Shown here in pieces: positions 1 through 64,000 of a stretch of 64,000 nt of DNA. The stretch comes from a virus. Each line of letters begins with the position of its first letter. Position 1 is the first letter of the stretch. The position numbers and the translations under genes are program-made. Where the stretch lies: IMG/VR virus record IMGVR_UViG_3300037010_001227, positions 124,001 to 188,000 of that record. The stretch is one strand, 5' to 3'. The notes under the pieces are model-generated. The model saw nothing but the letters and a program-made list of their open reading frames with translations, did not search any database and had not been told where the DNA came from.

Positions 1-78
1 TTGATCCTTGTAGTGAGAGAGTGTGGGAACACAACAAGACAGTGGTTATTTAAATAGAATTGCAGCATCTTCTATAAG
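1..78 (+). other. Window edge, possible 3' end of an upstream gene
   Basis: Two frames are open from the left edge, ending at TAG 55-57 and TAA 49-51. Either could be the tail of a gene that starts outside the window. The rest holds no visible signal. Confidence 0.25.
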
Positions 79-180
79 ATGTATGAATGCAAAACAATGT
101 TAAACACTTTCTATAACTACGCCAGGAAAGTGTTAGGAAGTATATTTGGCGTAGATAAACAATCATTCTATAGGTGTTCT

Positions 181-363
181 ATGAATTGCAGTAATTGTGG
201 TTCTGAACTGATTTATAACGCTGGTTACGCATGGAATAGTAAGAAACTCTGTGAGGCTTGTTTTCACAATGAGTATTCGAGTGTGATTTCCCTTAAATTT
301 AAAAGTAACCAGTGCCAGGATACATCCGACACGCTTGTACTGCAATCTGAGACTAGGAGATAA
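181..363 (+). CDS. Small zinc-ribbon protein
   Basis: This 60-residue protein of unknown function has two zinc-knuckle pairs, CSNC near residue 3 and CEAC near residue 26, the spacing of a single zinc ribbon. I chose the ATG at 181 because AGGTG lies just upstream and the ribbon then sits at the N-terminus. An in-frame ATG at 79 would add 34 residues but has a poor ribosome binding site. It is the first of many miniature Cys-rich proteins in the window. Confidence 0.6.
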   Translation: MNCSNCGSELIYNAGYAWNSKKLCEACFHNEYSSVISLKFKSNQCQDTSDTLVLQSETRR

Positions 364-397
364 CCTAGTGTGATTGGAAGTTTTGAAACGGAGAATT

Positions 398-487
398 ATG
401 CGAGCGACAATCACACATGCAGAGACTAACTGTAATCTGCGCTTGGTTGAAGTAAGAGTAAATGGGTTTCTACAGGAGAATAACTAA
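398..487 (+). CDS. 29-residue protein coupled to the next gene
   Basis: This very short ORF has a GGAG 5-6 bases before its ATG. Its stop overlaps the next start as TAATG, and it contains the next gene's AGGAG site. This is translational-coupling architecture, so I think it is real. The product matches no family I know. Confidence 0.45.
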   Translation: MRATITHAETNCNLRLVEVRVNGFLQENN

Positions 488-696
488 TGCCAAGAGGAAA
501 CGAAAAGTTTAAACCCGTCTTAAAGTTTGCACTGGTTGTTGATCCTGACGGGAAAGAACCAGATATTGAAGTTTTTGATACCCTTAAAGAACGCTGTGCG
601 TATGTTAATGTATTGAGGTCAATTGATACTCCATATATATTGTTTCCATCTCCTGCTGTTAGTTTTGAGATGGCTAATTATGAAGAGTTAGCTTAG
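487..696 (+). CDS. Hypothetical protein, 69 aa
   Basis: Function unknown. The start has AGGAG at good spacing and overlaps the previous stop. The protein has a basic N-terminus and then an acidic, hydrophobic body with no Cys motifs or membrane segment. It is followed by a non-coding gap with a hairpin. Confidence 0.6.
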   Translation: MPRGNEKFKPVLKFALVVDPDGKEPDIEVFDTLKERCAYVNVLRSIDTPYILFPSPAVSFEMANYEELA

Positions 697-704
697 TTCT
701 TTAG

Positions 705-729
705 CATCCAGATTCTTAATATCTGGATG
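705..729 (+). other. Intercistronic hairpin
   Basis: A perfect 9-bp stem, CATCCAGAT with ATCTGGATG, has a 7-base loop and no T tract. It lies in the 168-base gap between genes (697-864) and is more likely an RNA stability or processing element than a terminator. The rest of the gap holds nothing convincing. Confidence 0.5.
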
Positions 730-864
730 ATAAATAACTAACACAAAGAAGGTAAGCTAGTTAAATTAGCAAAAAGCAAAGAATAGAACCATCAACAGAA
801 GTATTAGTTCTGAGATGGATTGGTTAGAGGATAATTACTACCCACCCACCATACGGAGGATAGA

Positions 865-1221
865 ATGCTCTATCTAGTAACAATTCCTATTCCTAATTCC
901 TACGGGGATGGAGTTTTCGAGCAACCTTATTATTTCAGTGCTGACAAGTTTCCTTCTTGGGAGACAATCAAAACTGAAATTAAGAAGCTACATGAACGGG
1001 ATCTTAATTATCCTGAATATCGTGGTTGTCACGATCATGCACTATACACACTGAAAATGGCAGAAATGAAAAAGATTGAATTGCCGAGATTATGGGGCAA
1101 TCTCTGTCAATCTGCGGTTCCTTACGAACATGCGTGTGGTCATAGTTTTATTTCTGCAAGATCTATTCGACCTATTGTGGTCGAAGAACCTGTTGCAGAG
1201 ATGCAAATGTATTCTGTGTAA
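865..1221 (+). CDS. Hypothetical protein, 118 aa
   Basis: A CGGAGG site 7 bases upstream supports the ATG. The soluble protein is rich in His, Tyr and Pro, with a cluster GCHDHA near residues 53-58 and EHACGH near 88-93. These could bind metal, but I recognise no family. Confidence 0.65.
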   Translation: MLYLVTIPIPNSYGDGVFEQPYYFSADKFPSWETIKTEIKKLHERDLNYPEYRGCHDHALYTLKMAEMKKIELPRLWGNLCQSAVPYEHACGHSFISARSIRPIVVEEPVAEMQMYSV

Positions 1222-1269
1222 ACAGGATATTCCACATAGTAGTTGTGATAACAACTGATACAGATTATT

Positions 1270-1297
1270 CAGCACATTCTCTTAGGATGATGTGCTG
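1270..1297 (+). other. Intercistronic hairpin
   Basis: An 8-bp stem, CAGCACAT with ATGTGCTG, lies between genes about 20 bases before the next ribosome binding site. It has no T tract. Confidence 0.4.
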
Positions 1298-1318
1298 TAT
1301 TAATTTGTAGGAGGATGT

Positions 1319-1465
1319 ATGGACGTTCTCGTTATCTACCGTATATTGACTGACTTTAGGCAACTACAATTAGACATTCTGGAGGTAGAAGTAACAGATG
1401 TTAAAGCTGAATTTAATGAAAGAAAAGAACAGTTAAAGAAACGGCATCCACAACAAGAAGAATAG
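1319..1465 (+). CDS. 48-residue hypothetical protein
   Basis: TAGGAGGA precedes the ATG by 4-8 bases. The product is predicted helical, with a hydrophobic N-terminal half and a highly charged C-terminal half (ERKEQLKKRH). Function unknown. Confidence 0.55.
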   Translation: MDVLVIYRILTDFRQLQLDILEVEVTDVKAEFNERKEQLKKRHPQQEE

Positions 1466-1474
1466 GAGGCAGTT

Positions 1475-1738
1475 ATGAAACTGCATATCTATCAAATCGA
1501 CAAGAAAGAATACACCAGAGATTTAGTTGCACTTCTTACAGTATCCTTGAGGATCATGTTTAATGATTCTCTTGAACTGGAAGAAGTAACTAAGACTTGC
1601 ATTACCGCTACAATCAAACACCTTGGTTTTCAAGAAGAGGATGAGTATTATCTTACTGAGATGTTAAGCAATGTAACTGGAACTGATAACCTGACATTGA
1701 TCTTAACAGAACAGACTGAGGAACAACATGTGGCATAG
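1475..1738 (+). CDS. Hypothetical protein, 87 aa
   Basis: It starts after TAGGAGGCAGTT, 10 bases past the previous stop, so the two genes are probably one transcription unit. The acidic soluble protein has no motif I recognise. Its 3' end overlaps the next small gene by 11 bases. Confidence 0.65.
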   Translation: MKLHIYQIDKKEYTRDLVALLTVSLRIMFNDSLELEEVTKTCITATIKHLGFQEEDEYYLTEMLSNVTGTDNLTLILTEQTEEQHVA

Positions 1739-1859
1739 AAACCCAAATGTTTATAGAAAGGAACCTTATTGGTATTGTAATCCTACCTTTAGAGTATCCT
1801 TTCTACTCTCTACACTAAGCATATTAACGTTCTTTGGAATGTATTTATTACTGCGGTAA
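1728..1859 (+). CDS. Small single-pass membrane protein
   Basis: A 43-residue ORF overlaps the end of the previous gene. The first 22 residues are polar and aromatic; about 20 hydrophobic residues (FLLSTLSILTFFGMYLLL) end the protein. It ends just before tRNA-Lys. Function unknown. Confidence 0.45.
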   Translation: MWHRNPNVYRKEPYWYCNPTFRVSFLLSTLSILTFFGMYLLLR

Positions 1860-1864
1860 CCAAT

Positions 1865-1941
1865 GGACCCTTAGCTCAGTTGGTTAGAGCATTTCCCTTT
1901 TAAGGAAGTGGTCATCGGTTCAAATCCGATAGGGTCCACCA
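1865..1941 (+). tRNA. tRNA-Lys (anticodon UUU)
   Basis: The gene folds as a full cloverleaf: 7-bp acceptor GGACCCT with AGGGTCC, D arm GCTC/GAGC, anticodon loop CTTTTAA on a 5-bp stem, T loop TTCAAAT, and an encoded CCA. It reads AAA and AAG, fitting an AT-rich phage. Confidence 0.95.
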
Positions 1942-1964
1942 ACTCTTTCTTTCAGGAGGATGTT

Positions 1965-2327
1965 ATGAAACGTCTACTTGGACACGAAACACGAGAAACT
2001 GCATACGTGGTAGATGATTACCCGTATGGTTTCAGGCTTCGTTGTAAGATTCGTTACTGGATCGAGCATCGAAAGGGATTTGGTTTCAGATTTTGTAGTC
2101 AGACTACAAATCCTAAGAAGTCGGGAGAAGTGTGGAACAAAGAAAAATGTGGAACATATAGTGATGGTATTCATCTGATGTATTTGGATGATGAAAATCA
2201 TGTTGTGTACGATTGTTGTTCCTGGTATTTTAAGAACTATTGTCAGAGTTTCTTGGATAAATACAAAGAGATCCTCACACCAGCAGAAATCATTCTGTTA
2301 GAAGCATTCATTTCACGTTGTGAGTAG
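1965..2327 (+). CDS. Hypothetical protein, 120 aa
   Basis: It begins 24 bases after tRNA-Lys. AGGAGGATGTT before the ATG fixes the start; a longer frame would run into the tRNA. The protein is rich in aromatic residues, Arg and Cys (DCCSWYFKNYC around residue 83). Function unknown. Confidence 0.65.
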   Translation: MKRLLGHETRETAYVVDDYPYGFRLRCKIRYWIEHRKGFGFRFCSQTTNPKKSGEVWNKEKCGTYSDGIHLMYLDDENHVVYDCCSWYFKNYCQSFLDKYKEILTPAEIILLEAFISRCE

Positions 2328-2338
2328 GATACACTTCT

Positions 2339-2393
2339 AATCTGTTGAAGGATGGACTACAAGTAAGTTTTGTAGTCCATCATTGAATAGATT
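2339..2393 (+). repeat. Structured intergenic repeat, copy 1
   Basis: The left flank AATCTGTTGAAG and right flank ATTGAATAGATT enclose a perfect hairpin (GATGGACTACAA with TTGTAGTCCATC). The same flanks recur at 9209 and 10057 with different hairpins. The flank ends AATCT and AGATT can pair as an outer stem. Confidence 0.75.
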
Positions 2394-2408
2394 TAAAGGA
2401 GAGAAATC

Positions 2409-2549
2409 ATGACTTGTGCTGGATGCAAGAAACCTATTACCGATACTAGGTACTCTGGTGAATACAAGGGTAAATCATACTGTAAAGCTTGCAATAAGAA
2501 GTTAGCAAGTAATCTGGTTAATAAATTAGCAACACTTAAGAAAAAATAA
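2409..2549 (+). CDS. 46-residue zinc-ribbon protein
   Basis: AAGGAGAGAA lies before the ATG. The protein has CAGC at residues 3-6 and CKAC at 25-28, a LIM or zinc-ribbon-like four-Cys site, followed by a Lys-rich tail. It is probably a small nucleic-acid or protein adaptor; no partner is evident. Confidence 0.65.
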   Translation: MTCAGCKKPITDTRYSGEYKGKSYCKACNKKLASNLVNKLATLKKK

Positions 2550-2565
2550 TTCCTATGGAGGAAGT

Positions 2566-2796
2566 ATGTTTCTGTCGCAAGATGAAATCAAACAGAAGAT
2601 TGTTGATATGATTCAACAATTCAACGAAGAAACCTCCGAGGAGGGTTTACTACGATTCTACAACGAGCATGTAATAGAAGGGACAGAAGAACCTTTGAGT
2701 AGTGAGGAGTTTCAAGACTACCTTATTGCTCTTTACATTGACAACAGAATAACCTGGAACAAATATGGATTATTGACAGTTGTAACAAGTATTTAG
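2566..2796 (+). CDS. Hypothetical protein, 76 aa
   Basis: It starts after TGGAGGAAGT. The protein is acidic and helical in its first half (EEIKQKIVDMI-like pattern). It lies 17 bases downstream of the zinc-ribbon gene. No known family. Confidence 0.65.
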   Translation: MFLSQDEIKQKIVDMIQQFNEETSEEGLLRFYNEHVIEGTEEPLSSEEFQDYLIALYIDNRITWNKYGLLTVVTSI

Positions 2797-2805
2797 TATC
2801 TAATC

Positions 2806-2827
2806 CAGGTAATAATGGTATTACCTG
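2806..2827 (+). other. Intercistronic hairpin before a ribosome binding site
   Basis: An 8-bp stem, CAGGTAAT with ATTACCTG, and a 6-base loop end 6 bases before the CTGGAG site of the next gene. It could modulate access to that site or stabilise the RNA. Confidence 0.45.
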
Positions 2828-2843
2828 TCTCTGGAGAAACAAA

Positions 2844-3212
2844 ATGAAAAATGTTACTATTGATTTTTCAATCAGGAATTGCATTATTGAAATACTTCGT
2901 GGTCTTCAGATGCCAACGAATTACAGAGTGCTTTTGGAGTCTTCAGCAAAACATAATGAAGTAGCCATTGTGTTTGAACGCAAGACAGGATTCTATTTCA
3001 AGTTCAATGGAAAGAAATACTATATTCCCTTTGCATCTTGGTGGGTTCCTGAAAGAACCATTACAGAATACTGTTATGAAGATTTGCTTGAAAAGATTTG
3101 TAAATATCCAATGCTATTGGAAACAACGGTAGTAATTGAAAACAACAAAGTTTTACCATTCCGGTATTCTACTGTTGTTGTTAAGCAAGAAGATAAAGCT
3201 GTTGAAGCTTGA
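2844..3212 (+). CDS. Hypothetical protein, 122 aa
   Basis: The CTGGAG site is 7 bases before the ATG. The soluble protein has a Phe/Tyr-rich central strand region (TGFYFKFNGKKYYIPFASWW around residues 49-68) suggesting a compact beta fold. No recognised family. Confidence 0.65.
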   Translation: MKNVTIDFSIRNCIIEILRGLQMPTNYRVLLESSAKHNEVAIVFERKTGFYFKFNGKKYYIPFASWWVPERTITEYCYEDLLEKICKYPMLLETTVVIENNKVLPFRYSTVVVKQEDKAVEA

Positions 3213-3222
3213 TCTCTTTATC

Positions 3223-3245
3223 GACTGGCTCTAAAACAGCCAGTC
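3223..3245 (+). other. Intercistronic hairpin
   Basis: An 8-bp stem, GACTGGCT with AGCCAGTC, is flanked by CTCTTTATC and TATTAAGGAGA, and ends next to the AAGGAG of the following start-less gene. The flanks resemble those at 5199 and 10933. Confidence 0.45.
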
Positions 3246-3260
3246 TATTAAGGAGATTCC

Positions 3261-3560
3261 TTATATAAGCAGTATAAAATAGAAACAAAAGAAAAAGAAA
3301 TTGAAGTATTAGATACTATTACTTGTGATAACTGTAAGAAAATCTTTCATAAAGAAGAAGATGTCTGGGAATATCAAGAAATGCTACATTGGGAAATGAG
3401 AGCAGGATATGGTGCTAAAGTATACAATGATGGAGATGAATTATCTCTTGATCTATGCCAGCACTGTGTTAAGACATTACTTGGTAATATAGTAGTAAAT
3501 CATGGTAATGCTTACTTCCCAGATAGTGATGAAGAAGCTAAACATTTTCAAGAGTATTGA
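3261..3560 (+). CDS. Zinc-ribbon protein with no canonical start codon
   Basis: The frame is open from 3252 to TGA 3558 and clearly coding: it has CDNC and CQHC pairs bracketing a 46-residue insert. It has no ATG, GTG or TTG until far inside. AAGGAG at 3250-3255 points to codon TTA 3261, where TTG would be expected (one G to A change). Either the start is lost and this is a recent pseudogene, or a non-standard start is used. Confidence 0.55.
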   Translation, partial: LYKQYKIETKEKEIEVLDTITCDNCKKIFHKEEDVWEYQEMLHWEMRAGYGAKVYNDGDELSLDLCQHCVKTLLGNIVVNHGNAYFPDSDEEAKHFQEY

Positions 3561-3597
3561 AATAGATTAACAAGAACACGTAATAGGAATCACGAAA

Positions 3598-4074
3598 TTG
3601 GTTAGAACTCGACCCTTCGATATTAATAAACTTAAAGTTCATCATACAGCTAAGTTTCATCGGCTGAAACAAAAGCAAAGAAACATTAGGTTTAATGTGT
3701 GGAAACGAAAGTTGTTTCGTGATTGGCAGAAAGAACATCAAGGTAAATTACCTGATCTATCAGTAATTCCAGACAACTGTGATTACTGTTACACTTGCAC
3801 TGATGAAGTTGATAGAGTAATTGATTTTGAAGGAATACCATATACCTTGTATAAATACAAGATGTGTGATTATTACTATAAGATTGAAATACCAGAAGCT
3901 GAACGTGAAAGTCATGATGGAATAGTTGCTTGTGGACAAACTTACATCGGTGGTTGTCATCTACTAAAGAAAACAGATGATGATTTCAAAGGATGGGGTT
4001 TGTTGTGGGATGGATGTAAAGAATGCTCTCTTAAAATGCACAAAGATGTCTCTGGAGAATACGATGAGAGATGA
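3598..4074 (+). CDS. Hypothetical Cys-rich protein, 158 aa
   Basis: I use TTG 3598 with AGGAA upstream. The first 45 residues are strongly basic and helical (HRLKQKQRNIRFNVWKRKLF). The rest has scattered CxxC pairs (CDYCYTC near 61-67, CKEC near 144), probably for zinc. A nucleic-acid-binding role is an inference. Its 3' end overlaps the next gene. Confidence 0.6.
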   Translation: MVRTRPFDINKLKVHHTAKFHRLKQKQRNIRFNVWKRKLFRDWQKEHQGKLPDLSVIPDNCDYCYTCTDEVDRVIDFEGIPYTLYKYKMCDYYYKIEIPEAERESHDGIVACGQTYIGGCHLLKKTDDDFKGWGLLWDGCKECSLKMHKDVSGEYDER

Positions 4075-4225
4075 AAACACTTTGATTGATTCTGGATATG
4101 GTTATGGTTATTGTCCAGAATGTCATGCTCCTGGAATTAAAAGAGAACGAAAACCTGATGGAAATGATATGTGTGTAAATTGGCATGTGTATCCTTCAAC
4201 AACGGCTCTAAAGGAGTCCAAATGA
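4064..4225 (+). CDS. 53-residue zinc-binding protein
   Basis: The ATG at 4064 lies 7 bases after TGGAG and overlaps the previous gene by 11 bases; a longer frame upstream is a shadow of that gene. YCPECHAPG (residues 16-24) with a later DMC and NWH resembles small zinc-finger proteins common in phages. Function unknown. Confidence 0.6.
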   Translation: MRDENTLIDSGYGYGYCPECHAPGIKRERKPDGNDMCVNWHVYPSTTALKESK

Positions 4226-4557
4226 CAGACCCAATAAATCTTCACCTTGCATTAACTGCTTGTTTCTGTTCTATCAAGCAGATTTTGAGTTATAACACTG
4301 ATGACATTGTGAGTAATGCTACCAGTGAGAAGTTTGATTCAGACACAAGAAAGGCTATCTCTTATATAAGAGATAAAACTTCTTCGATTGAATATATTTC
4401 TAGAGAAACTGTAGTTTTCTTACTCAGAAAATATTACAGAGAAGAACATAACAGTGAAGGTGAAAACTTCGCAAAAGTCTTTGATTGCATGTTTACAAAG
4501 CTTAGTGTGGATACTTTTTACTGGGGATGTGTAGAATTAAGTAGTGAAGCTCAATAG
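4222..4557 (+). CDS. Hypothetical protein, 111 aa
   Basis: AAGGAG at 4211-4216 fixes the ATG at 4222, overlapping the previous stop by 4 bases. The helical soluble protein has no known family. Its stop TAG 4555-4557 lies inside the 5' part of tRNA-Ile, an unusual 10-base overlap of CDS and tRNA. Confidence 0.65.
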   Translation: MTDPINLHLALTACFCSIKQILSYNTDDIVSNATSEKFDSDTRKAISYIRDKTSSIEYISRETVVFLLRKYYREEHNSEGENFAKVFDCMFTKLSVDTFYWGCVELSSEAQ

Positions 4558-4623
4558 CTCAGTTGGTAGAGCAAGGCACTTATAACGCCTAGGTCGATGG
4601 TTCAATCCCATCTTGAGCTACCA
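4548..4623 (+). tRNA. tRNA-Ile (anticodon UAU)
   Basis: Acceptor AGCTCAA pairs with TTGAGCT; there is a D arm GCTC/GAGC, anticodon loop CTTATAA, T loop TTCAATC, and an encoded CCA. The anticodon stem has one A-C mismatch next to the loop. It reads the AUA codon, rare in many hosts. The 5' end overlaps the preceding CDS. Confidence 0.9.
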
Positions 4624-4671
4624 GAGTAATCTCCTAATAGTAGTAGAAAAGTTACACTTCCTGGAGGAGTC

Positions 4672-4956
4672 ATGTCTAAGGTAGTTAATATCTCAGTTGA
4701 CTATATTAAGCTCAACATTAAAGTTGGCTTTGAGATTACCTCGGACGATCAAATCAAGTTGGCAGTTGTTTCCCCAGTTAAACATTGTTGTAGTAGAAAG
4801 TTAACATCTTTAATGGATGTGGCTAAACATCTCCATTTAGAAGAGAAAGATCACCCAACGTTTATCAGTTTGTTTGATTCTGATAGATCAGAAGGAACAC
4901 ATTTCGTAGTTAAAGCACCTCGAATTGAATGTGACTATAATCATATGGGGAGTTAA
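4672..4956 (+). CDS. Hypothetical protein, 94 aa
   Basis: CTGGAGGA precedes the ATG. The soluble mixed alpha/beta protein has no motif I recognise. It is followed at once by the next ORF. Confidence 0.65.
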   Translation: MSKVVNISVDYIKLNIKVGFEITSDDQIKLAVVSPVKHCCSRKLTSLMDVAKHLHLEEKDHPTFISLFDSDRSEGTHFVVKAPRIECDYNHMGS

Positions 4957-4957
4957 G

Positions 4958-5188
4958 ATGATGGAACCAGAAGAATATAAAGATAGTAGATGCACAACAA
5001 TTGAAATTACTTCTGTCCAATACAGTGATTTCATGGTTGATTATTACAAAAAGAAAAAAGAGTATCCAACTTATAGAGTTGGACAACATTTCTGTAACAT
5101 GTTCCATATGCATAATCCTGAACTGTTTTATAAACGTGACTTTCAGGATTGTTTAAAATATATCCTAGAGAACTATGTTGTTGATTAG
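4958..5188 (+). CDS. Hypothetical protein, 76 aa
   Basis: GGGGAG 7 bases upstream marks the ATG at 4958, one base after the previous stop; a longer frame would start inside the previous gene. The protein is Tyr- and Lys-rich and acidic at the N-terminus. Unknown. Confidence 0.6.
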   Translation: MMEPEEYKDSRCTTIEITSVQYSDFMVDYYKKKKEYPTYRVGQHFCNMFHMHNPELFYKRDFQDCLKYILENYVVD

Positions 5189-5198
5189 TTTCTTTATG

Positions 5199-5229
5199 GC
5201 AACGATTACACACTTAGTCTAACCGTTGC
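5199..5229 (+). other. Intercistronic hairpin, TGCAATAAG type
   Basis: A 6-bp stem, GCAACG with CGTTGC, is flanked by TCTTTATG and AATAAG. The downstream TGCAATAAG is shared with the hairpin at 10933. Confidence 0.4.
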
Positions 5230-5274
5230 AATAAGCAAACTGAATTAACTTTATACTTTAGAAAGGTTATTCTA

Positions 5275-5433
5275 ATGGCTACGGCCCAAAAATTCATTGA
5301 TCGTAATTTCTCTTTGTCTGAACATGATGATTTTCAGGTAAACATCCTACCCTTAGTTAATGATGGTAATGAACCTGTAGAATTGTTAGATGAAGATCAA
5401 AATTTAATCGGATGGGTATTGAAAAGGCTATAA
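5275..5433 (+). CDS. 52-residue hypothetical protein
   Basis: GAAAGG precedes the ATG. The small acidic protein reads like a single beta-rich domain (PVELLDEDQNLIGWVLKRL at the end). No family recognised. It is 13 bases before the next gene, which carries CTGGAGGG. Confidence 0.55.
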   Translation: MATAQKFIDRNFSLSEHDDFQVNILPLVNDGNEPVELLDEDQNLIGWVLKRL

Positions 5434-5446
5434 CCTGGAGGGTTAT

Positions 5447-5725
5447 ATGAATTTCTATGTGGTATCGTTAGTCAATGGAGAGTCTGGTTCGGAAATATTA
5501 GGGACCACAACAGATTCTTTAGATGATGCAGAAAGTGTTGCTATTGACTTTTTGTCTGAATACTTGATTGAAGGTGATACAATCAAGAAAATAAAAAGAG
5601 ATTCAGACTTTTCTTCAGACTCAGATATAGAACAGATTTATACAATTCAACATTATGATTTCACATACCATTTTATGGAAGTAAGAGTATTAAAAAGAAA
5701 TCATAATAAAAATCTTTACAGTTGA
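5447..5725 (+). CDS. Hypothetical protein, 92 aa
   Basis: CTGGAGGG precedes the ATG. The N-terminus (MNFYVVSLVNGESGSEILGT) looks like a short beta hairpin, followed by an acidic helix and strands. It resembles small phage proteins of unknown role. The next 133 bases (5726-5858) have no gene until the next ribosome site. Confidence 0.6.
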   Translation: MNFYVVSLVNGESGSEILGTTTDSLDDAESVAIDFLSEYLIEGDTIKKIKRDSDFSSDSDIEQIYTIQHYDFTYHFMEVRVLKRNHNKNLYS

Positions 5726-5858
5726 AAGTCTTTTCAATACAGATAATAACTGTAGTTGTTAGAACAAAAACATAATAGTTTCGATGTAGAACATAATCAA
5801 CTTTAATGATAACATCATTTAAATGACGGTGCTTTCAGTAGTCCTGAAAGGAGGGCAT

Positions 5859-6203
5859 ATGAATACCTTAGCAAGAGAGTTAGCTATGGCATTTCTAGAA
5901 AATAGGCCCTTGAAATTGAAGGATACAATTGTAACCATGACTGAATATGTTCTTGGTGGAACAACAATTGCTAAATGGGATAGTTCATCTCTATTGGTTA
6001 TTTTTCCACAAACAAATATTAAATTAGTTAAAGACCGAGTAAATCCTATCTTAGAAGGATACGGTTGTGGTATTTCAATCGAATCTTTCCAACAAAGACT
6101 ATACTTCGTAGACAACTCTGACAAACAAAGAAGTTTAAGAGAAGTCGAATTTGAAGTGTGGTATTTGATAAAAAAAGATGGATTTATCTTAAGAAACTAT
6201 TAA
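5859..6203 (+). CDS. Hypothetical protein, 114 aa
   Basis: AAAGGAGG lies 6-7 bases before the ATG at 5859; a longer frame from 5823 is less likely. The mixed alpha/beta protein has no catalytic motif visible. It ends 37 bases before tRNA-Leu. Confidence 0.65.
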   Translation: MNTLARELAMAFLENRPLKLKDTIVTMTEYVLGGTTIAKWDSSSLLVIFPQTNIKLVKDRVNPILEGYGCGISIESFQQRLYFVDNSDKQRSLREVEFEVWYLIKKDGFILRNY

Positions 6204-6240
6204 ATAGTCCGATATAAGTATATGAAGGTGTTTCAAACTA

Positions 6241-6327
6241 CCCAGCATGGCGTAATTGGTAGCCGCAGAAGTCTTAAAAACTTCTTCCTGTAAAGGAGTC
6301 CCGATTCGACTTCGGGTGCTGGGACCA
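6241..6327 (+). tRNA. tRNA-Leu (anticodon UAA)
   Basis: This is a class II tRNA: acceptor CCCAGCA with TGCTGGG, anticodon loop CTTAAAA on stem GAAGT/ACTTC, a long variable arm, T loop ATTCGAC, and an encoded CCA. It reads UUA. The minus-strand HNH gene ends 7 bases downstream. Confidence 0.92.
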
Positions 6328-6333
6328 GTAGAA

Positions 6334-7044
6334 TTAGGAGTGTCTTTTGATATGCTGTCTTATAGCATTATCAGACACTCCTAATTCTTTTCCTAGTTTA
6401 GTATAGCCAACAAGCTCTAAACGAGTTAATAATTCTGGTAGTGATGGCCAGGTAATTTTGGTTGCTATTAATTTACCAGCACATCGTTTACATCTAGTGG
6501 AGTTTCTAGCAATTTTAGTATTACAGTCCAAGCAATAGTTAATAATTGGCTCTTTTATTAGAGATGTTTTAACTTTAGCAAGATTTTTATTCTTCTTATT
6601 CTTACCACGATATGTATCTGTGAGAGCATGGCAATTAGGACACAGTAAAGTAAGATTGCTTAGAGCATTATTTAGATGGTTTCCATCTATATGTTCTAAC
6701 TCAAGAGGAATAGGATTATTTAACCACGTTGTTTGATTACAGTTATAACATTTGTAATCAAGCAAGTTTTCTTTTATTAATCGTAATTTTAGTTTGTGTG
6801 ATTGTATATAATGGTCATTAGATAAATATTCGTGAATATCGCGTTTCGGTTTAAATGTTTTTCCTTTATTAGAACCTTTTCCTAATAAATGTGTTGTATC
6901 TAATTGTAGTCGTGTAATAGCAGCGGCAAGGCAGTCGTAATTTCCTCCTGCTTGTGCCAATCCCAACTTACCTAATATCTCACGTTTAGATACAGATGTT
7001 TTGACAGCTTCGATAAGTTCTTGATCCGTATATCTTCGAGTCAT
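6334..7044 (-). CDS. HNH homing-type endonuclease, intact
   Basis: This 236-residue protein has an N-terminal helix-turn-helix-like region opening RRYTDQELIEAV, a zinc-stapled HNH core (CYNC at 99-102, LEHIDGNH around 116-123, LCPNCH at 134-139) and a C-terminal CLDC/CKRC zinc finger with a final recognition-helix motif. Such enzymes cut DNA and spread by repair. The ATG at 7044 has TGGAG on the minus strand. It is the only complete endonuclease of its kind here, convergent to tRNA-Leu and embedded between + strand genes. The other copies are broken. Confidence 0.9.
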   Translation of the reverse strand: MTRRYTDQELIEAVKTSVSKREILGKLGLAQAGGNYDCLAAAITRLQLDTTHLLGKGSNKGKTFKPKRDIHEYLSNDHYIQSHKLKLRLIKENLLDYKCYNCNQTTWLNNPIPLELEHIDGNHLNNALSNLTLLCPNCHALTDTYRGKNKKNKNLAKVKTSLIKEPIINYCLDCNTKIARNSTRCKRCAGKLIATKITWPSLPELLTRLELVGYTKLGKELGVSDNAIRQHIKRHS

Positions 7045-7117
7045 ATGCTCTCCATATAATTTAATTACGGTAAAGACTTTATCCAAACTGTCAGTATATT
7101 TACCGTAGGAGATTATC

Positions 7118-7258
7118 ATGACAACCTCAGAGTTAATCAAAATAATGAGGGAGTTAGATAGCTCTCATAACAAACTAAACAATCTGTTGGCTAATCTTAC
7201 TGTAGCAGCTATAACTAGAAGCTACGTAAATATTAAACTAAAAGCGCAAATGATTTGA
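7118..7258 (+). CDS. 46-residue hypothetical protein
   Basis: TAGGAG lies 6 bases before the ATG. The helical product has no Cys. It overlaps the non-coding leader of the divergent HNH gene. Function unknown. Confidence 0.5.
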   Translation: MTTSELIKIMRELDSSHNKLNNLLANLTVAAITRSYVNIKLKAQMI

Positions 7259-7345
7259 TTTTGGAGTAGATCATGCATGAATTATCCAGCTAATTCTTTT
7301 AATAGATAATGAACTGTATTAATTTATGTCACATTTGGAGGTTAC

Positions 7346-8167
7346 ATGCTAAAGAATAGTAAAGACCATCCATTTAATACTACAAGAGAACTAGTTAACT
7401 TTCTTGGTTGGTTTCAGACAGGGTTCTTTCAAGATCAGATGAGGTATGGTAATAAAAGAGGCGATCCAGAACTAGTAGAAGGATTTTTAGTGTTGGGTTT
7501 AGATGCCTTTAATGTTCTAGTTTGCTACGATTTAGTAGAGATTGGAACATATAATAGAGTTGCTCCTAGACGTAAAGATGTATTTAGAACGTTAGTTGGT
7601 GTAAAAGAAGTTGTAGTTGTTGTGGTAGTTCACAATCATCCTGATGGCGATCCTACTCCATCTAATGAGGATATGGAACTAACACGTAACTACAGAGAAA
7701 TAGCTGGTATCCTTGGATATATCTTTAAAGACCATATCATTATTGGTCGAACTTCAAGTGTATCTATTACAGAGAATAACAAATACATGATGGGTGGTGA
7801 AGTTATTTCCTTGTCACCAAACAAACCCAAATCAGTAGTAACAACAGAAGTATTAGAAAATTCAGAAACACCAAATATTATCACATTCGATAGGCGGCAA
7901 AAACCTAGAGATATGATAACAACCAAAGAACAGGGAATTAGCAAACCACAATTTCCTCCTGATTGGATAGATGGAAAACCACCAGGATGGGAACCTGATA
8001 TGGAAATTCCCGTTATATATAACGGAACTATTTGCTGTTCTGCTACAAAGATAGGTTTCTGGGGACATATGCTAACAATGCAAGTCCCTGCTCCAGATTG
8101 GAAACCTTGGGATAACTCAATGGTGAAGAAACTAAAACGTAACGGAGGTAAACCATATGAGCTGTAG
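7346..8167 (+). CDS. RadC-like JAB/JAMM domain protein
   Basis: Residues 40-140 match the RadC (DUF2466) fold. The JAMM metal site reads HNHPDGDPTPSNED, with H96, H98 and D109 in the expected HxHPxG...PSxxD spacing. RadC-type JAMM proteins are predicted metal-dependent hydrolases; their role is unsettled, but they are common in phages and mobile elements. The C-terminal 130 residues are an extra polar region rich in Pro and Trp. It starts after TGGAGG and overlaps the next gene by 11 bases. Confidence 0.8.
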   Translation: MLKNSKDHPFNTTRELVNFLGWFQTGFFQDQMRYGNKRGDPELVEGFLVLGLDAFNVLVCYDLVEIGTYNRVAPRRKDVFRTLVGVKEVVVVVVVHNHPDGDPTPSNEDMELTRNYREIAGILGYIFKDHIIIGRTSSVSITENNKYMMGGEVISLSPNKPKSVVTTEVLENSETPNIITFDRRQKPRDMITTKEQGISKPQFPPDWIDGKPPGWEPDMEIPVIYNGTICCSATKIGFWGHMLTMQVPAPDWKPWDNSMVKKLKRNGGKPYEL

Positions 8168-8627
8168 AAGCTCAAGTTATCCAAACAATATCTTCGATCC
8201 AATGAGAATACAGTATCATATTGTAGCTCTTGCTGGTATTGCCAGAGTTCAGATTCTGGGTTACAAGGAGTACAACAATGTTCTTTGTAATATGATTGTT
8301 TCCAGTTTGGAAACCGCAGAACGAACTCTTCAAACAGACCCAATGCGCCATCAAGATGTTCTTGATGCATTGGATGCACTTCAACTCTTAATTGAACCTA
8401 TGGTTCAATTAAGACGTAGTTTCGTATTAGCCAAAGATGCTGATAATCTCTTAAAAGTTATGGGCATCTGCCAGTTATTAAATTCTTTAATTGTTCTGAC
8501 TGAAGTTTTACATACTCTTTCTCATCACAATGACCATAAAGATGTGAATAATTCCAGTATGGAGTTATTTAGAGTTCAAATGGACCTCATCTTTAAGGAG
8601 TTAGGTATTGGTATTGACGCCGAATAA
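8157..8627 (+). CDS. All-helical hypothetical protein, 156 aa
   Basis: ACGGAGG inside the RadC-like gene precedes this ATG, so the two are coupled. Almost the whole chain is amphipathic helix with heptad-like Leu spacing and no Cys motif or membrane segment. It may partner the RadC-like protein, which is only an inference from overlap. Confidence 0.65.
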   Translation: MSCRSSSYPNNIFDPMRIQYHIVALAGIARVQILGYKEYNNVLCNMIVSSLETAERTLQTDPMRHQDVLDALDALQLLIEPMVQLRRSFVLAKDADNLLKVMGICQLLNSLIVLTEVLHTLSHHNDHKDVNNSSMELFRVQMDLIFKELGIGIDAE

Positions 8628-8683
8628 GTTCAGTTAATATAACCCGAGTGATAATACTATCACTCTTCCTAAGAGGTTACATC

Positions 8684-8926
8684 ATGAGCGAGGATAATGG
8701 CAATGCTGCCAAGTTCCTAAAAGCAGAGTATCGTCGAGATGATATTTGGACGTTGATTCCAGGTAATCGTCTTCCTGACAACAAGAACAATAGAAAGAAA
8801 CTAAAGGATCTTTTGGATGAATTTACCAAAGATTCTAAGTTTCAAGTCCGAATCGTTCTTTATGAGGTTACAGAAAAACCTCTTGAAATCTTGTTCGGAG
8901 AAGGCGCTGGAACTATCTTTCAATAA
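8684..8926 (+). CDS. Hypothetical protein, 80 aa
   Basis: AAGAGG lies 8 bases before ATG 8684; the frame could extend to 8648 but without a ribosome site. The protein is charged and soluble. No family recognised. Confidence 0.6.
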   Translation: MSEDNGNAAKFLKAEYRRDDIWTLIPGNRLPDNKNNRKKLKDLLDEFTKDSKFQVRIVLYEVTEKPLEILFGEGAGTIFQ

Positions 8927-8975
8927 CCCCAAGACATTAAAAATAGTGTCGATTTCCAAAGAAAGGAAATAAAAA

Positions 8976-9206
8976 ATGAATGAAACGAAAATCCTTGCAG
9001 AGGCCAAGACTGAACCACAGATTTTCTGGATGCTTCTGGTGGAAGGAACTGGAAGTTGTTCCGCAAAACATTTTACCCAGGAAGCAGCGGAAAAAGAGTG
9101 CGAGCGTCTTGCCAGAGTATCTGGTAAGAAGGTTCACATTCTAAAGACTGTGGGAAGTATGGAACTGGAACGGATTCTTCCTCCTGTACTATTCACGAAA
9201 TACTAG
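8976..9206 (+). CDS. Hypothetical protein, 76 aa
   Basis: AAAGGAAA lies before the ATG. The pattern is a strand, a helix rich in Glu/Lys (TQEAAEKECERLAR), then a strand. This resembles short phage proteins with a beta-alpha-beta core, but no function is known. Confidence 0.6.
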   Translation: MNETKILAEAKTEPQIFWMLLVEGTGSCSAKHFTQEAAEKECERLARVSGKKVHILKTVGSMELERILPPVLFTKY

Positions 9207-9208
9207 TA

Positions 9209-9259
9209 AATCTTCTGAAGGTAGTAGCTGCTAATCCCAGCTACTACATTGAGTAGATT
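9209..9259 (+). repeat. Structured intergenic repeat, copy 2
   Basis: The flanks AATCTTCTGAAG and ATTGAGTAGATT match copies at 2339 and 10057. The central stem is a different sequence, GTAGTAGCTG with CAGCTACTAC, so base pairing rather than sequence is kept in the middle. Confidence 0.75.
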
Positions 9260-9282
9260 GAGATTGTAATGAAAATAAATTG

Positions 9283-9313
9283 GAAGTTTCATAATTAAGC
9301 CTTATGAAACTTC
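9283..9313 (+). other. Intergenic hairpin with a 12-bp stem
   Basis: GAAGTTTCATAA pairs perfectly with TTATGAAACTTC across a 7-base loop. It lies in the 168-base gap 9207-9374, right after repeat copy 2, and has no T tract. Confidence 0.55.
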
Positions 9314-9374
9314 TAATGATTTATAGAATACACGGAATAGTTAATAAGGGATATCGACTCCCTGGGAGGTAGTT

Positions 9375-10058
9375 ATTAAGATAATTTCGAAGTTTCATGA
9401 CTACTACGATAGCCTGGTAAATTTTGGTGGAAGTGATAACACTAAAGTATACAATAGAACTACGTATACTTTGGAATCCTATCAATTTCCTCCGAATCAT
9501 AATAAAAGACTACCTGACTTGTATTTAATGTTTGATGGTCATAGATTTGTTTCTTCTTACTATTACAGCAAGAATAATAACGTTAAAATTGAAAGTTTTG
9601 TTGTTATCTTTACTGGTATCTCTTATACTGGAATCAGAGTAGAATTCATTAAGCCTGAACAAAGTGAAATAACTTACCATTACACTTTCGAAAGTCTTTT
9701 TAAGTATCTCAACAATATTGATCCTACTATTATTGAGAAACAAAAGAAACCTTTCATAGAGTTTTATGAGGGCAACAAATCTGAGTGTGCAAGAGATTGG
9801 GCAATCAACAACAAGATTATCATCGCTACTGATTGCACTGGACTTGGTAGTAGAAATACTTGGATTGCTAATCCTCAACTAGATAAGATTAGCTTTCAGA
9901 AAGTTCTTGATCCTTTCACAGCATTTCAAGAGTTGGAAATGTGGATTGGTGGAGTTCTGACTGATAACAAAGAGATCAGTCAAGTTTCCAATGATATTAG
10001 AATTCAGCAAGCTGGATTTGATCTTAAAACATCTTTCAGAAAACCAAAACAGTTTTAA
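9375..10058 (+). CDS. Hypothetical protein, 227 aa, with apparent ATT start
   Basis: GGGAGG at 9364-9369 sits 5 bases before ATT 9375, opening a frame that reads I-K-I-I-S-K-F-H-D-Y-Y-D and stays open to 10058. The nearest standard start in frame is TTG 9471, which has no ribosome site and would discard 32 clearly coding residues. M-K-I-I-S-K-F-H is the expected N-terminus, so ATT replaces ATG. Function unknown; the C-terminal part contains a helical segment rich in Phe and Glu. Confidence 0.65.
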   Translation: MKIISKFHDYYDSLVNFGGSDNTKVYNRTTYTLESYQFPPNHNKRLPDLYLMFDGHRFVSSYYYSKNNNVKIESFVVIFTGISYTGIRVEFIKPEQSEITYHYTFESLFKYLNNIDPTIIEKQKKPFIEFYEGNKSECARDWAINNKIIIATDCTGLGSRNTWIANPQLDKISFQKVLDPFTAFQELEMWIGGVLTDNKEISQVSNDIRIQQAGFDLKTSFRKPKQF

Positions 10059-10106
10059 TCTATTGAAAGATGGACTAATTAATTTTTAGTCCATCATTGA
10101 GTAGAT
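10057..10106 (+). repeat. Structured intergenic repeat, copy 3
   Basis: The flanks AATCTATTGAAA and ATTGAGTAGAT enclose GATGGACTA with TAGTCCATC. It begins within the stop codon of the preceding gene and ends 2 bases before the tRNA-like gene. Confidence 0.75.
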
Positions 10107-10108
10107 AT

Positions 10109-10191
10109 GTGCCGTTAGCCGATTTCGCCTTCTAAGCGATTATTCGTAGTTGGAGCTGCAAACGGGGGTTCGAGTCCCTCACGGCACACCA
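10109..10191 (+). tRNA. tRNA-like gene without a D arm, possibly Arg (UCU)
   Basis: The acceptor GTGCCGT/ACGGCAC, a 5-bp T stem with loop TTCGAGT, and an encoded ACCA are canonical. Between them only one hairpin is evident: TCGC/GCGA with loop CTTCTAA, giving anticodon UCU for AGA codons. It starts just 8 bases after the acceptor, with no D arm. About 23 bases separate it from the T stem. It is either a degenerate tRNA or an unusual tRNA mimic. Confidence 0.6.
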
Positions 10192-10291
10192 GTTCTTCTA
10201 AATGTCATGGAGTATTATTTTTGAACTATACGCAAGGATGCTGTATTTAGTTTTTTATAGGCGAAAACCAATTAAGTCTTTAAGGAGTCAT

Positions 10292-10699
10292 ATGAAGAAA
10301 TTTCTGATGCTGATGTTGTTAATGTGTAGTGGTTATTCGTTAACAGCACCAACAACAGTGAACCAGCAAGAACCTGCTGGAGTAGTCACTGAAACTCTCC
10401 AAGAAGTTAGAACTGGAACTATCTCTTGGTATGGTCGTTCTTCCCATGGAAGAAAGATGGCTAATGGTGCTCTGTTTGATATGTATAAATTCACCTGTGC
10501 TCATCCTTACTTTCCATTTGGAACGATGCTATTAATTAAAGAAGCTACTACTGGTAACTCAGTAGTAGTGGAAGTCACTGATAGAGGGCCTTTCGTAAAA
10601 TCAAGAATTTTAGACCTCTCTTATAGTGCAGCCAAGGCCCTTGGTATAATAACAGCAGGAACAGCCAAAGTTACCGTATTTTTAATTACGAAACCATAA
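10292..10699 (+). CDS. Secreted RlpA-like double-psi beta-barrel protein
   Basis: The 135-residue product has a signal peptide (residues 1-20, MKK then a Leu/Met-rich core) and a C-terminal double-psi beta-barrel from about residue 42: GTISWYG, the conserved middle GTMLLI, and VTDRGPF with Asp 97. RlpA-family proteins are lytic transglycosylases or peptidoglycan-binding proteins in Gram-negative envelopes. In a phage it could help lysis or remodel the wall. TAAGGAG 6 bases before the ATG fixes the start, and a longer upstream frame is unlikely. Confidence 0.85.
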   Translation: MKKFLMLMLLMCSGYSLTAPTTVNQQEPAGVVTETLQEVRTGTISWYGRSSHGRKMANGALFDMYKFTCAHPYFPFGTMLLIKEATTGNSVVVEVTDRGPFVKSRILDLSYSAAKALGIITAGTAKVTVFLITKP

Positions 10700-10722
10700 C
10701 AATTACATATTCTGGAGGGGTT

Positions 10723-10920
10723 ATGAAATCCCACGCTAAAGCGCATGTAACTACCAGAAAACATTACAAATACAAAGTAGCGCAAGCATTTGGAATGCTT
10801 TTTCTACAACTAACAGATATGATGAATCCAGAGAGGTCAGTATCTCTCCGAATACTTCATAAACATGTGCGTAGGAAGGATTTAATATATACTCTGCACA
10901 GGCTGTTAACAATGCCGTGA
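10723..10920 (+). CDS. Basic hypothetical protein, 65 aa
   Basis: CTGGAGGGG precedes the ATG, 23 bases after the RlpA-like gene. The protein is rich in His, Arg and Lys, with one hydrophobic helix in the middle. A nucleic-acid or membrane-surface role is possible but not shown. Confidence 0.55.
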   Translation: MKSHAKAHVTTRKHYKYKVAQAFGMLFLQLTDMMNPERSVSLRILHKHVRRKDLIYTLHRLLTMP

Positions 10921-10932
10921 TCTTTTTATATA

Positions 10933-10959
10933 CAGTAGCTCTTCTAGTGCGAGCTACTG
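10933..10959 (+). other. Intercistronic hairpin, TGCAATAAG type
   Basis: A 9-bp perfect stem, CAGTAGCTC with GAGCTACTG, is followed by CAATAAG as at 5199. It ends about 50 bases before the helicase gene. Confidence 0.5.
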
Positions 10960-11011
10960 CAATAAGAAGATTTTGGAAATCTAATGGTAGTTTTCCATTG
11001 TGGAGGTTAAA

Positions 11012-12448
11012 ATGGTTATGGACGTTGAAACCGTTGAAACGTCTGATAGGTTCAAGATTTTGTCAAACGAAACTGAAGTGATTCAGTCTATCATCAAACA
11101 TTGCAGCATTATTCTGGTTAAACCAGTTCAATCTGGTAAGACCAGTGATGTGTTCAAGATTGTTGAAACAACTTATAAGAACTCTGCTACTATCTTTGTA
11201 TCAGATAAGAACTCTGCATTGGCAGGACAAACTAATGTTCGAGCTAAAATTCAAGGTTTCACCGTTTTGAATTTCAATGAAGCCACAAGAAAAGAACGTG
11301 GCGGAATCATTAATGATTTGCCTAAAAGTGTGGGAAAAAAGAAGATTTTTCACTTTTTGATGGAAGTTAATAACTTGGATTTGTTGTATGCTATCGTTCT
11401 TAGTGCAACTTATCCAATAACTCTTATTATTGATGAAGGTGACAAAAACAGGAACGTTGCAGACTTTGAAGAGTCTGATAATGAAGGTAATAATCTTCCT
11501 ATTATCACAAGAAAACTTCTTACCATCAAGAATAGGCTCAAAAAGCGTGAAGATGGAAGTAAAGTTATCTTTGTTACAGCAACTCCTCAAAGTCTTCTGG
11601 TATCTGAAAAAGATCCAGACAGATTGGTTGTTTACAAAGAGCCTTACAAAAATTATATTGGAGCAGGATTGGATCATGAACCTGATGTTGAAGTAATTCA
11701 TGCAATCAGAACTAATCCAGTTCCTGCAAGTGAGCGATGGTCTAACAGTTCCTGGGATGTTTCAAGTAATAGTTTCAGGCATGGTGTGGACATTGCAATT
11801 GACAAATTCAAAAATCTTGGAACAAAAGATCCTACCGTAAAACAAATTCTACTCATCTCTCTTGAAAGCAGAAATGCTTCTCAATCAAAGATGGGTGAAT
11901 TTGTTAAAGAATGCCTGCAAGATAACGAAGATATTGACATCATCATCTTTAATGGGGAGACTAAAAAGAAACAGAATTTTCTACTTTCAGACCTCATCGG
12001 TTTTTCCAAGAAACGAAAGATTGTAATTATCGCTGGTTTTATGGCAGCGCGGGGAGTGTCTTTCACGGATTTTAGTGACCCAGAAAACAAATACGAACTT
12101 GTTATACAGGTTCACAATACGAAAGAACAAGATCCATTGAACTCTTCGTTGCAGGCAATGCGTATTTTTGGACCTGCAAGAAGAACTGTTACAAGACCAT
12201 TTATGATTTGTAACAGTATTTGCGCACAAGATTTACGATACAATTTTGTAGAATGTTATCGAGTTATCCATGACTTAGCATTGGGACTTCCCAGTATTGA
12301 TCGTGGAGCCTATGACATTTCAAGGCCTTTAACACAAAAATACAACTTCAGGTATATGTTGCAATCCAGTTATGGGAGAACTCTCTTGTTTGAATCTCCC
12401 AAAGAAGAGGATCACATGCCAGTAAACACTTGGGGTTCTGATCTATAA
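11012..12448 (+). CDS. SF2 helicase-like ATPase
   Basis: The 478-residue protein has a P-loop VQSGKT at residues 39-44, a Walker B IIDEGDK near 140, motif III-like TATPQS near 190, and a C-terminal half with GxxAARG (motif V-like) near 350. This is the order of superfamily 2 helicases, close to the Z1-type group with a QSGKT P-loop. It probably remodels nucleic acids using ATP. TGGAGG fixes the ATG at 11012. Confidence 0.75.
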   Translation: MVMDVETVETSDRFKILSNETEVIQSIIKHCSIILVKPVQSGKTSDVFKIVETTYKNSATIFVSDKNSALAGQTNVRAKIQGFTVLNFNEATRKERGGIINDLPKSVGKKKIFHFLMEVNNLDLLYAIVLSATYPITLIIDEGDKNRNVADFEESDNEGNNLPIITRKLLTIKNRLKKREDGSKVIFVTATPQSLLVSEKDPDRLVVYKEPYKNYIGAGLDHEPDVEVIHAIRTNPVPASERWSNSSWDVSSNSFRHGVDIAIDKFKNLGTKDPTVKQILLISLESRNASQSKMGEFVKECLQDNEDIDIIIFNGETKKKQNFLLSDLIGFSKKRKIVIIAGFMAARGVSFTDFSDPENKYELVIQVHNTKEQDPLNSSLQAMRIFGPARRTVTRPFMICNSICAQDLRYNFVECYRVIHDLALGLPSIDRGAYDISRPLTQKYNFRYMLQSSYGRTLLFESPKEEDHMPVNTWGSDL

Positions 12449-12472
12449 CAACTTTTTGCGAGGATGCTTTAA

Positions 12473-12685
12473 GTGAGTAATCTTCTGGGAAGTTTCAAGT
12501 TAAGCCAAATAATTGTGAACTTCGGTCTTAGAACCTCTGAGGCTGACGCGAAGTGTAGTATCAGAAATGGAGTAGTTGCAGTAAACGGAAAGACCGAAAT
12601 CAATCCTGAAAAAGAAATTTCATTAGTAACACTCAACGAACTGAAGTGCGGAAAGCACCTCATTGTTCTCAACCGTTCCAACTAA
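12473..12685 (+). CDS. S4-domain RNA-binding protein
   Basis: Residues 9-55 read as an S4 fold: KLSQIIVNFGLRTSEADA, then IRNGVVAVNGK. S4 domains bind structured RNA in RluD, TyrRS and ribosomal protein S4. As a 70-residue stand-alone version it may bind tRNA or rRNA. The start is GTG after GCGAGGA, 24 bases past the helicase-like gene. Confidence 0.7.
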   Translation: MSNLLGSFKLSQIIVNFGLRTSEADAKCSIRNGVVAVNGKTEINPEKEISLVTLNELKCGKHLIVLNRSN

Positions 12686-12696
12686 CTGGAGGCTAT

Positions 12697-12885
12697 ATGG
12701 AAATGGTAAAAGTCTTTGTTGAAACCATCGGAAACATTGGTGAGTTTCCACGAGGAGCAGACGTTCATGGGTCTATTTATCGTATTATTGCTGGGATGCA
12801 AGTTACACATCCTGGGGATCGTCTGAACTATGTTGTTATTGATAGCAGAGGAAACAGAGTTGGTGCTGGTAGTTTAGCTTTTTAA
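12697..12885 (+). CDS. Hypothetical protein, 62 aa
   Basis: CTGGAGG lies before ATG 12697. The beta-rich small domain has no Cys, and its function is unknown. It is the last gene before a strong terminator. Confidence 0.6.
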   Translation: MEMVKVFVETIGNIGEFPRGADVHGSIYRIIAGMQVTHPGDRLNYVVIDSRGNRVGAGSLAF

Positions 12886-12900
12886 ATACATATTTGTAAA

Positions 12901-12934
12901 GCCTAGTATCCATTTCGGATACTAGGCTTTTTTT
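12901..12934 (+). terminator. Rho-independent terminator
   Basis: An 11-bp perfect stem, GCCTAGTATCC with GGATACTAGGC, a 5-base loop and a run of seven T. It closes the helicase/S4 unit. Confidence 0.92.
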
Positions 12935-12957
12935 ATGTCTACTCTTCTGAGGTGAAA

Positions 12958-13164
12958 ATGAATTTGAAACCTAATTTTACTTATCCTAGAATTGGTGCAA
13001 AAATTAGAATCATTGGAGATGGTTTTAATGCTGACCGATATGGATATTACCTTGAAAAAACAGAAACTGGTCAATTGGTATTGGATATGGACCCAAACAA
13101 TATTTTTCCTCCAGATCGTAAGAAAGAAATTATTAATGTTTGGGACAACTTTGAAGTAATCTAA
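12958..13164 (+). CDS. Hypothetical protein, 68 aa
   Basis: CTGAGGTG 5 bases before ATG 12958. The N-terminal half looks like a small SH3-like barrel (PRIGAKIRIIGDGFN around residues 9-23), as in KOW-type domains. Unknown role. Confidence 0.6.
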   Translation: MNLKPNFTYPRIGAKIRIIGDGFNADRYGYYLEKTETGQLVLDMDPNNIFPPDRKKEIINVWDNFEVI

Positions 13165-13246
13165 TTGGAGATATAATGTATAATAATTCTTCGTAGTATT
13201 AATACTACTATTTTCTTTCTGATTGCTCAGTATAAGAAGGTTCTAA

Positions 13247-13480
13247 ATGGCATTTCTAATAAGTGGTTTGAGAGTAAAGTAACTAGTTCCCAAAAATACT
13301 AAAGATACTTGGAAAACAAAGCAGATAGATGTCATTAATCCAATTCCTGCAAACCTATAGGTACTCCTGAAATTCCCATAATCAAGTGACAAAATGTAAC
13401 TTCTGCTTGTTATGCCATTTAGTTATAAAAGATCCCATGTGAATGAAATAAGATATAACAGTAGAAGAATAACTCAATAA
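13247..13480 (+). pseudogene. Decayed small gene
   Basis: An ATG with AAGAAGG upstream opens a frame interrupted by several stops, with coding-like stretches between (KNTKDTWKTKQIDVINPIPA). Near 13357 the sense seems to move to another frame reading PIGTPEIPIIK, as if one A were lost. A palindrome lies at 13193-13208. Confidence 0.45.
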
Positions 13481-13530
13481 CACTGAATCGGAGTCTTTCA
13501 TTAGGCTTCGATTCAATTTTAGGAGCTAAC

Positions 13531-13863
13531 ATGGCATCTGTTCAAGAAGATATCATTGTTGCTGGTAAATATATCCAGCTAAAAGATTCAGCCAAATCGA
13601 GAGGAATTGATTTTGAGTTAAGTCTTAAACGAGTTAGACAGTTAATGACTCAGAAAGTTTGTTATTACACACGAATTCGCTTTGTCAAAGACGACCAAAA
13701 TTCTCCATATTATCCAACTGTGGATCGAATCGACGCTAGTAAGGGATACACAAATGACAATGTTGTTATGTGTGTAAAATATATCAATAATGCCAAGACT
13801 AATCTTACTGTAACTGATATGCGTAAGATTTTCAGAAAGCTGCAATCTGTTGGTAAATTGTAA
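13531..13863 (+). CDS. Small HNH-like nuclease candidate
   Basis: The 110-residue protein contains CYYTRIRF near residue 48, then TVDRIDASKGYTNDNVVMC, then NNAKTNLT. This order (C-Y-Y-T, D-R-I-D-x-S-K-G-Y-x-x-x-N-V-V, N-x-x-K) is a signature I associate with small phage HNH-type proteins. The residue before RIRF is Arg where Gly is more usual, so activity is unclear. TAGGAG precedes the ATG. Confidence 0.5.
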   Translation: MASVQEDIIVAGKYIQLKDSAKSRGIDFELSLKRVRQLMTQKVCYYTRIRFVKDDQNSPYYPTVDRIDASKGYTNDNVVMCVKYINNAKTNLTVTDMRKIFRKLQSVGKL

Positions 13864-13970
13864 TGCTGAACAAAACCCAACAAAGTCGATTAAATAAAAT
13901 AGTAGAAGATTGTATTAGAGACTATATTAGTGATGAAATAAACAGTATTATCACCACTCCCAATTATTAA
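13863..13970 (+). CDS. 35-residue protein, coupled
   Basis: Its start overlaps the previous stop (TAATG). The helical, acidic product has no known relative. It is plausible because of the overlap and the clean frame. Confidence 0.4.
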   Translation: MLNKTQQSRLNKIVEDCIRDYISDEINSIITTPNY

Positions 13971-14003
13971 ATAATAAATAATCAAATCACATGGAGAAAT
14001 ACT

Positions 14004-14201
14004 ATGAAATGTGTTAAATCCACTATTGACAACGTAATTCGTCGAGTTCGTGACGATATTGCTACCGAATTGGTAGAGAACAAGAAGTTTACTTTCTGTA
14101 GCAAGGAAGAGTGGAAGAAGCAGACTCGACCTGAAAACTGGAAGAATACGGAAGTAATCAATCCAGAGAAGCCTAAGTTCAGTAAGAGGCATCGTTACTA
14201 A
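14004..14201 (+). CDS. Hypothetical protein, 65 aa
   Basis: ATGGAGA 9 bases before the ATG. The basic protein has an N-terminal helix and a Pro/Lys-rich tail, and codons are less AT-rich than its neighbours, suggesting high expression. A terminator follows. Unknown function. Confidence 0.6.
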   Translation: MKCVKSTIDNVIRRVRDDIATELVENKKFTFCSKEEWKKQTRPENWKNTEVINPEKPKFSKRHRY

Positions 14202-14216
14202 TTCGATTAACAATTA

Positions 14217-14258
14217 GGCCACCAACTCAGTTTAACTTGGGTTGGTGGCCACTTTTTT
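14217..14258 (+). terminator. Rho-independent terminator
   Basis: The long stem GGCCACCAACTCAG with CTTGGGTTGGTGGCC is followed by a T6 tract. It separates the upstream small genes from the NAD salvage unit. Confidence 0.88.
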
Positions 14259-14271
14259 GTTAGGAAAAGTT

Positions 14272-14565
14272 ATGTGTGAAAACGTTCTAAGGTTTAATAA
14301 AACCAAAGAAGAACTACTTAAAGAGGGTGAAACTCTTTATGTAGTTATCACCACAAAGAATGGTCTTTGGTATGCAGTTTCCAGTCTTTGTAATGTCAAT
14401 GAACAGACTGATGATGTTCGAGAAGCTATTCTTGAACATAAAGAAGGAATCCCACTGTTTCCAACTAAGGAATTGTGTTTGGCTCAGGTGAGAGCTGAAG
14501 CTGTTCCTTTTGAAAATATTGGAATCAAAGTCAAAGTCTTCACTGTCATGAATCAGGAGCTATAA
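14272..14565 (+). CDS. Hypothetical protein, 97 aa, upstream of pnuC
   Basis: TAGGAAAAG before ATG 14272. The soluble alpha/beta protein overlaps pnuC by TAATG, so it is translated with it. A link to NAD salvage is inferred from position only; no catalytic motif is visible. Confidence 0.6.
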   Translation: MCENVLRFNKTKEELLKEGETLYVVITTKNGLWYAVSSLCNVNEQTDDVREAILEHKEGIPLFPTKELCLAQVRAEAVPFENIGIKVKVFTVMNQEL

Positions 14566-15215
14566 TGACTAAGTCGTTTAAGTTTAATCTCAACTATGTA
14601 GTTTTTGGTGTTTTTTCTCTTGTGCTGATAGTGCTATCATATACAAAAACAGTTCCAATGTCTATGACAGAAGTTCTTGGGTTTATCACTGGAGCTTTGT
14701 GTGTCTGGCTCTGTGTGATAGAAAATATCTGGAACTGGCCTATTGGCATCGCTAATAGTGTATTCTTTCTGATTATGTTTTGGCAAGCTAATCTGTTTGC
14801 CGATTCACTACTTCAGATTGTATACATTACTACCGGTTTCTACGGCTGGTGGGAATGGTTGTATGGTGGAGAAAATAGAAGTAATCGTAAGATCGACAAT
14901 AGCAGTCTAATTGAATTAGCGTTAGTTATAGTGGCTGTAGGTGGGATTACGTGGCTCATGTATCTGCGTCTAACTGCAATCAAAGACGCTTCGCCATTCC
15001 TAGATGCTTTCACCACGGCTCTAAGCCTTGGTGGTCAGTATCTTCTGTGCAGGAAATTTATTCAAAATTGGCATTTCTGGATTGTTGCAGATATCCTTTA
15101 CATCTATCTGTATTTCAATCAGTCTTTGTATCTAACTGGTATTCTTTACATCGGTTTCTTCATCATGGCTTGTATGGGTCTATTTGAATGGAAGAGGAGA
15201 AAGAAGAATGGTTAA
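14565..15215 (+). CDS. pnuC: PnuC-type nicotinamide riboside transporter
   Basis: The 216-residue integral membrane protein has about seven hydrophobic segments. The PnuC signature WNWPIGIANSVFFL (near residues 63-76) and the GFYGWWEW motif (near 93-100) are both present. PnuC lets nicotinamide riboside cross the inner membrane by facilitated diffusion; phosphorylation traps it. The NadR-like enzyme that would do this lies 370 bases downstream, past a broken endonuclease. The pair gives the phage a route from riboside to NAD. Confidence 0.92.
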   Translation: MTKSFKFNLNYVVFGVFSLVLIVLSYTKTVPMSMTEVLGFITGALCVWLCVIENIWNWPIGIANSVFFLIMFWQANLFADSLLQIVYITTGFYGWWEWLYGGENRSNRKIDNSSLIELALVIVAVGGITWLMYLRLTAIKDASPFLDAFTTALSLGGQYLLCRKFIQNWHFWIVADILYIYLYFNQSLYLTGILYIGFFIMACMGLFEWKRRKKNG

Positions 15216-15244
15216 TACTTAATGTGTAATACTTGTTCTTGAAT

Positions 15245-15560
15245 TATTACACATTAACTGGACTTTCAGTATACCCATCCTGAGCTTTTGAATGACAATC
15301 TCTACATAATGTTGTTATATTCGATATTTATCCTGCTAAGTAAATATCAACTTTAACTGGTATAATAGAACAGTAAGGCTACCAAAAGACATATATTTTT
15401 TTAATCTATTACTCTATTACTAATTCCTATAGTGAGCTTATGTGTTCTTTTAGCTAGGTTTCTAATTGACTCCCGAGTTCGTGTAGGAAATATTGATTAC
15501 TATTGGAATAGTGTTGTAGTAATATATCGTCTTCTTATTTAATCCATTTAACTTTTGTCA
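15245..15560 (-). pseudogene. HNH endonuclease remnant
   Basis: On the minus strand, 15262-15330 reads ITTLCRDCHSKAQDGY, the C-terminal half of an HNH domain. Upstream pieces read RTRESIRNLAKRTHKL like a helix-turn-helix arm. Stops and frameshifts separate them. It sits between pnuC and nadR and fills what would otherwise be a 368-base empty gap. Confidence 0.6.
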
Positions 15561-15583
15561 TAGATGATTTCTCAAGGAATAAC

Positions 15584-16564
15584 ATGGTAAACGGATTAAT
15601 TTGCGGAAAATTCTATCCTTTCCACAAAGGACATGAATTTCTGATTAAAACTGCATCAGAACAATGTGATATATTAAACGTTCTGGTTGTAATAGGAGAC
15701 AATGAAGAACCACATGCTTATACAAGAGCAGAATGGATTAAAGCTACATTTCCTCGTAGCAATGTTCACGTTGGTAGCATTATGGATATTCATGATGATA
15801 CTAATTCAGAAGCCTGGGCGATAGCAACTAAGAAAGTAATAGACTACTGTGATATTCACAAAGTTTTCACAAGTGAAGATTACGGTAATGAATACGCAAA
15901 ATATCTTGGAGCAGAACATATCTGTGTGGATAAGAATCGAGTTACTTATCCTTGTTCTGGTTCTCTTATCAGGTCTAATCCTCTTGAACAGTGGGGATTT
16001 CTTCCTGATGCAGTTAAAGCCTATTATGCACTTCGTATCTGTATTATTGGTGCAGAGTCTACTGGAACCACAACTTTGGCAAAAGATCTTGCTAAATATT
16101 ATGGAACTACGTGGGTTGGAGAATATGGAAGACATTACACAGAATCTAGGGGTTTGAAAATTCCTTGGAAATCTTCTGAATTTGAACATATTGCAACAAT
16201 GCAGTCTTTAAATGAAGATGCAATCGCAAGAATCTGCAATAGAGTTCTTATCTGTGATACCGATGCTTTTGCTACTAAGTTATGGCATCGCAGGTATATG
16301 GAAGGAACAGATAATCCGATACTTAATGAGTTAATTGCCAGTAGAAATATTATGGGGCTTAAAAAATCTTTATACATTCTTACTGGTGATGAGATTCCCT
16401 TTGTTCCTGATTCTACCAGAGATGGTGAAAGTATTAGAAAACAAATGACAATAGACTTCATGAATGAGCTTAATAAAGAAAATCTCCCATGGATGATTGT
16501 TACTGGCTCTCCTGTGCAAAGAATGCTAGATGCAACAAGAGTAATTTCTTCTCTCCTGGGATAA
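15584..16564 (+). CDS. nadR: NadR-like NMN adenylyltransferase / ribosylnicotinamide kinase
   Basis: Residues 5-140 are a nucleotidyltransferase with the (H/F)xGH site in GKFYPFHKGHEF. Residues 150-326 are a P-loop kinase. The kinase would phosphorylate nicotinamide riboside to NMN, and the N-terminal domain would join NMN to AMP from ATP, giving NAD. The P-loop reads GAESTGTTT at about 155-163, with Thr where Lys is usual; I recall this Lys-less form in some NadR homologues, so it need not be inactive. It lacks the N-terminal repressor domain of enterobacterial NadR. Confidence 0.9.
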   Translation: MVNGLICGKFYPFHKGHEFLIKTASEQCDILNVLVVIGDNEEPHAYTRAEWIKATFPRSNVHVGSIMDIHDDTNSEAWAIATKKVIDYCDIHKVFTSEDYGNEYAKYLGAEHICVDKNRVTYPCSGSLIRSNPLEQWGFLPDAVKAYYALRICIIGAESTGTTTLAKDLAKYYGTTWVGEYGRHYTESRGLKIPWKSSEFEHIATMQSLNEDAIARICNRVLICDTDAFATKLWHRRYMEGTDNPILNELIASRNIMGLKKSLYILTGDEIPFVPDSTRDGESIRKQMTIDFMNELNKENLPWMIVTGSPVQRMLDATRVISSLLG

Positions 16565-16702
16565 CTTTACTACAAACAACGAAGATGAAGCAATTGCAGA
16601 ATTAACTAGACTAACCAGAGAGAATAACCAAGAATACATTTTGATTGTATCTACTTGGAAGTCCTCTCCACTTCAACTACTAATCAAATACGAAAGGTAT
16701 TA

Positions 16703-16985
16703 ACTTGAAACTAGTAATTTTTTTTGGCAAACAACGAAATTATTTTCCAGACTTTTTGTTAAATAATAAATATATAGTAGAAATAAAACCAAGTAGGTTA
16801 AAAATACTCCTACAGTATTAGCCAAACAACAGGCGGCTATAACTTATTACAATAGTATTAGGTTATTATATAAGACTATAACACCTAAAACTCACCACAG
16901 AACAAATAATAGAACTATGTAATAATAAAACAGTAATTTTTCTACCAAGATATGAAAAACTATTACAAGAAAAATATCTATAGGA
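16703..16985 (+). pseudogene. Remnant of an endonuclease with PD-(D/E)xK-like fold
   Basis: The pieces read RNYFPDFLL, then YIVEIKPSR, then in other frames VLAKQQAAITYYN and NKTVIFLPRYEKLL. D...E-x-K followed by an AK-rich helix is the EDxHD/VSR-like domain found at the end of some homing endonucleases. It is broken by at least two frameshifts. The 140 bases before it (16563-16702) hold an open frame without a start codon. Confidence 0.5.
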
Positions 16986-16994
16986 TGGTGTATT

Positions 16995-17474
16995 ATTAAA
17001 CTGGTTATATTGATGTGTGGAATACCAGGTTCTGGTAAAAGCACTACGTGCAAACGATTAGCTACCGATTACTTAAGCAAGGGATTTTCAGTTGAGATTT
17101 GTTCTGCTGACGATTTCTTTATGAAGAGCGGAACATATCAGTTCGATTTCAAGCTGTTGGGTTCAGCCCATAAAATGTGCCAAGGTTTATTTAAGGGTGC
17201 ATTAGAAAGAAATACTGATATTGTTATTGTTGACAACACTAACATAAGACCTCAAGATAGAAAGTATTACTATAAGGTCGCTGAAGAGCATGGTTATACT
17301 ATTGTTCTTGAAGTTATACAAGGTGATGTTGATATCTGTGAGCAGAGAAATGTTCATGGAGTTCCGCGAGAAACAATACAACGAATGAAAACAATGTTAA
17401 CCTTATCATCAGGTAAATACATTGTAACATTCAATTCAAACAATAACACTTTTGACGAAGTCAAGATTCTTTGA
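16995..17474 (+). CDS. P-loop kinase (polynucleotide kinase-like), apparent ATT start
   Basis: The protein opens (I)KLVILMCGIPGSGKST, with the P-loop GIPGSGKST about 9 residues in. Later come DNTN and RNVHGVP, as in the kinase half of polynucleotide kinase/N4BP2-type proteins, which phosphorylate 5' ends of RNA or DNA. The in-frame ATG at 17013 lies inside the first strand, too late for this fold. ATT 16995 gives the expected M-K-L-V-I-L N-terminus, with AGGATGG upstream. Confidence 0.75.
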   Translation: MKLVILMCGIPGSGKSTTCKRLATDYLSKGFSVEICSADDFFMKSGTYQFDFKLLGSAHKMCQGLFKGALERNTDIVIVDNTNIRPQDRKYYYKVAEEHGYTIVLEVIQGDVDICEQRNVHGVPRETIQRMKTMLTLSSGKYIVTFNSNNNTFDEVKIL

Positions 17475-17483
17475 GGTTTATAA

Positions 17484-17828
17484 ATGATTACTCTTTATTC
17501 CAAATGGCCTTATAAGAGAACTAAGGCCACCCGAGTTCTTTTCTGGCAAGTAGTGAATAATGAAACTGGTCTTACGATGAAGATCATGAATCTAGCTGAG
17601 TTTCTTCGTGATACTGGTATTGTGGTTGATTATAAGAAGTTGGTAAAATCGATATATAGAAATAATAACTTCACAAATCTTGAAGAGTTCTCAATTTATC
17701 GGATTCTCAAAAACAGAGAGTTTGATACTACTTTTGAAGTAGTAACAAAACGTAAAATTCGTAGGGATAAAGTAACTGGTAAGAAAACCTATAGACATCT
17801 TACTCTTCGTAATGGTGTAATTTCGTAA
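17484..17828 (+). CDS. Hypothetical basic protein, 114 aa
   Basis: It lies 9 bases after the kinase and overlaps the RNase III start (TAATG). The basic chain with Arg/Lys-rich C-terminus (KRKIRRDKVTGKKTYRH) may bind RNA, which would fit its neighbours. No family recognised. Confidence 0.6.
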   Translation: MITLYSKWPYKRTKATRVLFWQVVNNETGLTMKIMNLAEFLRDTGIVVDYKKLVKSIYRNNNFTNLEEFSIYRILKNREFDTTFEVVTKRKIRRDKVTGKKTYRHLTLRNGVIS

Positions 17829-18493
17829 TGCTGTCAACAATTATAACAAAAGAATCTCTAAGTAAAGCTAACGACTTAATTACACAAGCACTGGTTCATC
17901 AGTCATATGCTTTTGAGCATAAAGTGGAATCTAATGAGCGGTTAGAACTACTTGGAGATTCTGTTATTTCTCTTCTATGTATTAACTATCTGTATGAAAA
18001 ATATCCTCAATATGATGAAGGAGAACTCACTCAGATTAAAACATACATGGTAAATGGTAAACAACTATCACTTATAGGAGAGAAATTAGGATTAGACAAA
18101 CGAATCAAACTCGGAACAGGAGAAGTTCTTAGTTCTAAAACAGTGGGCCGTGCTTTTGAAGCTCTTATTGGTGCGTATTATTTGAGTATGGGCTTTGAAA
18201 GCACTAAAAAATGTCTTAACTTGATATTTGATCAGTTAGATTCTGGTCAAATTGAACAAATTCTTTATAACTACAAAGGGGATTTACAAAAATACTCTCA
18301 ATTGAAGTTTAAAGAAGATCCGCACTACGAAGTAACAAAACAAAGTGGACAACCACATAATAGAGAGTATACCGTAAAGGTTACAATTAAAAGCAATAAA
18401 ACGCTTACTGGAATCGGTTCAGGAAAAAGTAAGAAAGAAGCTGAACAACAGGCTGCAAAAACCCTTCTAGCCATATTGGAGAAGAAGCAATGA
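17828..18493 (+). CDS. rnc: Ribonuclease III
   Basis: The 221-residue protein has the full architecture: an endonuclease domain with the signature ERLELLGDS at residues 37-45 and the second acidic cluster (GRAFEALIGAYY, E near 115), then a double-stranded RNA-binding domain from about 150 to 218 ending GSGKSKKEAEQQAAKTLL. RNase III cuts double-stranded RNA. In this phage it could process the many intercistronic hairpins or host transcripts. It overlaps genes on both sides. Confidence 0.95.
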   Translation: MLSTIITKESLSKANDLITQALVHQSYAFEHKVESNERLELLGDSVISLLCINYLYEKYPQYDEGELTQIKTYMVNGKQLSLIGEKLGLDKRIKLGTGEVLSSKTVGRAFEALIGAYYLSMGFESTKKCLNLIFDQLDSGQIEQILYNYKGDLQKYSQLKFKEDPHYEVTKQSGQPHNREYTVKVTIKSNKTLTGIGSGKSKKEAEQQAAKTLLAILEKKQ

Positions 18494-18708
18494 TTAGCAT
18501 CCATCAGCGCGTAGTTAGTTTTCTCATCGAAAATCTGAAATGTGTTGAAACTACCAGCAAGAAAACTGTTCAGCCTTATCGGAAGTTTAGGTATCAGGGA
18601 ACTGAAAACTTCTTCTTGACTGACTCACGATTGTTTATTGGAGAATCTTTCTTGAATGCTCGACCAGCTGATTCTGTGTTCACAAAAGCAATCTCTTCTG
18701 GAAAATAG
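18490..18708 (+). CDS. Hypothetical protein, 72 aa
   Basis: It overlaps the RNase III stop (ATGA). The soluble, basic, Ser/Phe-rich chain has no motif recognised. Co-translation with rnc suggests shared timing. Confidence 0.6.
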   Translation: MISIHQRVVSFLIENLKCVETTSKKTVQPYRKFRYQGTENFFLTDSRLFIGESFLNARPADSVFTKAISSGK

Positions 18709-18768
18709 AGGTAGTAAATGATTAACGCAACTGCACTATTTTCTTTCATCTAAACAGGATATAATATA

Positions 18769-19290
18769 ATGACTGATTCTATAGCTCGTAAGATTGCCAA
18801 ACATCTTCATAAGAAGACTGTTGCTTTCACAGCAGACTTCTTCAAGAAACACGCAGATTATGTAAAGTTACAAACTGCCGAACTATCTCCAAAAGCTAAA
18901 GAACTTAAAAGGCTTATTGAAGAAGGTGATGTAGACTTTGGTTGTCAGCAGGATTCAGTAATTCAGGTTTTAGAAGTTTTACTCGGTGAAAAGCTGGGTA
19001 TTTACTATAATAACAGTAATTCTGATGAAGGCCCTTGGATGAATACTGATAGTTCCAAGGCTGGCCTTATCTACAAGAATCTAAATCCAGATAATGATGT
19101 TCGAGTAGGTGCTCTTCTTATGACTATTTCCAATGATGCTAATGACTTCATTGATAAAACTGGGACTGAAGAATATGCCGGAATCACATATGCTCTAAAT
19201 AAGTTTTCAGTTCCTACAGTAGATGAAATTGAAGCATTTGTGGAGAGCGTCACAGTTAAGAAACTTGGTGAGTTCATCGTAATTGTTTAA
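18769..19290 (+). CDS. Hypothetical protein, 173 aa
   Basis: The ATG follows AGGATATAATATA, which contains both a weak ribosome site and a TATAAT-like box. The first 65 residues are helical and basic, the rest mixed alpha/beta with acidic character. A DNA-condensing or regulatory role cannot be judged. No relative recognised. Confidence 0.6.
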   Translation: MTDSIARKIAKHLHKKTVAFTADFFKKHADYVKLQTAELSPKAKELKRLIEEGDVDFGCQQDSVIQVLEVLLGEKLGIYYNNSNSDEGPWMNTDSSKAGLIYKNLNPDNDVRVGALLMTISNDANDFIDKTGTEEYAGITYALNKFSVPTVDEIEAFVESVTVKKLGEFIVIV

Positions 19291-19306
19291 CTAAATTATC
19301 ATATAT

Positions 19307-19370
19307 CGCGTCTACTAAACCTCTCCAGAGACTAAACGCTTACAAAAGCTGACTGTGTATGTTATAGTAG
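19307..19370 (+). repeat. Degenerate duplicate of the following small gene
   Basis: 19307-19338 and 19348-19370 match 19416-19446 and 19475-19498 at most positions (shared ACCTCTCCAGA and GACTGTG-ATGTT). The first copy has no open frame, so this looks like a partial tandem duplication in which one copy decayed. Confidence 0.5.
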
Positions 19371-19388
19371 CAATCTTGTAGTATAGCA

Positions 19389-19502
19389 GTGAGAATTAAA
19401 TTTGATGAATTTAAAGACGCCTACGAAACCTCTCCAGAAGTCAACGACACAATTATAGAAATTAAGAAATACCAGTCGGACTGTGCATGTTTTCGTAGTT
19501 AA
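19389..19502 (+). CDS. 37-residue protein, GTG start
   Basis: A short, clean frame with GTG start; the ribosome site is weak. The helical product ends DCACFRS. The decayed copy just upstream suggests that the sequence was once selected. Confidence 0.35.
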   Translation: MRIKFDEFKDAYETSPEVNDTIIEIKKYQSDCACFRS

Positions 19503-19508
19503 TCCAGT

Positions 19509-19576
19509 AGAGTCACTATCATTACCACATTCTGTAATATTATAAAATTATAGGTAATGATAGTGACTCTTTTTCT
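19509..19576 (+). terminator. Rho-independent terminator with a long loop
   Basis: An 18-bp stem (AGAGTCACTATCATTACC with GGTAATGATAGTGACTCT) spans a 26-base AT-rich loop, then T5CT4. Confidence 0.85.
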
Positions 19577-19590
19577 TTTATGGAGATAAA

Positions 19591-19932
19591 ATGAAACAAC
19601 TAAAAGCAGCTCTTGAGAAAGCTGGATTCAAAAAACAAGCTATGAAACAAGGTGAGAAACGGTATAAAGTGTTTCATTTACCTTCTGCTCAGTTTCTTTC
19701 ATACCTTGGATACCCAGATTCCAAGAAGAAAAAGAAAGCCCCTGTAGTGGCAATATTTAAAAGTAAAGCAGCTGCTGGACATGCAAGAGATTCAGTAACA
19801 GGCTGGAATACAAAAGAAAAGTATTCCTGTTTTGGCTTTGTTGACAAGATCCCTAAAACTCAACTACATATTGATCTGTTTGACATCATTGAGGTAGACG
19901 AGTATGAAAATACCCAAGATCACAATTTCTAA
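19591..19932 (+). CDS. Hypothetical protein of the FHLPS family, 113 aa
   Basis: It starts after ATGGAGA. The core reads YKVFHLPSAQFL, then a Lys-rich loop, VAIFKSKAAA, and ends LFDIIEVDEYE. The same layout (FHxPxS near the N-terminus, FDxIEV near the C-terminus) occurs in the tandem genes at 31398-32377, so these are paralogues. Function unknown. Confidence 0.6.
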   Translation: MKQLKAALEKAGFKKQAMKQGEKRYKVFHLPSAQFLSYLGYPDSKKKKKAPVVAIFKSKAAAGHARDSVTGWNTKEKYSCFGFVDKIPKTQLHIDLFDIIEVDEYENTQDHNF

Positions 19933-20236
19933 CAAAGCTAAATACACTATAGTTAGTATATTAGAAGGATCTCTCTTGCTAGGAATGGTAGTTGGATTGT
20001 TTGTGTTAACAAACACAAGAGAACCAGAAATCATCAAAACAACAGGAAGTATCTCTAAGCTCGAACTTGTTTTAGACGAACCTCCATCAGCATATTATGT
20101 TCGTGTTAGTCTTAGAAGCTCTAACTTGTCACCTCTTGTGACTAATTTAAAGGTTGGAGAAACATTACACTTGAATCATCAGTATGTATTTTTTACTAAA
20201 AACAATGTAATCCTATATCACACGGACAGCAAGTAA
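19904..20236 (+). CDS. Single-pass membrane protein, 110 aa
   Basis: The gene overlaps the previous one by 29 bases. A basic N-terminus precedes one membrane segment (residues 13-35, IVSILEGSLLLGMVVGLFVL) and an 75-residue beta-rich outer part. This is type II topology with the body outside the cytoplasm. Unknown role. Confidence 0.6.
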   Translation: MKIPKITISNKAKYTIVSILEGSLLLGMVVGLFVLTNTREPEIIKTTGSISKLELVLDEPPSAYYVRVSLRSSNLSPLVTNLKVGETLHLNHQYVFFTKNNVILYHTDSK

Positions 20237-20374
20237 CTCTCAACCAACCACTCTAAAGAGTATCGGACTAAACATGACCTGACTAAAACGAGTAATTTCT
20301 TTTTCTTTAAATATTAGTATGATTGACGTTATGGAGCATTAGTAGAATATTTTGATGCCCCGGAGGCTGTTATA

Positions 20375-20563
20375 ATGAAAACTATTTCTATCTTCATTGA
20401 TGAAGCTATTAAAGATGGCATCGAATTTTGTAAGAAAGGTATTCCTCTTCAGAACAATCCTTATAAGTCCTTTAACGAAGATCCAGAGGTCATATGGACT
20501 GCTGCTGATTGTTTTGAAGAAGCATACAAATTTTTCGAAGCGAGAAAAAATGAACAAAACTGA
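20375..20563 (+). CDS. RMF-like small protein A, 62 aa
   Basis: CCGGAGG before the ATG. The pattern A-x-x-D-G-x-E...G-I-P...N-P-Y...W-x-A-A...A-Y resembles ribosome modulation factor-like proteins, which dimerise or silence ribosomes. The following gene shows the pattern more strongly and overlaps this one, so they may be a pair. This is pattern recognition only. Confidence 0.5.
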   Translation: MKTISIFIDEAIKDGIEFCKKGIPLQNNPYKSFNEDPEVIWTAADCFEEAYKFFEARKNEQN

Positions 20564-20822
20564 TTATATTAATTTCCTAGAGATAATTTTTGACTTAGTT
20601 GGATCACAAAACTCAACTGAAGCCTTAAGTCTTATTGACGGTTCAAAAGAAGAATTACTAAAAGCTTACAATGATGGGTATGACGCACAAAAGACTGCAA
20701 TTCCTTTTGATACTAACCCCTTTCCAGAAGTTAAAGATACCACCTACAACTCTTACATTGCATGGGCAGAAGGTTGGATGAATGCTTATCTGGAAACTGT
20801 CAACACAGATACAGGAGACTAA
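20550..20822 (+). CDS. RMF-like small protein B, 90 aa
   Basis: Residues 38-82 read AYNDGYDAQ...NPF...YIAWAEGWMNAY, close to the RMF signature (AYxxGYxA...NP...W..GW..A). RMF blocks ribosome active sites in stationary cells; a phage version might target host ribosomes. ATG 20550 is just before the previous stop; longer frames upstream are shadows. Confidence 0.55.
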   Translation: MNKTDYINFLEIIFDLVGSQNSTEALSLIDGSKEELLKAYNDGYDAQKTAIPFDTNPFPEVKDTTYNSYIAWAEGWMNAYLETVNTDTGD

Positions 20823-21662
20823 ATGAAGCGAGATGTTCGGGATATCTGCACACAACGTTCTTATCTTGATGAAGGTTGTATGTCTAATGATAAGAACGTA
20901 AATCCTTTTGACGAAGATACTCGATTGGAACAGAAAAGAATTCTGTCTCATGCTAAACAGACAAGTTCTTGGTCGCGTGGTGGTGGATACGTTTGTAACT
21001 ATCGTTATATCCGTCGGTTTATTGAAAAGAATGTCGGAAGAGCCTGGAATGATGTTTTCAGTGAACTTTGTAAAGTAGCTGATTCTCGACAACTCACTTC
21101 TTTACGAGTTAGGGAAGAAGCAACAAGAACTTTGATTTCTTTAGTTCCTTGTCATGTAAGCAAAACTACTGGCAATTTAGTAGACGCTTACGGTAAAATC
21201 GTCACTAACAAAGCCTCTATTTACCAATGCAAAAAATTCTATGTTGATGACAATGGAATTCTTTGTGAGTTTGTGCCTCAAAAAGTAGACCCTAAAGATA
21301 GTCCTAAATATTACCAGTATACTCCACCACCTAAAATTGATCCTTTCAATCCCAGTGGTAGGAACATGCGTATCAAAGCCAATCAATACCTTGTTGGTGT
21401 TGGTTCTAATCATTACATAATTGATACGATTGATATTTCTAAGGTGTCTCCTAACAAGTTGTTTACTACTCTTATAGAACATGGTGATGTTATTCTGAAT
21501 ATGAGACATCCCAAAGGATATCCAGAATATTACAAACTCAATCCTGAACTTCTTGAAAAGGATTTAAGAGCTATCTATTCTGGTGATCTGGTTCTTGGAT
21601 ATCGTAAATCTGCTGCAACTCAAAGCATCCTCAATGAAAACTGGAAACAACCAGTCGAATAA
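20823..21662 (+). CDS. Conserved-looking phage protein, 279 aa
   Basis: GGAGACTAA leads straight into the ATG. Residues 44-75 read SSWSRGGG...YRYIRRFIEKNVGRAWNDVFSE, a motif (RF-I-x-K-N-V-G-R-x-W-x-x-V-F-S-E) I have met in uncharacterised phage proteins. A Pro-rich linker near 170-180 separates it from a C-terminal domain. No catalytic residues stand out. Confidence 0.65.
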   Translation: MKRDVRDICTQRSYLDEGCMSNDKNVNPFDEDTRLEQKRILSHAKQTSSWSRGGGYVCNYRYIRRFIEKNVGRAWNDVFSELCKVADSRQLTSLRVREEATRTLISLVPCHVSKTTGNLVDAYGKIVTNKASIYQCKKFYVDDNGILCEFVPQKVDPKDSPKYYQYTPPPKIDPFNPSGRNMRIKANQYLVGVGSNHYIIDTIDISKVSPNKLFTTLIEHGDVILNMRHPKGYPEYYKLNPELLEKDLRAIYSGDLVLGYRKSAATQSILNENWKQPVE

Positions 21663-21670
21663 ATAACCTA

Positions 21671-21704
21671 AACAGGGTTCACTATTAATAGTGAACCCTG
21701 TTTT
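21671..21704 (+). terminator. Terminator-like palindrome
   Basis: ACAGGGTTCACTATT and AATAGTGAACCCTGT form an almost loop-less 15-bp stem followed by TTTTATTTT. Confidence 0.8.
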
Positions 21705-21720
21705 ATTTTGGGAGAACTTA

Positions 21721-22104
21721 GTGGATAAGAATACTGCTCCCAGCTATCATTGGGAACAAACACTTAAAGAACAAACTGGTAAAGAGATTAAAACCAAATG
21801 TTCTGCATATAAATGGGAAAATGGCTTGTATCGGTATTTCTTTAGAAATGTTCGAAACGATTATTATTTTGAATGTTTAGTTTACCGAGGACAATATCCA
21901 CCCTCTGTAGGTAATGCCTTTTTTCTAAATGCGTATAATAAAATTTATATGCATGTAGGAAAATGTATTCGATGTGAAAAATGGCGAGAAAACATTGAGG
22001 AACAGTTCTGTCCAAGATGTATGGATGCTGTTAAATCTCTTGAAGATTGTAAGTCAATCGCACTAACAGAAATTGATTATGAGCTTAGACTCATCAAATT
22101 CTAA
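21721..22104 (+). CDS. Hypothetical zinc-ribbon protein, 127 aa
   Basis: GGGAG precedes GTG 21721. Cys pairs CIRC (about 90-93) and CPRC (about 106-109) form a zinc ribbon at the C-terminal third; the N-terminal part is aromatic and basic. Nucleic-acid binding is plausible. Unknown. Confidence 0.6.
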   Translation: MDKNTAPSYHWEQTLKEQTGKEIKTKCSAYKWENGLYRYFFRNVRNDYYFECLVYRGQYPPSVGNAFFLNAYNKIYMHVGKCIRCEKWRENIEEQFCPRCMDAVKSLEDCKSIALTEIDYELRLIKF

Positions 22105-22128
22105 GAGTTTTAGTGTATAATAAACTAG

Positions 22129-22326
22129 ATGAATGAGCATTACTTTGGTTTCTTTATCCTATTGGTGCCATGAATTGTGTTTTATAGCTAACAGCAAAAA
22201 TGAAAGTTGCTAAAGATACTATACATATTGTTTTTGGTAATTCTTCGTTCAACACTGTTTATATTATTTGTTGGACTATTAACAAAATGTGTTCTTATTA
22301 TCATAAAGGCTAGTCATGACAAATAA
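22129..22326 (+). pseudogene. Small membrane-protein gene with three in-frame stops
   Basis: The frame from ATG 22129 to TAA 22324 is interrupted by TGA 22171, TAA 22189 and TGA 22201, but otherwise encodes two hydrophobic segments (FGFFILLV and ILYILFLVILRSTLFILFVG). Reading the stops as Trp and Gln gives a sensible protein. Its end overlaps the next start, as functional neighbours do here. Confidence 0.5.
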
Positions 22327-22576
22327 TTTTGATTCTATTGAAGATGAACTGAAGTTCATTTTTGAAACCCGTAAAACTTCGTATCCAAACAATCCAAAAG
22401 AATTTCTAAAACGTCTAGGTCAGATTTATCTTCTTGGCACTATTAGTGAAGAAGCTTTCAATATTGCCAAAGATATTTATAACGGCACAGGATCAGCAAA
22501 GAAGTCTTCCTCAAGTAGAGCTTCTACTCACGATCCTTATGAAAGTGGTGGTCGAGTTACGAATAGTAGGTGTTAA
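22316..22576 (+). CDS. Hypothetical protein, 86 aa
   Basis: AAAGG before the ATG. A helical acidic N-terminal half is followed by a Ser/Arg-rich disordered tail (SAKKSSSSRAS). It ends at the start of the first radical SAM gene and may be its small partner, an inference from adjacency alone. Confidence 0.6.
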   Translation: MTNNFDSIEDELKFIFETRKTSYPNNPKEFLKRLGQIYLLGTISEEAFNIAKDIYNGTGSAKKSSSSRASTHDPYESGGRVTNSRC

Positions 22577-23461
22577 ATGCGAAACATTCGATTGTTCGGT
22601 AAAATAATTCCATTGAAAGACAGGGATTGTGGACTGAATGGAAAGCCTGGTGAATTAAGGGAACCTTCAGTCAATATCTTTGTAAAGATCACTGATAATT
22701 GTAATGCAGCTTGTCCGTTCTGTGTCTTTACAAATGCTGCATATACTCGTTTTAATAACATCAAGTTCATTAACACTCTTGATACAATCAGGAGTCAAAT
22801 AAAAATATCTAAAATCTCTTTTACTGGTGGAGAACCTACTCTCCAGCGAGATACTTTAGATTTGGTTCTTTGGGGAATCCATAATCTTGATCCTAAAATC
22901 AATGTCACAGTAAATACAAATGGCTTTGATTTAGAAGCATTTCCTTACGATTACATCAATAATATGTCTCTCAGTAAGCATCATTACGATCCAGGTATTG
23001 ATGATGTAATCTTTGGACATAAAACATATAAGAGCGAAGAAATCAATAAAATGATTGCTTCTATTCCAAAAGAAAAATTACAGCTTTCTTGCAGTGTAGC
23101 TAAGAGTGGACTTTATAAGACAATTGATTCAACAGATGAAATCTATAAGTATCTTACTTTCTATGCTGGATTGGGAGTTTATGCTTTTGGTTTCAATTCT
23201 TTAATGGCTGTAAATGATTACTGTAAGAGTCATTATTTGAATACCCTTGAAATGTTGGACAAACTTCCTAATACAAGAAAGTCAATGTCTTGGTTACGTC
23301 CTGACAAGGGTTGTATGTGTAATAATTATGTTACAGCAACTCCTTCTGGATTAGTTACCAGTTATGCTAAGTGTAATAAAGACATTGCAGCTTGTGATAG
23401 CATTCTTGTGTTTGATGTAGACAAACTCATGCTTGGCTTCGGTGGAGAAGTCATTTATTAG
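22577..23461 (+). CDS. Radical SAM enzyme 1
   Basis: The 294-residue protein has the [4Fe-4S] motif CNAACPFC (C42, C46, C49), the SAM-binding FTGGEPT near residue 80 and a partial TIM barrel. Near the C-terminus GCMCNNY and CNKDIAAC provide extra Cys, but there is no full SPASM domain. It would cut S-adenosylmethionine to form a radical; the substrate is unknown. It starts directly at the previous stop. Confidence 0.85.
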   Translation: MRNIRLFGKIIPLKDRDCGLNGKPGELREPSVNIFVKITDNCNAACPFCVFTNAAYTRFNNIKFINTLDTIRSQIKISKISFTGGEPTLQRDTLDLVLWGIHNLDPKINVTVNTNGFDLEAFPYDYINNMSLSKHHYDPGIDDVIFGHKTYKSEEINKMIASIPKEKLQLSCSVAKSGLYKTIDSTDEIYKYLTFYAGLGVYAFGFNSLMAVNDYCKSHYLNTLEMLDKLPNTRKSMSWLRPDKGCMCNNYVTATPSGLVTSYAKCNKDIAACDSILVFDVDKLMLGFGGEVIY

Positions 23462-23469
23462 AAGATATA

Positions 23470-23672
23470 ATGTATACAAGAGAAAACTTTTTAAAAGAGA
23501 CTGGGCTTCAAGAATTATTTGATGTTACAATTCAATCAAGAGATTCTTTTATTGATGCTCTATTTGAAAAAAAAATGTAGCTAGTTACGCTGAATATACA
23601 ATCAAACAAGAACGTATTGGACATATTTATGATAAATTACTATTAAACCCATTCAATTTAGCTGGAATATGA
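23470..23672 (+). pseudogene. Small gene split by a frameshift at an A9 tract
   Basis: ATG 23470 opens MYTRENFLKETGLQELF and stops at TAG after GAAAAAAAAATG. In the -1 frame the coding sense resumes at once (NVASYAEYTIKQERIGHIYD) to TGA 23670, which overlaps the next ATG. Either one A is missing, or the A tract directs slippage. The joined product would be about 67 residues. Confidence 0.5.
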
Positions 23673-23866
23673 TCAAAGCTCCATTTGTTTGATATTGGCA
23701 TTGGATTGAAGATACTTTAGTCATCTTTTCTTTATCTTACATGCTGCCACACGTAGCTGTTATGTTGACAAAGAAAATTTCTAACTTTGTTGTCTGTGCT
23801 TCTTTTGAATTTCTGATGGTAGTGATTGGTCAAGTAACTAAAGCTTATCAAGAAAAGGATAAGTAA
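23669..23866 (+). pseudogene. Small membrane-protein gene with one in-frame TGA
   Basis: ATG 23669 (ATGA overlap with the gene before) encodes MIKAPFV, then TGA 23690, then YWHWIEDTLVIFSLSYMLPH and a second hydrophobic segment to TAA 23864. TGG to TGA would explain the stop. The end overlaps the next ATG. Confidence 0.5.
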
Positions 23867-24150
23867 TGTGCTGAGTATTAAGTAGTCATAGATGGTCTGA
23901 TTGGAGTCCAAAGAAAGAAATTCTAATTCAGACCGTAAGAGAAGAGTTTCCTCTTGTGTTTAATATTATCGTAGTAAGAGTAACACAAGAAAGAACTTGT
24001 CTAGTTTATAATGAAATACAAAGTAGATTAGTTGAAACTTATGAAAAACCAAAAAATATATTGGTTTTTATAAACAACAGAGATAATAATGGATTTGAAA
24101 GATATCGGATTTTATACTCTTTCAGACGAACGGGCACGAAGTGCCTCTAA
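23866..24150 (+). pseudogene. Small gene with TGA as codon 3
   Basis: ATG 23866 is coupled to the preceding stop. After MC and TGA 23872 the frame is open for 92 codons (SHRWSDWSPKKEILIQTV and so on). An internal ATG at 23956 could give a shorter product. Its end overlaps radical SAM enzyme 2 by 62 bases. Confidence 0.45.
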
Positions 24151-25060
24151 AACCTCACCTTTGATGCGCTGTGAATTGATTTTAACTGATCAGTGCAATT
24201 TCAAATGTCCTTATTGCCGTGGTCCTAAAGCTGGATTTGATGGTATTATGCCATTAGATCGAGCCAAATCTTATGTAGATTGGTGGGCAGGACAAGGACT
24301 TAAAAATATCAGATTCTCTGGTGGTGAGCCTACAGCTTATTACCAGTTACTTGATTTAGTGAAATTCACTAAGGAATCTGGTATTGAACGGATCGCTATT
24401 TCAACCAATGGCTCTGCTAAGTCAAGCTACTATATTGATCTTATTGAGGCCGGTGTAAACGATATATCCATATCCTTCGACGCCTGCTGTGCAGCTTTTG
24501 GTGACAAGATGGCTGGAGGTATCCCTGGAGCTTGGGAAAGAGTGGTTCAGAACGTCAAGATACTTTCCCAGCTTACTTATGTGACTCTTGGCATCGTTGT
24601 CACAGAAGAAACAGTAGATCAGTTGGAAGATGTGGTTAAGTTAGGTGCCGAGTTAGGTGCCCAGGATCTTCGTATTATTTCAGCAGCTCAATATAACGAG
24701 CTTCTAACTTCAGTAGAATTGCTACCTTCCACTTTAGTAGATAAATACCCTATTCTCAAGTATAGGGTGAATAATATTAAATCAGGGAGGAATGTAAGAG
24801 GTATCCAAAAAACAGATTCACATAAATGTCCTCTTGTATTAGATGATATGCTTATTATTGGAGATAGTCATTTTCCATGCGTTATTTATGCACGGGAGCA
24901 TGGAGAACCTATTGGTAAAGTTACTTCCAATACACGCGAAGATAGATATCAGTGGTATCTAAAACATGATACACATCTTGATAGTATCTGCAAGATTAAC
25001 TGTTTAGATGTCTGCGTTGATTACTCCAACAAATACATGGAGTTTCACGACACGGAATGA
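24089..25060 (+). CDS. Radical SAM enzyme 2
   Basis: The 323-residue protein has CNFKCPYC (C36, C40, C43), FSGGEPT near residue 77, and a C-terminal Cys group (HKCPL, HFPCV, SICKINCLDVC) that could hold an auxiliary cluster. MoaA/NifB-type proteins with such tails modify peptides or small molecules; no partner is evident beside it. It is unlike enzyme 1 outside the core motifs, so the two are not recent duplicates. Confidence 0.85.
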   Translation: MDLKDIGFYTLSDERARSASKTSPLMRCELILTDQCNFKCPYCRGPKAGFDGIMPLDRAKSYVDWWAGQGLKNIRFSGGEPTAYYQLLDLVKFTKESGIERIAISTNGSAKSSYYIDLIEAGVNDISISFDACCAAFGDKMAGGIPGAWERVVQNVKILSQLTYVTLGIVVTEETVDQLEDVVKLGAELGAQDLRIISAAQYNELLTSVELLPSTLVDKYPILKYRVNNIKSGRNVRGIQKTDSHKCPLVLDDMLIIGDSHFPCVIYAREHGEPIGKVTSNTREDRYQWYLKHDTHLDSICKINCLDVCVDYSNKYMEFHDTE

Positions 25061-25112
25061 TATTTCTTAAACTTTCTATCTAAATATATTGTGGAATCTT
25101 TATAAATCCAGG

Positions 25113-25869
25113 TCAAAAATGTTTTACATACTGTACTTCCATGTAGAGCAAATTGACTAATTTCTGAACCTTTTTAGCATGACAAACAATAGAGTTTTTA
25201 CTATAATGTTTTAAAAAATGTTTTTTAAGTGTTTCACAAAACTGTGTGGTTCCAAGAATAGAGATAGATAGTTGCCCAGCTTTAGTCATATTTACAGAAC
25301 CGTTACCATCAAAATAACCACGAACAAAGTGTGGTATTAGAGAATCTGGTAGAAACGTTGGAAAAGTTACTTTAAGACTTTTGGCTTTTACTAATCCCAA
25401 CGTTTCTACCTGCTTACTAATATGTTTATTGGTTATAGATAGACAATATGTTGCTTTAGATTGATACTGTTTATCTTTAACTGTATTCAATCTTGAGGGT
25501 CTAAAGGTTAATGGTTTTGGTGTGTAATATGGATAAGATTGCTTAACTGTTCTAAAAGAGTTTTATCTGATTCTGTTAATATAAGTCTTACAGAATTGGT
25601 TTCTGGACTATTACAACCATCAGCATATAGAATACCAAGAAAATATGCTTTTTCAGGTGTATTAATACTATCAAAATAATCTTTTTTGAGTTGATATTTT
25701 CTACTTCGCTCATTCATAGATATAATAGTTACATTTTGGTTTTCAAAAAATTAAGTAACCCTGTGCAAGAAACACCATAATCTGGAGCCATTGATAGTGC
25801 TAACTCACCATTTACATATCTACTAATCAACCCATCTTTTACAGCTAATAACTTTGATACTGCTGGCAT
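25113..25869 (-). pseudogene. LAGLIDADG homing endonuclease, broken
   Basis: In order on the minus strand: a helix-turn-helix (DGLISRYVNGELALSMAPDYG), a first LAGLIDADG motif (AYFLGILYADG) and a second (VRGYFDGNGSV). Two frameshifts, near 25735 and 25508, split the gene into three frames. It lies between + strand genes, not inside one. Confidence 0.8.
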
Positions 25870-25909
25870 ACTATTAATTGTGTTTGGAAGGTTACCATGG
25901 AGTAAAATA

Positions 25910-26185
25910 ATGAAACTACCTCAGTTGTCTCCCTTGAATTTTACTTATTGCTCTTGGGAAGCTGGTGCATTTCATAAAGAACTTGGCATTGAACTACGGT
26001 ATGAAAAACTAAATCAAGAGCATGTTCGACGTGTATTTAAAGAACATGCTCTTGGTTGGTGTCCTGCTGAGAAATTAACAGTAAGACCTAAAGTTGATCA
26101 TGTTGCAATAATGCTTGAAGTTCAAGGTCAACTTGGATGGTTTCATTTGACCAATAATGAATTTAATCTAATATTTGGAGATTAA
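25910..26185 (+). CDS. Hypothetical protein, 91 aa
   Basis: ATGGAG before ATG 25910. A soluble compact protein with conserved-looking Trp and His (GAFHKELG, LGWCPAEK). It abuts the next gene exactly. Unknown. Confidence 0.6.
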   Translation: MKLPQLSPLNFTYCSWEAGAFHKELGIELRYEKLNQEHVRRVFKEHALGWCPAEKLTVRPKVDHVAIMLEVQGQLGWFHLTNNEFNLIFGD

Positions 26186-26461
26186 ATGTTTACTCCTTGG
26201 GATATAAATCAACCACCAGATTTTGTAAATGAGTTGGGTATTAAATGGTGGTTTGACGCTGAAACTACTAAGTGGGCACACAGAAAGGATTCTAAAGGAA
26301 TTTCTCTACCTGATATTCATTGTTTTTTCATTGAAAAACCTGATGGCTATAAATCTCGTGTTTTAATTCAAAATAATAAAGACATTTATGAATCTCAGTC
26401 TCTTGAAGCAGTTGCTTGTCGTATTGACATTTTAAAATGCATTAAACAAGAAGAAGTATAA
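26186..26461 (+). CDS. Hypothetical protein, 91 aa
   Basis: The ATG follows the previous stop without a gap, with TTTGGAGA upstream. Trp- and Asp-rich N-terminus (PWDINQPPDFVNELGIKWWF). No family known; probably co-translated with its neighbour. Confidence 0.6.
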   Translation: MFTPWDINQPPDFVNELGIKWWFDAETTKWAHRKDSKGISLPDIHCFFIEKPDGYKSRVLIQNNKDIYESQSLEAVACRIDILKCIKQEEV

Positions 26462-26469
26462 ATGAAAAT

Positions 26470-26658
26470 ATGACTCCTAGTTAAACTTTAAATATATCTT
26501 ATACTGAAAGTCTTAAAAATCTGTTTGGTGAGATAAAACTTATTATGCTGTTTAAATGGAGTATTTTAAGTTATAATCCTGTAATAAATTCAATCAACCT
26601 TTTAAAATACACTGAAGGTATAAAAGAAATTACAGTATTTAAACTAGGTGGATTTTAA
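26470..26658 (+). pseudogene. Small gene with an early in-frame TAA
   Basis: ATG 26470, TAA 26482, then an open coding-like frame to TAA 26656. CAA to TAA would explain it. The next 90 bases (26659-26748) hold a further broken frame that ends by ATGA overlap at 26749. Confidence 0.35.
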
Positions 26659-26748
26659 TAAAGGATGTAAAAATAGTAATTATTGGTAAACTCGTGCTGT
26701 TGAATCAGCAGTCAAACTATTATTTCGTTCATTTCGTAGGAGATCAAT

Positions 26749-27147
26749 ATGAATATCCACCAAAAATACTATAGTAAGACTATGGAAGAAATGCTTACTT
26801 TAACAGAATGTGCTGTTCGTGCAGATTCTTATTCATCTCGCATGCTTTGGGTTGAAAATAGAACTCATTTTGATCCTAAACATATCAGAACTTGGGAACA
26901 AATCAATTTTGGATTTAGTCCAACTATTGATTATGTTAAACTGACAAATTCAGAATATACTGATGAAGAGTATCCAATTTGTGTGGAATTGTTTTGGGCT
27001 GAAGTTTCTAGCAAACTGATCCTTTTTTATCATTGTTGTTCCATGGTGTCACACTATGCAATTGTAGAAGAGTGGATTGACAAGATGTGCCCAAATAAGA
27101 AACATAAAACTGATGCAATGAATTTTTATACTTGTTTTAGAGACTAA
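26749..27147 (+). CDS. Hypothetical protein, 132 aa
   Basis: TAGGAGA before the ATG. Soluble, Tyr- and Glu-rich, with one aliphatic strand near residues 84-98. A pair of Cys near residues 97-98 is the only unusual feature. Unknown. Confidence 0.6.
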   Translation: MNIHQKYYSKTMEEMLTLTECAVRADSYSSRMLWVENRTHFDPKHIRTWEQINFGFSPTIDYVKLTNSEYTDEEYPICVELFWAEVSSKLILFYHCCSMVSHYAIVEEWIDKMCPNKKHKTDAMNFYTCFRD

Positions 27148-27150
27148 ATG

Positions 27151-27412
27151 CATTATATACTGGATTTTAATTTCATCTATTTTCTATGCTTGAGAATACT
27201 TTTCTAACCGGTATACTCTTGAACCTAGAATACCTTGGGTGCTATTAGTAGTAACATCATATTCTATTGGAGTTCTTTTATGGCTACCTGCTGCAATACA
27301 TCAGAAAAATCATTTGAGTATAGCAAGCACTATTTGGCCTGTAGTTGCATTAACAATGACAGTTTTAATAGGCTTGTTTTTATTTAATGGACATTTGAGT
27401 TTAGTAAATTAG
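27151..27412 (+). pseudogene. Two-to-three-pass membrane protein gene, broken
   Basis: One frame encodes IIYWILISSIFYA, TGA, then EYFSNRYTLEPRIPWVLLVV and two more hydrophobic segments to TAG 27410. The stop sits where Trp would fit, and no standard start is in frame. Confidence 0.45.
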
Positions 27413-27461
27413 ATAGGACTCTTTCTGGGAGTAGTAGCAATACTATATTACTAAGTGTATA

Positions 27462-27878
27462 ATGGACAAAACACTATTTAAATCAACTGGTAAATTACAT
27501 TACTCAATAACAGATGTAGGATACAAATTAATAGTTGCTGTAGATCCTGGAATAGCGATGTATTATCGTAGTATGATTCCCAAATACATCGCTATTCCCA
27601 GACCACAGAAATATCCTACTCATATATCCGTTGTGAGAAAGGAAATCCCGCCAAATCTACAGTTCTGGGGAAAATATAACGAGGAACTTGTCGAATTTTT
27701 CTATAGCCCTGTTATCCATAATGACGATAGGTATTTCTGGCTTAATGCTTTTTGCACTCGTTTAGAGGATATTAGAGCAGAGTTAGGATTACCTATATCC
27801 TCTAAATACACAAGACCTCCTACTGGGTTTGAAAAGTGTTTCCATATCACGATAGGTAATATAAAGGAAGTAAAATGA
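27462..27878 (+). CDS. 2H phosphoesterase-like protein
   Basis: The 138-residue protein has two HxT/S motifs at the right distance, THIS (His 54) and FHIT (His 128), each followed by a strand, as in the 2H phosphoesterase superfamily (LigT, ThpR, and viral 2',5'-phosphodiesterases). These enzymes open cyclic phosphates or cut 2'-5' linkages, in RNA repair or against cyclic-nucleotide signalling. Length is shorter than LigT. Substrate unknown. Confidence 0.7.
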   Translation: MDKTLFKSTGKLHYSITDVGYKLIVAVDPGIAMYYRSMIPKYIAIPRPQKYPTHISVVRKEIPPNLQFWGKYNEELVEFFYSPVIHNDDRYFWLNAFCTRLEDIRAELGLPISSKYTRPPTGFEKCFHITIGNIKEVK

Positions 27879-28126
27879 TTACCTTAGACAAGGTTTTATT
27901 TAGTGTACTATTCATTATCTACATAGTACTAATAGAGCTTGTGTAGCGGTAGAAACATTAAATTTGGTTTCTCTACTTCAGGAATAGCTGATATAATTGA
28001 GAAAAGAAACTATTATTTGAAACAGTAACCATTAGCGATGAACAACAGGTCTTAAATATCCCTGCCTGCCATTTCAAGCGATATTGCGGTGGTGCAGGTA
28101 ATTGGAAGATTCATACTAACTTTTAA
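27875..28126 (+). pseudogene. Broken small gene
   Basis: ATG 27875 overlaps the previous stop and encodes 23 hydrophobic residues before TAG. Several stops follow; then ETVTISDEQQVLNIPACH and a Cys/Gly-rich end read openly in another frame to 28126. Probably one or two decayed genes. Confidence 0.35.
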
Positions 28127-28151
28127 TCACAAATCTCTTTGAGGTAAGAAA

Positions 28152-28358
28152 ATGGCAGAGGGCCAGACAATACCAAAACTCTATATGGTAATTGGTATGT
28201 TCAACGATAATATTTATGGTAAACATACCTCTTATACAGACGCTTCAAAACAGGCTTCTGACCTCTGTAAAACTGCTCCAGACAAAGATTTTATTGTATT
28301 TGAAGCAGTTACTCGGCATAAAGCTGTTCTTATGGTTGAATCTATACCTATGAGATAG
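28152..28358 (+). CDS. Hypothetical protein, 68 aa
   Basis: GAGGTAAG before the ATG. Beta-alpha-beta pattern (LYMVIGMFNDNIYG, then a helix with DLCKTAPDKD, then FIVFEAVTRH). Similar in layout to the 76-residue protein at 8976. Unknown. Confidence 0.55.
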   Translation: MAEGQTIPKLYMVIGMFNDNIYGKHTSYTDASKQASDLCKTAPDKDFIVFEAVTRHKAVLMVESIPMR

Positions 28359-28484
28359 TTATGAATCAAATTATTGTAACTTACTTTTTTTACAATGGTA
28401 ATTCAATCTTTAGTTAAACTTGCGGGCACGGCAGGCGGCAGTGGTGGGTTCTATCCCTGTAAATGGAGATAAAATGAAGATAAA

Positions 28485-28583
28485 GTGAAGATTACTTGTA
28501 GTATTGCACTATAAGTAACTGATAGAATTTGGCTAATTAATCAAAATGGAACAATAGAACTTTATGCTACTTTGGAGCAATAA
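28485..28583 (+). pseudogene. Small gene with an in-frame TAA
   Basis: From GTG 28485: MKITCSIAL, TAA 28512, then VTDRIWLINQNGTIELYATLEQ ending in a TAATG overlap with the next gene. CAA to TAA would restore it. Confidence 0.4.
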
Positions 28584-28963
28584 TGACAAAGGAAGAGATT
28601 GATAAACTTGCCATTATTTATAAAGGCAATAACATTGGATATTTAAATCCAACTCTTATCAAGAAAAACAGTATTACAGACAACGAAATAGAAGAGTTAA
28701 AACGTCTTCATTGTATCAAAGCTCATATTTTTGAGCAAATGGAGAAAACAGACGATCCAAAGTTACTCAAATCATTTGCTAAAGATGTAACAGAAACAGA
28801 GTTTGCACTTCAAAAAACCTGGCGTTTCATTCCTGATGAAACAATGCATGAATGGTATAAAGTTCCTAAATGCCAATGCAGTAAGATGGATAACGCAGAA
28901 CGACGTGGGACAAAATACCAAGTTATTAATGGTAATTGCCCTGTTCATGGTAGTGCAGAATGA
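28583..28963 (+). CDS. Hypothetical protein with zinc-knuckle end, 126 aa
   Basis: The start overlaps the upstream stop. Helical N-terminal two thirds; the C-terminus has CQCSKM and NCPVHG, a likely zinc site. A small-ribosome-protein look, but no family match by eye. Confidence 0.6.
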   Translation: MTKEEIDKLAIIYKGNNIGYLNPTLIKKNSITDNEIEELKRLHCIKAHIFEQMEKTDDPKLLKSFAKDVTETEFALQKTWRFIPDETMHEWYKVPKCQCSKMDNAERRGTKYQVINGNCPVHGSAE

Positions 28964-29078
28964 TTACATTACCGTTCTATACAGTAGTGGAGAAGTTCTG
29001 TTTCTAAGTGAGATAGTAGAAGAAGTATATGGCTGGCTTCCAATTCCTGAATGTCCTTTTGCACCGGATAAATCATGA
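28953..29078 (+). CDS. 41-residue hypothetical protein
   Basis: I use GTG 28953, inside the previous gene. Coding sense is clear (ITVLYSSGEVLFLSEIVEEV), but the start is uncertain; a longer frame upstream is a shadow. It overlaps the next ATG (ATGA). Confidence 0.4.
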   Translation: MQNDYITVLYSSGEVLFLSEIVEEVYGWLPIPECPFAPDKS

Positions 29079-29266
29079 CCCCGCGAAGAAAAGAACTTAT
29101 TAACGGAGTTAAAATAGAAGAATACTATTGGGCAGGTGATTATCCATGTTATGTTGATAATCTTTTGTCTAAAGATTCTTATAATATAACAAAAGAATTG
29201 TTATTATCTGGTAAAAAACCAAACTTAGTCACTGCACCTAGGAGAAATAATGAAGATTGCTGCTGA
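29075..29266 (+). CDS. Hypothetical protein, 63 aa
   Basis: It begins in the previous stop (ATGA) and overlaps the nucleotidyltransferase start by 17 bases. Basic, Tyr-rich. Unknown. Confidence 0.5.
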   Translation: MTPRRKELINGVKIEEYYWAGDYPCYVDNLLSKDSYNITKELLLSGKKPNLVTAPRRNNEDCC

Positions 29267-30254
29267 TAAGATTGTATTTAGTGGCCTTGCTGGTTCCAGA
29301 CTTTATGGAGTAGCTAATGCTAACTCGGATACAGACATTAAATGCGTGTTTGCACATAGTTTAGATGGTCTTATTTTGAATGAAAAAGACACGGATAGAA
29401 TAAAAGATCCTTCTGTAAATAGTGAGACTGAGTGGTTTTCAATTAGAAAGTTCTCCAGCCTTCTTGCACAGAACCAGACTGTAGCAATTGAACTTCTATT
29501 TATTCCACAGTCTCATATTATTACTACATCAGCAGCTTGGGAAGAACTTCTTGAGAATAGAGATAAGATTATCTCCAAAAACATTATGCCTTTTGTAGGA
29601 TATGCACGAAATCAGGCTCGTCTATATTCTGTAAAGGGTGATAGACTTGAATTTCTGCATGAAATTAAAAAACTTGTAGAACAATTCAAGAAAACTTGTG
29701 TTGCTTTAGAACCAACTTGTATTGGAATTACAGAATATCTAAATACATTTGATATTCTTGATACATGGATTGATAAGGATTTTATTTCCTTTGAAACAAG
29801 AAAAACACCTAATGGTAAAGATAACAAAATGGTGATGATTCTTGGGCGAGGGTTTGAAGAATTTTGCACTCCAGACCTCTGGTTAGAACGAATCGAAACT
29901 CAAATCAATAAATACGGTGAACGTGCTGAAATGGCTGAAGAAAACAAAGGCCATGATTTAAAGGCAACTTACCATGCTGTTAGAATCATTCAAGAAGCAA
30001 TGGATCTTCTTGATACTGGAATATTAGAGTTTCCGCGACCAGAAGCTCAGTTACTTCGTGAGATTCGTAATGGTAAGTATGATTATCGTTACACTTGTGA
30101 TCTAATTCAGGCTATGACTAAAGAATTAGAAATCAAAATGACAGCATCTACTTTACGAGAAACTCCAGACAAGAATTGGTTAACTTCTTGGGCACTTCGT
30201 TATCAACGTGCTTATGTTGTAGATGATTTTGAAGTTATCGCTAAAATCAATTAG
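29250..30254 (+). CDS. Predicted nucleotidyltransferase (pol beta superfamily)
   Basis: Residues 11-31 hold the signature SGLAGSRLYGVANANSDTDIK, i.e. GS...G...SDxD, with a helical C-terminal domain to residue 334. This matches the YcgL/RlaP-type group, whose phage members are common. Members transfer a nucleotide to RNA, protein or small molecules; the target here is unknown. ACCTAGGAGA precedes the ATG. Confidence 0.8.
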   Translation: MKIAADKIVFSGLAGSRLYGVANANSDTDIKCVFAHSLDGLILNEKDTDRIKDPSVNSETEWFSIRKFSSLLAQNQTVAIELLFIPQSHIITTSAAWEELLENRDKIISKNIMPFVGYARNQARLYSVKGDRLEFLHEIKKLVEQFKKTCVALEPTCIGITEYLNTFDILDTWIDKDFISFETRKTPNGKDNKMVMILGRGFEEFCTPDLWLERIETQINKYGERAEMAEENKGHDLKATYHAVRIIQEAMDLLDTGILEFPRPEAQLLREIRNGKYDYRYTCDLIQAMTKELEIKMTASTLRETPDKNWLTSWALRYQRAYVVDDFEVIAKIN

Positions 30255-30263
30255 GATTATATA

Positions 30264-30554
30264 ATGAGCCGACGAGATGTGCAAGTAATTGATGATCGTT
30301 ATGATATTCTTACTAAAGAGAATGCAGAACTAAAACGTTAATTAATTGCCATTTCGTCGGTAGCTAAATAGCTTGACAGCATGAGAGATAATGAAAGTGC
30401 TAAATTGAAAGCTGAGATAGTTGACATAACTCTTTATGTTGACGAGGCTACACTAACTCGCACTAAAATGTTAGCTGAACGCAGATATGGTCTTGTTTAT
30501 TATTATTATAAAGCTGTTGTTTTAGTAGGACAGCAAGCCAGTCTTAATTTTTAA
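30264..30554 (+). pseudogene. Small gene with in-frame TAA and TAG
   Basis: TTAGGA before ATG 30264. The frame runs 97 codons to TAA 30552 and is interrupted only by TAA 30339 and TAG 30369; both follow patterns (KR-stop-LIAI, AK-stop-LDSM) where Gln fits. The rest is a helical coiled-coil-like protein with no frameshift. Confidence 0.55.
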
Positions 30555-30798
30555 GGGTTTACTGGAACATAGCCCAAACGAACCTTGGTATACGGTTAAC
30601 TGGGCTTTGGTAATGCTGTAAAATACCTTATTAGTTGTAGTAAATATATACCTTTTACTTCTACAACTAAAAGATATTCACATATTACGAGAAATCCAGT
30701 ATGCAGATTACAACTAACAAAAACAATTATTAATTTGTTTAAAAACAATTTTGTGTAAATAACAATTTACCTGTTACGAACAGAAAATGGAATAATAT
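30555..30798 (+). other. Non-coding gap with two inverted repeats
   Basis: No gene is visible in these 244 bases. AGCCCA...TGGGCT (30575-30606) and TAGTTGTAG...CTACAACTA (about 30630-30671) could form hairpins; neither has a T tract. The 3' part is very AT-rich and leads to the ribosome site of the phosphoesterase gene. Confidence 0.35.
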
Positions 30799-31398
30799 AT
30801 GATATTCATAACAAGTGACTTACATATAGGACATAAGAGGATATTGGAATTATGTCCTAATCGACCGTTTAAAACTGTCGATGAAATGAATGAAAAATTA
30901 GTAGAAAACTTTAATGACGTTGTATTAAAAACAGATATTGTCTATTGTCTTGGTGATTTCTGTATGGGAGATAGAATACAAAATCTAAAATATCTTTCAA
31001 AGTTCAACGGACAGTGGCATTTAATCGCAGGCAACCACGATTATCCTTATGATCATCGAGATAGGGAAAAGTGGTTAAAGATTTATTCTGATGCTGGCTT
31101 TGAATCAATTCAAAGAGTAGCTGTGCTAACAGATGTTAAACTTAAACACTGGACAAAACCCATCCGACTACAACACTTTCCTTTGCTTGAAGCCGGAATC
31201 CAGGATCATATTGATTCCAAAGTCAGGTTTGCACATGACAGGCTTCCAGATAATGGTAGCCTTCATCTTTCTGGCCATACTCATAGTACTAATAAAATAG
31301 CGTGTAAAAATAATATTCATGTTGGTTGCGATGCCTGGGATTTTCGTCCTGTAAGCATCATTGATATTATACACCTTCACAATGAGCAAGGTTGGTAA
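30799..31398 (+). CDS. Calcineurin-like metallophosphoesterase
   Basis: The 199-residue protein shows all metal motifs: SDLHIGH (6-12), GDFCMGD (52-58), GNHD (78-81), then HFPLL and SGHTHS in the C-terminal half. It hydrolyses phosphoesters with two metal ions; single-domain members act on cyclic nucleotides, nucleotides or protein phosphate. Phage relatives are common, substrates mostly unknown. Its stop overlaps the next start. Confidence 0.88.
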   Translation: MIFITSDLHIGHKRILELCPNRPFKTVDEMNEKLVENFNDVVLKTDIVYCLGDFCMGDRIQNLKYLSKFNGQWHLIAGNHDYPYDHRDREKWLKIYSDAGFESIQRVAVLTDVKLKHWTKPIRLQHFPLLEAGIQDHIDSKVRFAHDRLPDNGSLHLSGHTHSTNKIACKNNIHVGCDAWDFRPVSIIDIIHLHNEQGW

Positions 31399-31628
31399 TG
31401 ACCCATTGGAGATTGTTTTTACTACCAGAAGGTCCATTTTTTGAACGGCAATTTATAACAAAAGAAGCTGTCGTTCTCTTTATAAGAGATAATTTATTTT
31501 TTTGTTCCAATATTAAGAAGCCTTATAATAAAGATTTCTTAATCGCGGCGCCCGATATGGTTTCATTTATTCCAGAAGAATATACTGAGATAGAAAAATG
31601 TTTATTAGAAATAGTGGAGGTAGAATAA
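31398..31628 (+). CDS. FHLPS-family paralogue 1, 76 aa
   Basis: ATG 31398 overlaps the phosphoesterase stop (TAATG). WRLFLLPEGPFFERQFITKEAVVLFIR corresponds to the FHxPxS strand-loop-helix of the next genes. First of four tandem short relatives; function unknown. Confidence 0.5.
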   Translation: MTHWRLFLLPEGPFFERQFITKEAVVLFIRDNLFFCSNIKKPYNKDFLIAAPDMVSFIPEEYTEIEKCLLEIVEVE

Positions 31629-31868
31629 ATGTATGCAATAATTCATTTGGGGACATCTGAACGAGTTGTTGAATCCACCAATAAAAATTGGTTACACAAT
31701 ATTGTTGATGGGTTCAAGATTTGTAAACATAATAAAACATACAATTGGAGAATAGTCCGTCCTGAATATAATGTAACCAAGATAGATTATACTGTTTATT
31801 CTAAGTGTGAGTTTGAGATAATGTCAATTGAACATTCTACGGGAGATAAACTCTGTTATGGCATATAA
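31629..31868 (+). CDS. FHLPS-family paralogue 2, 79 aa
   Basis: It starts directly after the previous stop with TGGAGG upstream. YAIIHLGTSERVVESTNKNWL keeps the layout; C-terminal CEFEIMSIEH replaces FDIIEV. The last 11 bases overlap the next gene. Confidence 0.5.
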   Translation: MYAIIHLGTSERVVESTNKNWLHNIVDGFKICKHNKTYNWRIVRPEYNVTKIDYTVYSKCEFEIMSIEHSTGDKLCYGI

Positions 31869-32103
31869 ACTTTTTCATATCCCAGAATCTACTTTCGTTG
31901 AATTTCTATTTGACGGAATTAGATCAAAAACCAACTGGAAAAAGTGGTTAAAAAATAACAAAATTTGTTATTATCCAAAAGCTAAAGCATATGGTTGGAG
32001 GAGTAATTCTTGTGCAAAAAAGGTTACTAGTTATCCAGGTAAAGATATAATTCTACTTAACAGTAAAGAATTTGATATTATTGAGGTAAAAGATGCAAAA
32101 TGA
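31858..32103 (+). CDS. FHLPS-family paralogue 3, 81 aa
   Basis: ATG 31858 (an upstream in-frame ATG is a shadow). YKLFHIPESTFVEFLF at the start and KEFDIIEVKD at the end are the clearest family hallmarks. It overlaps the next gene by 11 bases. Confidence 0.6.
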   Translation: MAYKLFHIPESTFVEFLFDGIRSKTNWKKWLKNNKICYYPKAKAYGWRSNSCAKKVTSYPGKDIILLNSKEFDIIEVKDAK

Positions 32104-32377
32104 TATTAAATGGGCACTGTTTCATGTGCCTAAGTCAGATGTTATATTTGTATCAGAAACAAGACACTTCATTGAAGAAACTCTGAATAACTATTGTATA
32201 TACCTTCAAAATGGTGTATACTTTTACACAGCACAAGAAGATTTTCCTCATAAAGAAAAGGAAGCAATCAAGCTTGATAAAGCTGAGTTTGATCTTCTCA
32301 AAATTCAAGTATTACAATCAACGGACACGGTATTTTCTTACAAGGTTTTAGAGCACGCTAAAATGGACAAAAAGTGA
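32093..32377 (+). CDS. FHLPS-family paralogue 4, 94 aa
   Basis: WALFHVPKSDVIFVSET at the start and KAEFDLLKIQVLQS near the end match paralogue 3. A longer tail extends past the core. Overlapping starts suggest the four genes are translated as one set. Confidence 0.6.
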   Translation: MQNDIKWALFHVPKSDVIFVSETRHFIEETLNNYCIYLQNGVYFYTAQEDFPHKEKEAIKLDKAEFDLLKIQVLQSTDTVFSYKVLEHAKMDKK

Positions 32378-32558
32378 GCTTAAGCAGCTATTTGCATCAC
32401 GATTAAATAAAGAACAATTTGCCTCTAAGATGGCAGAACGTGGAACTCATATTATAACTCCTGATATGGCTTCTACATTAGACTATCGGACAGATCGATC
32501 AAGATTCTTTGTTAAGCTTGATCCAACTGGTATTGTTATTGGAGGAGATTTTGGATGA
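32355..32558 (+). CDS. I78-inhibitor-like protein with apparent ACG start
   Basis: The frame WTKSELKQLFASRLNKEQF to TGA 32556 is intact, but in frame there is only ACG 32355 after an upstream TAG; AAGG lies 10 bases before. ACG differs from ATG by one base. The C-terminus (ITPDMASTLDYRTDRSRFF, ending GIVIGGDFG) follows the peptidase inhibitor I78 pattern (DYRxDR, then a terminal Gly strand). It may inhibit a host serine protease. Confidence 0.5.
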   Translation, partial: TLKWTKSELKQLFASRLNKEQFASKMAERGTHIITPDMASTLDYRTDRSRFFVKLDPTGIVIGGDFG

Positions 32559-32664
32559 CTGGAACTGCTTGCTCATTACTGATATTCAAATGAATGGACC
32601 TGAAAGACTGTTAATAGGACTCTATCAAAAAAAGTATTGTGAACAGATAAAACTGGAAGAGTGA
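32551..32664 (+). CDS. 37-residue protein, TTG start
   Basis: GGAGGA lies 5 bases before TTG 32551, inside the previous gene. The product is MDDWNCLLITDIQMNGPERL plus a basic end. No family. Confidence 0.45.
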   Translation: MDDWNCLLITDIQMNGPERLLIGLYQKKYCEQIKLEE

Positions 32665-32753
32665 AAATAGCAGTTAACAAAAGTAATGAAATAGCATGGT
32701 CATACTGTTTCATTACTGCAAGCGACTTTAATAATAGATTCCTTGCCTCATGA
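32661..32753 (+). CDS. 30-residue protein, GTG start
   Basis: GTG 32661 overlaps the previous stop (GTGA) with GGAAGAG upstream. Beta-rich short peptide. Plausible from coupling only. Confidence 0.3.
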   Translation: MKIAVNKSNEIAWSYCFITASDFNNRFLAS

Positions 32754-32789
32754 ATATGACTATATTAAACATTGTAATAGGAGGGTTTG

Positions 32790-33791
32790 ATGAATGTTAC
32801 GCAGAACTTGATCAACAACATCCTTAAAGCTAAGACAGTTTACTATCATTCTGGTTGTCCAGACGGTATTATTGCAAGGGAGTTTATTTTTCGAACATTA
32901 ACTGAAGGTATGAATAAACCTTGCACGGCTGTGTTTGAACCATATTTTCCTGGTAATAAGTTGACTGTAACTGACAACTGTGTTTTCATTGATGTTGCTC
33001 CAATTCAAGAGCAATATGAAGACTTTTTAAAAGCTGGTAGTGTTATTATGGACCACCATATTACCAATAAGCCAAGCAATTATGATGAGCTGGATATTGC
33101 TTATCCAGATCAACTTAGATTTGGTCTGAATGCAAACAATGAGAGTGGAGCCCAACTTGCTTTTGAATGTTTGGAGTTTCACCTAAAAGCAAAGGGCTAT
33201 ATTGGCTTTACAGGTAGTATTGAACGACATATTGCCAATCTTATTGCGATTGGTGATTGTTGGGATACTAAAAGTCCTTTTTTTGAAAAAGCCAGATTCC
33301 TTGGTCAATACATTGCAATGTATGGGAATGATTATGACAAAGGTATCCCTGGACAAAACTTCATTGAACAAGCCTACGAATATGGTAGACTAAGAAAGAG
33401 AAGTTTTGAGCGGACGGTCAAGAAAGTTATTATCCAACAGTTTTCAATGAGTGTTCCTGAAAGAGTAATGAAAATTGCTTTTATGAACACTCATGATGGA
33501 ATATCTGATGTGTCTGAAATACTTAGAATAGAACAGAATATTGATCTAATTGTTGGTTGGATTATCCAAAAGATACTGATTGACGGTGTTCCAACTGACG
33601 TAATTTCTTACTCACTTCGATCTAATGACAAGTTTGACTGTTCTAAGTTTGCTAAATACTGCAATATTCGTGGTGGAGGTCATCCAAAAGCAGCTGGATT
33701 TATTATCAACCTATCTGAAACAAACAGACTTAATGGTATGGATTATTTTATGCAACTTCTAGCTACTTACTCACCTAAAAGTTATGTTTAA
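32790..33791 (+). CDS. DHH-family phosphoesterase
   Basis: The 333-residue protein has HSGCPDGIIA near residue 17, MDHHITN at 86-92 (the DHH motif), a further Asp near GDCWD, and the DHHA1 motif GGGHPKAAGF near 293. This is the layout of RecJ/NrnA/GdpP catalytic cores: Mn-dependent hydrolysis of nanoRNA, cyclic dinucleotides or single-strand DNA. With no RecJ OB fold or membrane part, a NrnA-like nano-RNase or cyclic-dinucleotide hydrolase is more likely. AGGAGG before the ATG. Confidence 0.85.
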   Translation: MNVTQNLINNILKAKTVYYHSGCPDGIIAREFIFRTLTEGMNKPCTAVFEPYFPGNKLTVTDNCVFIDVAPIQEQYEDFLKAGSVIMDHHITNKPSNYDELDIAYPDQLRFGLNANNESGAQLAFECLEFHLKAKGYIGFTGSIERHIANLIAIGDCWDTKSPFFEKARFLGQYIAMYGNDYDKGIPGQNFIEQAYEYGRLRKRSFERTVKKVIIQQFSMSVPERVMKIAFMNTHDGISDVSEILRIEQNIDLIVGWIIQKILIDGVPTDVISYSLRSNDKFDCSKFAKYCNIRGGGHPKAAGFIINLSETNRLNGMDYFMQLLATYSPKSYV

Positions 33792-33969
33792 TATAGAACC
33801 ACATGCATTTAGCAAACGAATTAAGATGATGCCTTATGTGGTTTGTTCGAAATGTGGTATGGTGAAACTAAATAACCCATTTTCTTTATGGTGTATTAGA
33901 ATGGGTTGTGACCACGAAGAACATCCAGACTATAACAATCAACGAAGTAAGGCATTACATGTATCTTGA
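33784..33969 (+). CDS. Zinc-knuckle protein, 61 aa
   Basis: The start overlaps the DHH gene by 8 bases. VVCSKCGMVKLNN (residues 19-31) and CIRMGCDHEEH (38-48) make a treble-clef or zinc-ribbon. I have seen this N-terminus in other phage genes, without a known role. Confidence 0.6.
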   Translation: MFNIEPHAFSKRIKMMPYVVCSKCGMVKLNNPFSLWCIRMGCDHEEHPDYNNQRSKALHVS

Positions 33970-34125
33970 ACTTGAATTACACAACAAGACTTATACATCT
34001 ATAAAAATAATAGATGTTAAGGATTCATAGGGACTTATTAATAGGTTTTCAATCAATTCATGAGTGGTCATGGATCTCTTAGTTTAAATCTTATTAATGG
34101 TAATATATTAGTGTTAAGTAAGTAG
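33959..34125 (+). pseudogene. Broken small gene
   Basis: ATG 33959 gives MYLELELHNKTYTSIKIIDV, then TAG 34028; the sense continues (GLINRFSINS) and then shifts frame to MSGHGSLSLNLINGNILVL to TAG 34125. One substitution and one frameshift explain it. The next 100 bases hold no convincing gene. Confidence 0.5.
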
Positions 34126-34230
34126 CACCTAAATGCAGGAACACTCACAATCGTGGAATGATTTGTTTGTTGCTGCTATTACTAAACCTCACGGTTTCAT
34201 CACATTTTCAATCCTTCTAAGGAGACTACA

Positions 34231-34671
34231 ATGGTAGAAGAGACACAGCCTAGAGATTACAGAGAGATTCGTAAGTGGATTAAGGGATTCCATCGGGGTT
34301 CTTATAATCTTATTGGGTTTCTGATGGCTTCTTATAATAAGGAAACTGAGTCAGTTAGAGTTGGTTGGAGTTTTTGTGCTCCAACAGATGTTTTCAGTAA
34401 GAAAGTAGCTGAAAACATTGCTCGTGGACGTATCGACAAGATGACTACAGCTCGTATCCCCAAGCGTTATCTGGATGAAGTTGAAATATTCGTTCAGACT
34501 TGCAAAGCATATTACAACACGAATGAAATCTATGTTTGTTGCGGTAATACTTGCGATACTGATCCAGGCTATTTTGATGAAGAAGATTGCAATTGTTCTA
34601 TTTGTGATACGTGTGAGGATTTAGATTGCAAAGAATGTACAGAGTGTGATGGTTGTTCAGAGTATGATTAA
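34231..34671 (+). CDS. Protein with Cys-rich C-terminus, 146 aa
   Basis: AAGGAGA before the ATG. The first 105 residues are mixed alpha/beta; the last 40 contain twelve Cys among acidic residues (CNCSICDTCEDLDC and so on), likely to bind two or more metal ions. An acidic metal-binding tail is unusual for a nucleic-acid binder. No family known. Confidence 0.6.
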   Translation: MVEETQPRDYREIRKWIKGFHRGSYNLIGFLMASYNKETESVRVGWSFCAPTDVFSKKVAENIARGRIDKMTTARIPKRYLDEVEIFVQTCKAYYNTNEIYVCCGNTCDTDPGYFDEEDCNCSICDTCEDLDCKECTECDGCSEYD

Positions 34672-34956
34672 ACAAGCGGTAGGAGACTGTTAGTCAATGC
34701 TGAGGTCTAAATAACCAACTGTCAGAAGTGCCCAACTGCAAGACTGAAAGAACTCCTAAAGCAGGTTTTGCACACGAGTATTACGGTTCAAGTTCACCCT
34801 TTCAAACAACAGTAAGGAAAATGTCGTAATAATAGTAACGGGGTGGTATGTATAGTAAATAAACTTATTACAACAAATAGAACAATCTAAAATGGCCATC
34901 TGAAGCACCACACGGTAATCAGATATCAGATTGGTGTCCACTTTCACAGGAGAAAT
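34672..34956 (+). other. Gap without a clear gene
   Basis: One frame (34710-34830) reads like coding sequence (QLSEVPNCKTERTPKAGF) but has no start. I see no hairpin or tRNA that I can defend. Confidence 0.3.
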
Positions 34957-35481
34957 ATGAAGACCCAGCCTATTAAGACATTTGAGTTTGTAGTTGCAAT
35001 AACTTCAGAAGAACCAAAGAAGGTTGAAATACCTTCTATTACAGCACTAAGTAACCATCTTCAGTATCTGATTGATCATCAGGCTGGAAGTTGGATTGGT
35101 CAGGATTGGGTTCCTGAACAGTATTATAATCCACAGCTTGATTATTCAATTAAAGAACTTGAAAATTTCTTTAAGACTCAGGCTAATGTTATTGCAAAGT
35201 GTAAGGAAACTCAAGTTAAACTTGAGAAACTTTACAGTGACCTTTGTAGGGAAATTGAAGAAGAAAAAGAAGAAAAAGAATTCAAAATTGGTGATAGGGT
35301 TATTCGAAATTGTCCTCCTGTTGACATTGGACCATATAGCATCATGAACGGTGAAATTGGAACAATCGTAGCAATTTCACCTAATGTAAATAATTGTTAT
35401 CGTGTTATTTGGGATAGATTTCCAAAATTCAAATGTTCATATAGTAAAAATCATTTACTGAAATATGGAGGAGGTCGTTAA
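34957..35481 (+). CDS. Protein with KOW/SH3-like C-terminus, 174 aa
   Basis: CAGGAGA before the ATG. A helical N-terminal half is followed by a Glu/Lys stretch and then a beta-rich region FKIGDRVIRN...GEIGTIVAISP...YRVIWD, the pattern of a small SH3-like or KOW barrel. The stop overlaps the dNMP kinase start. A nucleic-acid or protein adaptor role is possible. Confidence 0.6.
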   Translation: MKTQPIKTFEFVVAITSEEPKKVEIPSITALSNHLQYLIDHQAGSWIGQDWVPEQYYNPQLDYSIKELENFFKTQANVIAKCKETQVKLEKLYSDLCREIEEEKEEKEFKIGDRVIRNCPPVDIGPYSIMNGEIGTIVAISPNVNNCYRVIWDRFPKFKCSYSKNHLLKYGGGR

Positions 35482-36035
35482 TGAGAATAATGTTTGTTGG
35501 AAAAAAAAGAGCCGGAAAAGATATCGCCACTTCTTTCTTTAGAAGTCATTATGGTGGTTATACCGATAGTTTTGCGGCACCAATTTATGAGATTATGTAT
35601 AGTATCCAAGATAAACTTGGTATTGCTCGTCACAAAGACAGAGACATTCTCAAGTTTGTTGGTGCTTTAGGCCGTGCAATTGATCCTAATTTCTGGATTA
35701 ATAAGCTGAAAGAACGAGTTTTTGAATCTGCTCACCGTAATGAGAATGTGTTTATTTCAGACGGTAGATTTGAAAATGAGTTGAATGAAATGCGTAAGAT
35801 GGGATTCATTCTTGTTAAAATTCATTGTTCGGATTCAATCAGAAAGAATCGGCTACTTCCAGAAGATGTAGTTAATGATGCTGATATCTCTGAAAACGGT
35901 TATCCTGCCGATTATCCTTTCGATATGGTAATTACTAATGAAGGGACTCTTGAAGAGTTTCACAACGCTCTTTGGGAACTCGGAAACAAAGTAACCAAGA
36001 ATGAAATTAAGCCTAGAACAGTATTTGATTCCTGA
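35481..36035 (+). CDS. Deoxynucleoside monophosphate kinase (T4 gp1-like)
   Basis: The P-loop GKKRAGKD (residues 7-14) opens a 184-residue protein with the short LID and late Arg/Asp patterns of phage dNMP kinases. It would phosphorylate dNMPs to dNDPs, feeding phage DNA synthesis together with ThyX and the deaminase-like enzyme. T4 gp1 is larger (241 aa). It is coupled upstream by TAATG and overlaps the next gene by 35 bases. Confidence 0.75.
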   Translation: MRIMFVGKKRAGKDIATSFFRSHYGGYTDSFAAPIYEIMYSIQDKLGIARHKDRDILKFVGALGRAIDPNFWINKLKERVFESAHRNENVFISDGRFENELNEMRKMGFILVKIHCSDSIRKNRLLPEDVVNDADISENGYPADYPFDMVITNEGTLEEFHNALWELGNKVTKNEIKPRTVFDS

Positions 36036-36414
36036 GCATAGATTTCCAATTCCATTTCATCCTTTCAAGGAATTGGAATGCTATCACTACTACGATGGTC
36101 CTGTTTGTGCTCTCGTAGAAGATGGAAGACAAAAATATATTTCAATTTATTGGAATGAGAACAGAGAGGCTCAAACTCAAACATTTGTTTATTTTCCTAC
36201 GGATGAAGTTACAACAGATGCCTTAGTCAATAATAAAATAACATTGCTAGAGTTTGAACTATCTGTTCCTTATATAATAGTAATACGAGAATACTTTAAA
36301 GATATTTATCCTTCAGCATGTTGGAAAGTATCTCCACTATTAGTAGATCCAAAAGAATTTGCGAGTCCAGGAGTATATATGTTTCTGGAGCCGCCAGCAG
36401 AGGAGAAACAATGA
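36001..36414 (+). CDS. Hypothetical protein, 137 aa
   Basis: It starts inside the kinase gene, so it is probably co-translated. Beta-rich, with aromatic clusters (HPFKELECYHYYDGP, FVYFPTDE). No catalytic motif visible. It overlaps the next ATG by 4 bases. Confidence 0.6.
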   Translation: MKLSLEQYLIPEHRFPIPFHPFKELECYHYYDGPVCALVEDGRQKYISIYWNENREAQTQTFVYFPTDEVTTDALVNNKITLLEFELSVPYIIVIREYFKDIYPSACWKVSPLLVDPKEFASPGVYMFLEPPAEEKQ

Positions 36415-37019
36415 ATCTAGTAGTAGAAAACATCGGTAAGGAACGGGCTTCTTATGTAATCGGTTTTGAAGGTCATATCAATGCTGAAACTAAGGAACCT
36501 ATTCATATTAGTAAGCGTAGTGTAGAAGTTCTAAAGCAGATGATTGATCTTGGTAACCAGTTTAATGCTGCAAAGCCAATGCTAGAAAAGGGTGTCTTTG
36601 ATCGTCTAAAGGGTTTTCCCAATGGCGAAGATATTCTTCTCTATCTTGAAAACAATGGTATTGATGTGTTCGAGTATATCGAAACTGCATCAAAGACCTT
36701 TGAAGATACCGTCAAGGCAAGTGGAAACACAGGTGAACGTGCAAAGAGGGGTCAGGGATATATTTCCAAATCTCAGAAGTTCGCTAATAACAGTGTTGCT
36801 AAGTTAGCTTGTCTTCTAGCGCCTGCATCTAAGACTGGCACAGTATCAGACGAACAGCTAATTGCTGGTTTTGACGCTGCTGTTAAGATGATGAGTGAAG
36901 TAACACAGGAAAACGCTGTAGCTATCGCTCGTAAGATTGCAGAAAAGACTGGCTTGGATAGTGATGGTAGAATAAGGCTTCGCGCAGAAAGTGTTAAAGA
37001 AGAAAATACTGAAGAGTAA
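36411..37019 (+). CDS. Hypothetical protein, 202 aa, probably highly expressed
   Basis: GAGGAG before ATG 36411. The helical, charged soluble protein uses C- and G-ending codons (CGT, AAG, GAC) more than its neighbours, a mark of high expression, as in the MoxR and HU genes. A DNA- or structure-associated role would fit, but there is no family match. Confidence 0.65.
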   Translation: MNLVVENIGKERASYVIGFEGHINAETKEPIHISKRSVEVLKQMIDLGNQFNAAKPMLEKGVFDRLKGFPNGEDILLYLENNGIDVFEYIETASKTFEDTVKASGNTGERAKRGQGYISKSQKFANNSVAKLACLLAPASKTGTVSDEQLIAGFDAAVKMMSEVTQENAVAIARKIAEKTGLDSDGRIRLRAESVKEENTEE

Positions 37020-37039
37020 GTTGTATTTTTAGTTTTGTG

Positions 37040-37640
37040 CTTCTTGCATTTTAACTTGATTTTCGGGAGAAATTTTTCTATTTTGTTCTTTAGCGATTTT
37101 AGATAATTTCTCCCGAGTTTACTTAGTGTGTAGTTTACCAGGAATCTGTTTGTGAGTATCTGACATTTTTCTGGTTTCTTCTAATATAGGTTCTCTTATT
37201 TTATTGGACTGACGAATTTTCTCTTTAGATTCGTCAGTCCAAACTCTATTTTATTCCATTCAATTAACCGTTGGCGAGCCTCTTCTGAAATTGGATGAGG
37301 TTTGCCAGTAGCTAATATGGATTTAGCTTTTCGTTGTTCTTCAGTTAGTGGTGATTTCTTTATTACCAACCAGCCTGCTATTATACCCATTGTTATAGGA
37401 ATCAGAAATATCCATAGCACACTGTTCATAAAATAATAGATTTTTAAGTTCACAATATAGTAAAATTTCAAAAATAAAGTTAGCTTCGTCATGCTTATTC
37501 CAAGAGTTTTGTAATCTTGGTGAATAGTGGTTATCAGTTTAACTGGCCATACTAACAAGTTCGAAAGGTTACTATAGAACCTATATATATAATTTTCCAG
37601 TTACTAAATTACGAAGTTGATACATATCTGATATCTGTGG
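37040..37640 (-). pseudogene. GIY-YIG homing endonuclease, broken
   Basis: On the minus strand the fragments in order are: MYQLRNLVTGKLYI (GIY-YIG N-terminus with the G-I lost), GSIVTF after a frameshift, TDNHYSPRLQNSWNKHDE, then NNGYNSRLVGNKE, then NUMOD3-like repeats (PLTEEQRKAK, PHPISEEARQRL). Three or more frame changes. It fills most of the gap 37020-37760. Confidence 0.8.
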
Positions 37641-37760
37641 TAGTGCTTTGCTTGTCATATATTTACTTGTGTGGATGAATACGACTACGATACAGTGGAC
37701 GCTACTATGACAAAAGTGTTCAAGGTCATTAAACGTTACAGTTGGTAAAGTTGCTGGACA

Positions 37761-37863
37761 GGGTGGAATTTCTGACCTAGTCCTGTAAATAAGACTTTAG
37801 AAAAGTGCCTTTCGACCCGATTACATAGTAAGCCGGCTGATTTAAAACAAAACAATCCCACCC
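37761..37863 (+). ncRNA. Possible structured RNA ahead of a terminator
   Basis: GGGTGG (37761-37766) pairs with CCACCC (37858-37863), closing a 103-base segment that is richer in G+C than its surroundings, has no open frame, and is followed 21 bases later by a strong terminator. This is the layout of a small RNA gene. No known family recognised. Confidence 0.35.
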
Positions 37864-37884
37864 AGTCACGCAAAAATTGACCCT

Positions 37885-37908
37885 TGCCTCTCTTTTGAGG
37901 CATTTTTT
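37885..37908 (+). terminator. Rho-independent terminator
   Basis: TGCCTC and GAGGCA pair around TCTTTT, followed by T6. Confidence 0.85.
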
Positions 37909-37926
37909 ATGTTTGGAGTTTTTGAA

Positions 37927-38436
37927 ATGAAAATTGCGGGCATGTATCAGTTTGATAATATTCATAATGTTTATGTTAATGTTACACAGCCAATTGTAAT
38001 GCTAAGTAATTTACCAGCTTCTATCAAACGTGGATTTGAAGCAGCTCTTGTGGCATCTAATCATTCTGATGGATTGCAAAGAAGATTGAGAATGGGAGCT
38101 GCTATTTATGCTGGCTCCAGACTTTTGAGTATAGGCTTCAATCAGTATCAGAAAACAAAGCCAGGAAATAAGTTCTTCAAAGTTGGAGAAAATGGTGTGG
38201 TCAAAGAGTTTCTAAAGACCATTCATGCTGAACAAAATGCATTGATTAAAATCAGGCATAGAGATTATAGTAACAACAAACTCAGTATGTATATTTATAG
38301 ATCTGATTCAAATGGAAATCCTGCTACATCAGCACCATGTCCATTATGTCAAGCTGATATTAAAAAAGCTGGTATAGCTAAAGTTTATTTTATAGCTCCT
38401 GGTGGATATCTTGGTTATTGGAATACTGGTATTTAG
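37927..38436 (+). CDS. Cytidine/deoxycytidylate deaminase-family protein
   Basis: The zinc motif HAEQNA (H100, E102) and PCPLC (C138, C141) are the hallmark of the deaminase superfamily; spacing and the 169-residue length fit a nucleotide or nucleoside deaminase. It could make dUMP for ThyX, but the CPLC form also occurs in other base deaminases. TTTGGAG precedes ATG 37927; ATG 37909 lies at the terminator and is less likely. Confidence 0.75.
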   Translation: MKIAGMYQFDNIHNVYVNVTQPIVMLSNLPASIKRGFEAALVASNHSDGLQRRLRMGAAIYAGSRLLSIGFNQYQKTKPGNKFFKVGENGVVKEFLKTIHAEQNALIKIRHRDYSNNKLSMYIYRSDSNGNPATSAPCPLCQADIKKAGIAKVYFIAPGGYLGYWNTGI

Positions 38437-38446
38437 TATCTCTTTT

Positions 38447-38660
38447 TATATACCTACTAAATAATCGTATTTACCACATACTAGCTAACGTAATTTGTAT
38501 TTCTTTATCTAAAGTATTTTATAAAATACACTAAATTGTGTTTATTTCTACCATTTATTTTATTTGTTTCATTCCAGTATACATAGTTTTTGCATAGTTA
38601 TACTTATTATCAGAGATAATAATAAATTTATTAATAGCTTCTATTTGCATAAGTCGTTTA
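38447..38660 (-). pseudogene. Possible homing endonuclease fragment
   Basis: The minus strand reads MQIEAINKFIIISDNKYNYA and then KTMYTGMKQIK, like the repeat N-terminus of some endonuclease families (xFIxKAxxxHxNKYDYS). Stops follow. Otherwise this 264-base AT-rich gap is empty. Confidence 0.35.
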
Positions 38661-38700
38661 GGCTAATATACGCTATGTATCAGACTATACAGGATACCAG

Positions 38701-39327
38701 ATGAGAATCTCCGCTAAGGAATATATTAAGCAGTATAGAAGTGGTTGCGAAGATTACATTATGCAGTTTTTCGGAAATAGAGAAGAACTAGTAATTGAGG
38801 GTGGTTTCCTTAAATGGGAACAGGATGCTTCTCAATGGGCTGGGCCTTGGATGGGAAATTTTGTTCTGTATGTAGTTTCTGATTTCAGACAAACCAGACT
38901 GCCGAAAGAAGAAGAACTTAAAACTAAATATTCCGAATACGTAATGGCTAATATAGATTCGTATCCACAGGATGTTGTTAGTAAGTGTTTTACTGAAGAT
39001 CAATTTACCTGTTTCGTAGATGGTAAGAAATGGATAAGAACACAATTAACACTGGATGAACGAAGAGAGATTGTGGCAAATCTCTCCAGACAGGAAGTTA
39101 TGGATCTGAGTTTATCTATTAGAACTCAGATAAATCATTTCAATACAGTTGAAATATTGGGAGATGTTTGTAAAGAGCGTCCTTTTAAGTTGTATCTTTG
39201 CGGAAACAATGATACAGCATATTCTAAAACTTTTGCTACAAAGGAAGAAGCACTCTCAATGTTAGCCAAACTAGAACAAACTTCTAGTTGGGATATCATC
39301 TTTAACTATTTTGTATTCACTAAGTAG
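38701..39327 (+). CDS. Hypothetical protein, 208 aa
   Basis: AGGATACCAG before the ATG. Mixed alpha/beta, Trp-rich (LKWEQDASQWAGPWMGNF near residues 38-55), no metal motif. It ends 8 bases before a decayed gene. Unknown. Confidence 0.65.
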   Translation: MRISAKEYIKQYRSGCEDYIMQFFGNREELVIEGGFLKWEQDASQWAGPWMGNFVLYVVSDFRQTRLPKEEELKTKYSEYVMANIDSYPQDVVSKCFTEDQFTCFVDGKKWIRTQLTLDERREIVANLSRQEVMDLSLSIRTQINHFNTVEILGDVCKERPFKLYLCGNNDTAYSKTFATKEEALSMLAKLEQTSSWDIIFNYFVFTK

Positions 39328-39335
39328 AAGCATTT

Positions 39336-39530
39336 ATGACCAGTGCTGATGCACGATTCAAACACGATTCAAACACGATGAACTAATGTTTCGATTATTT
39401 ATCAAACGAGACAATAATACAATAATACAATAACTCAAGAAGAAAATAAAAATCTTCTAGAATAAATGGATAATCTATGGTATGATCTATCTGAAGATGA
39501 ACTGGATAAAGTTAATGCCTTAGTAAGGTA
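39336..39530 (+). pseudogene. Small gene broken by two micro-duplications and a stop
   Basis: ATG 39336 reads MTSADARFKHD, then an 11-base tandem duplication (TCAAACACGAT twice) shifts the frame. A second 8-base duplication follows (AATACAATA repeats), then TITQEENKNLLE, TAA, and MDNLWYDLSEDELDKVNALV. Removing both duplications and reading TAA as CAA gives one continuous helical protein. Confidence 0.6.
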
Positions 39531-39561
39531 GACCGTAAACAACTATGAATTAAAGGAACCT

Positions 39562-39993
39562 ATGATGGGACGGAAAGCGTATAGAGCAGTAGATTTAGAC
39601 GGAACTCTAGCATATTATACTAAATATGCTGGAGCTACTGTTATAGGAAAACCTATTGAACCAATGTTAGCTCAGGTAAAGAAGTGGCTTGAAAACGGTG
39701 ATAGAGTGGCTATTTTCACGTCAAGAGTAGATCCTTCAGCAAAAGACCATAGAGAAGCTACTCTTGCTGTTGAACATTGGTGTAAAATTCATATTGGGCG
39801 CATTCTTCTTGTTACTGCTGTAAAGTCAAAAGATTTTACACATTTCTATGATGATCGAGCACAACAGGTTATCAAGAACAAAGGTATTATAGTAGAATCA
39901 CCCAACTTTGACGAAATAATTACTGACATTAATGATAATGGAAACCGTGCCGAAAGTATTCGTGTAGCTGGAGGATTAAATGGCAACTTCTAA
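39562..39993 (+). CDS. HAD-superfamily phosphatase
   Basis: VDLDGTLAYY (D11, D13), TSRVD near residue 54 and FYDDRA near 97 are HAD motifs I, II and IV, without a large cap. The compact 143-residue form matches the phosphatase domain found beside polynucleotide kinases. A 3' end or nucleotide phosphatase role is an inference. AAAGGAAC precedes two in-phase ATGs (39562, 39565). Confidence 0.75.
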   Translation: MMGRKAYRAVDLDGTLAYYTKYAGATVIGKPIEPMLAQVKKWLENGDRVAIFTSRVDPSAKDHREATLAVEHWCKIHIGRILLVTAVKSKDFTHFYDDRAQQVIKNKGIIVESPNFDEIITDINDNGNRAESIRVAGGLNGNF

Positions 39994-40020
39994 GTATTAT
40001 GGATATTGAGAATGTAAGGC

Positions 40021-40158
40021 ATGAAGAAAGATTTCTGTCTTACTCCTAAATTTGAATTGACAGATAATCAGGTTCTTTATGTGGATTATTCAGGGCATGC
40101 TGTTGTTATGGACTTGAAGGCTAGTGGTCACCAGATACAATTGATTGGCATCAAATAG
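40021..40158 (+). CDS. 45-residue hypothetical protein
   Basis: TAAGG before the ATG. Beta-rich small chain. Just upstream, ATG 39980 opens a 14-codon frame with one internal TGA that ends by ATGA overlap with this gene. Confidence 0.5.
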   Translation: MKKDFCLTPKFELTDNQVLYVDYSGHAVVMDLKASGHQIQLIGIK

Positions 40159-40160
40159 CA

Positions 40161-40226
40161 ATGAAACCTGTATGCTATTTTACTCCACAAGAACTTGTAG
40201 ATTTGGCCAGACAGCGTATTAATTAA
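40161..40226 (+). CDS. 21-residue peptide
   Basis: It starts 2 bases after the previous stop. YFTPQELVDLARQRIN looks like one amphipathic helix. Very short and uncertain. Confidence 0.3.
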   Translation: MKPVCYFTPQELVDLARQRIN

Positions 40227-40234
40227 GGAGTGAC

Positions 40235-40408
40235 ATGAAAATCATACACTATCAAAACATAAATCCCATTATTTCTTACTTTACTGCATGGGTCTTAGCT
40301 CTTATATTTATGATGAGTTTTGGCTCTGCTAGTTTTTATCATGCTTTTGCTACTATTGTTGCGGCCCAGTTTATTATTTGGGCTAATGACATCTTAAAGG
40401 GTGTTTAA
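40235..40408 (+). CDS. Small two-pass membrane protein, 57 aa
   Basis: AAGGAGTG before the ATG. Two hydrophobic helices (residues 13-30 and 34-50) with a short loop. The stop overlaps the next start (TAATG). Small phage membrane proteins of this sort include holins, but there is no specific evidence here. Confidence 0.55.
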   Translation: MKIIHYQNINPIISYFTAWVLALIFMMSFGSASFYHAFATIVAAQFIIWANDILKGV

Positions 40409-40641
40409 TGAAATTTACAACTGAAAATTCTGCTTATGAGGTGAATTTAGTAAATAAGGAAATTAGACGTTTAAAAGGATCTAGTGATCCTACTCCACGA
40501 CAAGGTGAAGATGGTGTATGGAAGAAATACGAAGATATTTCTAAAGTAAGACCTGGGGAACCTGTTATAATTATCTGGCCTCCAGATAAAGGTTTAGCAA
40601 AAACTACTGTAACTTCAGCAGTTGTTAAAATAGGAGTGTAA
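40408..40641 (+). CDS. Hypothetical protein, 77 aa
   Basis: Coupled to the membrane protein by TAATG and ending where the next gene begins. Beta-rich, reminiscent of a small barrel (RPGEPVIIIWPPDKG). Unknown. Confidence 0.6.
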   Translation: MKFTTENSAYEVNLVNKEIRRLKGSSDPTPRQGEDGVWKKYEDISKVRPGEPVIIIWPPDKGLAKTTVTSAVVKIGV

Positions 40642-40863
40642 ATGGCTATATTAAAAGGGATTAGAAGCATCTCTGATGTTTACAGGGATATGGATCTTTT
40701 AGTAAATATCACTGATGGTAGTGAAGCTTATCATAAAGAGGCAGATGAATTGGTGTGTGAGTTGTTGAGAATCGTTTCTCATTCTAGTTCCAATAAAACA
40801 GCGATGCTAACAATTGCAGACAACTATAGAAAAATCATCACTTATCATGAGAGGTTTAAGTGA
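40642..40863 (+). CDS. Hypothetical protein, 73 aa
   Basis: No gap to the previous gene, with TAGGAG just upstream. All-helical, acidic/basic mixed. Its stop overlaps a decayed gene (GTGA). Confidence 0.6.
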   Translation: MAILKGIRSISDVYRDMDLLVNITDGSEAYHKEADELVCELLRIVSHSSSNKTAMLTIADNYRKIITYHERFK

Positions 40864-41093
40864 AACCTTTAAAGTTTCCATACTAAGCTAAACTTGTATT
40901 TCCATTCAACTTAGAGCCACATTATAGACATGGATATCCCTTTTCTGAAGGTGATATTGTCTGTGTACTAGGAGAACTTACTGGAATGGATGGACATTAT
41001 GTTATTGCTTTAAATACAGATAGAGTAGTATTTGGTTTTTCATAGTGATTTCTAGAACCTAGTGATGATAAAACACCAAAGGATATGCTGTGA
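40860..41093 (+). pseudogene. Small gene with in-frame TAA, TAG and TGA
   Basis: GTG 40860 overlaps the previous stop. The 78-codon frame is uninterrupted by indels but holds TAA after MKPLKFPY and TAG-TGA after VVFGFS. The rest is a plausible beta-barrel (GYPFSEGDIVCVLGEL). Confidence 0.55.
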
Positions 41094-41095
41094 AA

Positions 41096-41802
41096 TTACC
41101 ATTTTGAGCCATATCTACCTAATTCCCATCCTTGCTGAATATAAACATCAATATCTTCTAGTTTAACCATTTTAGCACATTGAAGTTGCTTATTATGAAC
41201 ATATTTTTACCATAACTTCCATTTCCAGCTCCAGTTCGTAAAATAGCTAATTTAGCTTTAGTTTCTTTTGATTTAGGTCCAAATTTTCTATCTTTTATTC
41301 AAATAAACTGATAATTCTGTATTTCTAATTCTAATTGAGTTACCATTTTTAGTTACCCAGCAAGTTCCTTTAGATCTTAGATTATCTTCATTTTAAGATT
41401 TACTCCCTAGTTCTTTAGTTTGTTGTGAACATTTTCTACATAAGTGAACTTGTCATAATAGAGCAACTCGTAAAGAACATGCTTTATTATAATCTTCTGT
41501 TAGAATAATAGTATCAGGAGTTCTTCCAAGATTAAAACACGACCATGCAAAGGTAGTTTAGGATTCGTTTTGTCACATCGCCATAGTAACCAATGGGCTA
41601 TAAAATGATTTTTAGTAGATAATAATTTGTTATTCCAAGGATTAGCTTTTAATGATTTTATATTCTGGAAATAACCATTTTGGTAAAACGTGGTGTTTCT
41701 CATATTTTATTTTGGTGATTCACAAATAAGTATAAAATTAGTATACTCATCTATAGTAGATTGATCTGGATGTTTTAATTTTGCTGTTAAGGTTTGTTTC
41801 AT
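41096..41802 (-). pseudogene. HNH endonuclease with NUMOD3-like and C-terminal arm, broken
   Basis: The minus strand begins MKQTLTAKLKHPDQS, then in a second frame YEKHHVLPKWLFPE and in a third STKNHFIAHWLLWRC, the two halves of a typical phage HNH core. Later come GPKSKETKAKLA and VKLEDIDVYIQQGWELGR, the usual C-terminal arm. At least three frame changes. Confidence 0.75.
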
Positions 41803-41823
41803 ATATTTATTAATTGGAGTCTA

Positions 41824-43296
41824 ATGATGGTAAATATTCCTAAAGTTCTTAATGAAAATTATTGTGCGAGAGTAGTAGAAATTGAAAAAATTGTAGCTCT
41901 TCCCAATCGGGATAAGATTGTTGGAGCTTTGATTTTTGGCAACCAAGTTATTGTCAGTAAAGATACCAAGGTAGGTGATGTTGGTATCTTCTTTCCAGTA
42001 GAAACTGCACTCTCTGCCGAGTTTATGGCTTTCAACAATTTACATCAAGACAATACCCTTAACAACGATCCTTCTAAGAAAGGATTTTTTGGTTCTAAGG
42101 GACGTGTAAAGTGTCAGAAGTTCGGTGGTCATAAATCTGAAGGTTTCTTTATCCCTCTTGATTCTCTTGAGTATGTGTTTCATGCTCAAATTACAAAAGA
42201 TGATCTTCCAGTTGGAACCAAGTTTGAAATACTGGATGGTAAAGAAATCTGTAAGAAGTATGTGATTAAAGACTCTCGAACTCCAAGAGAACCTGGATCT
42301 AAGCAGAAGAAATCTGTTAAACTGAGTCGTCTTGTAGATAATCAGTTCAGACTACATTTTGATACCTTAAATCTTCGGATGAATGCTCATAAGCTAAATC
42401 CGAATGACTATATCAGTATTTCCAGTAAGTATCATGGAACTTCTTGGGTCGTAGGTAAGGTGTTAGTAAAAGACCCAATCTGGCAACATACTCTTGCTAT
42501 GAAGATTACTGGTATTGATCTTTACAAGAACAAGAAGATAGCAAAATATCTTAAGTATTTGATTAAGCCAGCTGAAAAGTTTCAGAACTATCTGATTGGA
42601 ACTCTACTAAATGTAGACAACAATTCAAAGCCTTTTTATGATGTGATTTGGTCTTCTCGTAAGGTAGTTAAAAATGCCTTTGCCAATCCTAATCCAGTTC
42701 ATTACTACGGTATGGATATCTGGGGTGAAATTGCAGAACATGTGAAAGATCATATTCCTGCCGGTATCACTCTTTACGGTGAGTGTGTTGGTTATCTCCC
42801 TAATGGATCAGCAATTCAGTCAAGTGAAGGTAAGTGTTTTGACTATGGTTGTGAACCAGGAACTTATAAACTCATCGTATATCGTATTACTTCTACGAAT
42901 GCAGAAGGTAAAGTATTTGAGTTCTCTTGGCCACAAATTCTTGAGTTCTGCAATAGGATAAGCCCCTATATTGGTTCTGGAACTTGTGTAGGTCTTGAAA
43001 CTCCTAATACTTACTATTACGGTAAGGCTAAGGATTATGCACCACAGATTCCAATTGAAACTCATTGGAATGAAAACTTCCTTGCCAAACTTGAGAAAGA
43101 TTTTATGAAAGATGCCGATTGTCCTTTCTGTAAAAATGTAGTTCCTGAAGAGGGAATTATCATTTCTAAAGAAACTCTCTACGAGAGGGAATCTTTCAAA
43201 CTTAAGAACTTTAGATTCCTTAATAAAGAATCTGAAGAACTTGATAAGGAAGTAGTTGATATTGAAACTTCTCAATCTGAAGAAGACCCTGTGTAG
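41824..43296 (+). CDS. RNA ligase
   Basis: The 490-residue protein has nucleotidyltransferase motif I as SKYHGTS with Lys 202, then YGECVG near 319 and later Lys-containing strands. Its N-terminal 110 residues form a separate beta-rich (OB-like) domain, followed by a basic linker, as in the non-T4 RNA ligase family with N-terminal OB fold. It would seal RNA nicks or breaks, for instance to mend tRNA cut by host defences. TTGGAG precedes ATG 41824. Confidence 0.82.
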   Translation: MMVNIPKVLNENYCARVVEIEKIVALPNRDKIVGALIFGNQVIVSKDTKVGDVGIFFPVETALSAEFMAFNNLHQDNTLNNDPSKKGFFGSKGRVKCQKFGGHKSEGFFIPLDSLEYVFHAQITKDDLPVGTKFEILDGKEICKKYVIKDSRTPREPGSKQKKSVKLSRLVDNQFRLHFDTLNLRMNAHKLNPNDYISISSKYHGTSWVVGKVLVKDPIWQHTLAMKITGIDLYKNKKIAKYLKYLIKPAEKFQNYLIGTLLNVDNNSKPFYDVIWSSRKVVKNAFANPNPVHYYGMDIWGEIAEHVKDHIPAGITLYGECVGYLPNGSAIQSSEGKCFDYGCEPGTYKLIVYRITSTNAEGKVFEFSWPQILEFCNRISPYIGSGTCVGLETPNTYYYGKAKDYAPQIPIETHWNENFLAKLEKDFMKDADCPFCKNVVPEEGIIISKETLYERESFKLKNFRFLNKESEELDKEVVDIETSQSEEDPV

Positions 43297-43309
43297 GAAT
43301 AATGCAGCT

Positions 43310-43373
43310 AATATTATTAATAATACTAAGTATACTAGTATTAGTACAAGTATTTTGTATTATTAATAATATT
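43310..43373 (+). terminator. 17-bp perfect inverted repeat after RNA ligase
   Basis: AATATTATTAATAATAC pairs with GTATTATTAATAATATT across a 30-base loop. No T tract follows, so it may be a processing site or weak terminator. A second hairpin, TTTGGT/ACCAAA, is at about 43424. Confidence 0.5.
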
Positions 43374-43489
43374 TAAAATTTATTGGATATATAAAAAGAG
43401 TAGCTCTGATTTGGTCAAAGTATACCAAACTCTGGAAATATAACAAAATGTTATTTCATTTTTGGATCTGGGATGTAGAGAAATGAAAG

Positions 43490-43633
43490 ATGAGTAATAA
43501 TTGCACCGGCCGTATAAACTTCCTCAAGTTCAAATTAGATCGTGGGGAAGTTTATGCAATTTGTAAGTTTTATGATTGCAGGCCGAAAGTGATCGTGGGT
43601 CATAACTGTGAACATTTTCTTCCAGTACATTAA
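43490..43633 (+). CDS. 47-residue Cys/His-rich protein
   Basis: Clean frame with four Cys (NNC, AIC, YDC, HNC) and three His, likely one zinc site. The ribosome site is weak. Unknown. Confidence 0.4.
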   Translation: MSNNCTGRINFLKFKLDRGEVYAICKFYDCRPKVIVGHNCEHFLPVH

Positions 43634-43639
43634 CTAAAA

Positions 43640-43989
43640 CGTATTAAATGAAAGTTGAAAGGTGCATTGAAAGAGTCACTATAGGTTACAAAAAAAATCG
43701 TGGTTCTTAGAATTGCCTAATTTTACTGCTATTATGACTCCATGGAAATCTGAATTAGTTTAGGCAGGAAAATTTGATCAAGTATATCTTGATCAAGTAA
43801 GAGATGATAGTCTTCCAGGTATGCCTCGAAGGAGTTATAGGAAACTCATTTAATGGTGAATATATGTTCAAATATAAGTGTCAGAGATGGTATGATGCTT
43901 TGAAAGAACATTGTAGTGAAAATCAAGGTATTTACAATGTCCTAAAAATAGGAGGATTAAATGAAGACAAGAACAGGCTTTGTAAGTAA
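43640..43989 (+). pseudogene. Decayed gene upstream of the GFVSN cluster
   Basis: Fragments read FTAIMTPWKSELV, TAG, AGKFDQVYLDQVRDDSLPGM, then in another frame YMFKYKCQRWYDALKEHC. This is one former protein of roughly 100 residues. The last fragment overlaps the first cluster gene by 29 bases. Confidence 0.5.
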
Positions 43990-44599
43990 TAGTTCTTCAA
44001 GTTCTTTCATTCTTGACTTTGGAAAGTTTATAACAAAAGCTGAGGATCTGTATCCTTTTATTACAATTCCAAATGAAGATCAAGAACTATGGAGAGGTTC
44101 TGATTATGTAGAACCAACTATAGAACGAGTAGCAGAATACATGTTTGCTGAAATGAAGCTGGTTAATAAACCTAGGCTTTTAAAACTCTTGGAACAAGAG
44201 TTTGATCCAGAACAGTTTATTGAGACTGAAGAAGAAAAAGACAGGTATGCATGGGCTTGTGATGCTAGATGGAATGCTAGAGATGAACTCCTCGCCCCAT
44301 TACTTGATAAATTTGGTCTTAACGGTGAATATGAAATTACTAGAGGACCAATTATAAATCTTCAGATGTTCAACCTCGCGTATGGTCCAATTCAACTTCA
44401 ACTAAATAATATTTTAAAAGAAGCTAATGAAGTTAAAGCTATGATATTAGATAAATACATTCCAATAGCATTAGCTAAAATTGGCGATTCTGAACATATT
44501 TACGAAGCAAAATTTGAAGACCATGACGTGATAGGTAGCATGCTTGAACATGATGGACTATTAGATAAGTTCACTATCATGAGATTTAGTCACCACTAG
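43961..44599 (+). CDS. GFVSNSSSSSF-family protein 1, 212 aa
   Basis: ATAGGAGGA before the ATG, the strongest ribosome site in the cluster. The N-terminus MKTRTGFVSNSSSSSF is followed by ILDFGKF and a long acidic, helical body unlike the other members. The constant part reads as a leader or tag with a variable cargo. It is the largest member and the first of eight. Its stop overlaps the next GTG. Confidence 0.8.
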   Translation: MKTRTGFVSNSSSSSFILDFGKFITKAEDLYPFITIPNEDQELWRGSDYVEPTIERVAEYMFAEMKLVNKPRLLKLLEQEFDPEQFIETEEEKDRYAWACDARWNARDELLAPLLDKFGLNGEYEITRGPIINLQMFNLAYGPIQLQLNNILKEANEVKAMILDKYIPIALAKIGDSEHIYEAKFEDHDVIGSMLEHDGLLDKFTIMRFSHH

Positions 44600-44799
44600 T
44601 GAAAACAAGAACTGGTTTTGTGAGCAATTCAAGCTCAAGTAGTTTTGTTATTACTACAAAAGAACCATTAAGTAAACAACACCTTTTGGAGTTATTTAAA
44701 GTTCCTGTAGAGTCTCCTTTATACTATTTTGTTGAAGAAATGGCAGAATGGTTTGAGCGATATTCTGAACAGGTTACAGTAAAACATGAGCATTGTTAA
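44599..44799 (+). CDS. GFVSNSSSSSF-family protein 2, 66 aa, possibly truncated
   Basis: GTG 44599 overlaps the previous stop and has no ribosome site of its own, so it depends on coupling. MKTRTGFVSNSSSSSF is identical to protein 1 but uses different codons at most positions. The body is short and its end overlaps the next ORF, which looks like its missing C-terminal half in another frame. Confidence 0.7.
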   Translation: MKTRTGFVSNSSSSSFVITTKEPLSKQHLLELFKVPVESPLYYFVEEMAEWFERYSEQVTVKHEHC

Positions 44800-44926
44800 C
44801 AAGAAGTTGATTTACGTTGGTTCTGCTTCAGATGATGCTTATGAAGAAATTGAATTATCTATTTGTTCAATGACTATTAATCATATTAGTGCCGATTTTT
44901 CTATTAAGAAAGATGGTAACTACTAA
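44786..44926 (+). CDS. 46-residue ORF, likely C-terminal part of protein 2
   Basis: LIYVGSASDDAYEEIELSIC and the following acidic strand would complete a family body of about 110 residues if a single frameshift near 44780 were corrected. As it stands it has its own ATG and overlaps the next gene (TAATG). Confidence 0.5.
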   Translation: MSIVNKKLIYVGSASDDAYEEIELSICSMTINHISADFSIKKDGNY

Positions 44927-45339
44927 TGAAGATTCGAAAAGGTTTCGTAAGTAACAGTTCAAGTTCAAGTTTCTGTATTTACGGAACTAGCGTTGATTCA
45001 CTAAGTGAAATTACTGGAGTATCAGTACAAGAGATTAATGAGAAACGAAAACAAAAGTTTCTAGAGGGTTACGGGAAGCAGCATCCAGAGCTAGTTCCAC
45101 AATCTGATGAAGAATGGCAAGAATACTTTGATGAAGATTGTGACTATGCTGATTATGTCAGCGGAACTGGCTTAGAAATCTACAGTAAGGATGGTTACGA
45201 GTATTACATTGGTAAGTCTTGGCATCTTATTGGAGATGATGAGACTGGTAAAGAGTTTAAAGCTGCTGTTGAGGCTAAGGTTAAAACTCTTATTCCTAAA
45301 GCTAAATGTGAAACTTACTTTGAGGAGTATTACTGCTAA
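44926..45339 (+). CDS. GFVSNSSSSSF-family protein 3, 137 aa
   Basis: MKIRKGFVSNSSSSSFCIYG starts the chain. The C-terminal third holds GKSWHLIGDDETGKEFK, also found in protein 4. Acidic overall (pI low by composition), soluble, with Cys after the motif. Coupled on both sides by TAATG. Confidence 0.8.
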   Translation: MKIRKGFVSNSSSSSFCIYGTSVDSLSEITGVSVQEINEKRKQKFLEGYGKQHPELVPQSDEEWQEYFDEDCDYADYVSGTGLEIYSKDGYEYYIGKSWHLIGDDETGKEFKAAVEAKVKTLIPKAKCETYFEEYYC

Positions 45340-45800
45340 TGAAAACCCGTCTTGGTTTTGTCTCGAACTCCAGTAGCTCTTCATTTTGTATCTATGGTAT
45401 TCAGTTTGATTCTTATGACGAAGTTCTTCGTAGTTTACAGAAAAGTGATAAAGAGTTTCTACATGGTTTCTTTGTACAGTTCAACAATAAATATAAACGT
45501 GAATTAGAAGATAATGAAATTGCAGAAGTTACTACAATTGATGAATTAATCAATGCTATAAATGAGCTTGGTTACGATATGTGGGAGTTTTGCGATGATT
45601 TGTTTAAAGATGACAAAATAATACGTGTTCACACAGGTAGTGAATATAATGCTGGTATGGTTTCCATTGGAAGAGAATGGCGCTTTATTGGAGATAAAGA
45701 GACTGGAGAAGAGTTTAAGGAAAGCATTCGTAAACGATTAGAGTATTATTTTGGTAAGAAGCTCAAACTTCAAACTATTGAAGAATCTTTTCGGTGCTAA
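45339..45800 (+). CDS. GFVSNSSSSSF-family protein 4, 153 aa
   Basis: MKTRLGFVSNSSSSSFCIYG, then a body with GREWRFIGDKETGEEFK near residue 118. Thus 3 and 4 are close paralogues that share both leader and body. Serine codons here (TCG, TCC, AGT, AGC, TCT, TCA) differ from all other copies, showing selection on the peptide. Confidence 0.8.
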   Translation: MKTRLGFVSNSSSSSFCIYGIQFDSYDEVLRSLQKSDKEFLHGFFVQFNNKYKRELEDNEIAEVTTIDELINAINELGYDMWEFCDDLFKDDKIIRVHTGSEYNAGMVSIGREWRFIGDKETGEEFKESIRKRLEYYFGKKLKLQTIEESFRC

Positions 45801-46163
45801 ATGAAAACTCGTTCAGGTTTCGTAAGTAATAGTTCAAGTTCAAGTTTCGTAATTCTTGGTGTGAAAGTAGTTGAAGGTTCCAAAGAGTATAACCACATTA
45901 AGGAACTTTTCTATGATGTTCCAGCAGATGAGGATAATGGAGTGAGTCCTTGGGAATGGGAACTACCTAACAATGTAAGTTATATTACCACTGGTGATAA
46001 CAATGATCAGACTTACTTCGGTGAGTATCTTGCCCAAGGTGAGTATACGGAATTTGAAGAGTTCAGCTTTAATGATCTAAAGAGAAAATCTAAGGAATTA
46101 GCTGATCTTCTTGAAGTTCCTGAGTCTGACGTAAGACTTGTAGTAGGAACTGAGTATATCTAG
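45801..46163 (+). CDS. GFVSNSSSSSF-family protein 5, 120 aa
   Basis: It begins directly after the previous stop without a ribosome site. MKTRSGFVSNSSSSSFVILG is followed by a different acidic body (DVPADEDNGVSPWEWELP) ending in a Glu/Leu helix. No Cys in the body. Confidence 0.8.
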   Translation: MKTRSGFVSNSSSSSFVILGVKVVEGSKEYNHIKELFYDVPADEDNGVSPWEWELPNNVSYITTGDNNDQTYFGEYLAQGEYTEFEEFSFNDLKRKSKELADLLEVPESDVRLVVGTEYI

Positions 46164-46210
46164 AGCAATTAGCATTAGTAATTATTAGTAACTTTATTTT
46201 GAGGTTGCTA

Positions 46211-46591
46211 ATGAAAGTGAGAACAGGATTTGTAAGCAACAGTTCAAGTTCTAGCTTTTGTATACTAGGCAGATCTGGAGATCTTTACAAATTTAAGGAC
46301 TATATGACTTTTACATTCCCAAATTCTTTTAACGTTAACGACTTAGAAGATGAGGGTGATATTTTAAATGAGATTGTATCGTTAGTAGAAGATATGACTG
46401 GTCTTGATTGTCTGTATGGTTTTGAAAATGAACAATGCTATATTGGTTACTCTTTTTCAAATAGTAATCTTTATGATCGATCTGTAAATGAACTGATCAA
46501 AGAAGTTGATAACAAGTTTAAGTTACTAAACATTCCACAAGAAGTCTTTGACATTGCTACAACACTTCATTATGGCGAGCTTTACCACTAA
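46211..46591 (+). CDS. GFVSNSSSSSF-family protein 6, 126 aa
   Basis: I start at ATG 46211 (GAGG upstream) so that MKVRTGFVSNSSSSSFCILG is N-terminal as in all others; an upstream ATG would add four residues. Body with YGFENEQCYIGYSF, resembling the strand region of 3, 4 and 7. It ends 27 bases before the radical SAM gene. Confidence 0.8.
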   Translation: MKVRTGFVSNSSSSSFCILGRSGDLYKFKDYMTFTFPNSFNVNDLEDEGDILNEIVSLVEDMTGLDCLYGFENEQCYIGYSFSNSNLYDRSVNELIKEVDNKFKLLNIPQEVFDIATTLHYGELYH

Positions 46592-46618
46592 ACAAAACTA
46601 GGAAACCTAGGAGATAGA

Positions 46619-47701
46619 ATGCTTCATTTTACATCAAAAGAATGGCGGTCAGTTCGTTCAGAAAATTACAATTATGATTTCAATACTGTCACAGGTTTCT
46701 TTGCTCGTTGGGGAGCTACAAAAGAAGAAGATCCCATCGTAGCTCCAGCACCTGAAATCTTGGACCTGGAAGTTAGTTATGGTGGTAAATGTTTTGGTAA
46801 CTGTGCCTTTTGTTATAAAGGGAACGGTGGTGATCAGCCTGTAGTTAATATGACTTTAGATCAGTTCAAAGTTATATTTTCTAAAATGCCAAAAACTTTG
46901 ACACAAATTGCTTTCGGTATTATGAATATCTCTACAAATCCTGATTTATTTTCTATGATGGAATACGCAAGAGAGAATGGTGTGGTTCCAAATTACACCT
47001 GTCATGGCCTCGACGTTACTCCTGAAATTGCCAAACGAACTTCAGAGCTTTGTGGGGCGGTCGCAGTATCAGTTTATTCCTCAGAAGCCTCTTATAACGC
47101 GATTAAGATGTTTACTGATGCGGGCATGAAGCAAGTTAATATTCACTTTATGTTAAGTGAAGAAACTTATGAAAGAGCGTTCACTATTTTACATGATCGT
47201 CTAACTGACCCAAGACTTGCTGAAATGAACGCGATTGTATTCCTTGGTTACAAACCAAAGGGTAGAAATGCTGGTGGTTTTCATCCAGTATCTACTGAGA
47301 AATACAAGAAGTTAATTGAATATTGTAATCGTAACAATATCAGTTATGGTTTTGATTCTTGTTCAGCTCCTGTAGTTCTAAAATGCATTGAGAACTCTGA
47401 AGATTATAAGAGGATTTCACAGTTAGTAGAACCTTGTGAATCTTCTTGTTTCAGTTCTTATATTAATGCAGATGGTATTTTCTACGCCTGTTCATTTTGC
47501 GAGGGCGAAGGTATGTGGAAAGAAGGCATTGATGTTTTAAATTGCAATGATTTTGTTAAGGATGTTTGGCAACATCCTAAAACAGTAGCATTTCGAGAAA
47601 TTTTACATCAGAGTACAAAATCTTGCGGTGCGTGCAAAAGTCAATCTATTTGTAGACATTGTCCAATGTTTCCTGTAACAAATTGCCACAATGAGCTATA
47701 G
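46619..47701 (+). CDS. Radical SAM enzyme 3 with SPASM-like Cys-rich C-terminus
   Basis: The 360-residue enzyme has CFGNCAFC (C58, C62, C65) for the SAM cluster. The last 90 residues contain many Cys (CESSC, CSFC, CGAC, CRHC, then NCH), as in SPASM or twitch domains that hold extra [4Fe-4S] clusters. SPASM enzymes mostly modify ribosomal peptides (sactipeptides, PQQ, mycofactocin). No obvious peptide-recognition (PqqD-like) domain is fused. It lies inside the GFVSN cluster, which makes those proteins its likely substrates (inference). Confidence 0.85.
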   Translation: MLHFTSKEWRSVRSENYNYDFNTVTGFFARWGATKEEDPIVAPAPEILDLEVSYGGKCFGNCAFCYKGNGGDQPVVNMTLDQFKVIFSKMPKTLTQIAFGIMNISTNPDLFSMMEYARENGVVPNYTCHGLDVTPEIAKRTSELCGAVAVSVYSSEASYNAIKMFTDAGMKQVNIHFMLSEETYERAFTILHDRLTDPRLAEMNAIVFLGYKPKGRNAGGFHPVSTEKYKKLIEYCNRNNISYGFDSCSAPVVLKCIENSEDYKRISQLVEPCESSCFSSYINADGIFYACSFCEGEGMWKEGIDVLNCNDFVKDVWQHPKTVAFREILHQSTKSCGACKSQSICRHCPMFPVTNCHNEL

Positions 47702-47713
47702 TAGTTGAGTGTT

Positions 47714-47753
47714 CCATGAAAGAGCATATACGGTTAATTATGCTCTTTCATGG
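47714..47753 (+). other. 15-bp hairpin after the radical SAM gene
   Basis: CCATGAAAGAGCATA pairs with TATGCTCTTTCATGG across 10 bases. No T tract, and the right arm overlaps the GGAG of the next (broken) gene. It may be a processing site or block that ribosome site. Confidence 0.55.
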
Positions 47754-47761
47754 AGACTTGA

Positions 47762-48317
47762 ATGCTTTGCAAACAATGTAATACAGAGTTTATACAAAAT
47801 AAACCACATCAAGTATATTGTTCAGAAACGTGCAGAAATTCTTACTGGGGTCATACATAAACAGTATGAAAAAAAATAAAAATAAAATAGCTAAAAAGAA
47901 TAATAATGATGAATATAGAAAGTATCAAAAAGAATTAACAAAACAACCATATAGAAAACAAGCAAGAAATGACTATTTAAAAGTAAACGAAAATCTGACA
48001 TAGTATTTAAATTAAAACACTCTATAAACGATAGATTACGTCACGAATTTTCTAATTTTAGTGTAGTTGAGTTAGAAAGTTATTTAGGATATTCTATTTT
48101 AGATTTATCTAATTATTTATTCCAAACAGATGAAGAAAAAGAAGAATATCTTGCTGGTAATTTAGAACTTGACCATATTATACCTTATAATTGGTATATA
48201 GTTTTAGCGTTAGGTGATGGCGAGTTTAAAAAATGTTGGTCCTTTGAAAATTTACGATTATTATCAAGTATAGACAATAAACAAAGAAGTAAAAAAATTG
48301 ATTGTGTTTTTAGTTAA
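47762..48317 (+). pseudogene. HNH endonuclease with zinc-ribbon N-terminus, broken
   Basis: MLCKQCNTEF...YCSETCRNSYW (zinc ribbon), a basic linker, then LELDHIIPYNWY and CWSFENLRLLSSIDNKQRSKK (HNH core) read in three successive frames. It is a + strand remnant and interrupts the GFVSN cluster between the radical SAM gene and protein 7. Confidence 0.7.
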
Positions 48318-48355
48318 ACAACAAAAGATAAGTCATCTTTTACCTATAGGAGCTA

Positions 48356-48690
48356 ATGAAATACGGAAATTGTTCTAAATACTTCGGAATTAGTGTTATG
48401 TAAACCAAAAAAGAAAAATAGAATTTGATTCTTTTGAGTATAGTGTTATAGAAGCTACTGAAAATATAGCTTATCATAGAATGAAATTTATGTTTCAACC
48501 AAGCGGTAAAACTACTATAGTCTTATCCTGTTTTGGACAAAGTATTTTAGAACATAAATTTGAAACACCAATTTCTGTTATAATATATTGGCCTTATAAT
48601 GGAGTAGGTATATCATCAGAAACTTTTGCCCAAAAAGATATACCAGGAAGAAGAACAGTATATTTTACATCTTGTCATAAGGAGTTATAA
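48356..48690 (+). pseudogene. Hypothetical gene with one frameshift
   Basis: TAGGAG before ATG 48356, reading MKYGNCSKYFGISV; after one frame change near 48400 it continues NQKRKIEFDSFEYSVIEATE to TAA 48690. The whole would be about 110 residues, beta-rich. The part from 48481 is still open with its own ATG and might be made alone. Confidence 0.5.
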
Positions 48691-48693
48691 ATA

Positions 48694-49068
48694 ATGAAAA
48701 TTCGAAAAGGTTTCGTAAGTAATAGTTCTTCTTGTAGTTTTACTCTTTACGGAGTATATTTAGATCCAGTAGAAGAAGCAGTTTATGCTAATCTACAAGA
48801 TGATATTAAAGCAAGATGTTTAATTGAAGCAGAGAAACGTGGAGGTGATCTAGATTTAGAAGTATTTATAAAAGTTATGTGGGAAGAATTTAAAATAGAA
48901 GCTACTTGGGGTCAAGATCACTATACTCTCTATTTTGGTTTCAGTATTAACGACATGAAAGATGATGAAACTAAAATACAATTTTATGATCGGATTGAAA
49001 AGTTTTTTCAAAAGATTTTTAAAGAAGTAAGCTGTGATTGGCATTCAGAAGCATGGTATGACTCTTGA
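48694..49068 (+). CDS. GFVSNSSSSSF-family protein 7, 124 aa
   Basis: AAGGAG before the ATG. MKIRKGFVSNSSSCSFTLYG carries the only change in the Ser run, Ser to Cys. The body has YTLYFGFSINDMKDDE, matching protein 6, and a helical end. It follows the broken HNH gene. Confidence 0.8.
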   Translation: MKIRKGFVSNSSSCSFTLYGVYLDPVEEAVYANLQDDIKARCLIEAEKRGGDLDLEVFIKVMWEEFKIEATWGQDHYTLYFGFSINDMKDDETKIQFYDRIEKFFQKIFKEVSCDWHSEAWYDS

Positions 49069-49081
49069 GTAATTAAGTAGT

Positions 49082-49225
49082 ATGACAACTAAAATATGTA
49101 GTAGTAAATGTAAAGATTTAAAGATTTAACAGATTTTTATTCAAACTCTTATAGATAGTAAAGATTATCATACTAATGTTCATAATAATGGAGCATATAA
49201 ACAATAAATAATGAATTTACTATAG
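49082..49225 (+). pseudogene. Remnant of a zinc/HNH-type protein
   Basis: MTTKICSSKCKDL, then LTDFYSNSYR and KDYHTN in other frames, like the zinc-finger N-terminus of phage HNH or endonuclease VII-type proteins. Stops in all frames; the rest of the gap to 49259 is AT-rich and empty. Confidence 0.4.
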
Positions 49226-49259
49226 TTTTAAATAATTATATAACTACTTTGGATAATTG

Positions 49260-49520
49260 ATGAAAACAAGAGCAGGTTTTGTAAGTAACAGTTCTAGTTC
49301 CAGCTTTGTGTTGGATAAAGATCATCTTTCACCAGAACAAATTGATCAGATTAAGAGACATACCAAACTTGCACAAGATTTTGGTATAGAACATTGGATG
49401 ATAGAAGAACGAGAGCATATAATCCTGCTAGAAACTTGGATGGATAACTTTAACATGTCTGAGTTCCTGGAACATATTAAGGTTCCAACAGAAGCCATAT
49501 TACGTCACAACAGAGACTAG
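49260..49520 (+). CDS. GFVSNSSSSSF-family protein 8, 86 aa
   Basis: ATG 49260 (preceded by an in-frame TTG). MKTRAGFVSNSSSSSFVLDK, then a short acidic helical body (LSPEQIDQIKRHTKLAQDFG). The last and second-smallest member. It is followed 2 bases later by the next gene. Confidence 0.8.
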   Translation: MKTRAGFVSNSSSSSFVLDKDHLSPEQIDQIKRHTKLAQDFGIEHWMIEEREHIILLETWMDNFNMSEFLEHIKVPTEAILRHNRD

Positions 49521-49521
49521 C

Positions 49522-50046
49522 ATGACAAAGGAAGAGTTTATCAGCAAAGCCGTTGAGCGTTCTAAAACTTTTATTAAGGATGCTCAACTTGACATTAGAA
49601 AAATTAGTGAGATGCAATCTCATATTGTTAATTGTCTTTTTAATAATCAGCCGCTATCATATTCTGTAGTGGACAGTGAAGCAAAAGAATGTAAGAATAT
49701 CTACATTATGTTAGATACTCCTTATATCGACCATACAGAAGAAGAAGCGTTCTGTGTATTGGATGTTATTAACTATTACACATTTCCAGTTACAGCTATT
49801 CTTGATTCAATTTCTCTGTCTAAAAAAGGTAAGTTGACAGAAGCTCTTGATATTAGACCATTCATGTTCAGCGGTCCAGCTCCAACTCAAATTATTTGGT
49901 CTGGATCTGATATTTCCACAGTTAAAACTGTAGGTTATCCTTCGCTAACTAATGAAGATGCAGTTGCTGCATTTAAACACTGGATTCATTATGTATTCGG
50001 TTTACATTTAAATATAGAAACAGGCTACCTGGAGGATTCTTTCTGA
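49522..50046 (+). CDS. Hypothetical protein, 174 aa
   Basis: It begins 2 bases after protein 8 and overlaps the next gene by 1 base (ATGCTTAG). Mixed alpha/beta, no Cys motif. It does not carry the GFVSN leader. Unknown. Confidence 0.65.
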   Translation: MTKEEFISKAVERSKTFIKDAQLDIRKISEMQSHIVNCLFNNQPLSYSVVDSEAKECKNIYIMLDTPYIDHTEEEAFCVLDVINYYTFPVTAILDSISLSKKGKLTEALDIRPFMFSGPAPTQIIWSGSDISTVKTVGYPSLTNEDAVAAFKHWIHYVFGLHLNIETGYLEDSF

Positions 50047-50336
50047 TGCTTAGAACTTTGGATTCAACCCAATGTTTGGGTGTAGTGAACGGAATTATAG
50101 AATACCTGAAAGAAATTGAACGAGCTTCTAATAAACCGTGCTATATGGAACTTATAGATTTTGAAGTAACTACAGAATTTGTAGATTTACTCGAATTTGT
50201 AGGTTTAGCTTATTTTCAAACAAAAGATTCTTGCGTAATAGCATGGAAGGGTAACATTGACAAAGCAATCTCCTGCATCGACGCCGAACGAGAACACAAG
50301 CAACTCCGAAACAACCGAAATCTTTTCGGAGAATGA
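50046..50336 (+). CDS. Hypothetical protein, 96 aa
   Basis: Coupled to the preceding gene. Alpha/beta pattern with a Cys-containing strand. The end overlaps a possible long N-terminus of the next gene by 80 bases. Confidence 0.6.
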   Translation: MLRTLDSTQCLGVVNGIIEYLKEIERASNKPCYMELIDFEVTTEFVDLLEFVGLAYFQTKDSCVIAWKGNIDKAISCIDAEREHKQLRNNRNLFGE

Positions 50337-50655
50337 TAAGCTTGTAGTTTGGGAAATTCCTATTGTTCAGATTTTTAATCTGGTTCATTGGCCGGACGGT
50401 TGTAAAACTGTCCCTACATTTGAACAGCTTGAAGATACTCTTAACATCGTTGAAGGATATAAACAAAGCCCAGAAGAATACGATGAGCCTGATAAAAAGG
50501 CTATTGAGGAATGGCTTAAAAAGAACTCTTTAACTAAATTCAAAAAAGCATACATAGAAGCTGTTCAAGAACATGAACGGCTTGAAAATATTAAACATGA
50601 CTGGTTTAGAGATAACAAGTTGTTTCCACAACAGTATATGAGAACTGACAACTAA
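50257..50655 (+). CDS. Hypothetical protein, 132 aa, start uncertain
   Basis: The frame is open from TTG 50257, but its first 27 codons overlap the previous gene and are Ser/Thr/Asn-rich. TCGGAG at 50328-50333 points to codon AAG 50340, after which clear coding sense begins (LVVWEIPIVQIFNL). This may be another gene whose true start is not ATG, GTG or TTG. The C-terminal part is a charged helix. Confidence 0.55.
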   Translation: MTKQSPASTPNENTSNSETTEIFSENDKLVVWEIPIVQIFNLVHWPDGCKTVPTFEQLEDTLNIVEGYKQSPEEYDEPDKKAIEEWLKKNSLTKFKKAYIEAVQEHERLENIKHDWFRDNKLFPQQYMRTDN

Positions 50656-50661
50656 GGATTT

Positions 50662-50907
50662 ATGACAAACAAAAAGAAACTGGGATTATGTCTTATCCTT
50701 GTCTTAATTTCTACTGGTGGAAAGTATGTAACTGCTGGATATATTATTTACCAGTTAGTTTTACATGGGTTTGCTGAATCTTTTATTAGTTACTACTTGT
50801 TACTAATACTTCTGTTGTTCGCATGTTTTAAACTTCAGAAATCATTAGAGGAATTGGCACTAAGTTATATTACTATCGAACCGGATAGCAATGAAGAAAA
50901 ACAGTGA
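50662..50907 (+). CDS. Two-pass membrane protein, 81 aa
   Basis: Lys-rich start, then two hydrophobic helices (residues 7-30 and 43-57) and an acidic tail: N-in, C-in topology. It precedes and overlaps thyX by GTGA. Unknown function; holin-like size but no lysis context. Confidence 0.6.
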   Translation: MTNKKKLGLCLILVLISTGGKYVTAGYIIYQLVLHGFAESFISYYLLLILLLFACFKLQKSLEELALSYITIEPDSNEEKQ

Positions 50908-51599
50908 TAACTTTACAAGATCTAACAAAAGAGTTTAAAAAAGATTCTTGGATTTGGGAAACCAACGACAAAGACAAAGTTGAAGTAATATTACCATCAG
51001 TAGAAATTATTGATTCTATGGATGGTGTTAGTATTCTTAAGAAATTAGAAAAGATTATTAGAGTAGCATACAAGAGTGAAGATAAAATCACTGATACTTC
51101 TTATGAGAAGATGCTGAATGTTATTCTAGCAAATAATCATCTATCTACTTTAGAACATGAACATATCACTTTCAAGATAGTGACAAATCGTGGTGTAACT
51201 CATGAATTGGTTAGGCATAGACTAGCTAATTATACACAAGAATCTACACGATATGTTAACTACAGTAAGAAAGGTGGCCAGGTAATTTATCCTGCTTGGA
51301 TGGTTGGTAAGTCTGACAAGGATAAGATGTTCTGGTATGCAAGAATGTGTAGTGCTCTTATGGGATACAATCAAGCTATTACTGAATTTGGTTGGAAGCC
51401 ACAGGAGGCACGAGGAATTCTCCCGCATGACGTTAAGACTGAAATCTATTCTACTATGAATTTGCGAGAACTACGGCATGTTGATAGTCTTCGTGGAGAA
51501 GGTGCTAACGCGGCCCATCCAGATATTAGAATAGTTATTTCTGAACTGATGTCACAACTACAATCAAAAATTCCTATTATTTTTGATGAGAAAGTATGA
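50904..51599 (+). CDS. thyX: Flavin-dependent thymidylate synthase ThyX
   Basis: The 231-residue protein has the ThyX signature RHRLANYTQESTRY (residues 102-115; RHR-x7-S), with HEHITF upstream for FAD and the late ERKR-like Arg/Glu region. ThyX converts dUMP to dTMP using methylene-THF, NADPH and FAD. This couples to the dNMP kinase and perhaps the deaminase-like enzyme, and to NAD(P) supply from PnuC/NadR. GTG start; the end overlaps the next gene. Confidence 0.95.
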   Translation: MITLQDLTKEFKKDSWIWETNDKDKVEVILPSVEIIDSMDGVSILKKLEKIIRVAYKSEDKITDTSYEKMLNVILANNHLSTLEHEHITFKIVTNRGVTHELVRHRLANYTQESTRYVNYSKKGGQVIYPAWMVGKSDKDKMFWYARMCSALMGYNQAITEFGWKPQEARGILPHDVKTEIYSTMNLRELRHVDSLRGEGANAAHPDIRIVISELMSQLQSKIPIIFDEKV

Positions 51600-52465
51600 A
51601 CGTCGATGTAGGTGTATTAAACAGATTTGATCCCGCATTTGCTAGTCATTTACGTGATATTTTGTCTAATTCATTAAGTATTGAAGAAGTAAGTAACATT
51701 ATGGCTAAAGGTAGATATTGCTTAGCTGGAGGTGCTATTAGAAGTTATTATGATGACACAAAGTTAAATGATTTAGACATTTATGTGTTAGATGATAACA
51801 CTTGGGATGAAATGAGTAGTCTTGCCCAGGCGTATTCTGCTGAAGAAGACGTAAAAAAATTACGAGCTTCACAACCTGGTATGTATAGTTTTGGCGCAAG
51901 ATTCGGAACTTACAAGTATCCATATAAGCACATTGACCATATTTCTTTTGATGGTCTGAAACCAAGAGTAGAATTTTTACGGATCCGTTATGTTCCAGAC
52001 TACAAGAACAGGTTTAATAATAGAGATCTTCCTAAAGTTGCTGACTTGACTGAAGCTGAATTCATCACAGCTACCTCAACGTCAGAAATCTTAGAAGGTT
52101 TTGATTTTATTTGTTGCACCGCAGCAGTTGAATTTGAAGTTTCTAGTGAAACAAATGATTTGTTTAGTTCTTTAAGAAAAACTCAACAAGCTATTACAGC
52201 AACTAAGAAACTAAGACAACTGGGTATAAAGTTAACAAACTATAAACAACACCCATTGTTTCTGACTTGTATCATCAAGAAAGATTTACGACTGACTCCA
52301 AGTAAAAATATGCAAAAGTGCGGTATAGCATATAAGAGACTTTACAAATATTTTTCTTATGGATACAGAATTCTTCGTGATTATGATTTTAAACAGTTAG
52401 AAATGCAGAGAGCAGAGGCAGTTCTTTCTGGTTTAGACATAACAATTGCTCAATACGATGTGTAG
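51596..52465 (+). CDS. Nucleotidyltransferase-like protein
   Basis: Residues 41-63 read RYCLAGGAIRSYYDDTKLNDLDIYV: the GG...R...(S/N)DxD pattern of class II CCA-adding/poly(A) polymerase-like nucleotidyltransferases. The rest (to 289) does not show the usual tRNA-binding domains. It could add nucleotides to RNA or be an antitoxin-like or inactive version. ATGA overlap with thyX. Confidence 0.65.
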   Translation: MNVDVGVLNRFDPAFASHLRDILSNSLSIEEVSNIMAKGRYCLAGGAIRSYYDDTKLNDLDIYVLDDNTWDEMSSLAQAYSAEEDVKKLRASQPGMYSFGARFGTYKYPYKHIDHISFDGLKPRVEFLRIRYVPDYKNRFNNRDLPKVADLTEAEFITATSTSEILEGFDFICCTAAVEFEVSSETNDLFSSLRKTQQAITATKKLRQLGIKLTNYKQHPLFLTCIIKKDLRLTPSKNMQKCGIAYKRLYKYFSYGYRILRDYDFKQLEMQRAEAVLSGLDITIAQYDV

Positions 52466-53207
52466 AAAATACATCTTAAATGTAGCATTCATTAATAGCT
52501 TCTTTTCTTCTTATGGCAACTATAATAGTCAATTTAAACAAATTGTTGCTAAACATGTAATAGAAGTGCATAGAGAACAGTTTGAACTTCTAGAAAAAGA
52601 TGTTCCAATGCTTCTACGGCAAGGAAGCAAAATTATTCCAAAACTTTGTAATGCCACAAGTTTCACCACAGAGTTATACACTCAAAACTACTTAAAACTG
52701 GTTTTGGGTGTTTTATATTATTATGTGGAAGCTTCACATTGGTATAAAGATATAGTTTATAAGAGAGAACAAGGTGATGTGGATTCATTAATCTTTTTTG
52801 AACTATTTGATGCGGAAGAGAACTTACTTTACTCTCCCATGGATTTGTTAAATCCCATTACAATAGATTATGAATCTAGAAGTCATTGGTTTTGTCGTCG
52901 CAATAATTATACGGGTGTTACTAGATGTGAGTTTACTGATGATAAAAATCAAAAGTTTGTTCTAGCAAAATCACAAACAGACTTTAGAACAGCAATAGAT
53001 ATGATTGCAACATCTGTTGATATTTATCGTCTTAGAGTAAATCCAAACGCTAACTATCACTATGATGACTTTGACTATCTTAGTTTGCAGTCTATCTATA
53101 GTGAATATACTGAAGATTCCACCTATGTTTTAGGTGAAACAATACCATGTGAGACTGAAAAATCGTTTTTATTCTTGTCACACATTAATAATGAACTACT
53201 TCTTTAA
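52458..53207 (+). CDS. Hypothetical protein, 249 aa
   Basis: It starts at ATG 52458 inside the end of the nucleotidyltransferase gene; an upstream TTG is less likely. Mostly helical, aromatic and acidic, with no metal motif. A joint function with its neighbour is possible. Confidence 0.65.
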   Translation: MCRKYILNVAFINSFFSSYGNYNSQFKQIVAKHVIEVHREQFELLEKDVPMLLRQGSKIIPKLCNATSFTTELYTQNYLKLVLGVLYYYVEASHWYKDIVYKREQGDVDSLIFFELFDAEENLLYSPMDLLNPITIDYESRSHWFCRRNNYTGVTRCEFTDDKNQKFVLAKSQTDFRTAIDMIATSVDIYRLRVNPNANYHYDDFDYLSLQSIYSEYTEDSTYVLGETIPCETEKSFLFLSHINNELLL

Positions 53208-53870
53208 ATCTTGGTTTTACGTAAGTTATAGTTAGCATTTCTAGTGATATTCAGTTTTCGTGTTTCTAATGAAATTATATGTTTACCTTTGTTTGAATGG
53301 AAATTTTAATTTTAGTTTCATTAGAATGCGGTTGAGGTTTATCTGTTTTATAAGTAGATAATTTAGCTTTAGTTTTAGCAGGCATTGGAACATCCTTACG
53401 ACCCTTTGAGACAGCTTTTCGCTATTCAACAGTAAATTTCTACCTACTTGGGATTGTCGAAGTTTTTCTTTATGCTCTTTTGTTAAAGGTTTCTTTTTCT
53501 TGCCTTTACCAACAAGTGACATTTTGAGTTTTGTTTCCTCTGAATGTTTGCGAGGACTTGGTTTAGTTGTTTCTGACATATCTGCTGGGTTATTACCAAC
53601 AGCTTGTATGTTATAACCATTTACAACAGAGTCAAATTTATTTATTATTACTTGTGCTATATCAGCAAGAAATGATTTTAAAATAGAGAGTACAAAATAA
53701 GATTCACCATGCAAAATTCCAAGATGATGCTTGTAATTTTGGATTGTGATGATTATCAGCTTTAATGCGCTTTACATACATCGTCTATTAAGATTAACAA
53801 TAGAACCAATATAACCTTTATTAGTACTAGTATTAGTAATACAGTAGACACCTGAGGTTTTGTTTATTTA
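53204..53870 (-). pseudogene. GIY-YIG homing endonuclease with NUMOD3 repeats, broken
   Basis: In order on the minus strand: GVYCITNTSTNKGYIGSIVN (intact GIY...YIG motif), KADNHHNPKLQ, HGESYFVLSILKSF, VVNGYNIQAVGNN, then NUMOD3-like KHSEETKLKMS and LTKEHKEKLRQSQ. Stops and frame changes separate the first three blocks. It occupies the whole gap before the NYN gene. Confidence 0.8.
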
Positions 53871-53914
53871 GGAACCTCACTACGTTTAATTCATCCCATT
53901 GTATGGAGATATTA

Positions 53915-54535
53915 ATGGAAACCTACAACAACTCTAAGAGCAATCGTTCTTGTATTGTAGTCCTGAACCAGGCCAATATCACAGGGTTTCTCAACAATCA
54001 TGAAAACTCAAATGGCAAAATGCGTATCGACTACAGTAAGCTCTTAGAACAGGCTGCAAATGGTCGAAATCTAATTGGTGCTCTTTGTGTTTCTCAATGC
54101 GATTCACAGATTATGGGGCTTAAGCCCCAGGATTACAAAAAGAAGAACCGGAAGTTCCTGTATTCACTACAGGCATTCGGTTGGACACCACTTGAAGTAG
54201 AATACAACAGCCTAACTCAAGATGTTACTCAGGTAACTCAGTCAGTTTATAATGCTGTTTGCGAGATGTTATTGGACTCTGAAGGTAATCCTAAATATGA
54301 TCTCGCAAACCTAGACCTTATATTTATTACAGGTTCTAGTCTTTGGTCTACTGTAATCGCACCTTTTAGTGAAAACGGACTTGCAATTGAAGTTCTGTAT
54401 CCCAGAAAGTCTACGTCTTCTGCACTATACAGTCAGTTTGTATTCCGTGATCTGTATCCTTTCATCGTAGCTTCTAATACAGAAGTTATGTCTCGTCGGC
54501 TTGAAGCACTAGCTAACAAGACAACACGGATTTAA
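53915..54535 (+). CDS. NYN-domain-like protein
   Basis: The 206-residue protein opens with a strand, VVLNQANITGFL, then RIDYSKLLEQAANGRNLIGA, then a strand-rich core with DLIFITGSSLW near 150. This is the order of NYN/LabA (PIN-like) ribonuclease domains: D/N-x-N-N, and a late (S/G)D/S. The first acidic residue is replaced by Asn-Gln, so catalysis is doubtful. TGGAGAT precedes ATG 53915. Confidence 0.6.
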   Translation: METYNNSKSNRSCIVVLNQANITGFLNNHENSNGKMRIDYSKLLEQAANGRNLIGALCVSQCDSQIMGLKPQDYKKKNRKFLYSLQAFGWTPLEVEYNSLTQDVTQVTQSVYNAVCEMLLDSEGNPKYDLANLDLIFITGSSLWSTVIAPFSENGLAIEVLYPRKSTSSALYSQFVFRDLYPFIVASNTEVMSRRLEALANKTTRI

Positions 54536-54549
54536 GAATAGAGGAATTA

Positions 54550-54571
54550 AAACCAAGTATGGACTTGGTTT
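54550..54571 (+). other. Intergenic hairpin
   Basis: AAACCAAG with CTTGGTTT, 6-base loop, followed by ATTAG. Terminator-like stem without a T run, between the NYN-like gene and the next TTG-start gene. Confidence 0.4.
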
Positions 54572-54606
54572 ATTAGTGCCGGAATACCAAAAATAGAGAA
54601 ACTTAC

Positions 54607-56589
54607 TTGACAACAGATATTTCGATTTCACCTGAAAAACTATTACAACTTATTTCTGAAACATTTGTAGGTGATTGTCTTACTGAGCTAACCACTGGAG
54701 AATATTCCTTTTCCAGTGGTTTTTCTATTGACAAGAATATCACTGATGAATCTATTTACCGGGATATTATTGATTTTAACTATAATATCAAATACACTTT
54801 TTTCTACCAGCTAGTAGATAGACTCAGTAAAGCTAGTAATAGTTTTAATACAATTAGGGTTAGAGATAACCTAATAAACACCTTTTTTGATAAACTATCC
54901 AGTATTTATACAGATGCTGCTTCGAATTGTAAGCTGTTCGTAAAAGATAATCAGGTTATTTCTATTATTCTCGGTAGAACATTACCAATGAATGCTGGAT
55001 ATGACTATGAACGTGCCGGCATTCCTGAATGTAGTGAAAACTTTGAAATGTCTGAAGGTCAGATATGTTTTGGTCAAGGACAGTGGAAAGGTTCTAGTGA
55101 TCCTAAAGATGTAATAGTTATATCTAGAGATTACTTTAGAATCAATGCTTTAGAATATTGTAGTGGCAATCTTAATCTCCTTGTGCATCCTGAATATGAG
55201 CCTTTTTTCTTTGATGATCTCAATTCACAGTATGGCCAAAAGCTTGAATCGTATATTTCAGCTTGCCATTATCCAGAAGATAATTATAACTATAACTACT
55301 TACTTTCAAGGATTGATTCACCACGAAGAGCAGATAAAAACTCTTGGTATACGAAACGGTCAAAAGATATACGTGTCTTTACGGATTCCACAAAATTAAA
55401 AGCAGTAAAAGGTTACATCAAACTTCCTATAAAGCATAGTGAAGATTCTATGCAAGCTAAATTTGAAGCAGCTAAAGCTTCAGGAGCAGAGATTCTGTAT
55501 AAAGAAATTTCTTTGCTAGACAAAGAAAAACTTATTAAATATGATAAATATGAGATTATTTGCGAAATTGGTCCAATTTTTATCTCCTGTAAAACTAGTA
55601 AATGTCTTGATATCATTAAGAAAACTGAAAATACAAAAACCTTTCGGTTTGATATTTTAAAAAACTTGGTAGGCCCAGTAGCAGATTGGATTCTTGGAGA
55701 TGAACTAAACTATAAGAATCTTAATAATCAGCCATTTCTGTATGTTATACGAAATCTTAATTCAACATTTGTAAATGATATTACATCAGAAGCTACAGGT
55801 TTACTTGGAGTATCTTGGAGAACTAATCCGACTGATGCTCTTACAGCAGTTCGTAATAAGCTAGTAGAAAGAATTCTGTTAGATGAGAAACAGTTCAAAG
55901 ATACTCTAAGACAGCATGTAAAGACTGTGTTCTCTAATAATTCACGGGCACAGTTCCTTGGTCTTGTTCCTGATTTGGCATACAAAGGATATAGTAGTCA
56001 CCCAGGATGGTATATTAAAGAATGTGTTAATGATTCTTTTGGTAGACGCAATCGACGGTTTTCACCGTATTCGTTCAAAGATACTGTTTTAACTATTGAT
56101 TTTATTGAATTACTTTCTTCACTATATACTTCAACAGATTACAGATATAGAAGTGTTTTAGGTATTACTAAACAAAGTCAGCTCATGGATTACTATCATG
56201 ATAACTTCATTCCTCAGCCAGATATTGAGAATTCAATAAGCAGCATATCTGATGATCGTTGTTCTAGTGGTTTATTTAAACACTATTTCCCTAAAGGAAC
56301 TATTCTTCCTGCAGAATGTATTACTTTATCTACAGAAGCAGTAGAGATTCTAAAAGCAACTGGTTCAATTAGAACTTATAGTGAACTTAATACTTGGTTC
56401 ACATTTGCTAAGAGTTATCTCTCTAACAATACATTCCCATCCTTGCTAGCAAAGATAGATTCAGATCATACTGATATTATCTCTGTTATGCATACACTCT
56501 GTAAGTTTACTTGTTTCTTACAATATACGGAATGGGCACTTACAGTTCTTGAAGAAGAAGAACTTGTATTGCTCCAACAGCAACAATAG
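54607..56589 (+). CDS. Large protein of unknown function, 660 aa
   Basis: The longest gene in the window, with TTG start and AGAGAAA upstream. Soluble, Ser/Tyr/Asn-rich, with alternating helices and strands and no coiled coil, P-loop, metal site or signal peptide. It stands directly upstream of the 213-residue protein and the MoxR/VWA pair on the same strand, so it may be a partner or target of that chaperone-like module. A structural role is also possible. Confidence 0.7.
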   Translation: MTTDISISPEKLLQLISETFVGDCLTELTTGEYSFSSGFSIDKNITDESIYRDIIDFNYNIKYTFFYQLVDRLSKASNSFNTIRVRDNLINTFFDKLSSIYTDAASNCKLFVKDNQVISIILGRTLPMNAGYDYERAGIPECSENFEMSEGQICFGQGQWKGSSDPKDVIVISRDYFRINALEYCSGNLNLLVHPEYEPFFFDDLNSQYGQKLESYISACHYPEDNYNYNYLLSRIDSPRRADKNSWYTKRSKDIRVFTDSTKLKAVKGYIKLPIKHSEDSMQAKFEAAKASGAEILYKEISLLDKEKLIKYDKYEIICEIGPIFISCKTSKCLDIIKKTENTKTFRFDILKNLVGPVADWILGDELNYKNLNNQPFLYVIRNLNSTFVNDITSEATGLLGVSWRTNPTDALTAVRNKLVERILLDEKQFKDTLRQHVKTVFSNNSRAQFLGLVPDLAYKGYSSHPGWYIKECVNDSFGRRNRRFSPYSFKDTVLTIDFIELLSSLYTSTDYRYRSVLGITKQSQLMDYYHDNFIPQPDIENSISSISDDRCSSGLFKHYFPKGTILPAECITLSTEAVEILKATGSIRTYSELNTWFTFAKSYLSNNTFPSLLAKIDSDHTDIISVMHTLCKFTCFLQYTEWALTVLEEEELVLLQQQQ

Positions 56590-56597
56590 GAGAATTT

Positions 56598-57239
56598 GTG
56601 ATAGACAAAACATTATTCCATCTAAGATATAAGTTGGCACAGTTTCTTGTGGCTGACATTGTCTTTTCTGGAATAATCAAACAACCTAATTTTTCTGATC
56701 TCTCTTCATTAGAGTTGATCCAGGAGGATAAGGGGTTTTATCTTACCGCACTACGATTAGTAACAAATCTTACTCAGTTTGATACAAAGTCTGAACAGGA
56801 TTCTGAAATGTTCAAACAGAAAATCATTGATGGTAAGACATTGTATTTTAACAAAGGAGTGTTAGAATTAGCAGCTAATAAAAATCTAACCGAAGCATTA
56901 GCAGAAGCAAAGGATGTAGATGAATTGATTAAGGTAGATCTGTTTGATACCTTAGTTTATCAGAAAATCTATAATGCTTACTTCATGGCTTTTGAACAGC
57001 CAGATTACAACTATCAATTTCTTGATGATGAAACTGCACAGTTAGCAAATTCAAGTATTCCAATCAATGCTTTCAGTTTGTTTGATAATAAAACTCTACA
57101 AACTATCGAAGGCTTGTTTGATTTTGAAGATAACAAAGCAGTAAGAAAAGTCATTAAGTTCATGAAAGCTCATGAACATATTAAGACTTATACGCAGTTT
57201 ATTGCTTTAGTTGAACGATTTGCAATTGTTAAGAAATAA
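56598..57239 (+). CDS. Hypothetical helical protein, 213 aa
   Basis: GTG start with AGGAGAA upstream, 8 bases after the large gene. Mostly helical, acidic in the middle (EALAEAKDVDELI). No motif. It sits between the large unknown and the MoxR gene. Confidence 0.65.
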   Translation: MIDKTLFHLRYKLAQFLVADIVFSGIIKQPNFSDLSSLELIQEDKGFYLTALRLVTNLTQFDTKSEQDSEMFKQKIIDGKTLYFNKGVLELAANKNLTEALAEAKDVDELIKVDLFDTLVYQKIYNAYFMAFEQPDYNYQFLDDETAQLANSSIPINAFSLFDNKTLQTIEGLFDFEDNKAVRKVIKFMKAHEHIKTYTQFIALVERFAIVKK

Positions 57240-57299
57240 TGAATAATATTAGTATTATTAGTAATAACTTTTAACGTAATACAATTTCGGAGTATACGA

Positions 57300-58604
57300 A
57301 TGGCTGACGAAAAGATTGCTAAGGTTGATTATTTCACTTCTGCTTGCCGAATGACCTTAGCACAAGTTCATAAGTTCTTCACAGATGTTCTTCTAAAAAT
57401 GGATCCCGCAGATGCTCCTGCTGTTGTCCTTTGGGGCGCACCTGGAATTGCTAAGACTGCCATCATTGAACAGGTTTTTGGAGGTCATGAATTTGGTCTG
57501 GCTACTGTAATTGCTAGTCAGATTGGTCCTCTAGATTCTAACGGACTACCTCACATCGAAAAGCAGAAGATTACCGATGCTTCCGGTAACATTGGTGAGA
57601 CCGATATTACCACTTTTACTCCTACTAACATTTGGGGTCGTGGTAAGAAGAATCTTTTCCTTGACGAACTAAATAACGCACAGCCTTCTACTATGGCTGC
57701 ACTACAGAACCTTCTTTCTTCAAGAATGATGGGTGGTGATAATTTCAACGGAGTTTACATTGTAGCTGCTTGTAATCCTCCTAGCACAAATAGTCTTGCT
57801 AACGATCTGAACCATCCTTCTGTTTCTCGATGCCTTCACATCATTGTAGACTACACTCTTAATGATTTCATAAACTATGCTATGGAATCTGGTAAGATTC
57901 ATCCTGCTATCGTAGCATTCCATAAGAAGACTTCTGGACAGTATCTACAGGCAAAGTGGGAAGTTGTTAAGAATCATGGTTATCAGGTTCCTGAACCTAG
58001 CGCAAATGAGCCTTTCCCCTGTCCTCGAACTTGGACTCTTGCTTCTAATTTCCTTAATGCAATGGCTAAGACTGGAAAGATGGAATATGCTTTCATACAG
58101 CCTATTGTTGAAGGTTGCGTAGGTGTTGCAGCAGCTTCTCAGTTCTCTACTACTTATGCTTATATGAATCGCCTTCCTGATATTGAAGCTGTATTCGATG
58201 GTAAGCTAACTTCCAAGGGAATTGATATGAAGGGTGAAGTAGCAGTAGAATATCTAACTGCATTCTCAGCGATTAATCTTGCTGCAATGAAGATCGATGA
58301 AGCAAAGAGTTCCGGTATAAAGTGCATTATGCCAAAAGCTGATGACGATAAGAAGACTCCTGCTTGGCATCTCCTTGCTGGTCTACATCGTCTAATTCAG
58401 TTCGTTTCCACTGTTTGCTCTCCTGAACTAGGAACTATGGTTATGTCTAACGTAACTGATCGTATTCGCATTCTTCCTTCTTCTTTCCTAACTGCGATTT
58501 ATAGCGATATCGACGTTAAGAACGGTCTAACTCGGGCAAAGACTTTCTCTAAGACCGCTCTGACTAATTCTGAGAATCGTAACGCTATTGCAGGTTCTTT
58601 CTAA
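57300..58604 (+). CDS. MoxR-type AAA+ ATPase
   Basis: The 434-residue protein has Walker A GAPGIAKT (46-53), Walker B LFLDELNNA (119-127) and the sensor-1 Asn in VAACNPP; the helix-2 insert between them fits the MoxR group. MoxR ATPases work with VWA-domain proteins to load metals or remodel proteins. The VWA partner lies 1 kb downstream. Codons are richer in C and G than nearby genes, suggesting high expression. Confidence 0.85.
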   Translation: MADEKIAKVDYFTSACRMTLAQVHKFFTDVLLKMDPADAPAVVLWGAPGIAKTAIIEQVFGGHEFGLATVIASQIGPLDSNGLPHIEKQKITDASGNIGETDITTFTPTNIWGRGKKNLFLDELNNAQPSTMAALQNLLSSRMMGGDNFNGVYIVAACNPPSTNSLANDLNHPSVSRCLHIIVDYTLNDFINYAMESGKIHPAIVAFHKKTSGQYLQAKWEVVKNHGYQVPEPSANEPFPCPRTWTLASNFLNAMAKTGKMEYAFIQPIVEGCVGVAAASQFSTTYAYMNRLPDIEAVFDGKLTSKGIDMKGEVAVEYLTAFSAINLAAMKIDEAKSSGIKCIMPKADDDKKTPAWHLLAGLHRLIQFVSTVCSPELGTMVMSNVTDRIRILPSSFLTAIYSDIDVKNGLTRAKTFSKTALTNSENRNAIAGSF

Positions 58605-58625
58605 TACAACTTTTGGAGGTTTAAT

Positions 58626-58797
58626 ATGTTGTATCTAATTATTGCTCTTAGTGCTATTTATATCACAGATACCTAATCTGCACGTAGAAAAAGAATTGAC
58701 AACCCAAAAAGTATCAACAAAAATTACAAAACTACCGCATCAATTTTTTTTAACGGTATTCTTGAAATACTCAATAAGTTCTAGTTTGTTTCTCTAA
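58626..58797 (+). pseudogene. Small gene with an in-frame TAA
   Basis: TTGGAGG before ATG 58626, reading MLYLIIALSAIYITDT, then TAA where CAA would fit, then SARRKRIDNPKSINKN and on into the 3' end of the broken GIY-YIG gene. A membrane-anchored short protein in its intact form. Confidence 0.45.
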
Positions 58798-59542
58798 AGT
58801 AGCTTTACGTGCAGCAACTCTTTTAGCACTTTGTTCTGGTGATTGTTTAGGTCTTGGAACTTTAGACATATTCTTCTTACGTTTTTCAGATAGAGAAACT
58901 CCAGTTAGTTTATCAAATATCTGTTTACGTAATTCAGCAGAACCAGTTCTACCAGAGTTAGCTGCACTAATTTTAGCTTTAGCTTCTTCAGAGTGACTTC
59001 TACCTAACATAGTTAGATAGTTAGACCTTCTGGTTTACTACCTTTACAACGTTCAGAACGTGTTTTGGCTTCTTCTAATTGTTTAACTTTAGGTCTAATA
59101 CTGGCAGCAACGTCAGCAGTAATTTTAGCTCTTGCTTCACGCATTTTAGCTTTAGTTTCTGCTGATTTTGGTTTGCTGCTGGCAATACGAAGGTTTTCTT
59201 TAGTAGTTTCAGAGCATTGTTTACCATATTGGCCATTTAGTTCACCAACATGGTGAACTACAGCAGTTTTATCTATGTTATATCCTGGAGAATATAAAGA
59301 AAAAGATAATTGTTCTTTTCAATCAATTGCTCTTTTTCACAAAGTAAAATAATTTCAAGTTTAAATGAAGTTTCTCCATGTTTCTTCCAACTACGTTGTA
59401 ATTTTTCGTTAGGTGTTTATTAAAACCGTAACATACTTATATGTTTAGCCCAGTGATTTTCAATATTAATGAAAGAGACAATATAAAGTTTGTTATTATT
59501 TGTATTAATGATTTTATAAATTCCGCACGATTTTGTTTTCAT
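58771..59542 (-). pseudogene. GIY-YIG homing endonuclease with NUMOD3 repeats, broken
   Basis: Minus strand, from ATG 59542: MKTKSCGIYKIINTNNNKLY with YIV in place of YIG, then after stops TPNEKLQRSWKKHGETSFK, LYSPGYNI, then NUMOD3-like repeats (CSETTKENLRIA, KSAETKAKMREA, HSEEAKAKISAA, LSEKRKKNMSK). Frameshifts near 59410 and 59012. It separates the MoxR and VWA genes. Confidence 0.82.
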
Positions 59543-59627
59543 GTGAACCTCATATGTAACTGTGTATGAATGAGAATGTTTAAACAAAATATTTCTATTT
59601 TATGTAAGTCCTTCAATTGGAGTTAAA

Positions 59628-60947
59628 ATGGATTTCACAGAGTATATAAAATTACATTGGGACGACGTAACTATCCCAGTTGTAAATATTTCGAGCCTGA
59701 GGCAATTCCTGATTCGGAAGTGTCCATTTTATACTCAGGTTCTACAGTTAGTTAATGTAGAGTTTATTGATAATGCAAAGATTCCTGCTTGTGGTTATAC
59801 TAATGGCCACAAGATTTATCTCAATCCTAGGATTTATGCAATTTCTGAAATGTATTCCAAGGAGAATAATATGCCTTGGTTTAAAACCCCTGAAATGGGT
59901 TTTGCATTTATTCTAATGCATGAAGCTGGACACCTTGTTTTTGATAGTTTTGGAAGACAGGGTGGAAGAGATGCAAGAATGTGGAACTCTGCAACTGATT
60001 ATCAGATTAATCAGTTCGTAGTTAAACTTCTTAAAGAATCTCAAGTGTTCTCTACTCCACAGTCTTATCAGGAATTTCTTACTGTTATCATGAAGAACTT
60101 CCTATTAGATCCTGCAAAATATGAGAAGATGAATGCTGAAATGACTTATGATGATATATATAAGATCAAAATAGGTTCTGGTAACGGTGATGTTCCTAGT
60201 AATGGCACATTAGCTGGTGACCTGGTTGAGCCAGAAGATGATATGACTGATCAGGAACGTATGGATAGAGAGATTGTTAAATCTGAACTTAAGGACTACG
60301 CTACTAAGAACGCTTCTAAGTTAGCAGGTGTTGGTAGCTGTTTCCGAGAGTTTGAATTCTTACAAGAGCCTCCCAAGGTTAATTTGAAAATGGTTCTGCG
60401 TCAGATTACTGATAAAGAGGTAGCGGACGATTGGGGATGGCATAATCGTGGTTCTCGTATGGATCATTTGCTCGCAGAAGGTTCAAGACTTCCTTCTGTA
60501 GTTCCTTGTAATCCTGACATAGTGAGAAAGGTGTTCTTTGTTCTTGATTCATCTGGTAGTATGTCAGATGAACAGCTAAATGATGCTCTCAACATCGTTA
60601 AAGACTGCTTAGGGAAGTACACTAGACAGCCTATTTATCTTATTATCCACACAAGTGAAATTGTGTTTAGTAAGGATATTAAGAGCCACAACGATGTAAT
60701 TAAGAAGTTTTCTGGTGGAACTGCTTTTAGACCTGTGCTTGAAGAAATCGCACGAGTTCGTAAGAAAGAACATATTGAGCCTAGCGTAGTAATTTGGCTA
60801 ACAGATTACTATGGCGAAATGCGGCCACAAGCAGAAGACCTTCGTAAGGCTGTAAAGAATCCATTTAAGCAGTTTAAATGGATTATCTCTGGCAGTCGAG
60901 AAGTTCCTGATTGCGGAGCCTATTATTACATTGATGATGTTAATTAA
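59628..60947 (+). CDS. VWA-domain protein with metallopeptidase-like N-terminus
   Basis: Residues 90-110 carry a zinc HExxH motif (FILMHEAGHLVFD, H98 and H102), then a helical linker, then a von Willebrand A domain with the MIDAS DSSGS near 306-310 and later Thr and Asp. This matches the phage and bacterial partner of MoxR ATPases, in which a metal-binding domain precedes VWA. The pair may assemble or activate a protein complex. TTGGAG precedes the ATG. Confidence 0.85.
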   Translation: MDFTEYIKLHWDDVTIPVVNISSLRQFLIRKCPFYTQVLQLVNVEFIDNAKIPACGYTNGHKIYLNPRIYAISEMYSKENNMPWFKTPEMGFAFILMHEAGHLVFDSFGRQGGRDARMWNSATDYQINQFVVKLLKESQVFSTPQSYQEFLTVIMKNFLLDPAKYEKMNAEMTYDDIYKIKIGSGNGDVPSNGTLAGDLVEPEDDMTDQERMDREIVKSELKDYATKNASKLAGVGSCFREFEFLQEPPKVNLKMVLRQITDKEVADDWGWHNRGSRMDHLLAEGSRLPSVVPCNPDIVRKVFFVLDSSGSMSDEQLNDALNIVKDCLGKYTRQPIYLIIHTSEIVFSKDIKSHNDVIKKFSGGTAFRPVLEEIARVRKKEHIEPSVVIWLTDYYGEMRPQAEDLRKAVKNPFKQFKWIISGSREVPDCGAYYYIDDVN

Positions 60948-61379
60948 AGATTATATCGACGAAGTATACAAAAGTATCAATCTGACCAGTCACATATCCC
61001 TTTAGAAACTATAAAATCTGATTTTTCATTATTTGAAAAGCAAATCAGTATTTTAATAGGAAAATTAAATGCTGATGTAAGATTGGTATCTAATACTACT
61101 GTAGTAACATTTGAAAATTCTTCAGTTAAAATTACTGATGACGCGAGTTTAAAAATTGTAATGAGGGAAGGCCCATATAAAGGCACGTTATATATTGGGA
61201 ATAGACAAAAATGGATTGATTTATATACTTTTTACAGTAGTTCAAACAAATTCAATTGGACTATTTTCTGGACAGTTTTAACAGCTTTACTTGGAGCTAT
61301 TGTAGGTGGAGTAATTTCAGAATATTTTAAGTCATGTAAACCTGGACTAATTCAAAGGAAACATTCATGCCAACTATGA
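60937..61379 (+). CDS. Tail-anchored membrane protein, apparently frameshifted
   Basis: ATG 60937 overlaps the VWA stop and reads MLIKDYIDEVYKS; near 60970 the sense passes to the frame of the VWA gene (YQSDQSHIPLETIKSDF) and stays open to 61379. A membrane helix (IFWTVLTALLGAIVGGVI) lies 20 residues from the end. Either one indel breaks the gene, or the frame after the VWA TAA is reached by readthrough or shifting. Confidence 0.55.
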
Positions 61380-61486
61380 CATGGGTAGAACTCCAAAGCT
61401 ACTGCTTTCCAAAACCGACTAAAATAAGCCCTATCAACCTAGGTAGGGCTTATTTACTTATTGCTAATTATTATTATGAGGGTTAA
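61367..61486 (+). CDS. 39-residue ORF spanning a hairpin
   Basis: AAAGGAAA lies before ATG 61367, overlapping the gene before. The frame crosses the terminator-like hairpin at 61422, which makes it doubtful as a gene. It may be a leader-type peptide. Confidence 0.3.
   Translation: MPTMTWVELQSYCFPKPTKISPINLGRAYLLIANYYYEG
61422..61458 (+). terminator. Terminator-like hairpin
   Basis: AAATAAGCCCTA pairs with TAGGGCTTATTT (12 bp, 10-base loop), followed by ACTTATT. The T tract is weak. Confidence 0.65.
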
Positions 61487-61488
61487 TC

Positions 61489-61914
61489 TTGACTCGTACT
61501 GTTATAGTAGGATACGAAACCTTTAGTAAATTAAACATAAAAGATTACCCAGATCATTTGATTGAAGTTAGAGTCGATGAAAAGGATCCAAATACTGTAA
61601 TAACTATTTTAAGTGTGGATGAAACTGGTTCAAAACTATGCCACGTAGAGCACTATTTATCTTCAGTAGAATTTGCTACGGTCTCAATGAAGCAGGTTTT
61701 AACAATATATGTAAAACGTAAGATTGTTAGCATGTTTCCAGAAACATTTACTCCAGATGACCCAAAACTTCATTCTTATATCAGTCGATTAAGTTATGAA
61801 GGTATCAAATATGTTTCTGAACATATTGAACAGTTCGCAAAGGAATTCAAAAGCGGTAAAATCGTAATGAAGATTCCTCAGAAACAATATCAGAAAGACA
61901 AACCTAGGAGGTAA
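61489..61914 (+). CDS. Hypothetical protein, 141 aa
   Basis: TTG start after GAGGGTT. Alpha/beta in the first half, helical in the second, with a basic tail (KIPQKQYQKDKPRR) like a nucleic-acid contact. The next gene begins after 1 base. Unknown. Confidence 0.6.
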   Translation: MTRTVIVGYETFSKLNIKDYPDHLIEVRVDEKDPNTVITILSVDETGSKLCHVEHYLSSVEFATVSMKQVLTIYVKRKIVSMFPETFTPDDPKLHSYISRLSYEGIKYVSEHIEQFAKEFKSGKIVMKIPQKQYQKDKPRR

Positions 61915-61915
61915 C

Positions 61916-62716
61916 ATGACGAAAAAGAAACTAAGACTTCCAAAAGATTCTGAGATTTTGGATGTTATCAAAGAGAAAGTTTTAGTAAGTCATGCAGTAA
62001 CTCTAGCAGCAGAAGATTATATCAAACAGGCTGTTACAGATTATCTCACAAGTTATCTACTGCAAGAACTCGGTTTTGTAGTAGTAAATAAAGATCCAAA
62101 AAACTTAGAATCTTCTATGTTAACGTCTTCATTTCAGCATATAGACGATATTAAATACATTCTTCATGGATGTGTTTCTTCAAAGAACGGCGCTAAGTTT
62201 GTTTCTACTTCAGATGAAAAGCTAACTGAAGAAGAAAAGAAAAGATTGAAGACACGAGAACAACTGTCTATTTGTTCTTTAGAACAGATTATTGAAAACA
62301 CTCAAAACTCTGATGGACAGCCTAGAGTAAAATATATTAAGTTCCGAGAAGATTTACCAGCAAATGCTTCTAGTGCCCAACAGGTTATAAATATGTTGGC
62401 AAAAGAGATCGGTGACTTTGTTTCTGTTCAGAAACCAGCAGAGATTGATTACAAAAAACTTGATTTCTCTAAAATAGCTAATGATAAAGCATTGGACAAG
62501 TTTCTTACTGATATCATTGCTTACGAAGCTGGACTTAAAGATACTCTTGAAGTGGCTTTGGATTTATTTGATCCACTTATTAGAACTCTTGTATTTGACA
62601 AAATGCCAGTTTGGCATGAATTAGCTATTAAAGAAGCTCAAATCTCCAACTTTAACGATATTAGTTTTCAAGTCGTTGAAGATCCTTGGATGAACTTATT
62701 TAATAACTTAACATGA
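61916..62716 (+). CDS. Hypothetical protein, 266 aa
   Basis: TAGGAGG lies in the end of the previous gene. Helical and charged; a Lys/Glu-rich segment near 103-115 (KLTEEEKKRLKTREQ) looks like a coiled coil. No catalytic motif. It overlaps the next gene by 4 bases (ATGA). Confidence 0.65.
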   Translation: MTKKKLRLPKDSEILDVIKEKVLVSHAVTLAAEDYIKQAVTDYLTSYLLQELGFVVVNKDPKNLESSMLTSSFQHIDDIKYILHGCVSSKNGAKFVSTSDEKLTEEEKKRLKTREQLSICSLEQIIENTQNSDGQPRVKYIKFREDLPANASSAQQVINMLAKEIGDFVSVQKPAEIDYKKLDFSKIANDKALDKFLTDIIAYEAGLKDTLEVALDLFDPLIRTLVFDKMPVWHELAIKEAQISNFNDISFQVVEDPWMNLFNNLT

Positions 62717-63234
62717 ATTTTACCATAGAAGATTTATTTTTCGATCATAAAGACTTCGTTTTTACTAAACTTATGATAGCCTCCGCTACAATAGATGATA
62801 AACATTGGGCATCTGTGATAGGTTGTTTGGCGTCTAAATATAAGTTCGCAGTTTCTACCGACACCTTTGCTGGTATGTTAGGGACTGACATAGTGATAAT
62901 ACCGGACCAAAAAGTTTTATTTTCTGCTAAAGTTTTTGAACTCTTTGTCCGATATAACTTTATGAACGATCAGGACGCAGCGGTTCACGAAATGCTTCGG
63001 TCTGAACAGTTTTCAAAGAGGGAGTTGTTTCCTTCAAATAAGTATCCAAATGTTTACCATAGATTTGCTGCTCCAGCAGAAAAACATAGAAGTCCCACTA
63101 AGGGTGTTATCATAATTGATACAGAACTGGACAGTAAGTTTATTACACAGTGGAACTTCTTGAAAAATTACTCCAAATTAAACGGTAATATTAATATGTA
63201 TCTTAACAAATTAAAGGAACTTTCAAATGAATAA
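62713..63234 (+). CDS. Hypothetical protein, 173 aa
   Basis: ATGA overlap with the gene before. Mixed alpha/beta with strands rich in Val/Ile (GTDIVIIPDQKVLF, KGVIIIDTEL). It overlaps the HU gene, so the three genes are probably translated together. Confidence 0.65.
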   Translation: MNFTIEDLFFDHKDFVFTKLMIASATIDDKHWASVIGCLASKYKFAVSTDTFAGMLGTDIVIIPDQKVLFSAKVFELFVRYNFMNDQDAAVHEMLRSEQFSKRELFPSNKYPNVYHRFAAPAEKHRSPTKGVIIIDTELDSKFITQWNFLKNYSKLNGNINMYLNKLKELSNE

Positions 63235-63487
63235 GAGCGATCTAATCCTATCAGTAGCCAGTGCCCAGGAAATTTCCCAGCGTAAAGCTGGTGAGGTTGT
63301 TGATACTGTAATCTCCAGCATCCTAGAAGGTCTGGATAATGATGGTGAAGTAACTCTGCGTGGTTTTGGTAGTCTACAGGTTGTAAAAGCTGCTCCTAGG
63401 ACTGGTCGGAATATTAAGACTGGCGAAGCTATTAGCATTCCTGCTCGTAGTCGGGTTAAGTTCAAGAGCTATATCGAACTCGTATAA
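63227..63487 (+). CDS. HU-family DNA-binding protein
   Basis: The 86-residue protein matches HU/IHF along its length: N-terminal helices, then GEVTLRGFGSLQV, the arm with RTGRNIKTGEAISIPA, and PARSRVKFKSY at the end. HU bends and compacts DNA as a dimer. Pro in the arm tip (IPA rather than the usual I-x-I-P-A) is normal. AAAGGAAC precedes the ATG. Codon use suggests high expression. Confidence 0.93.
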   Translation: MNKSDLILSVASAQEISQRKAGEVVDTVISSILEGLDNDGEVTLRGFGSLQVVKAAPRTGRNIKTGEAISIPARSRVKFKSYIELV

Positions 63488-63519
63488 TTTAATAACAAAC
63501 TAATTAAAAGATTTATATC

Positions 63520-63556
63520 AAATAGGACTAACATCGTGTTAGTCCTATTTTACTTT
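63520..63556 (+). terminator. Rho-independent terminator after HU
   Basis: AAATAGGACTAACA pairs with TGTTAGTCCTATTT (14 bp, 3-base loop), then TACTTTCT. Confidence 0.82.
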
Positions 63557-63586
63557 CTAACAATTTAAAATAATAAGGCTATACAA

Positions 63587-63823
63587 ATGTCAAACCTAAA
63601 CAAACTTTCCGTAAATTCTTCCAACTACAAGGGAACTATCGGAAAGGAAACTCTTTACATTTGCCAGACTTGCCAGCTACATGAAAAGGAACTGGCTCTA
63701 CCTTCACGAAATTACAAGTATTGCAGTGATTGTGGCAATATATCAATAAAGAGTCATCTGGTTGAAAGTTTTAACTGGGTTAACAATAAGGTTACCCCTA
63801 ACTTTGATAACAATGAAGAGTAA
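63587..63823 (+). CDS. Zinc-ribbon protein, 78 aa
   Basis: CQTC near residue 27 and CSDC near 46 form a zinc ribbon in the middle. ATAAGG before the ATG. Basic and Asn-rich; may bind nucleic acid. Unknown. Confidence 0.6.
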   Translation: MSNLNKLSVNSSNYKGTIGKETLYICQTCQLHEKELALPSRNYKYCSDCGNISIKSHLVESFNWVNNKVTPNFDNNEE

Positions 63824-63829
63824 CTCATA

Positions 63830-64000
63830 GTGCCTTTAGTTACAAAAGAACTACTTGAACAAAAATTAACAAAGTGGACATTATCAAGTCAGGTTCATAA
63901 AGTTCTTGGTTTTACAGATGAGCAGGAGCTTGAAGTAAAGACAGAACTTAATACTCTTGCTTCCCTTGGTGTAGTAGATAAAGATGGTGCCAAGAGAGGT
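63830..64000 (+). CDS. Hypothetical protein, N-terminal part only
   Basis: GTG 63830 opens a frame that runs off the window. Residues 10-50 look like a winged-helix or helix-turn-helix (WTLSSQVHKVLGF, then ELNTLASLGVVDKDG). DNA binding is a guess. Confidence 0.5.
   Translation, partial: MPLVTKELLEQKLTKWTLSSQVHKVLGFTDEQELEVKTELNTLASLGVVDKDGAKRG

Follow-up and report, generated by a model that had tools for sequence, protein, structure and literature searches.

The DNA analysed here is a window of 64,000 bases (positions 124001-188000 in a virus record of 213,189 bases; 34% GC). The record comes from a tailed phage of large size; among the matches of its capsid gene are T4-like major capsid and major head proteins, and the record uses the standard genetic code. 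One frame of the window belongs to the protein family phrog_4243, opens with ATT and closes with a TAA stop codon (10056-10058). It is preceded by an in-frame TAA (9345-9347), and between that stop and the ATT there is no ATG, GTG, TTG or CTG; the earliest in-frame ATG, GTG or TTG is a TTG at 9471, 96 bases into the frame and devoid of a Shine-Dalgarno sequence. An earlier note on this DNA had described the string GGGAGG-TAGTT-ATT as the opening of an intact 227-codon frame and the TTG as its first standard start, lacking a ribosome site; re-reading of the bases confirmed the sequence, the frame and the coordinates, as well as the position and the bare context of the TTG. The features of the locus are collected in Table 1.

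Table 1. Features at and upstream of the ATT-initiated frame (window positions).
Feature	Position	Strand	Basis or remark
10-bp hairpin downstream of the preceding gene; CATTGAGTAGAT follows	9221..9247	+	
Degenerate upstream copy of the start region	9260..9297	+	29/38 identical to 9366-9403
ATG mini-frame MKINWKFHN-stop	9269..9298	+	fits the family N-terminus M-K-I-x-x-K-F-H
16-bp palindrome (hairpin)	9279..9317	+	left arm = upstream copy; right arm 9302-9317
22-codon leader frame MKLLMIYRIHGIVNKGYRLPGR	9304..9372	+	its TAG stop lies two bases upstream of the ATT
Shine-Dalgarno GGGAGG (GGAGGT pairs with the anti-Shine-Dalgarno), 5-base spacer TAGTT	9364..9369	+	
Downstream copy: Shine-Dalgarno, ATT and first ten codons	9366..9403	+	29/38 identical to 9260-9297
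Candidate ATT initiator	9375..9377	+	aligned with Met1 of other family members
227-codon frame, phrog_4243 family, ATT start	9375..10058	+	profile match, family alignment

The protein encoded by this frame matches the phrog_4243 profile over its full length (E 3.6e-19; residues 2-225 on 2-231 of 232). The family also includes protein T5.047 of phage T5, reaching it and several hundred T5-like records by way of intermediate members; the relatives compared here were drawn from IMG/VR, from annotated phages and from two bacterial MAG contigs. In the first family alignment, the initiator column that holds the ATT is Met in 27 of 27 other rows. At the DNA level, the start codon of each of 34 relatives aligns with ATT 9375 or adjoins it, and is ATG in 32 cases, GTG in two and ATT in none. 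The stretch IISKFHDYYD, which directly follows the ATT, is the most conserved of the family, and the N-terminal pattern M-x-I-I-S-K-F-H-D-Y-Y-D is present apart from its initiator residue; since this stretch is conserved immediately after the ATT, translation must begin at or upstream of it. The ribosome site had led the earlier note to place the initiator at the ATT, and homology independently fixes the same position. The frame thus has an AUU at the homologous initiator position, no standard alternative, and a GGAGGT at a spacing of five bases; it lacks the ATG or GTG initiator of the family, a difference that concerns expression and not family membership.

Conservation of the ATT in relatives found no support (0 of 34, none of them closer than about 33% identity), and relatives with ATG at this position, named in that note as part of the evidence to the contrary, do exist as far as these distant sequences go. 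A DNA search of phages, a search of viral contigs for an exact pattern that spans the start but allows any third base in the ATT, and a search of contigs with the same capsid gene, mostly short fragments, turned up no close relative. As far as can be seen, no other available sequence shares the ATT with this phage.

The Shine-Dalgarno sequence in front of the ATT falls in the strongest class of the phage, in which only 21 of 219 ATG genes have a match of at least six bases. A match of this length ahead of an ATT frame with 60 codons or more nevertheless occurs five times in the 213-kb phage, mostly within other genes; the pattern alone is thus not beyond chance, and the case for an ATT start rests on homology. 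Among 254 open frames surveyed, this gene is the only one whose best start is non-standard and combines a six-base Shine-Dalgarno sequence with relatives that fix the start, the remaining non-standard picks resembling the insides of genes, damaged frames (endonuclease-like ones among them) or very short ORFs. As a separate observation, a 75-codon frame at genome position 207373 (L038:1373) lacks any standard start among codons 1-45; it shows an AAGGA and an ATA that shares bases with the stop (TATAGT) of the gene before it, possibly a second AUN start; a search for relatives of this ATA candidate found none.

Regarding the condition of the gene, the earlier claim of an undamaged frame stood up: all 227 codons are intact, and 19 of 22 conserved columns (those kept in at least 20 of 22 other members) are retained, the three losses being Met1, Cys80 and a Pro near residue 147. 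With Met1 set aside, 19 of 21 near-invariant columns are kept. In a leave-one-out HMM comparison, the protein scores 20th of 23, which places it within the range of the family and not as an outlier; the codon usage of the gene lies at the 10th percentile among the phage's genes. These properties fit a gene that is functional but fast-evolving or foreign, and the loss of Cys80 and the Pro, together with the codon usage, is also compatible with early decay. An AlphaFold model of the protein reaches a mean pLDDT of 75. No Pfam domain matches it, the PDB holds neither a sequence match nor a confident fold match, and its viral fold matches are uncharacterised phage proteins only.

Beyond what the earlier note describes, the leader contains what appears to be a second version of the start region, offset by 106 bases, in which ATG 9269 is kept behind a weak ribosome site (GAG) and followed by a stop after nine codons. 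When the first 29 bases of the gene were compared with the whole record, this upstream copy was the best non-self match (23/29, the next being 20/29). In control comparisons over 38 bases, 245 ORF starts of the phage reached at best 26 identities and 33 relatives at best 24; nothing comparable to the copied start region lies upstream of these relatives, T5.047 included, or of the 245 other starts of the phage. A gapped local alignment of the leader with the gene start gave a weaker result, 43 of 2000 shuffles, which is only weakly significant and leaves the duplication short of certain. Based on the in-register, genome-wide and control comparisons, a partial tandem duplication of the start region is well supported, though not certain.

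In the same leader, the right arm of the 16-bp palindrome is complementary not only to its left arm but also to codons 4-8 of the gene, a second pairing that exists because the start region is duplicated; the duplex energies are -19.1 kcal/mol for the two arms and -14.8 kcal/mol for the right arm with the gene start. The leader as a whole folds better than 200 of 200 shuffles (z = -3.4). The initiation region at ATT 9375 is predicted to be partly paired, and the local fold over the ATT is no better than that of shuffled sequence, that is, not significant. A switch between the two pairings is permitted on paper, without comparative support, and coupling of the 22-codon frame to the gene is possible, such frames being expected frequently by chance. 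An identical CATTGAGTAGAT is found at 9247-9258 and at 10095-10106, in both places right after an intergenic hairpin (two different ones), so that the two occurrences flank the gene.

Taken together, we consider it somewhat probable (roughly 0.58) that AUU 9375 is the working start of the phrog_4243 protein, used at low yield with the aid of its Shine-Dalgarno sequence and arising after duplication of the start region. The tandem, partial duplication would have left an upstream copy that keeps the ATG and a downstream copy in which a strong ribosome site and an AUU join the body of the gene. The six-base GGAGGU would position the 30S subunit at a good spacing on AUU 9375, where fMet-tRNA would start inefficiently, at about a tenth of the level of AUG if AUU and AUA starts of Staphylococcus aureus are a guide. 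The AUU and AUA starts found experimentally in that organism have extended Shine-Dalgarno motifs; when the medium was poor, their expression was about 10% of that from AUG (PMC13009471). IF3 represses AUU-type starts in Escherichia coli and Streptomyces (PMC5472188); by analogy with such starts elsewhere, expression of the gene would be expected to be low and IF3-sensitive. Translation from AUU, its low yield and a restraint by IF3 are inferences; control by IF3, raised in the earlier note, is plausible, but no observation links ATT 9375 to it. In the phage itself, no IF3 gene scores over the Pfam cut-off (one sub-threshold hit contains stops), and no tRNA with a CAT anticodon or initiator tRNA was found.

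The main competitor, unlikely but to be taken seriously, is that the start was recently lost by a change from ATG to ATT after the duplication, leaving an early pseudogene or a strongly silenced allele. That the ATT is private to this phage, that what is left of the upstream copy is clearly broken, that Cys80 and a conserved Pro are gone and that codon usage lies in the low tail would all be in keeping with such a loss; the 227 codons without a stop or frameshift, the retention of most invariant residues and the six-base Shine-Dalgarno sequence kept at the right spacing speak against it. A recent loss would account for the open frame by the little time elapsed.

Less probable again is a base-call error or a minority allele in a phage population that carries ATG at 9375. 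ATT and ATG are one base apart, other members of the family start with ATG or GTG, and the record is a virus contig that derives from a metagenome; an error landing exactly on the start codon is nevertheless improbable a priori. Another contig from this type of phage agrees with the record over 2,539 bases, with 11 substitutions and no indels, seven of the substitutions falling in the capsid gene and five of those seven being synonymous. This agreement indicates an assembly that is not grossly error-prone, though it does not bear on the base at 9377 itself.

Two further proposals give the leader an active part. In the first, a long shot, the ATG-bearing decoy copy and the hairpin would form a self-derived attenuator that sets the use of AUU, or the copies would recombine and join the ATG to the gene body in some phages. 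In the second, which we regard as similarly improbable, the right arm at 9302-9317 would pair either with the upstream copy, leaving the start free, or with codons 4-8, blocking it, and ribosomes on the mini-frame or the 22-codon frame would set AUU use. Both pairings are strong on paper, the fold of the leader exceeds that of all shuffles and the 22-codon frame stops two bases before the AUU; however, the sequence duplication by itself produces the second pairing, the mini-frame has a weak ribosome site and, close relatives being absent, there is no comparative support. Finally, a protein of 195 residues starting at TTG 9471, which the earlier note had raised as evidence against the ATT, is very improbable, as the first standard in-frame start codon has no Shine-Dalgarno sequence and its use would delete the invariant N-terminal motif SKFHDYYD.

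Recoding of TAG was considered and rejected, the in-frame stop before the ATT being TAA and TAG ending genes normally in this phage. The phage does encode a tRNA of the amber-suppressor type with a CTA anticodon (ARAGORN: Pyl; L033:8156-8229 on the minus strand, genome ~65156-65229), despite which TAG has its normal role at gene ends.

In other phages, the phrog_4243 gene often lies beside tRNA genes, as annotated in Stenotrophomonas phage DLP_6, and homing endonuclease genes, as with hegF in T5 and in a Rhizobium phage; in such surroundings flanks are commonly rearranged, which may bear on the origin of the present arrangement. T5.047 (L076:3001-3699) adjoins hegF and lies behind an annotated T5 promoter, and the DLP_6 homologue (L027:1495-2348) is directly followed by a pseudo-tRNA, as is the gene described here. 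In the window, a tRNA-like sequence (10109-10191, plus strand; Rfam tRNA, 32.1 bits; missed by ARAGORN) comes directly after the gene and has perfect acceptor and T arms and an encoded CCA. Its D arm is nearly absent, its anticodon loop is TCT-like, and about 20 bases are inserted after the anticodon arm. Judged by eye, endonuclease-like frames elsewhere in the window, at 48096 (plus strand) and 59276 (minus strand), are broken: they carry frameshifts or lack a start.

Standard gene finders, being limited to ATG, GTG and TTG, would drop the most conserved residues of this protein or misplace its start; aligning the family is enough to place a non-standard start without an experiment. If the AUU is used, the locus is a simple system for studying the duplication of a translation start region together with a switch to a weak start codon, and expression of the phage gene should respond to the IF3 fidelity of the host.

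Among tailed phages, gene 26 of T4 has an AUU-initiated internal product. It shares with the present gene an AUU start in a tailed phage, but its AUU is an internal start that gives a shorter product, whereas AUU 9375 is the only start of its gene. The T4 gene 60 system also bears a likeness, in that a protein start is encoded upstream, a hairpin and a stop lie in the gap and a ribosome-site-like sequence precedes the point of resumption. Bypassing of this type was rejected: ribosome sliding is efficient up to about 56 nt (PMC11194080), and the two copies here lie 106 nt apart as against the ~50-56 nt of efficient sliding, with only nine codons before the stop in comparison with a T4 take-off codon at position 46. 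The infC gene of E. coli, which encodes IF3, has in common with the ATT gene an AUU initiator and a Shine-Dalgarno sequence at normal spacing, and IF3 would be expected to discriminate against the AUU of this gene too (PMC5472188). In infC, non-AUG starts occur in several bacteria and IF3 acts in an autoregulated feedback loop, whereas the present gene has an AUU that its relatives lack and encodes a protein other than IF3. In S. aureus, cvfC1 (AUU), ccpN and citZ (AUA) resemble the ATT gene in having a non-canonical AUN start offset by a strong Shine-Dalgarno sequence, but the starts of cvfC1 and ccpN are conserved and mapped by ribosome profiling (PMC13009471), and neither holds for ATT 9375. 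AUU starts with strong ribosome sites are thus of an already known kind; the duplicated start region is unusual. A parallel in product is T5.047, which belongs to the same family along its whole length and has the same N-terminal motif; its gene starts with ATG and has no copied start region upstream, whereas the gene described here has both the ATT and the copy.

Follow-up and report, generated by a model that had tools for sequence, protein, structure and literature searches.

Among the systems described to date, several resemble the locus presented here in one respect or another. The radical SAM enzyme (rSAM) anSME is directed to an internal CxPxR/SxAxR-type motif of its target, while the internal proteins of phage T4 carry a capsid-targeting sequence, a short constant N-terminus found on many small divergent phage proteins. 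In the vWA-MoxR FtsH ternary conflict systems, an rSAM was predicted to modify a separately encoded 'peptide-effector' (Kaur et al. 2020, PMC7159879). We analyzed a window of 64,000 nucleotides from a 213-kb virus record (IMGVR_UViG_3300037010_001227, positions 124,001 to 188,000) in which eight ORFs, all on the plus strand between positions 43961 and 49520, start with MKxRxGFVSNSSS[SC]SF, hereafter the tag (Table 1). The first-pass annotation had reported eight such genes in 5.6 kb and a SPASM-like rSAM gene after the sixth copy, and both were found in place. Its count of eight copies holds for the tag starts; however, the second copy looks from its sequence like the N-terminal part of a gene broken by a frame change, the remaining part being the ORF that follows it. 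Several neighboring genes overlap by one base or abut (at 44599, 45339 and 45800/45801), an arrangement seen in operons with translational coupling. The tag pattern matched eight times in the entire 213-kb record, every time within this array, and the reversed pattern, used as a control, gave no match. In profile searches, PHROG 7397 matched seven of the eight proteins over their tag region at E<=0.004 and the eighth at E 0.13, and the rSAM matched PHROG 7293 with an E value of 2.7e-98; both PHROGs are annotated as families of unknown function.

Table 1. Features of the tagged array and two further genes of the window (positions are those of the window)
Feature	Position	Strand	Description
Tagged protein 1	43961..44599	+	212 aa; body family 'a' (C-terminus LEHxG...H); homologue of GAP161_111
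Tagged protein 2	44599..44799	+	GTG start; 66 aa; N-terminal half only, T-like (STAND-operon) body family
ORF matching the C-terminal half of the T-like body of tagged protein 2	44786..44926	+	46 aa, other frame; split gene; judged by eye against rows of the phage alignment
Tagged protein 3	44926..45339	+	137 aa; body family 'b'
Tagged protein 4	45339..45800	+	153 aa; body family 'b'
Tagged protein 5	45801..46163	+	120 aa; body family 'h'
Tagged protein 6	46211..46591	+	126 aa; body outside all larger families
Radical SAM/SPASM enzyme (rSAM)	46619..47701	+	360 aa; PHROG 7293; CxxxCxxC = C58/C62/C65; also invariant Cys 248, 273, 291, 348
Tagged protein 7	48694..49068	+	124 aa; tag ...NSSSCSF; body family 'b'
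Tagged protein 8	49260..49520	+	86 aa; body family 'd'
MoxR AAA+	57300..58604		rejected as part of the system
DUF2201 vWA	59628..60947		rejected as part of the system

Sequence comparison identified the tag as a module of general pattern MKxRx[GD]FV[ST]NSS(S)3F, fixed at the N-terminus and separable from the body behind it, in which N10 S11 S12 are near-invariant. Its conservation lies at the protein level: from gene to gene, each tag serine is encoded sometimes by an AGY and sometimes by a TCN codon, which led us to reject a DNA-level cause such as recombination or a repeat. That the bodies diverge after the common N-terminus, as originally proposed, was borne out, since removal of the tag leaves dozens of unrelated families, with bodies of up to 919 aa. 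AlphaFold models depict the tag as a disordered tail and the body as folded. The tag occurs in two dialects, GFVSN and DFVTN, which separate by rSAM clade (S9 in 150 of 152 tags of one clade, T9 in 126 of 131 of the other), and five body families change dialect between enzyme clades. This is strong evidence, at the level of sequence, that the enzyme reads the tag, because the dialect goes with the clade of the rSAM whatever the body family, although co-inheritance could contribute to the match. The Ser-rich N-terminus had been proposed as a recognition or modification site; the behavior of the dialects across unrelated bodies implies that recognition is very probably correct. No curated NCBIfam or Pfam family describes the tagged proteins, and our literature search on the tag motif and on phage rSAM tagging found no paper describing them. 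A tblastn search of isolate phages with one tagged protein was uninformative, the probable reason being low-complexity masking of the tag.

The association between tag and enzyme was evident in phages. The PHROG 7293 rSAM was present in 41 of 50 phage contigs picked only by their tag, mostly less than 2 kb from the tags, against a background of 173 of 50,697 isolate phage records. Conversely, tags were present in all 44 rSAM-positive phage records that were re-scanned, three of which were independent of the tag scan (two fetched by the enzyme and the record of the window), and in two further records found by the enzyme, GAP161 and the L138 contig. The nearest tag lay at most 2.5 kb from the rSAM in 17 of 27 phages (1.7 expected, p=2.5e-15), and 173 of 174 tags were on the same strand as the rSAM; in RB43, RB16 and GAP161 the two are about 20 kb apart. 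The remaining nine of the 50 tag phages had no rSAM, even with a wider profile included, so that the tag may persist without a resident enzyme, the contigs may be incomplete or a host enzyme may act. Within 10 kb of the phage loci no neighbor recurred widely except the rSAM and tagged genes, and no NTPase gene recurred next to the latter. The MoxR AAA+ and DUF2201 vWA genes of the window were ruled out as parts of the system, as they are unlinked in other phages; the DUF2201 vWA was found in 10 of 44 tag phages, away from the tags.

In bacteria and archaea, an rSAM of this family was located within 8 kb at 94 of 118 tag loci. Contigs matching arbitrary 16-mers, intended as a random viral control, were too small for comparison, and relatives of ThyX, also tried as a viral-contig control, were not found; a sample of Clostridia genomes was used in their place. 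Here the tag was present in 4 of 243 genomes, all four rSAM-positive (Fisher p=1.7e-6 without the centre genome), and each of the five rSAM genes was adjoined by a tagged gene. The first-pass annotation had named a lack of rSAM genes clustered around the family as a refutation of its proposal; such genes were instead overwhelmingly enriched there in phages, bacteria and archaea. The same annotation had placed the system on a phage; the phage array is real, but the pair is also present in bacterial chromosomes, plasmids and archaea.

The CxxxCxxC motif of the enzyme was near-invariant among 64 sequences and C248, C273, C291 and C348 were invariant, while the C-terminal auxiliary-cluster cysteines were conserved only in part. 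An AF2 model (pLDDT 93) adopted a RiPP-maturase fold whose nearest neighbors were SkfB, CteB, SuiB, TigE and anSMEcpe. The rSAM of the window scored below the cut-off of PF13186, which one bacterial relative exceeded, and the family did not reach the NCBIfam cut-off for any specific maturase. An RRE-like N-domain was not seen in the model, where residues 1-45 form four short strands with no helix of at least 4 residues. The phage of the window has six PF04055 matches, and those other than this rSAM lie 19.5 kb or more away from the tags, on which ground we rejected the idea that any rSAM would serve. An rSAM from a Photobacterium plasmid, selected by similarity (23% identity), had no tag nearby and falls outside the family.

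In 16 bacterial and archaeal loci the pair was part of a fixed operon comprising a STAND/Avs2-like NTPase with a variable effector, a small protein without the tag, its tagged paralogue (T) and the rSAM; this operon was also found on alphaproteobacterial plasmids, and its carriers include Sporomusa and a Rhodobacter plasmid. Its NTPase matched Avs2 in PADLOC (E 1e-15 to 1e-32) as well as NACHT, and its N-terminal effector domains vary (SMEK, trypsin-like, PNP, DUF4062). A fold search with the T body found no similar solved structure. Judged by its genes, this cellular set looks like antiviral immunity, and T and its untagged paralogue are probably a sensor or regulator of the NTPase. Together with the tie between tag and rSAM, this suggests that the pair constitutes a protein-marking system that has apparently not been described before.

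We consider it likely that this system has two parts, in which the rSAM/SPASM enzyme would recognize the disordered N-terminal tag on otherwise unrelated small proteins and modify it as a common mark. That the rSAM modifies the tag is a conclusion we draw with considerable confidence from the sequence comparisons; one radical-chemistry modification would be introduced, most likely within F7-S12. By analogy with SkfB, CteB, SuiB and anSME, there is about an even chance that the product is either an intra-tag crosslink or a side-chain oxidation. The mark, shared by many proteins, may then control their assembly or recognition. In cells, one use of marking would be in the STAND-NTPase immune-type operon, with T and the untagged paralogue as probable sensor or regulator, and in phages the array would probably provide marked accessory proteins for infection, including a family homologous to T that could interfere with this cellular protein. 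A broader and more tentative proposal is that such marking is widespread, with one rSAM acting on dozens of tagged proteins and with phage accessory or effector proteins and the sensor of the cellular operon sharing a modification code.

Other explanations deserve consideration. The first-pass annotation favored RiPP-like precursors with a variable core, that is, a tag acting only as a docking leader, a modified body and subsequent cleavage of the leader. The proximity of the enzyme fold to the maturases SkfB, CteB and SuiB, and a constant N-terminus followed by a variable remainder, are what such precursors would show; nevertheless, we regard this logic as quite unlikely because the bodies are folded and unrelated, some of 300-900 aa, and the enzyme model has no RRE-like N-domain. 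Furthermore, the tag-stripped bodies have no residue or spacing in common on which a single enzyme could act, and in phages neither a protease nor an exporter is a recurrent neighbor of the pair. The tag might also be an unaltered docking peptide, the tagged proteins being rSAM partners or regulators (adaptor, delivery) and the true substrate a host or phage molecule. Docking alone could explain the co-evolution of tag and enzyme, and the near-invariance of N10 S11 S12 suits binding as well as chemistry, yet up to ten different tagged bodies per enzyme would be unusual for adaptors and the phage loci have no recurrent third gene that might encode the substrate, making this reading improbable.

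It is also conceivable that the tag is a localization, packaging or assembly signal and not an rSAM substrate, so that the genes only travel together. The T4 internal proteins show the same anatomy, with a short constant N-terminus shared by many small phage proteins, and the tag phages lacking the rSAM would fit; this option is nonetheless very improbable, as the pair also resides in settings without capsids, the dialect co-varies with the enzyme and the link is specific to this rSAM among the six PF04055 matches. Finally, the phage tagged proteins could be inhibitors or decoys whose specific target is the STAND operon of the host, which relies on this tag and enzyme too. In line with this idea, phage family 'i', to which tagged protein 2 of the window is linked by phmmer, is homologous to T once the tag is stripped (hhalign 96%, E 4e-9). 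However, the other phage body families tested showed no similarity to T, and with only one of many families resembling it we find this proposal unlikely.

The protein-marking system, if correct, would unite several hundred unannotated proteins and two PHROGs without an assigned function in a single enzyme-substrate system that is open to testing and extends across phages, bacteria and archaea, with the site of the predicted radical modification narrowed to about twelve residues. RB16 and RB43, which grow on E. coli, are laboratory phages carrying tags and the rSAM. The four-gene operon, in which a radical SAM arm joins a STAND NTPase, is itself undescribed and, if the mark is real, a protein-modification code would be common to both sides of the phage-host conflict.

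Regarding the known systems, the RiPP maturases (SuiB, SkfB, CteB, PqqE and the mycofactocin enzyme MftC) share with our enzyme the rSAM barrel and the SPASM-like Cys-rich end, are its best profile or fold matches and likewise have genes adjoining that of a protein bearing a short motif; unlike theirs, the putative substrates here are many folded proteins with a constant N-terminal tag, and an RRE is lacking. anSME, of which anSMEcpe is among the nearest folds, is likewise a SPASM rSAM whose substrate is a whole protein, attacked at Ser or Cys, whereas the motif targeted by anSME is missing from the tag. The T4 internal proteins agree in their N-terminal architecture; in contrast to theirs, the tag is also present in cells, is coupled to an rSAM and has no LxE cleavage motif. 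The resemblance to the vWA-MoxR FtsH systems (PMC7159879) lies in the predicted modification of a separately encoded effector by an rSAM, but those systems are built on MoxR, vWA and FtsH, and MoxR and vWA are unlinked to the tag-rSAM pair. Compared with AVAST/Avs2 and other STAND NTPase defence systems, whose matched Avs models are without an rSAM, the four-gene operon adds the untagged small protein, the tagged paralogue and the rSAM, while it shares with them an Avs2-matching NTPase and interchangeable N-terminal effector domains.

The eight tagged ORFs reported by the first-pass annotation, and the SPASM-like radical SAM gene lying within their array, were both found in the window (see table). 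The tag did not occur in the rest of the 213,189-base phage record, of which the window covers bases 124001-188000, and a reversed-tag control pattern gave zero matches across the whole record. The enzyme matched PHROG 7293 (E 2.7e-98). Seven of the eight tagged proteins matched PHROG 7397 in their tag region at E<=0.004, and the remaining one at 0.13; the function of both families is annotated as unknown. The Radical_SAM/SPASM signal of the enzyme was weak in Pfam, and no NCBIfam model for a specific maturase scored above cut-off. The tagged proteins gave zero matches above cut-off to Pfam/NCBIfam profiles. A search of open-access papers turned up none that describes the tag.

Coordinates and loci of the features discussed (window positions unless another record is named)
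Feature	Position or locus	Remark
Tagged array	43961-49520	eight ORFs opening with MK[TIV]RxGFVSNSSS[SC]SF
Window protein 2	44599-44799	appears to be a gene broken by a frame change
Putative continuation of protein 2	44786-44926	
Radical SAM/SPASM enzyme	46619-47701 (+)	single gene
ThyX-like thymidylate synthase	50904-51599	assigned from a motif in its sequence; viral scan yielded no close relatives
MoxR-like AAA+ ATPase	57300-58604	phage MoxR-vWA pair, with next row
DUF2201 vWA/metallopeptidase-like protein	59628-60947	
Two further radical SAM genes, near each other	22577-23461, 24089-25060	PF04055 E 5e-11 and 2e-22
Three additional PF04055 matches	record base ~3700-7050	internal stops in one
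vWA-domain gene between two tagged genes	GAP161 66.0-70.4 kb (L139); RB43 68.4-72.8 kb	Pseudotevenvirus genomes; ~20 kb from enzyme
RB43 enzyme	RB43 92715-93864 (L142)	frame apparently interrupted near C-terminus; RB16 counterpart intact
Tagged proteins of ~470-660 aa	L228, L235, L258, L275, L299, L315	hydrophobic, signal-like or membrane-spanning stretch after tag
Four-gene operon	L212, L216, L218, L221, L225, L248, L250, L251, L252, L273, L283, L284, L296, L302, L316, L319	
Four-gene operon, plasmids	L484-L486	

In a scan of 120 viral-contig stretches the distance from the initial Met to the motif was identical in 284 of the 296 motif-bearing ORFs among the matches listed, and most of the remaining 12 seemed to use a GTG or TTG start. 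When mismatches were tolerated, intermediates were sparse; R4, F7, V8, [ST]9, N10, S11 and S12 were near-invariant, and positions 13-15 accepted T, A, C, E or M. Because the Ser codons alternate freely between AGY and TCN, selection acts on the tag peptide.

The enrichment of radical SAM genes near tagged proteins, which the earlier annotation had proposed as a check, was borne out. PHROG 7293 was carried by 41 of 50 phage contigs selected via the tag; no enzyme was detectable in the other nine, many contigs being incomplete. Among the 41 enzyme-bearing phage loci (the window plus 40 contigs), a tag lay within 10 kb of the enzyme in 37 and within 2 kb in 28, on the same strand for 173/174 tags vs 542/632 other ORFs. 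The nearest tag was within 2.5 kb in 17 of 27 phages vs 1.7 expected (p=2.5e-15), and the only widely recurring genes around the pair were the enzyme and the tagged genes. All 44 re-scanned enzyme-positive phage records, the majority of them chosen by tag, contained tags, as did all the records found by enzyme (three contigs and GAP161, which encodes two tagged proteins). Of 44 tag phages, 10 encoded DUF2201, though not near the tags. Among isolates, the enzyme was present in 173 of 50,697 phage records, almost exclusively from Enterobacteriaceae phages, such as GAP161 and KP27; RB16 and RB43 also encode it.

The association extends to bacteria and archaea, where the enzyme was within 8 kb of the tag in 94 of the 118 tag loci among the matches listed, many MAGs being incomplete; 14 of 23 genomes lacking a local copy had one elsewhere. 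In 243 Clostridia genomes, chosen without reference to tag or enzyme, the centre genome excepted, the tag occurred in four, all enzyme-positive, and the enzyme in five, all with an adjoining tag once variants were allowed (Fisher p=1.7e-6, centre genome left out).

In the enzyme tree, 38 leaves formed a window-like clade with support 1.0, leaving 84 outside it. Tags of the former had Ser at residue 9 in 150/152 and usually Gly at residue 6; those of the latter had Thr in 126/131 and usually Asp. Eight phages fell in the second group and two bacterial loci in the window-like clade, each with the dialect of its enzyme group, and in five body families spanning both clades the dialect changed along with the enzyme. 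The tag is tracking the enzyme rather than the body, and this match is the strongest evidence for tag reading by the enzyme. Common ancestry of whole loci may contribute to it.

The bodies behind the tag are diverse. After removal of the first 16 residues, 358 proteins (17 of them untagged) formed 89 phmmer components, 57 being singletons, and the larger families were mostly unrelated to one another by hhalign. In the AlphaFold model of a bacterial tagged protein, residues 1-10 were disordered (pLDDT ~46) and the folded body began with strand S13-I20; a PDB fold search with this body gave no match. Some tagged proteins may be exported or membrane-located.

Some cellular loci contain only the pair, with tagged bodies of 120 to 919 aa. 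Sixteen others, from Firmicutes, Bacteroidota, a cyanobacterium, Verrucomicrobia and methanogens, encode on one strand, in a shared order, an NTPase, an untagged protein (~134 aa), a homologous tagged protein (~138 aa) and the enzyme. All four genes were also found on alphaproteobacterial plasmids, annotated as SMEK protein, hypothetical, hypothetical and radical SAM. Window protein 2 is linked by phmmer (E 3e-4) to phage family 'i', which in turn is a homologue of the operon's tagged protein by hhalign (96%). The NTPases resemble Avs2 and differ in their N-terminal domains (trypsin-like, PNP, SMEK, DUF4062 or ProA-like); immune systems typically pair a STAND NTPase with exchangeable effectors. 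By this analogy the operon looks like an undescribed defence system, and we infer a defence role for it.

A survey predicted a radical SAM protein with a peptide effector in a conflict system of another kind, built on vWA-MoxR (Kaur et al. 2020, PMC7159879). Across 64 relatives of our enzyme, C58, C65, C248, C273, C291, C348, Y66, D246 and W317 were invariant and C62 almost so. Its AlphaFold model (pLDDT 93) had no RRE at the N-terminus, the first 45 residues forming four short strands. The closest folds were those of SkfB, CteB, SuiB, TigE and anSMEcpe, and the closest sequence profiles SuiB and SkfB; by analogy with these enzymes, the tag peptide would be the putative target of a radical modification.
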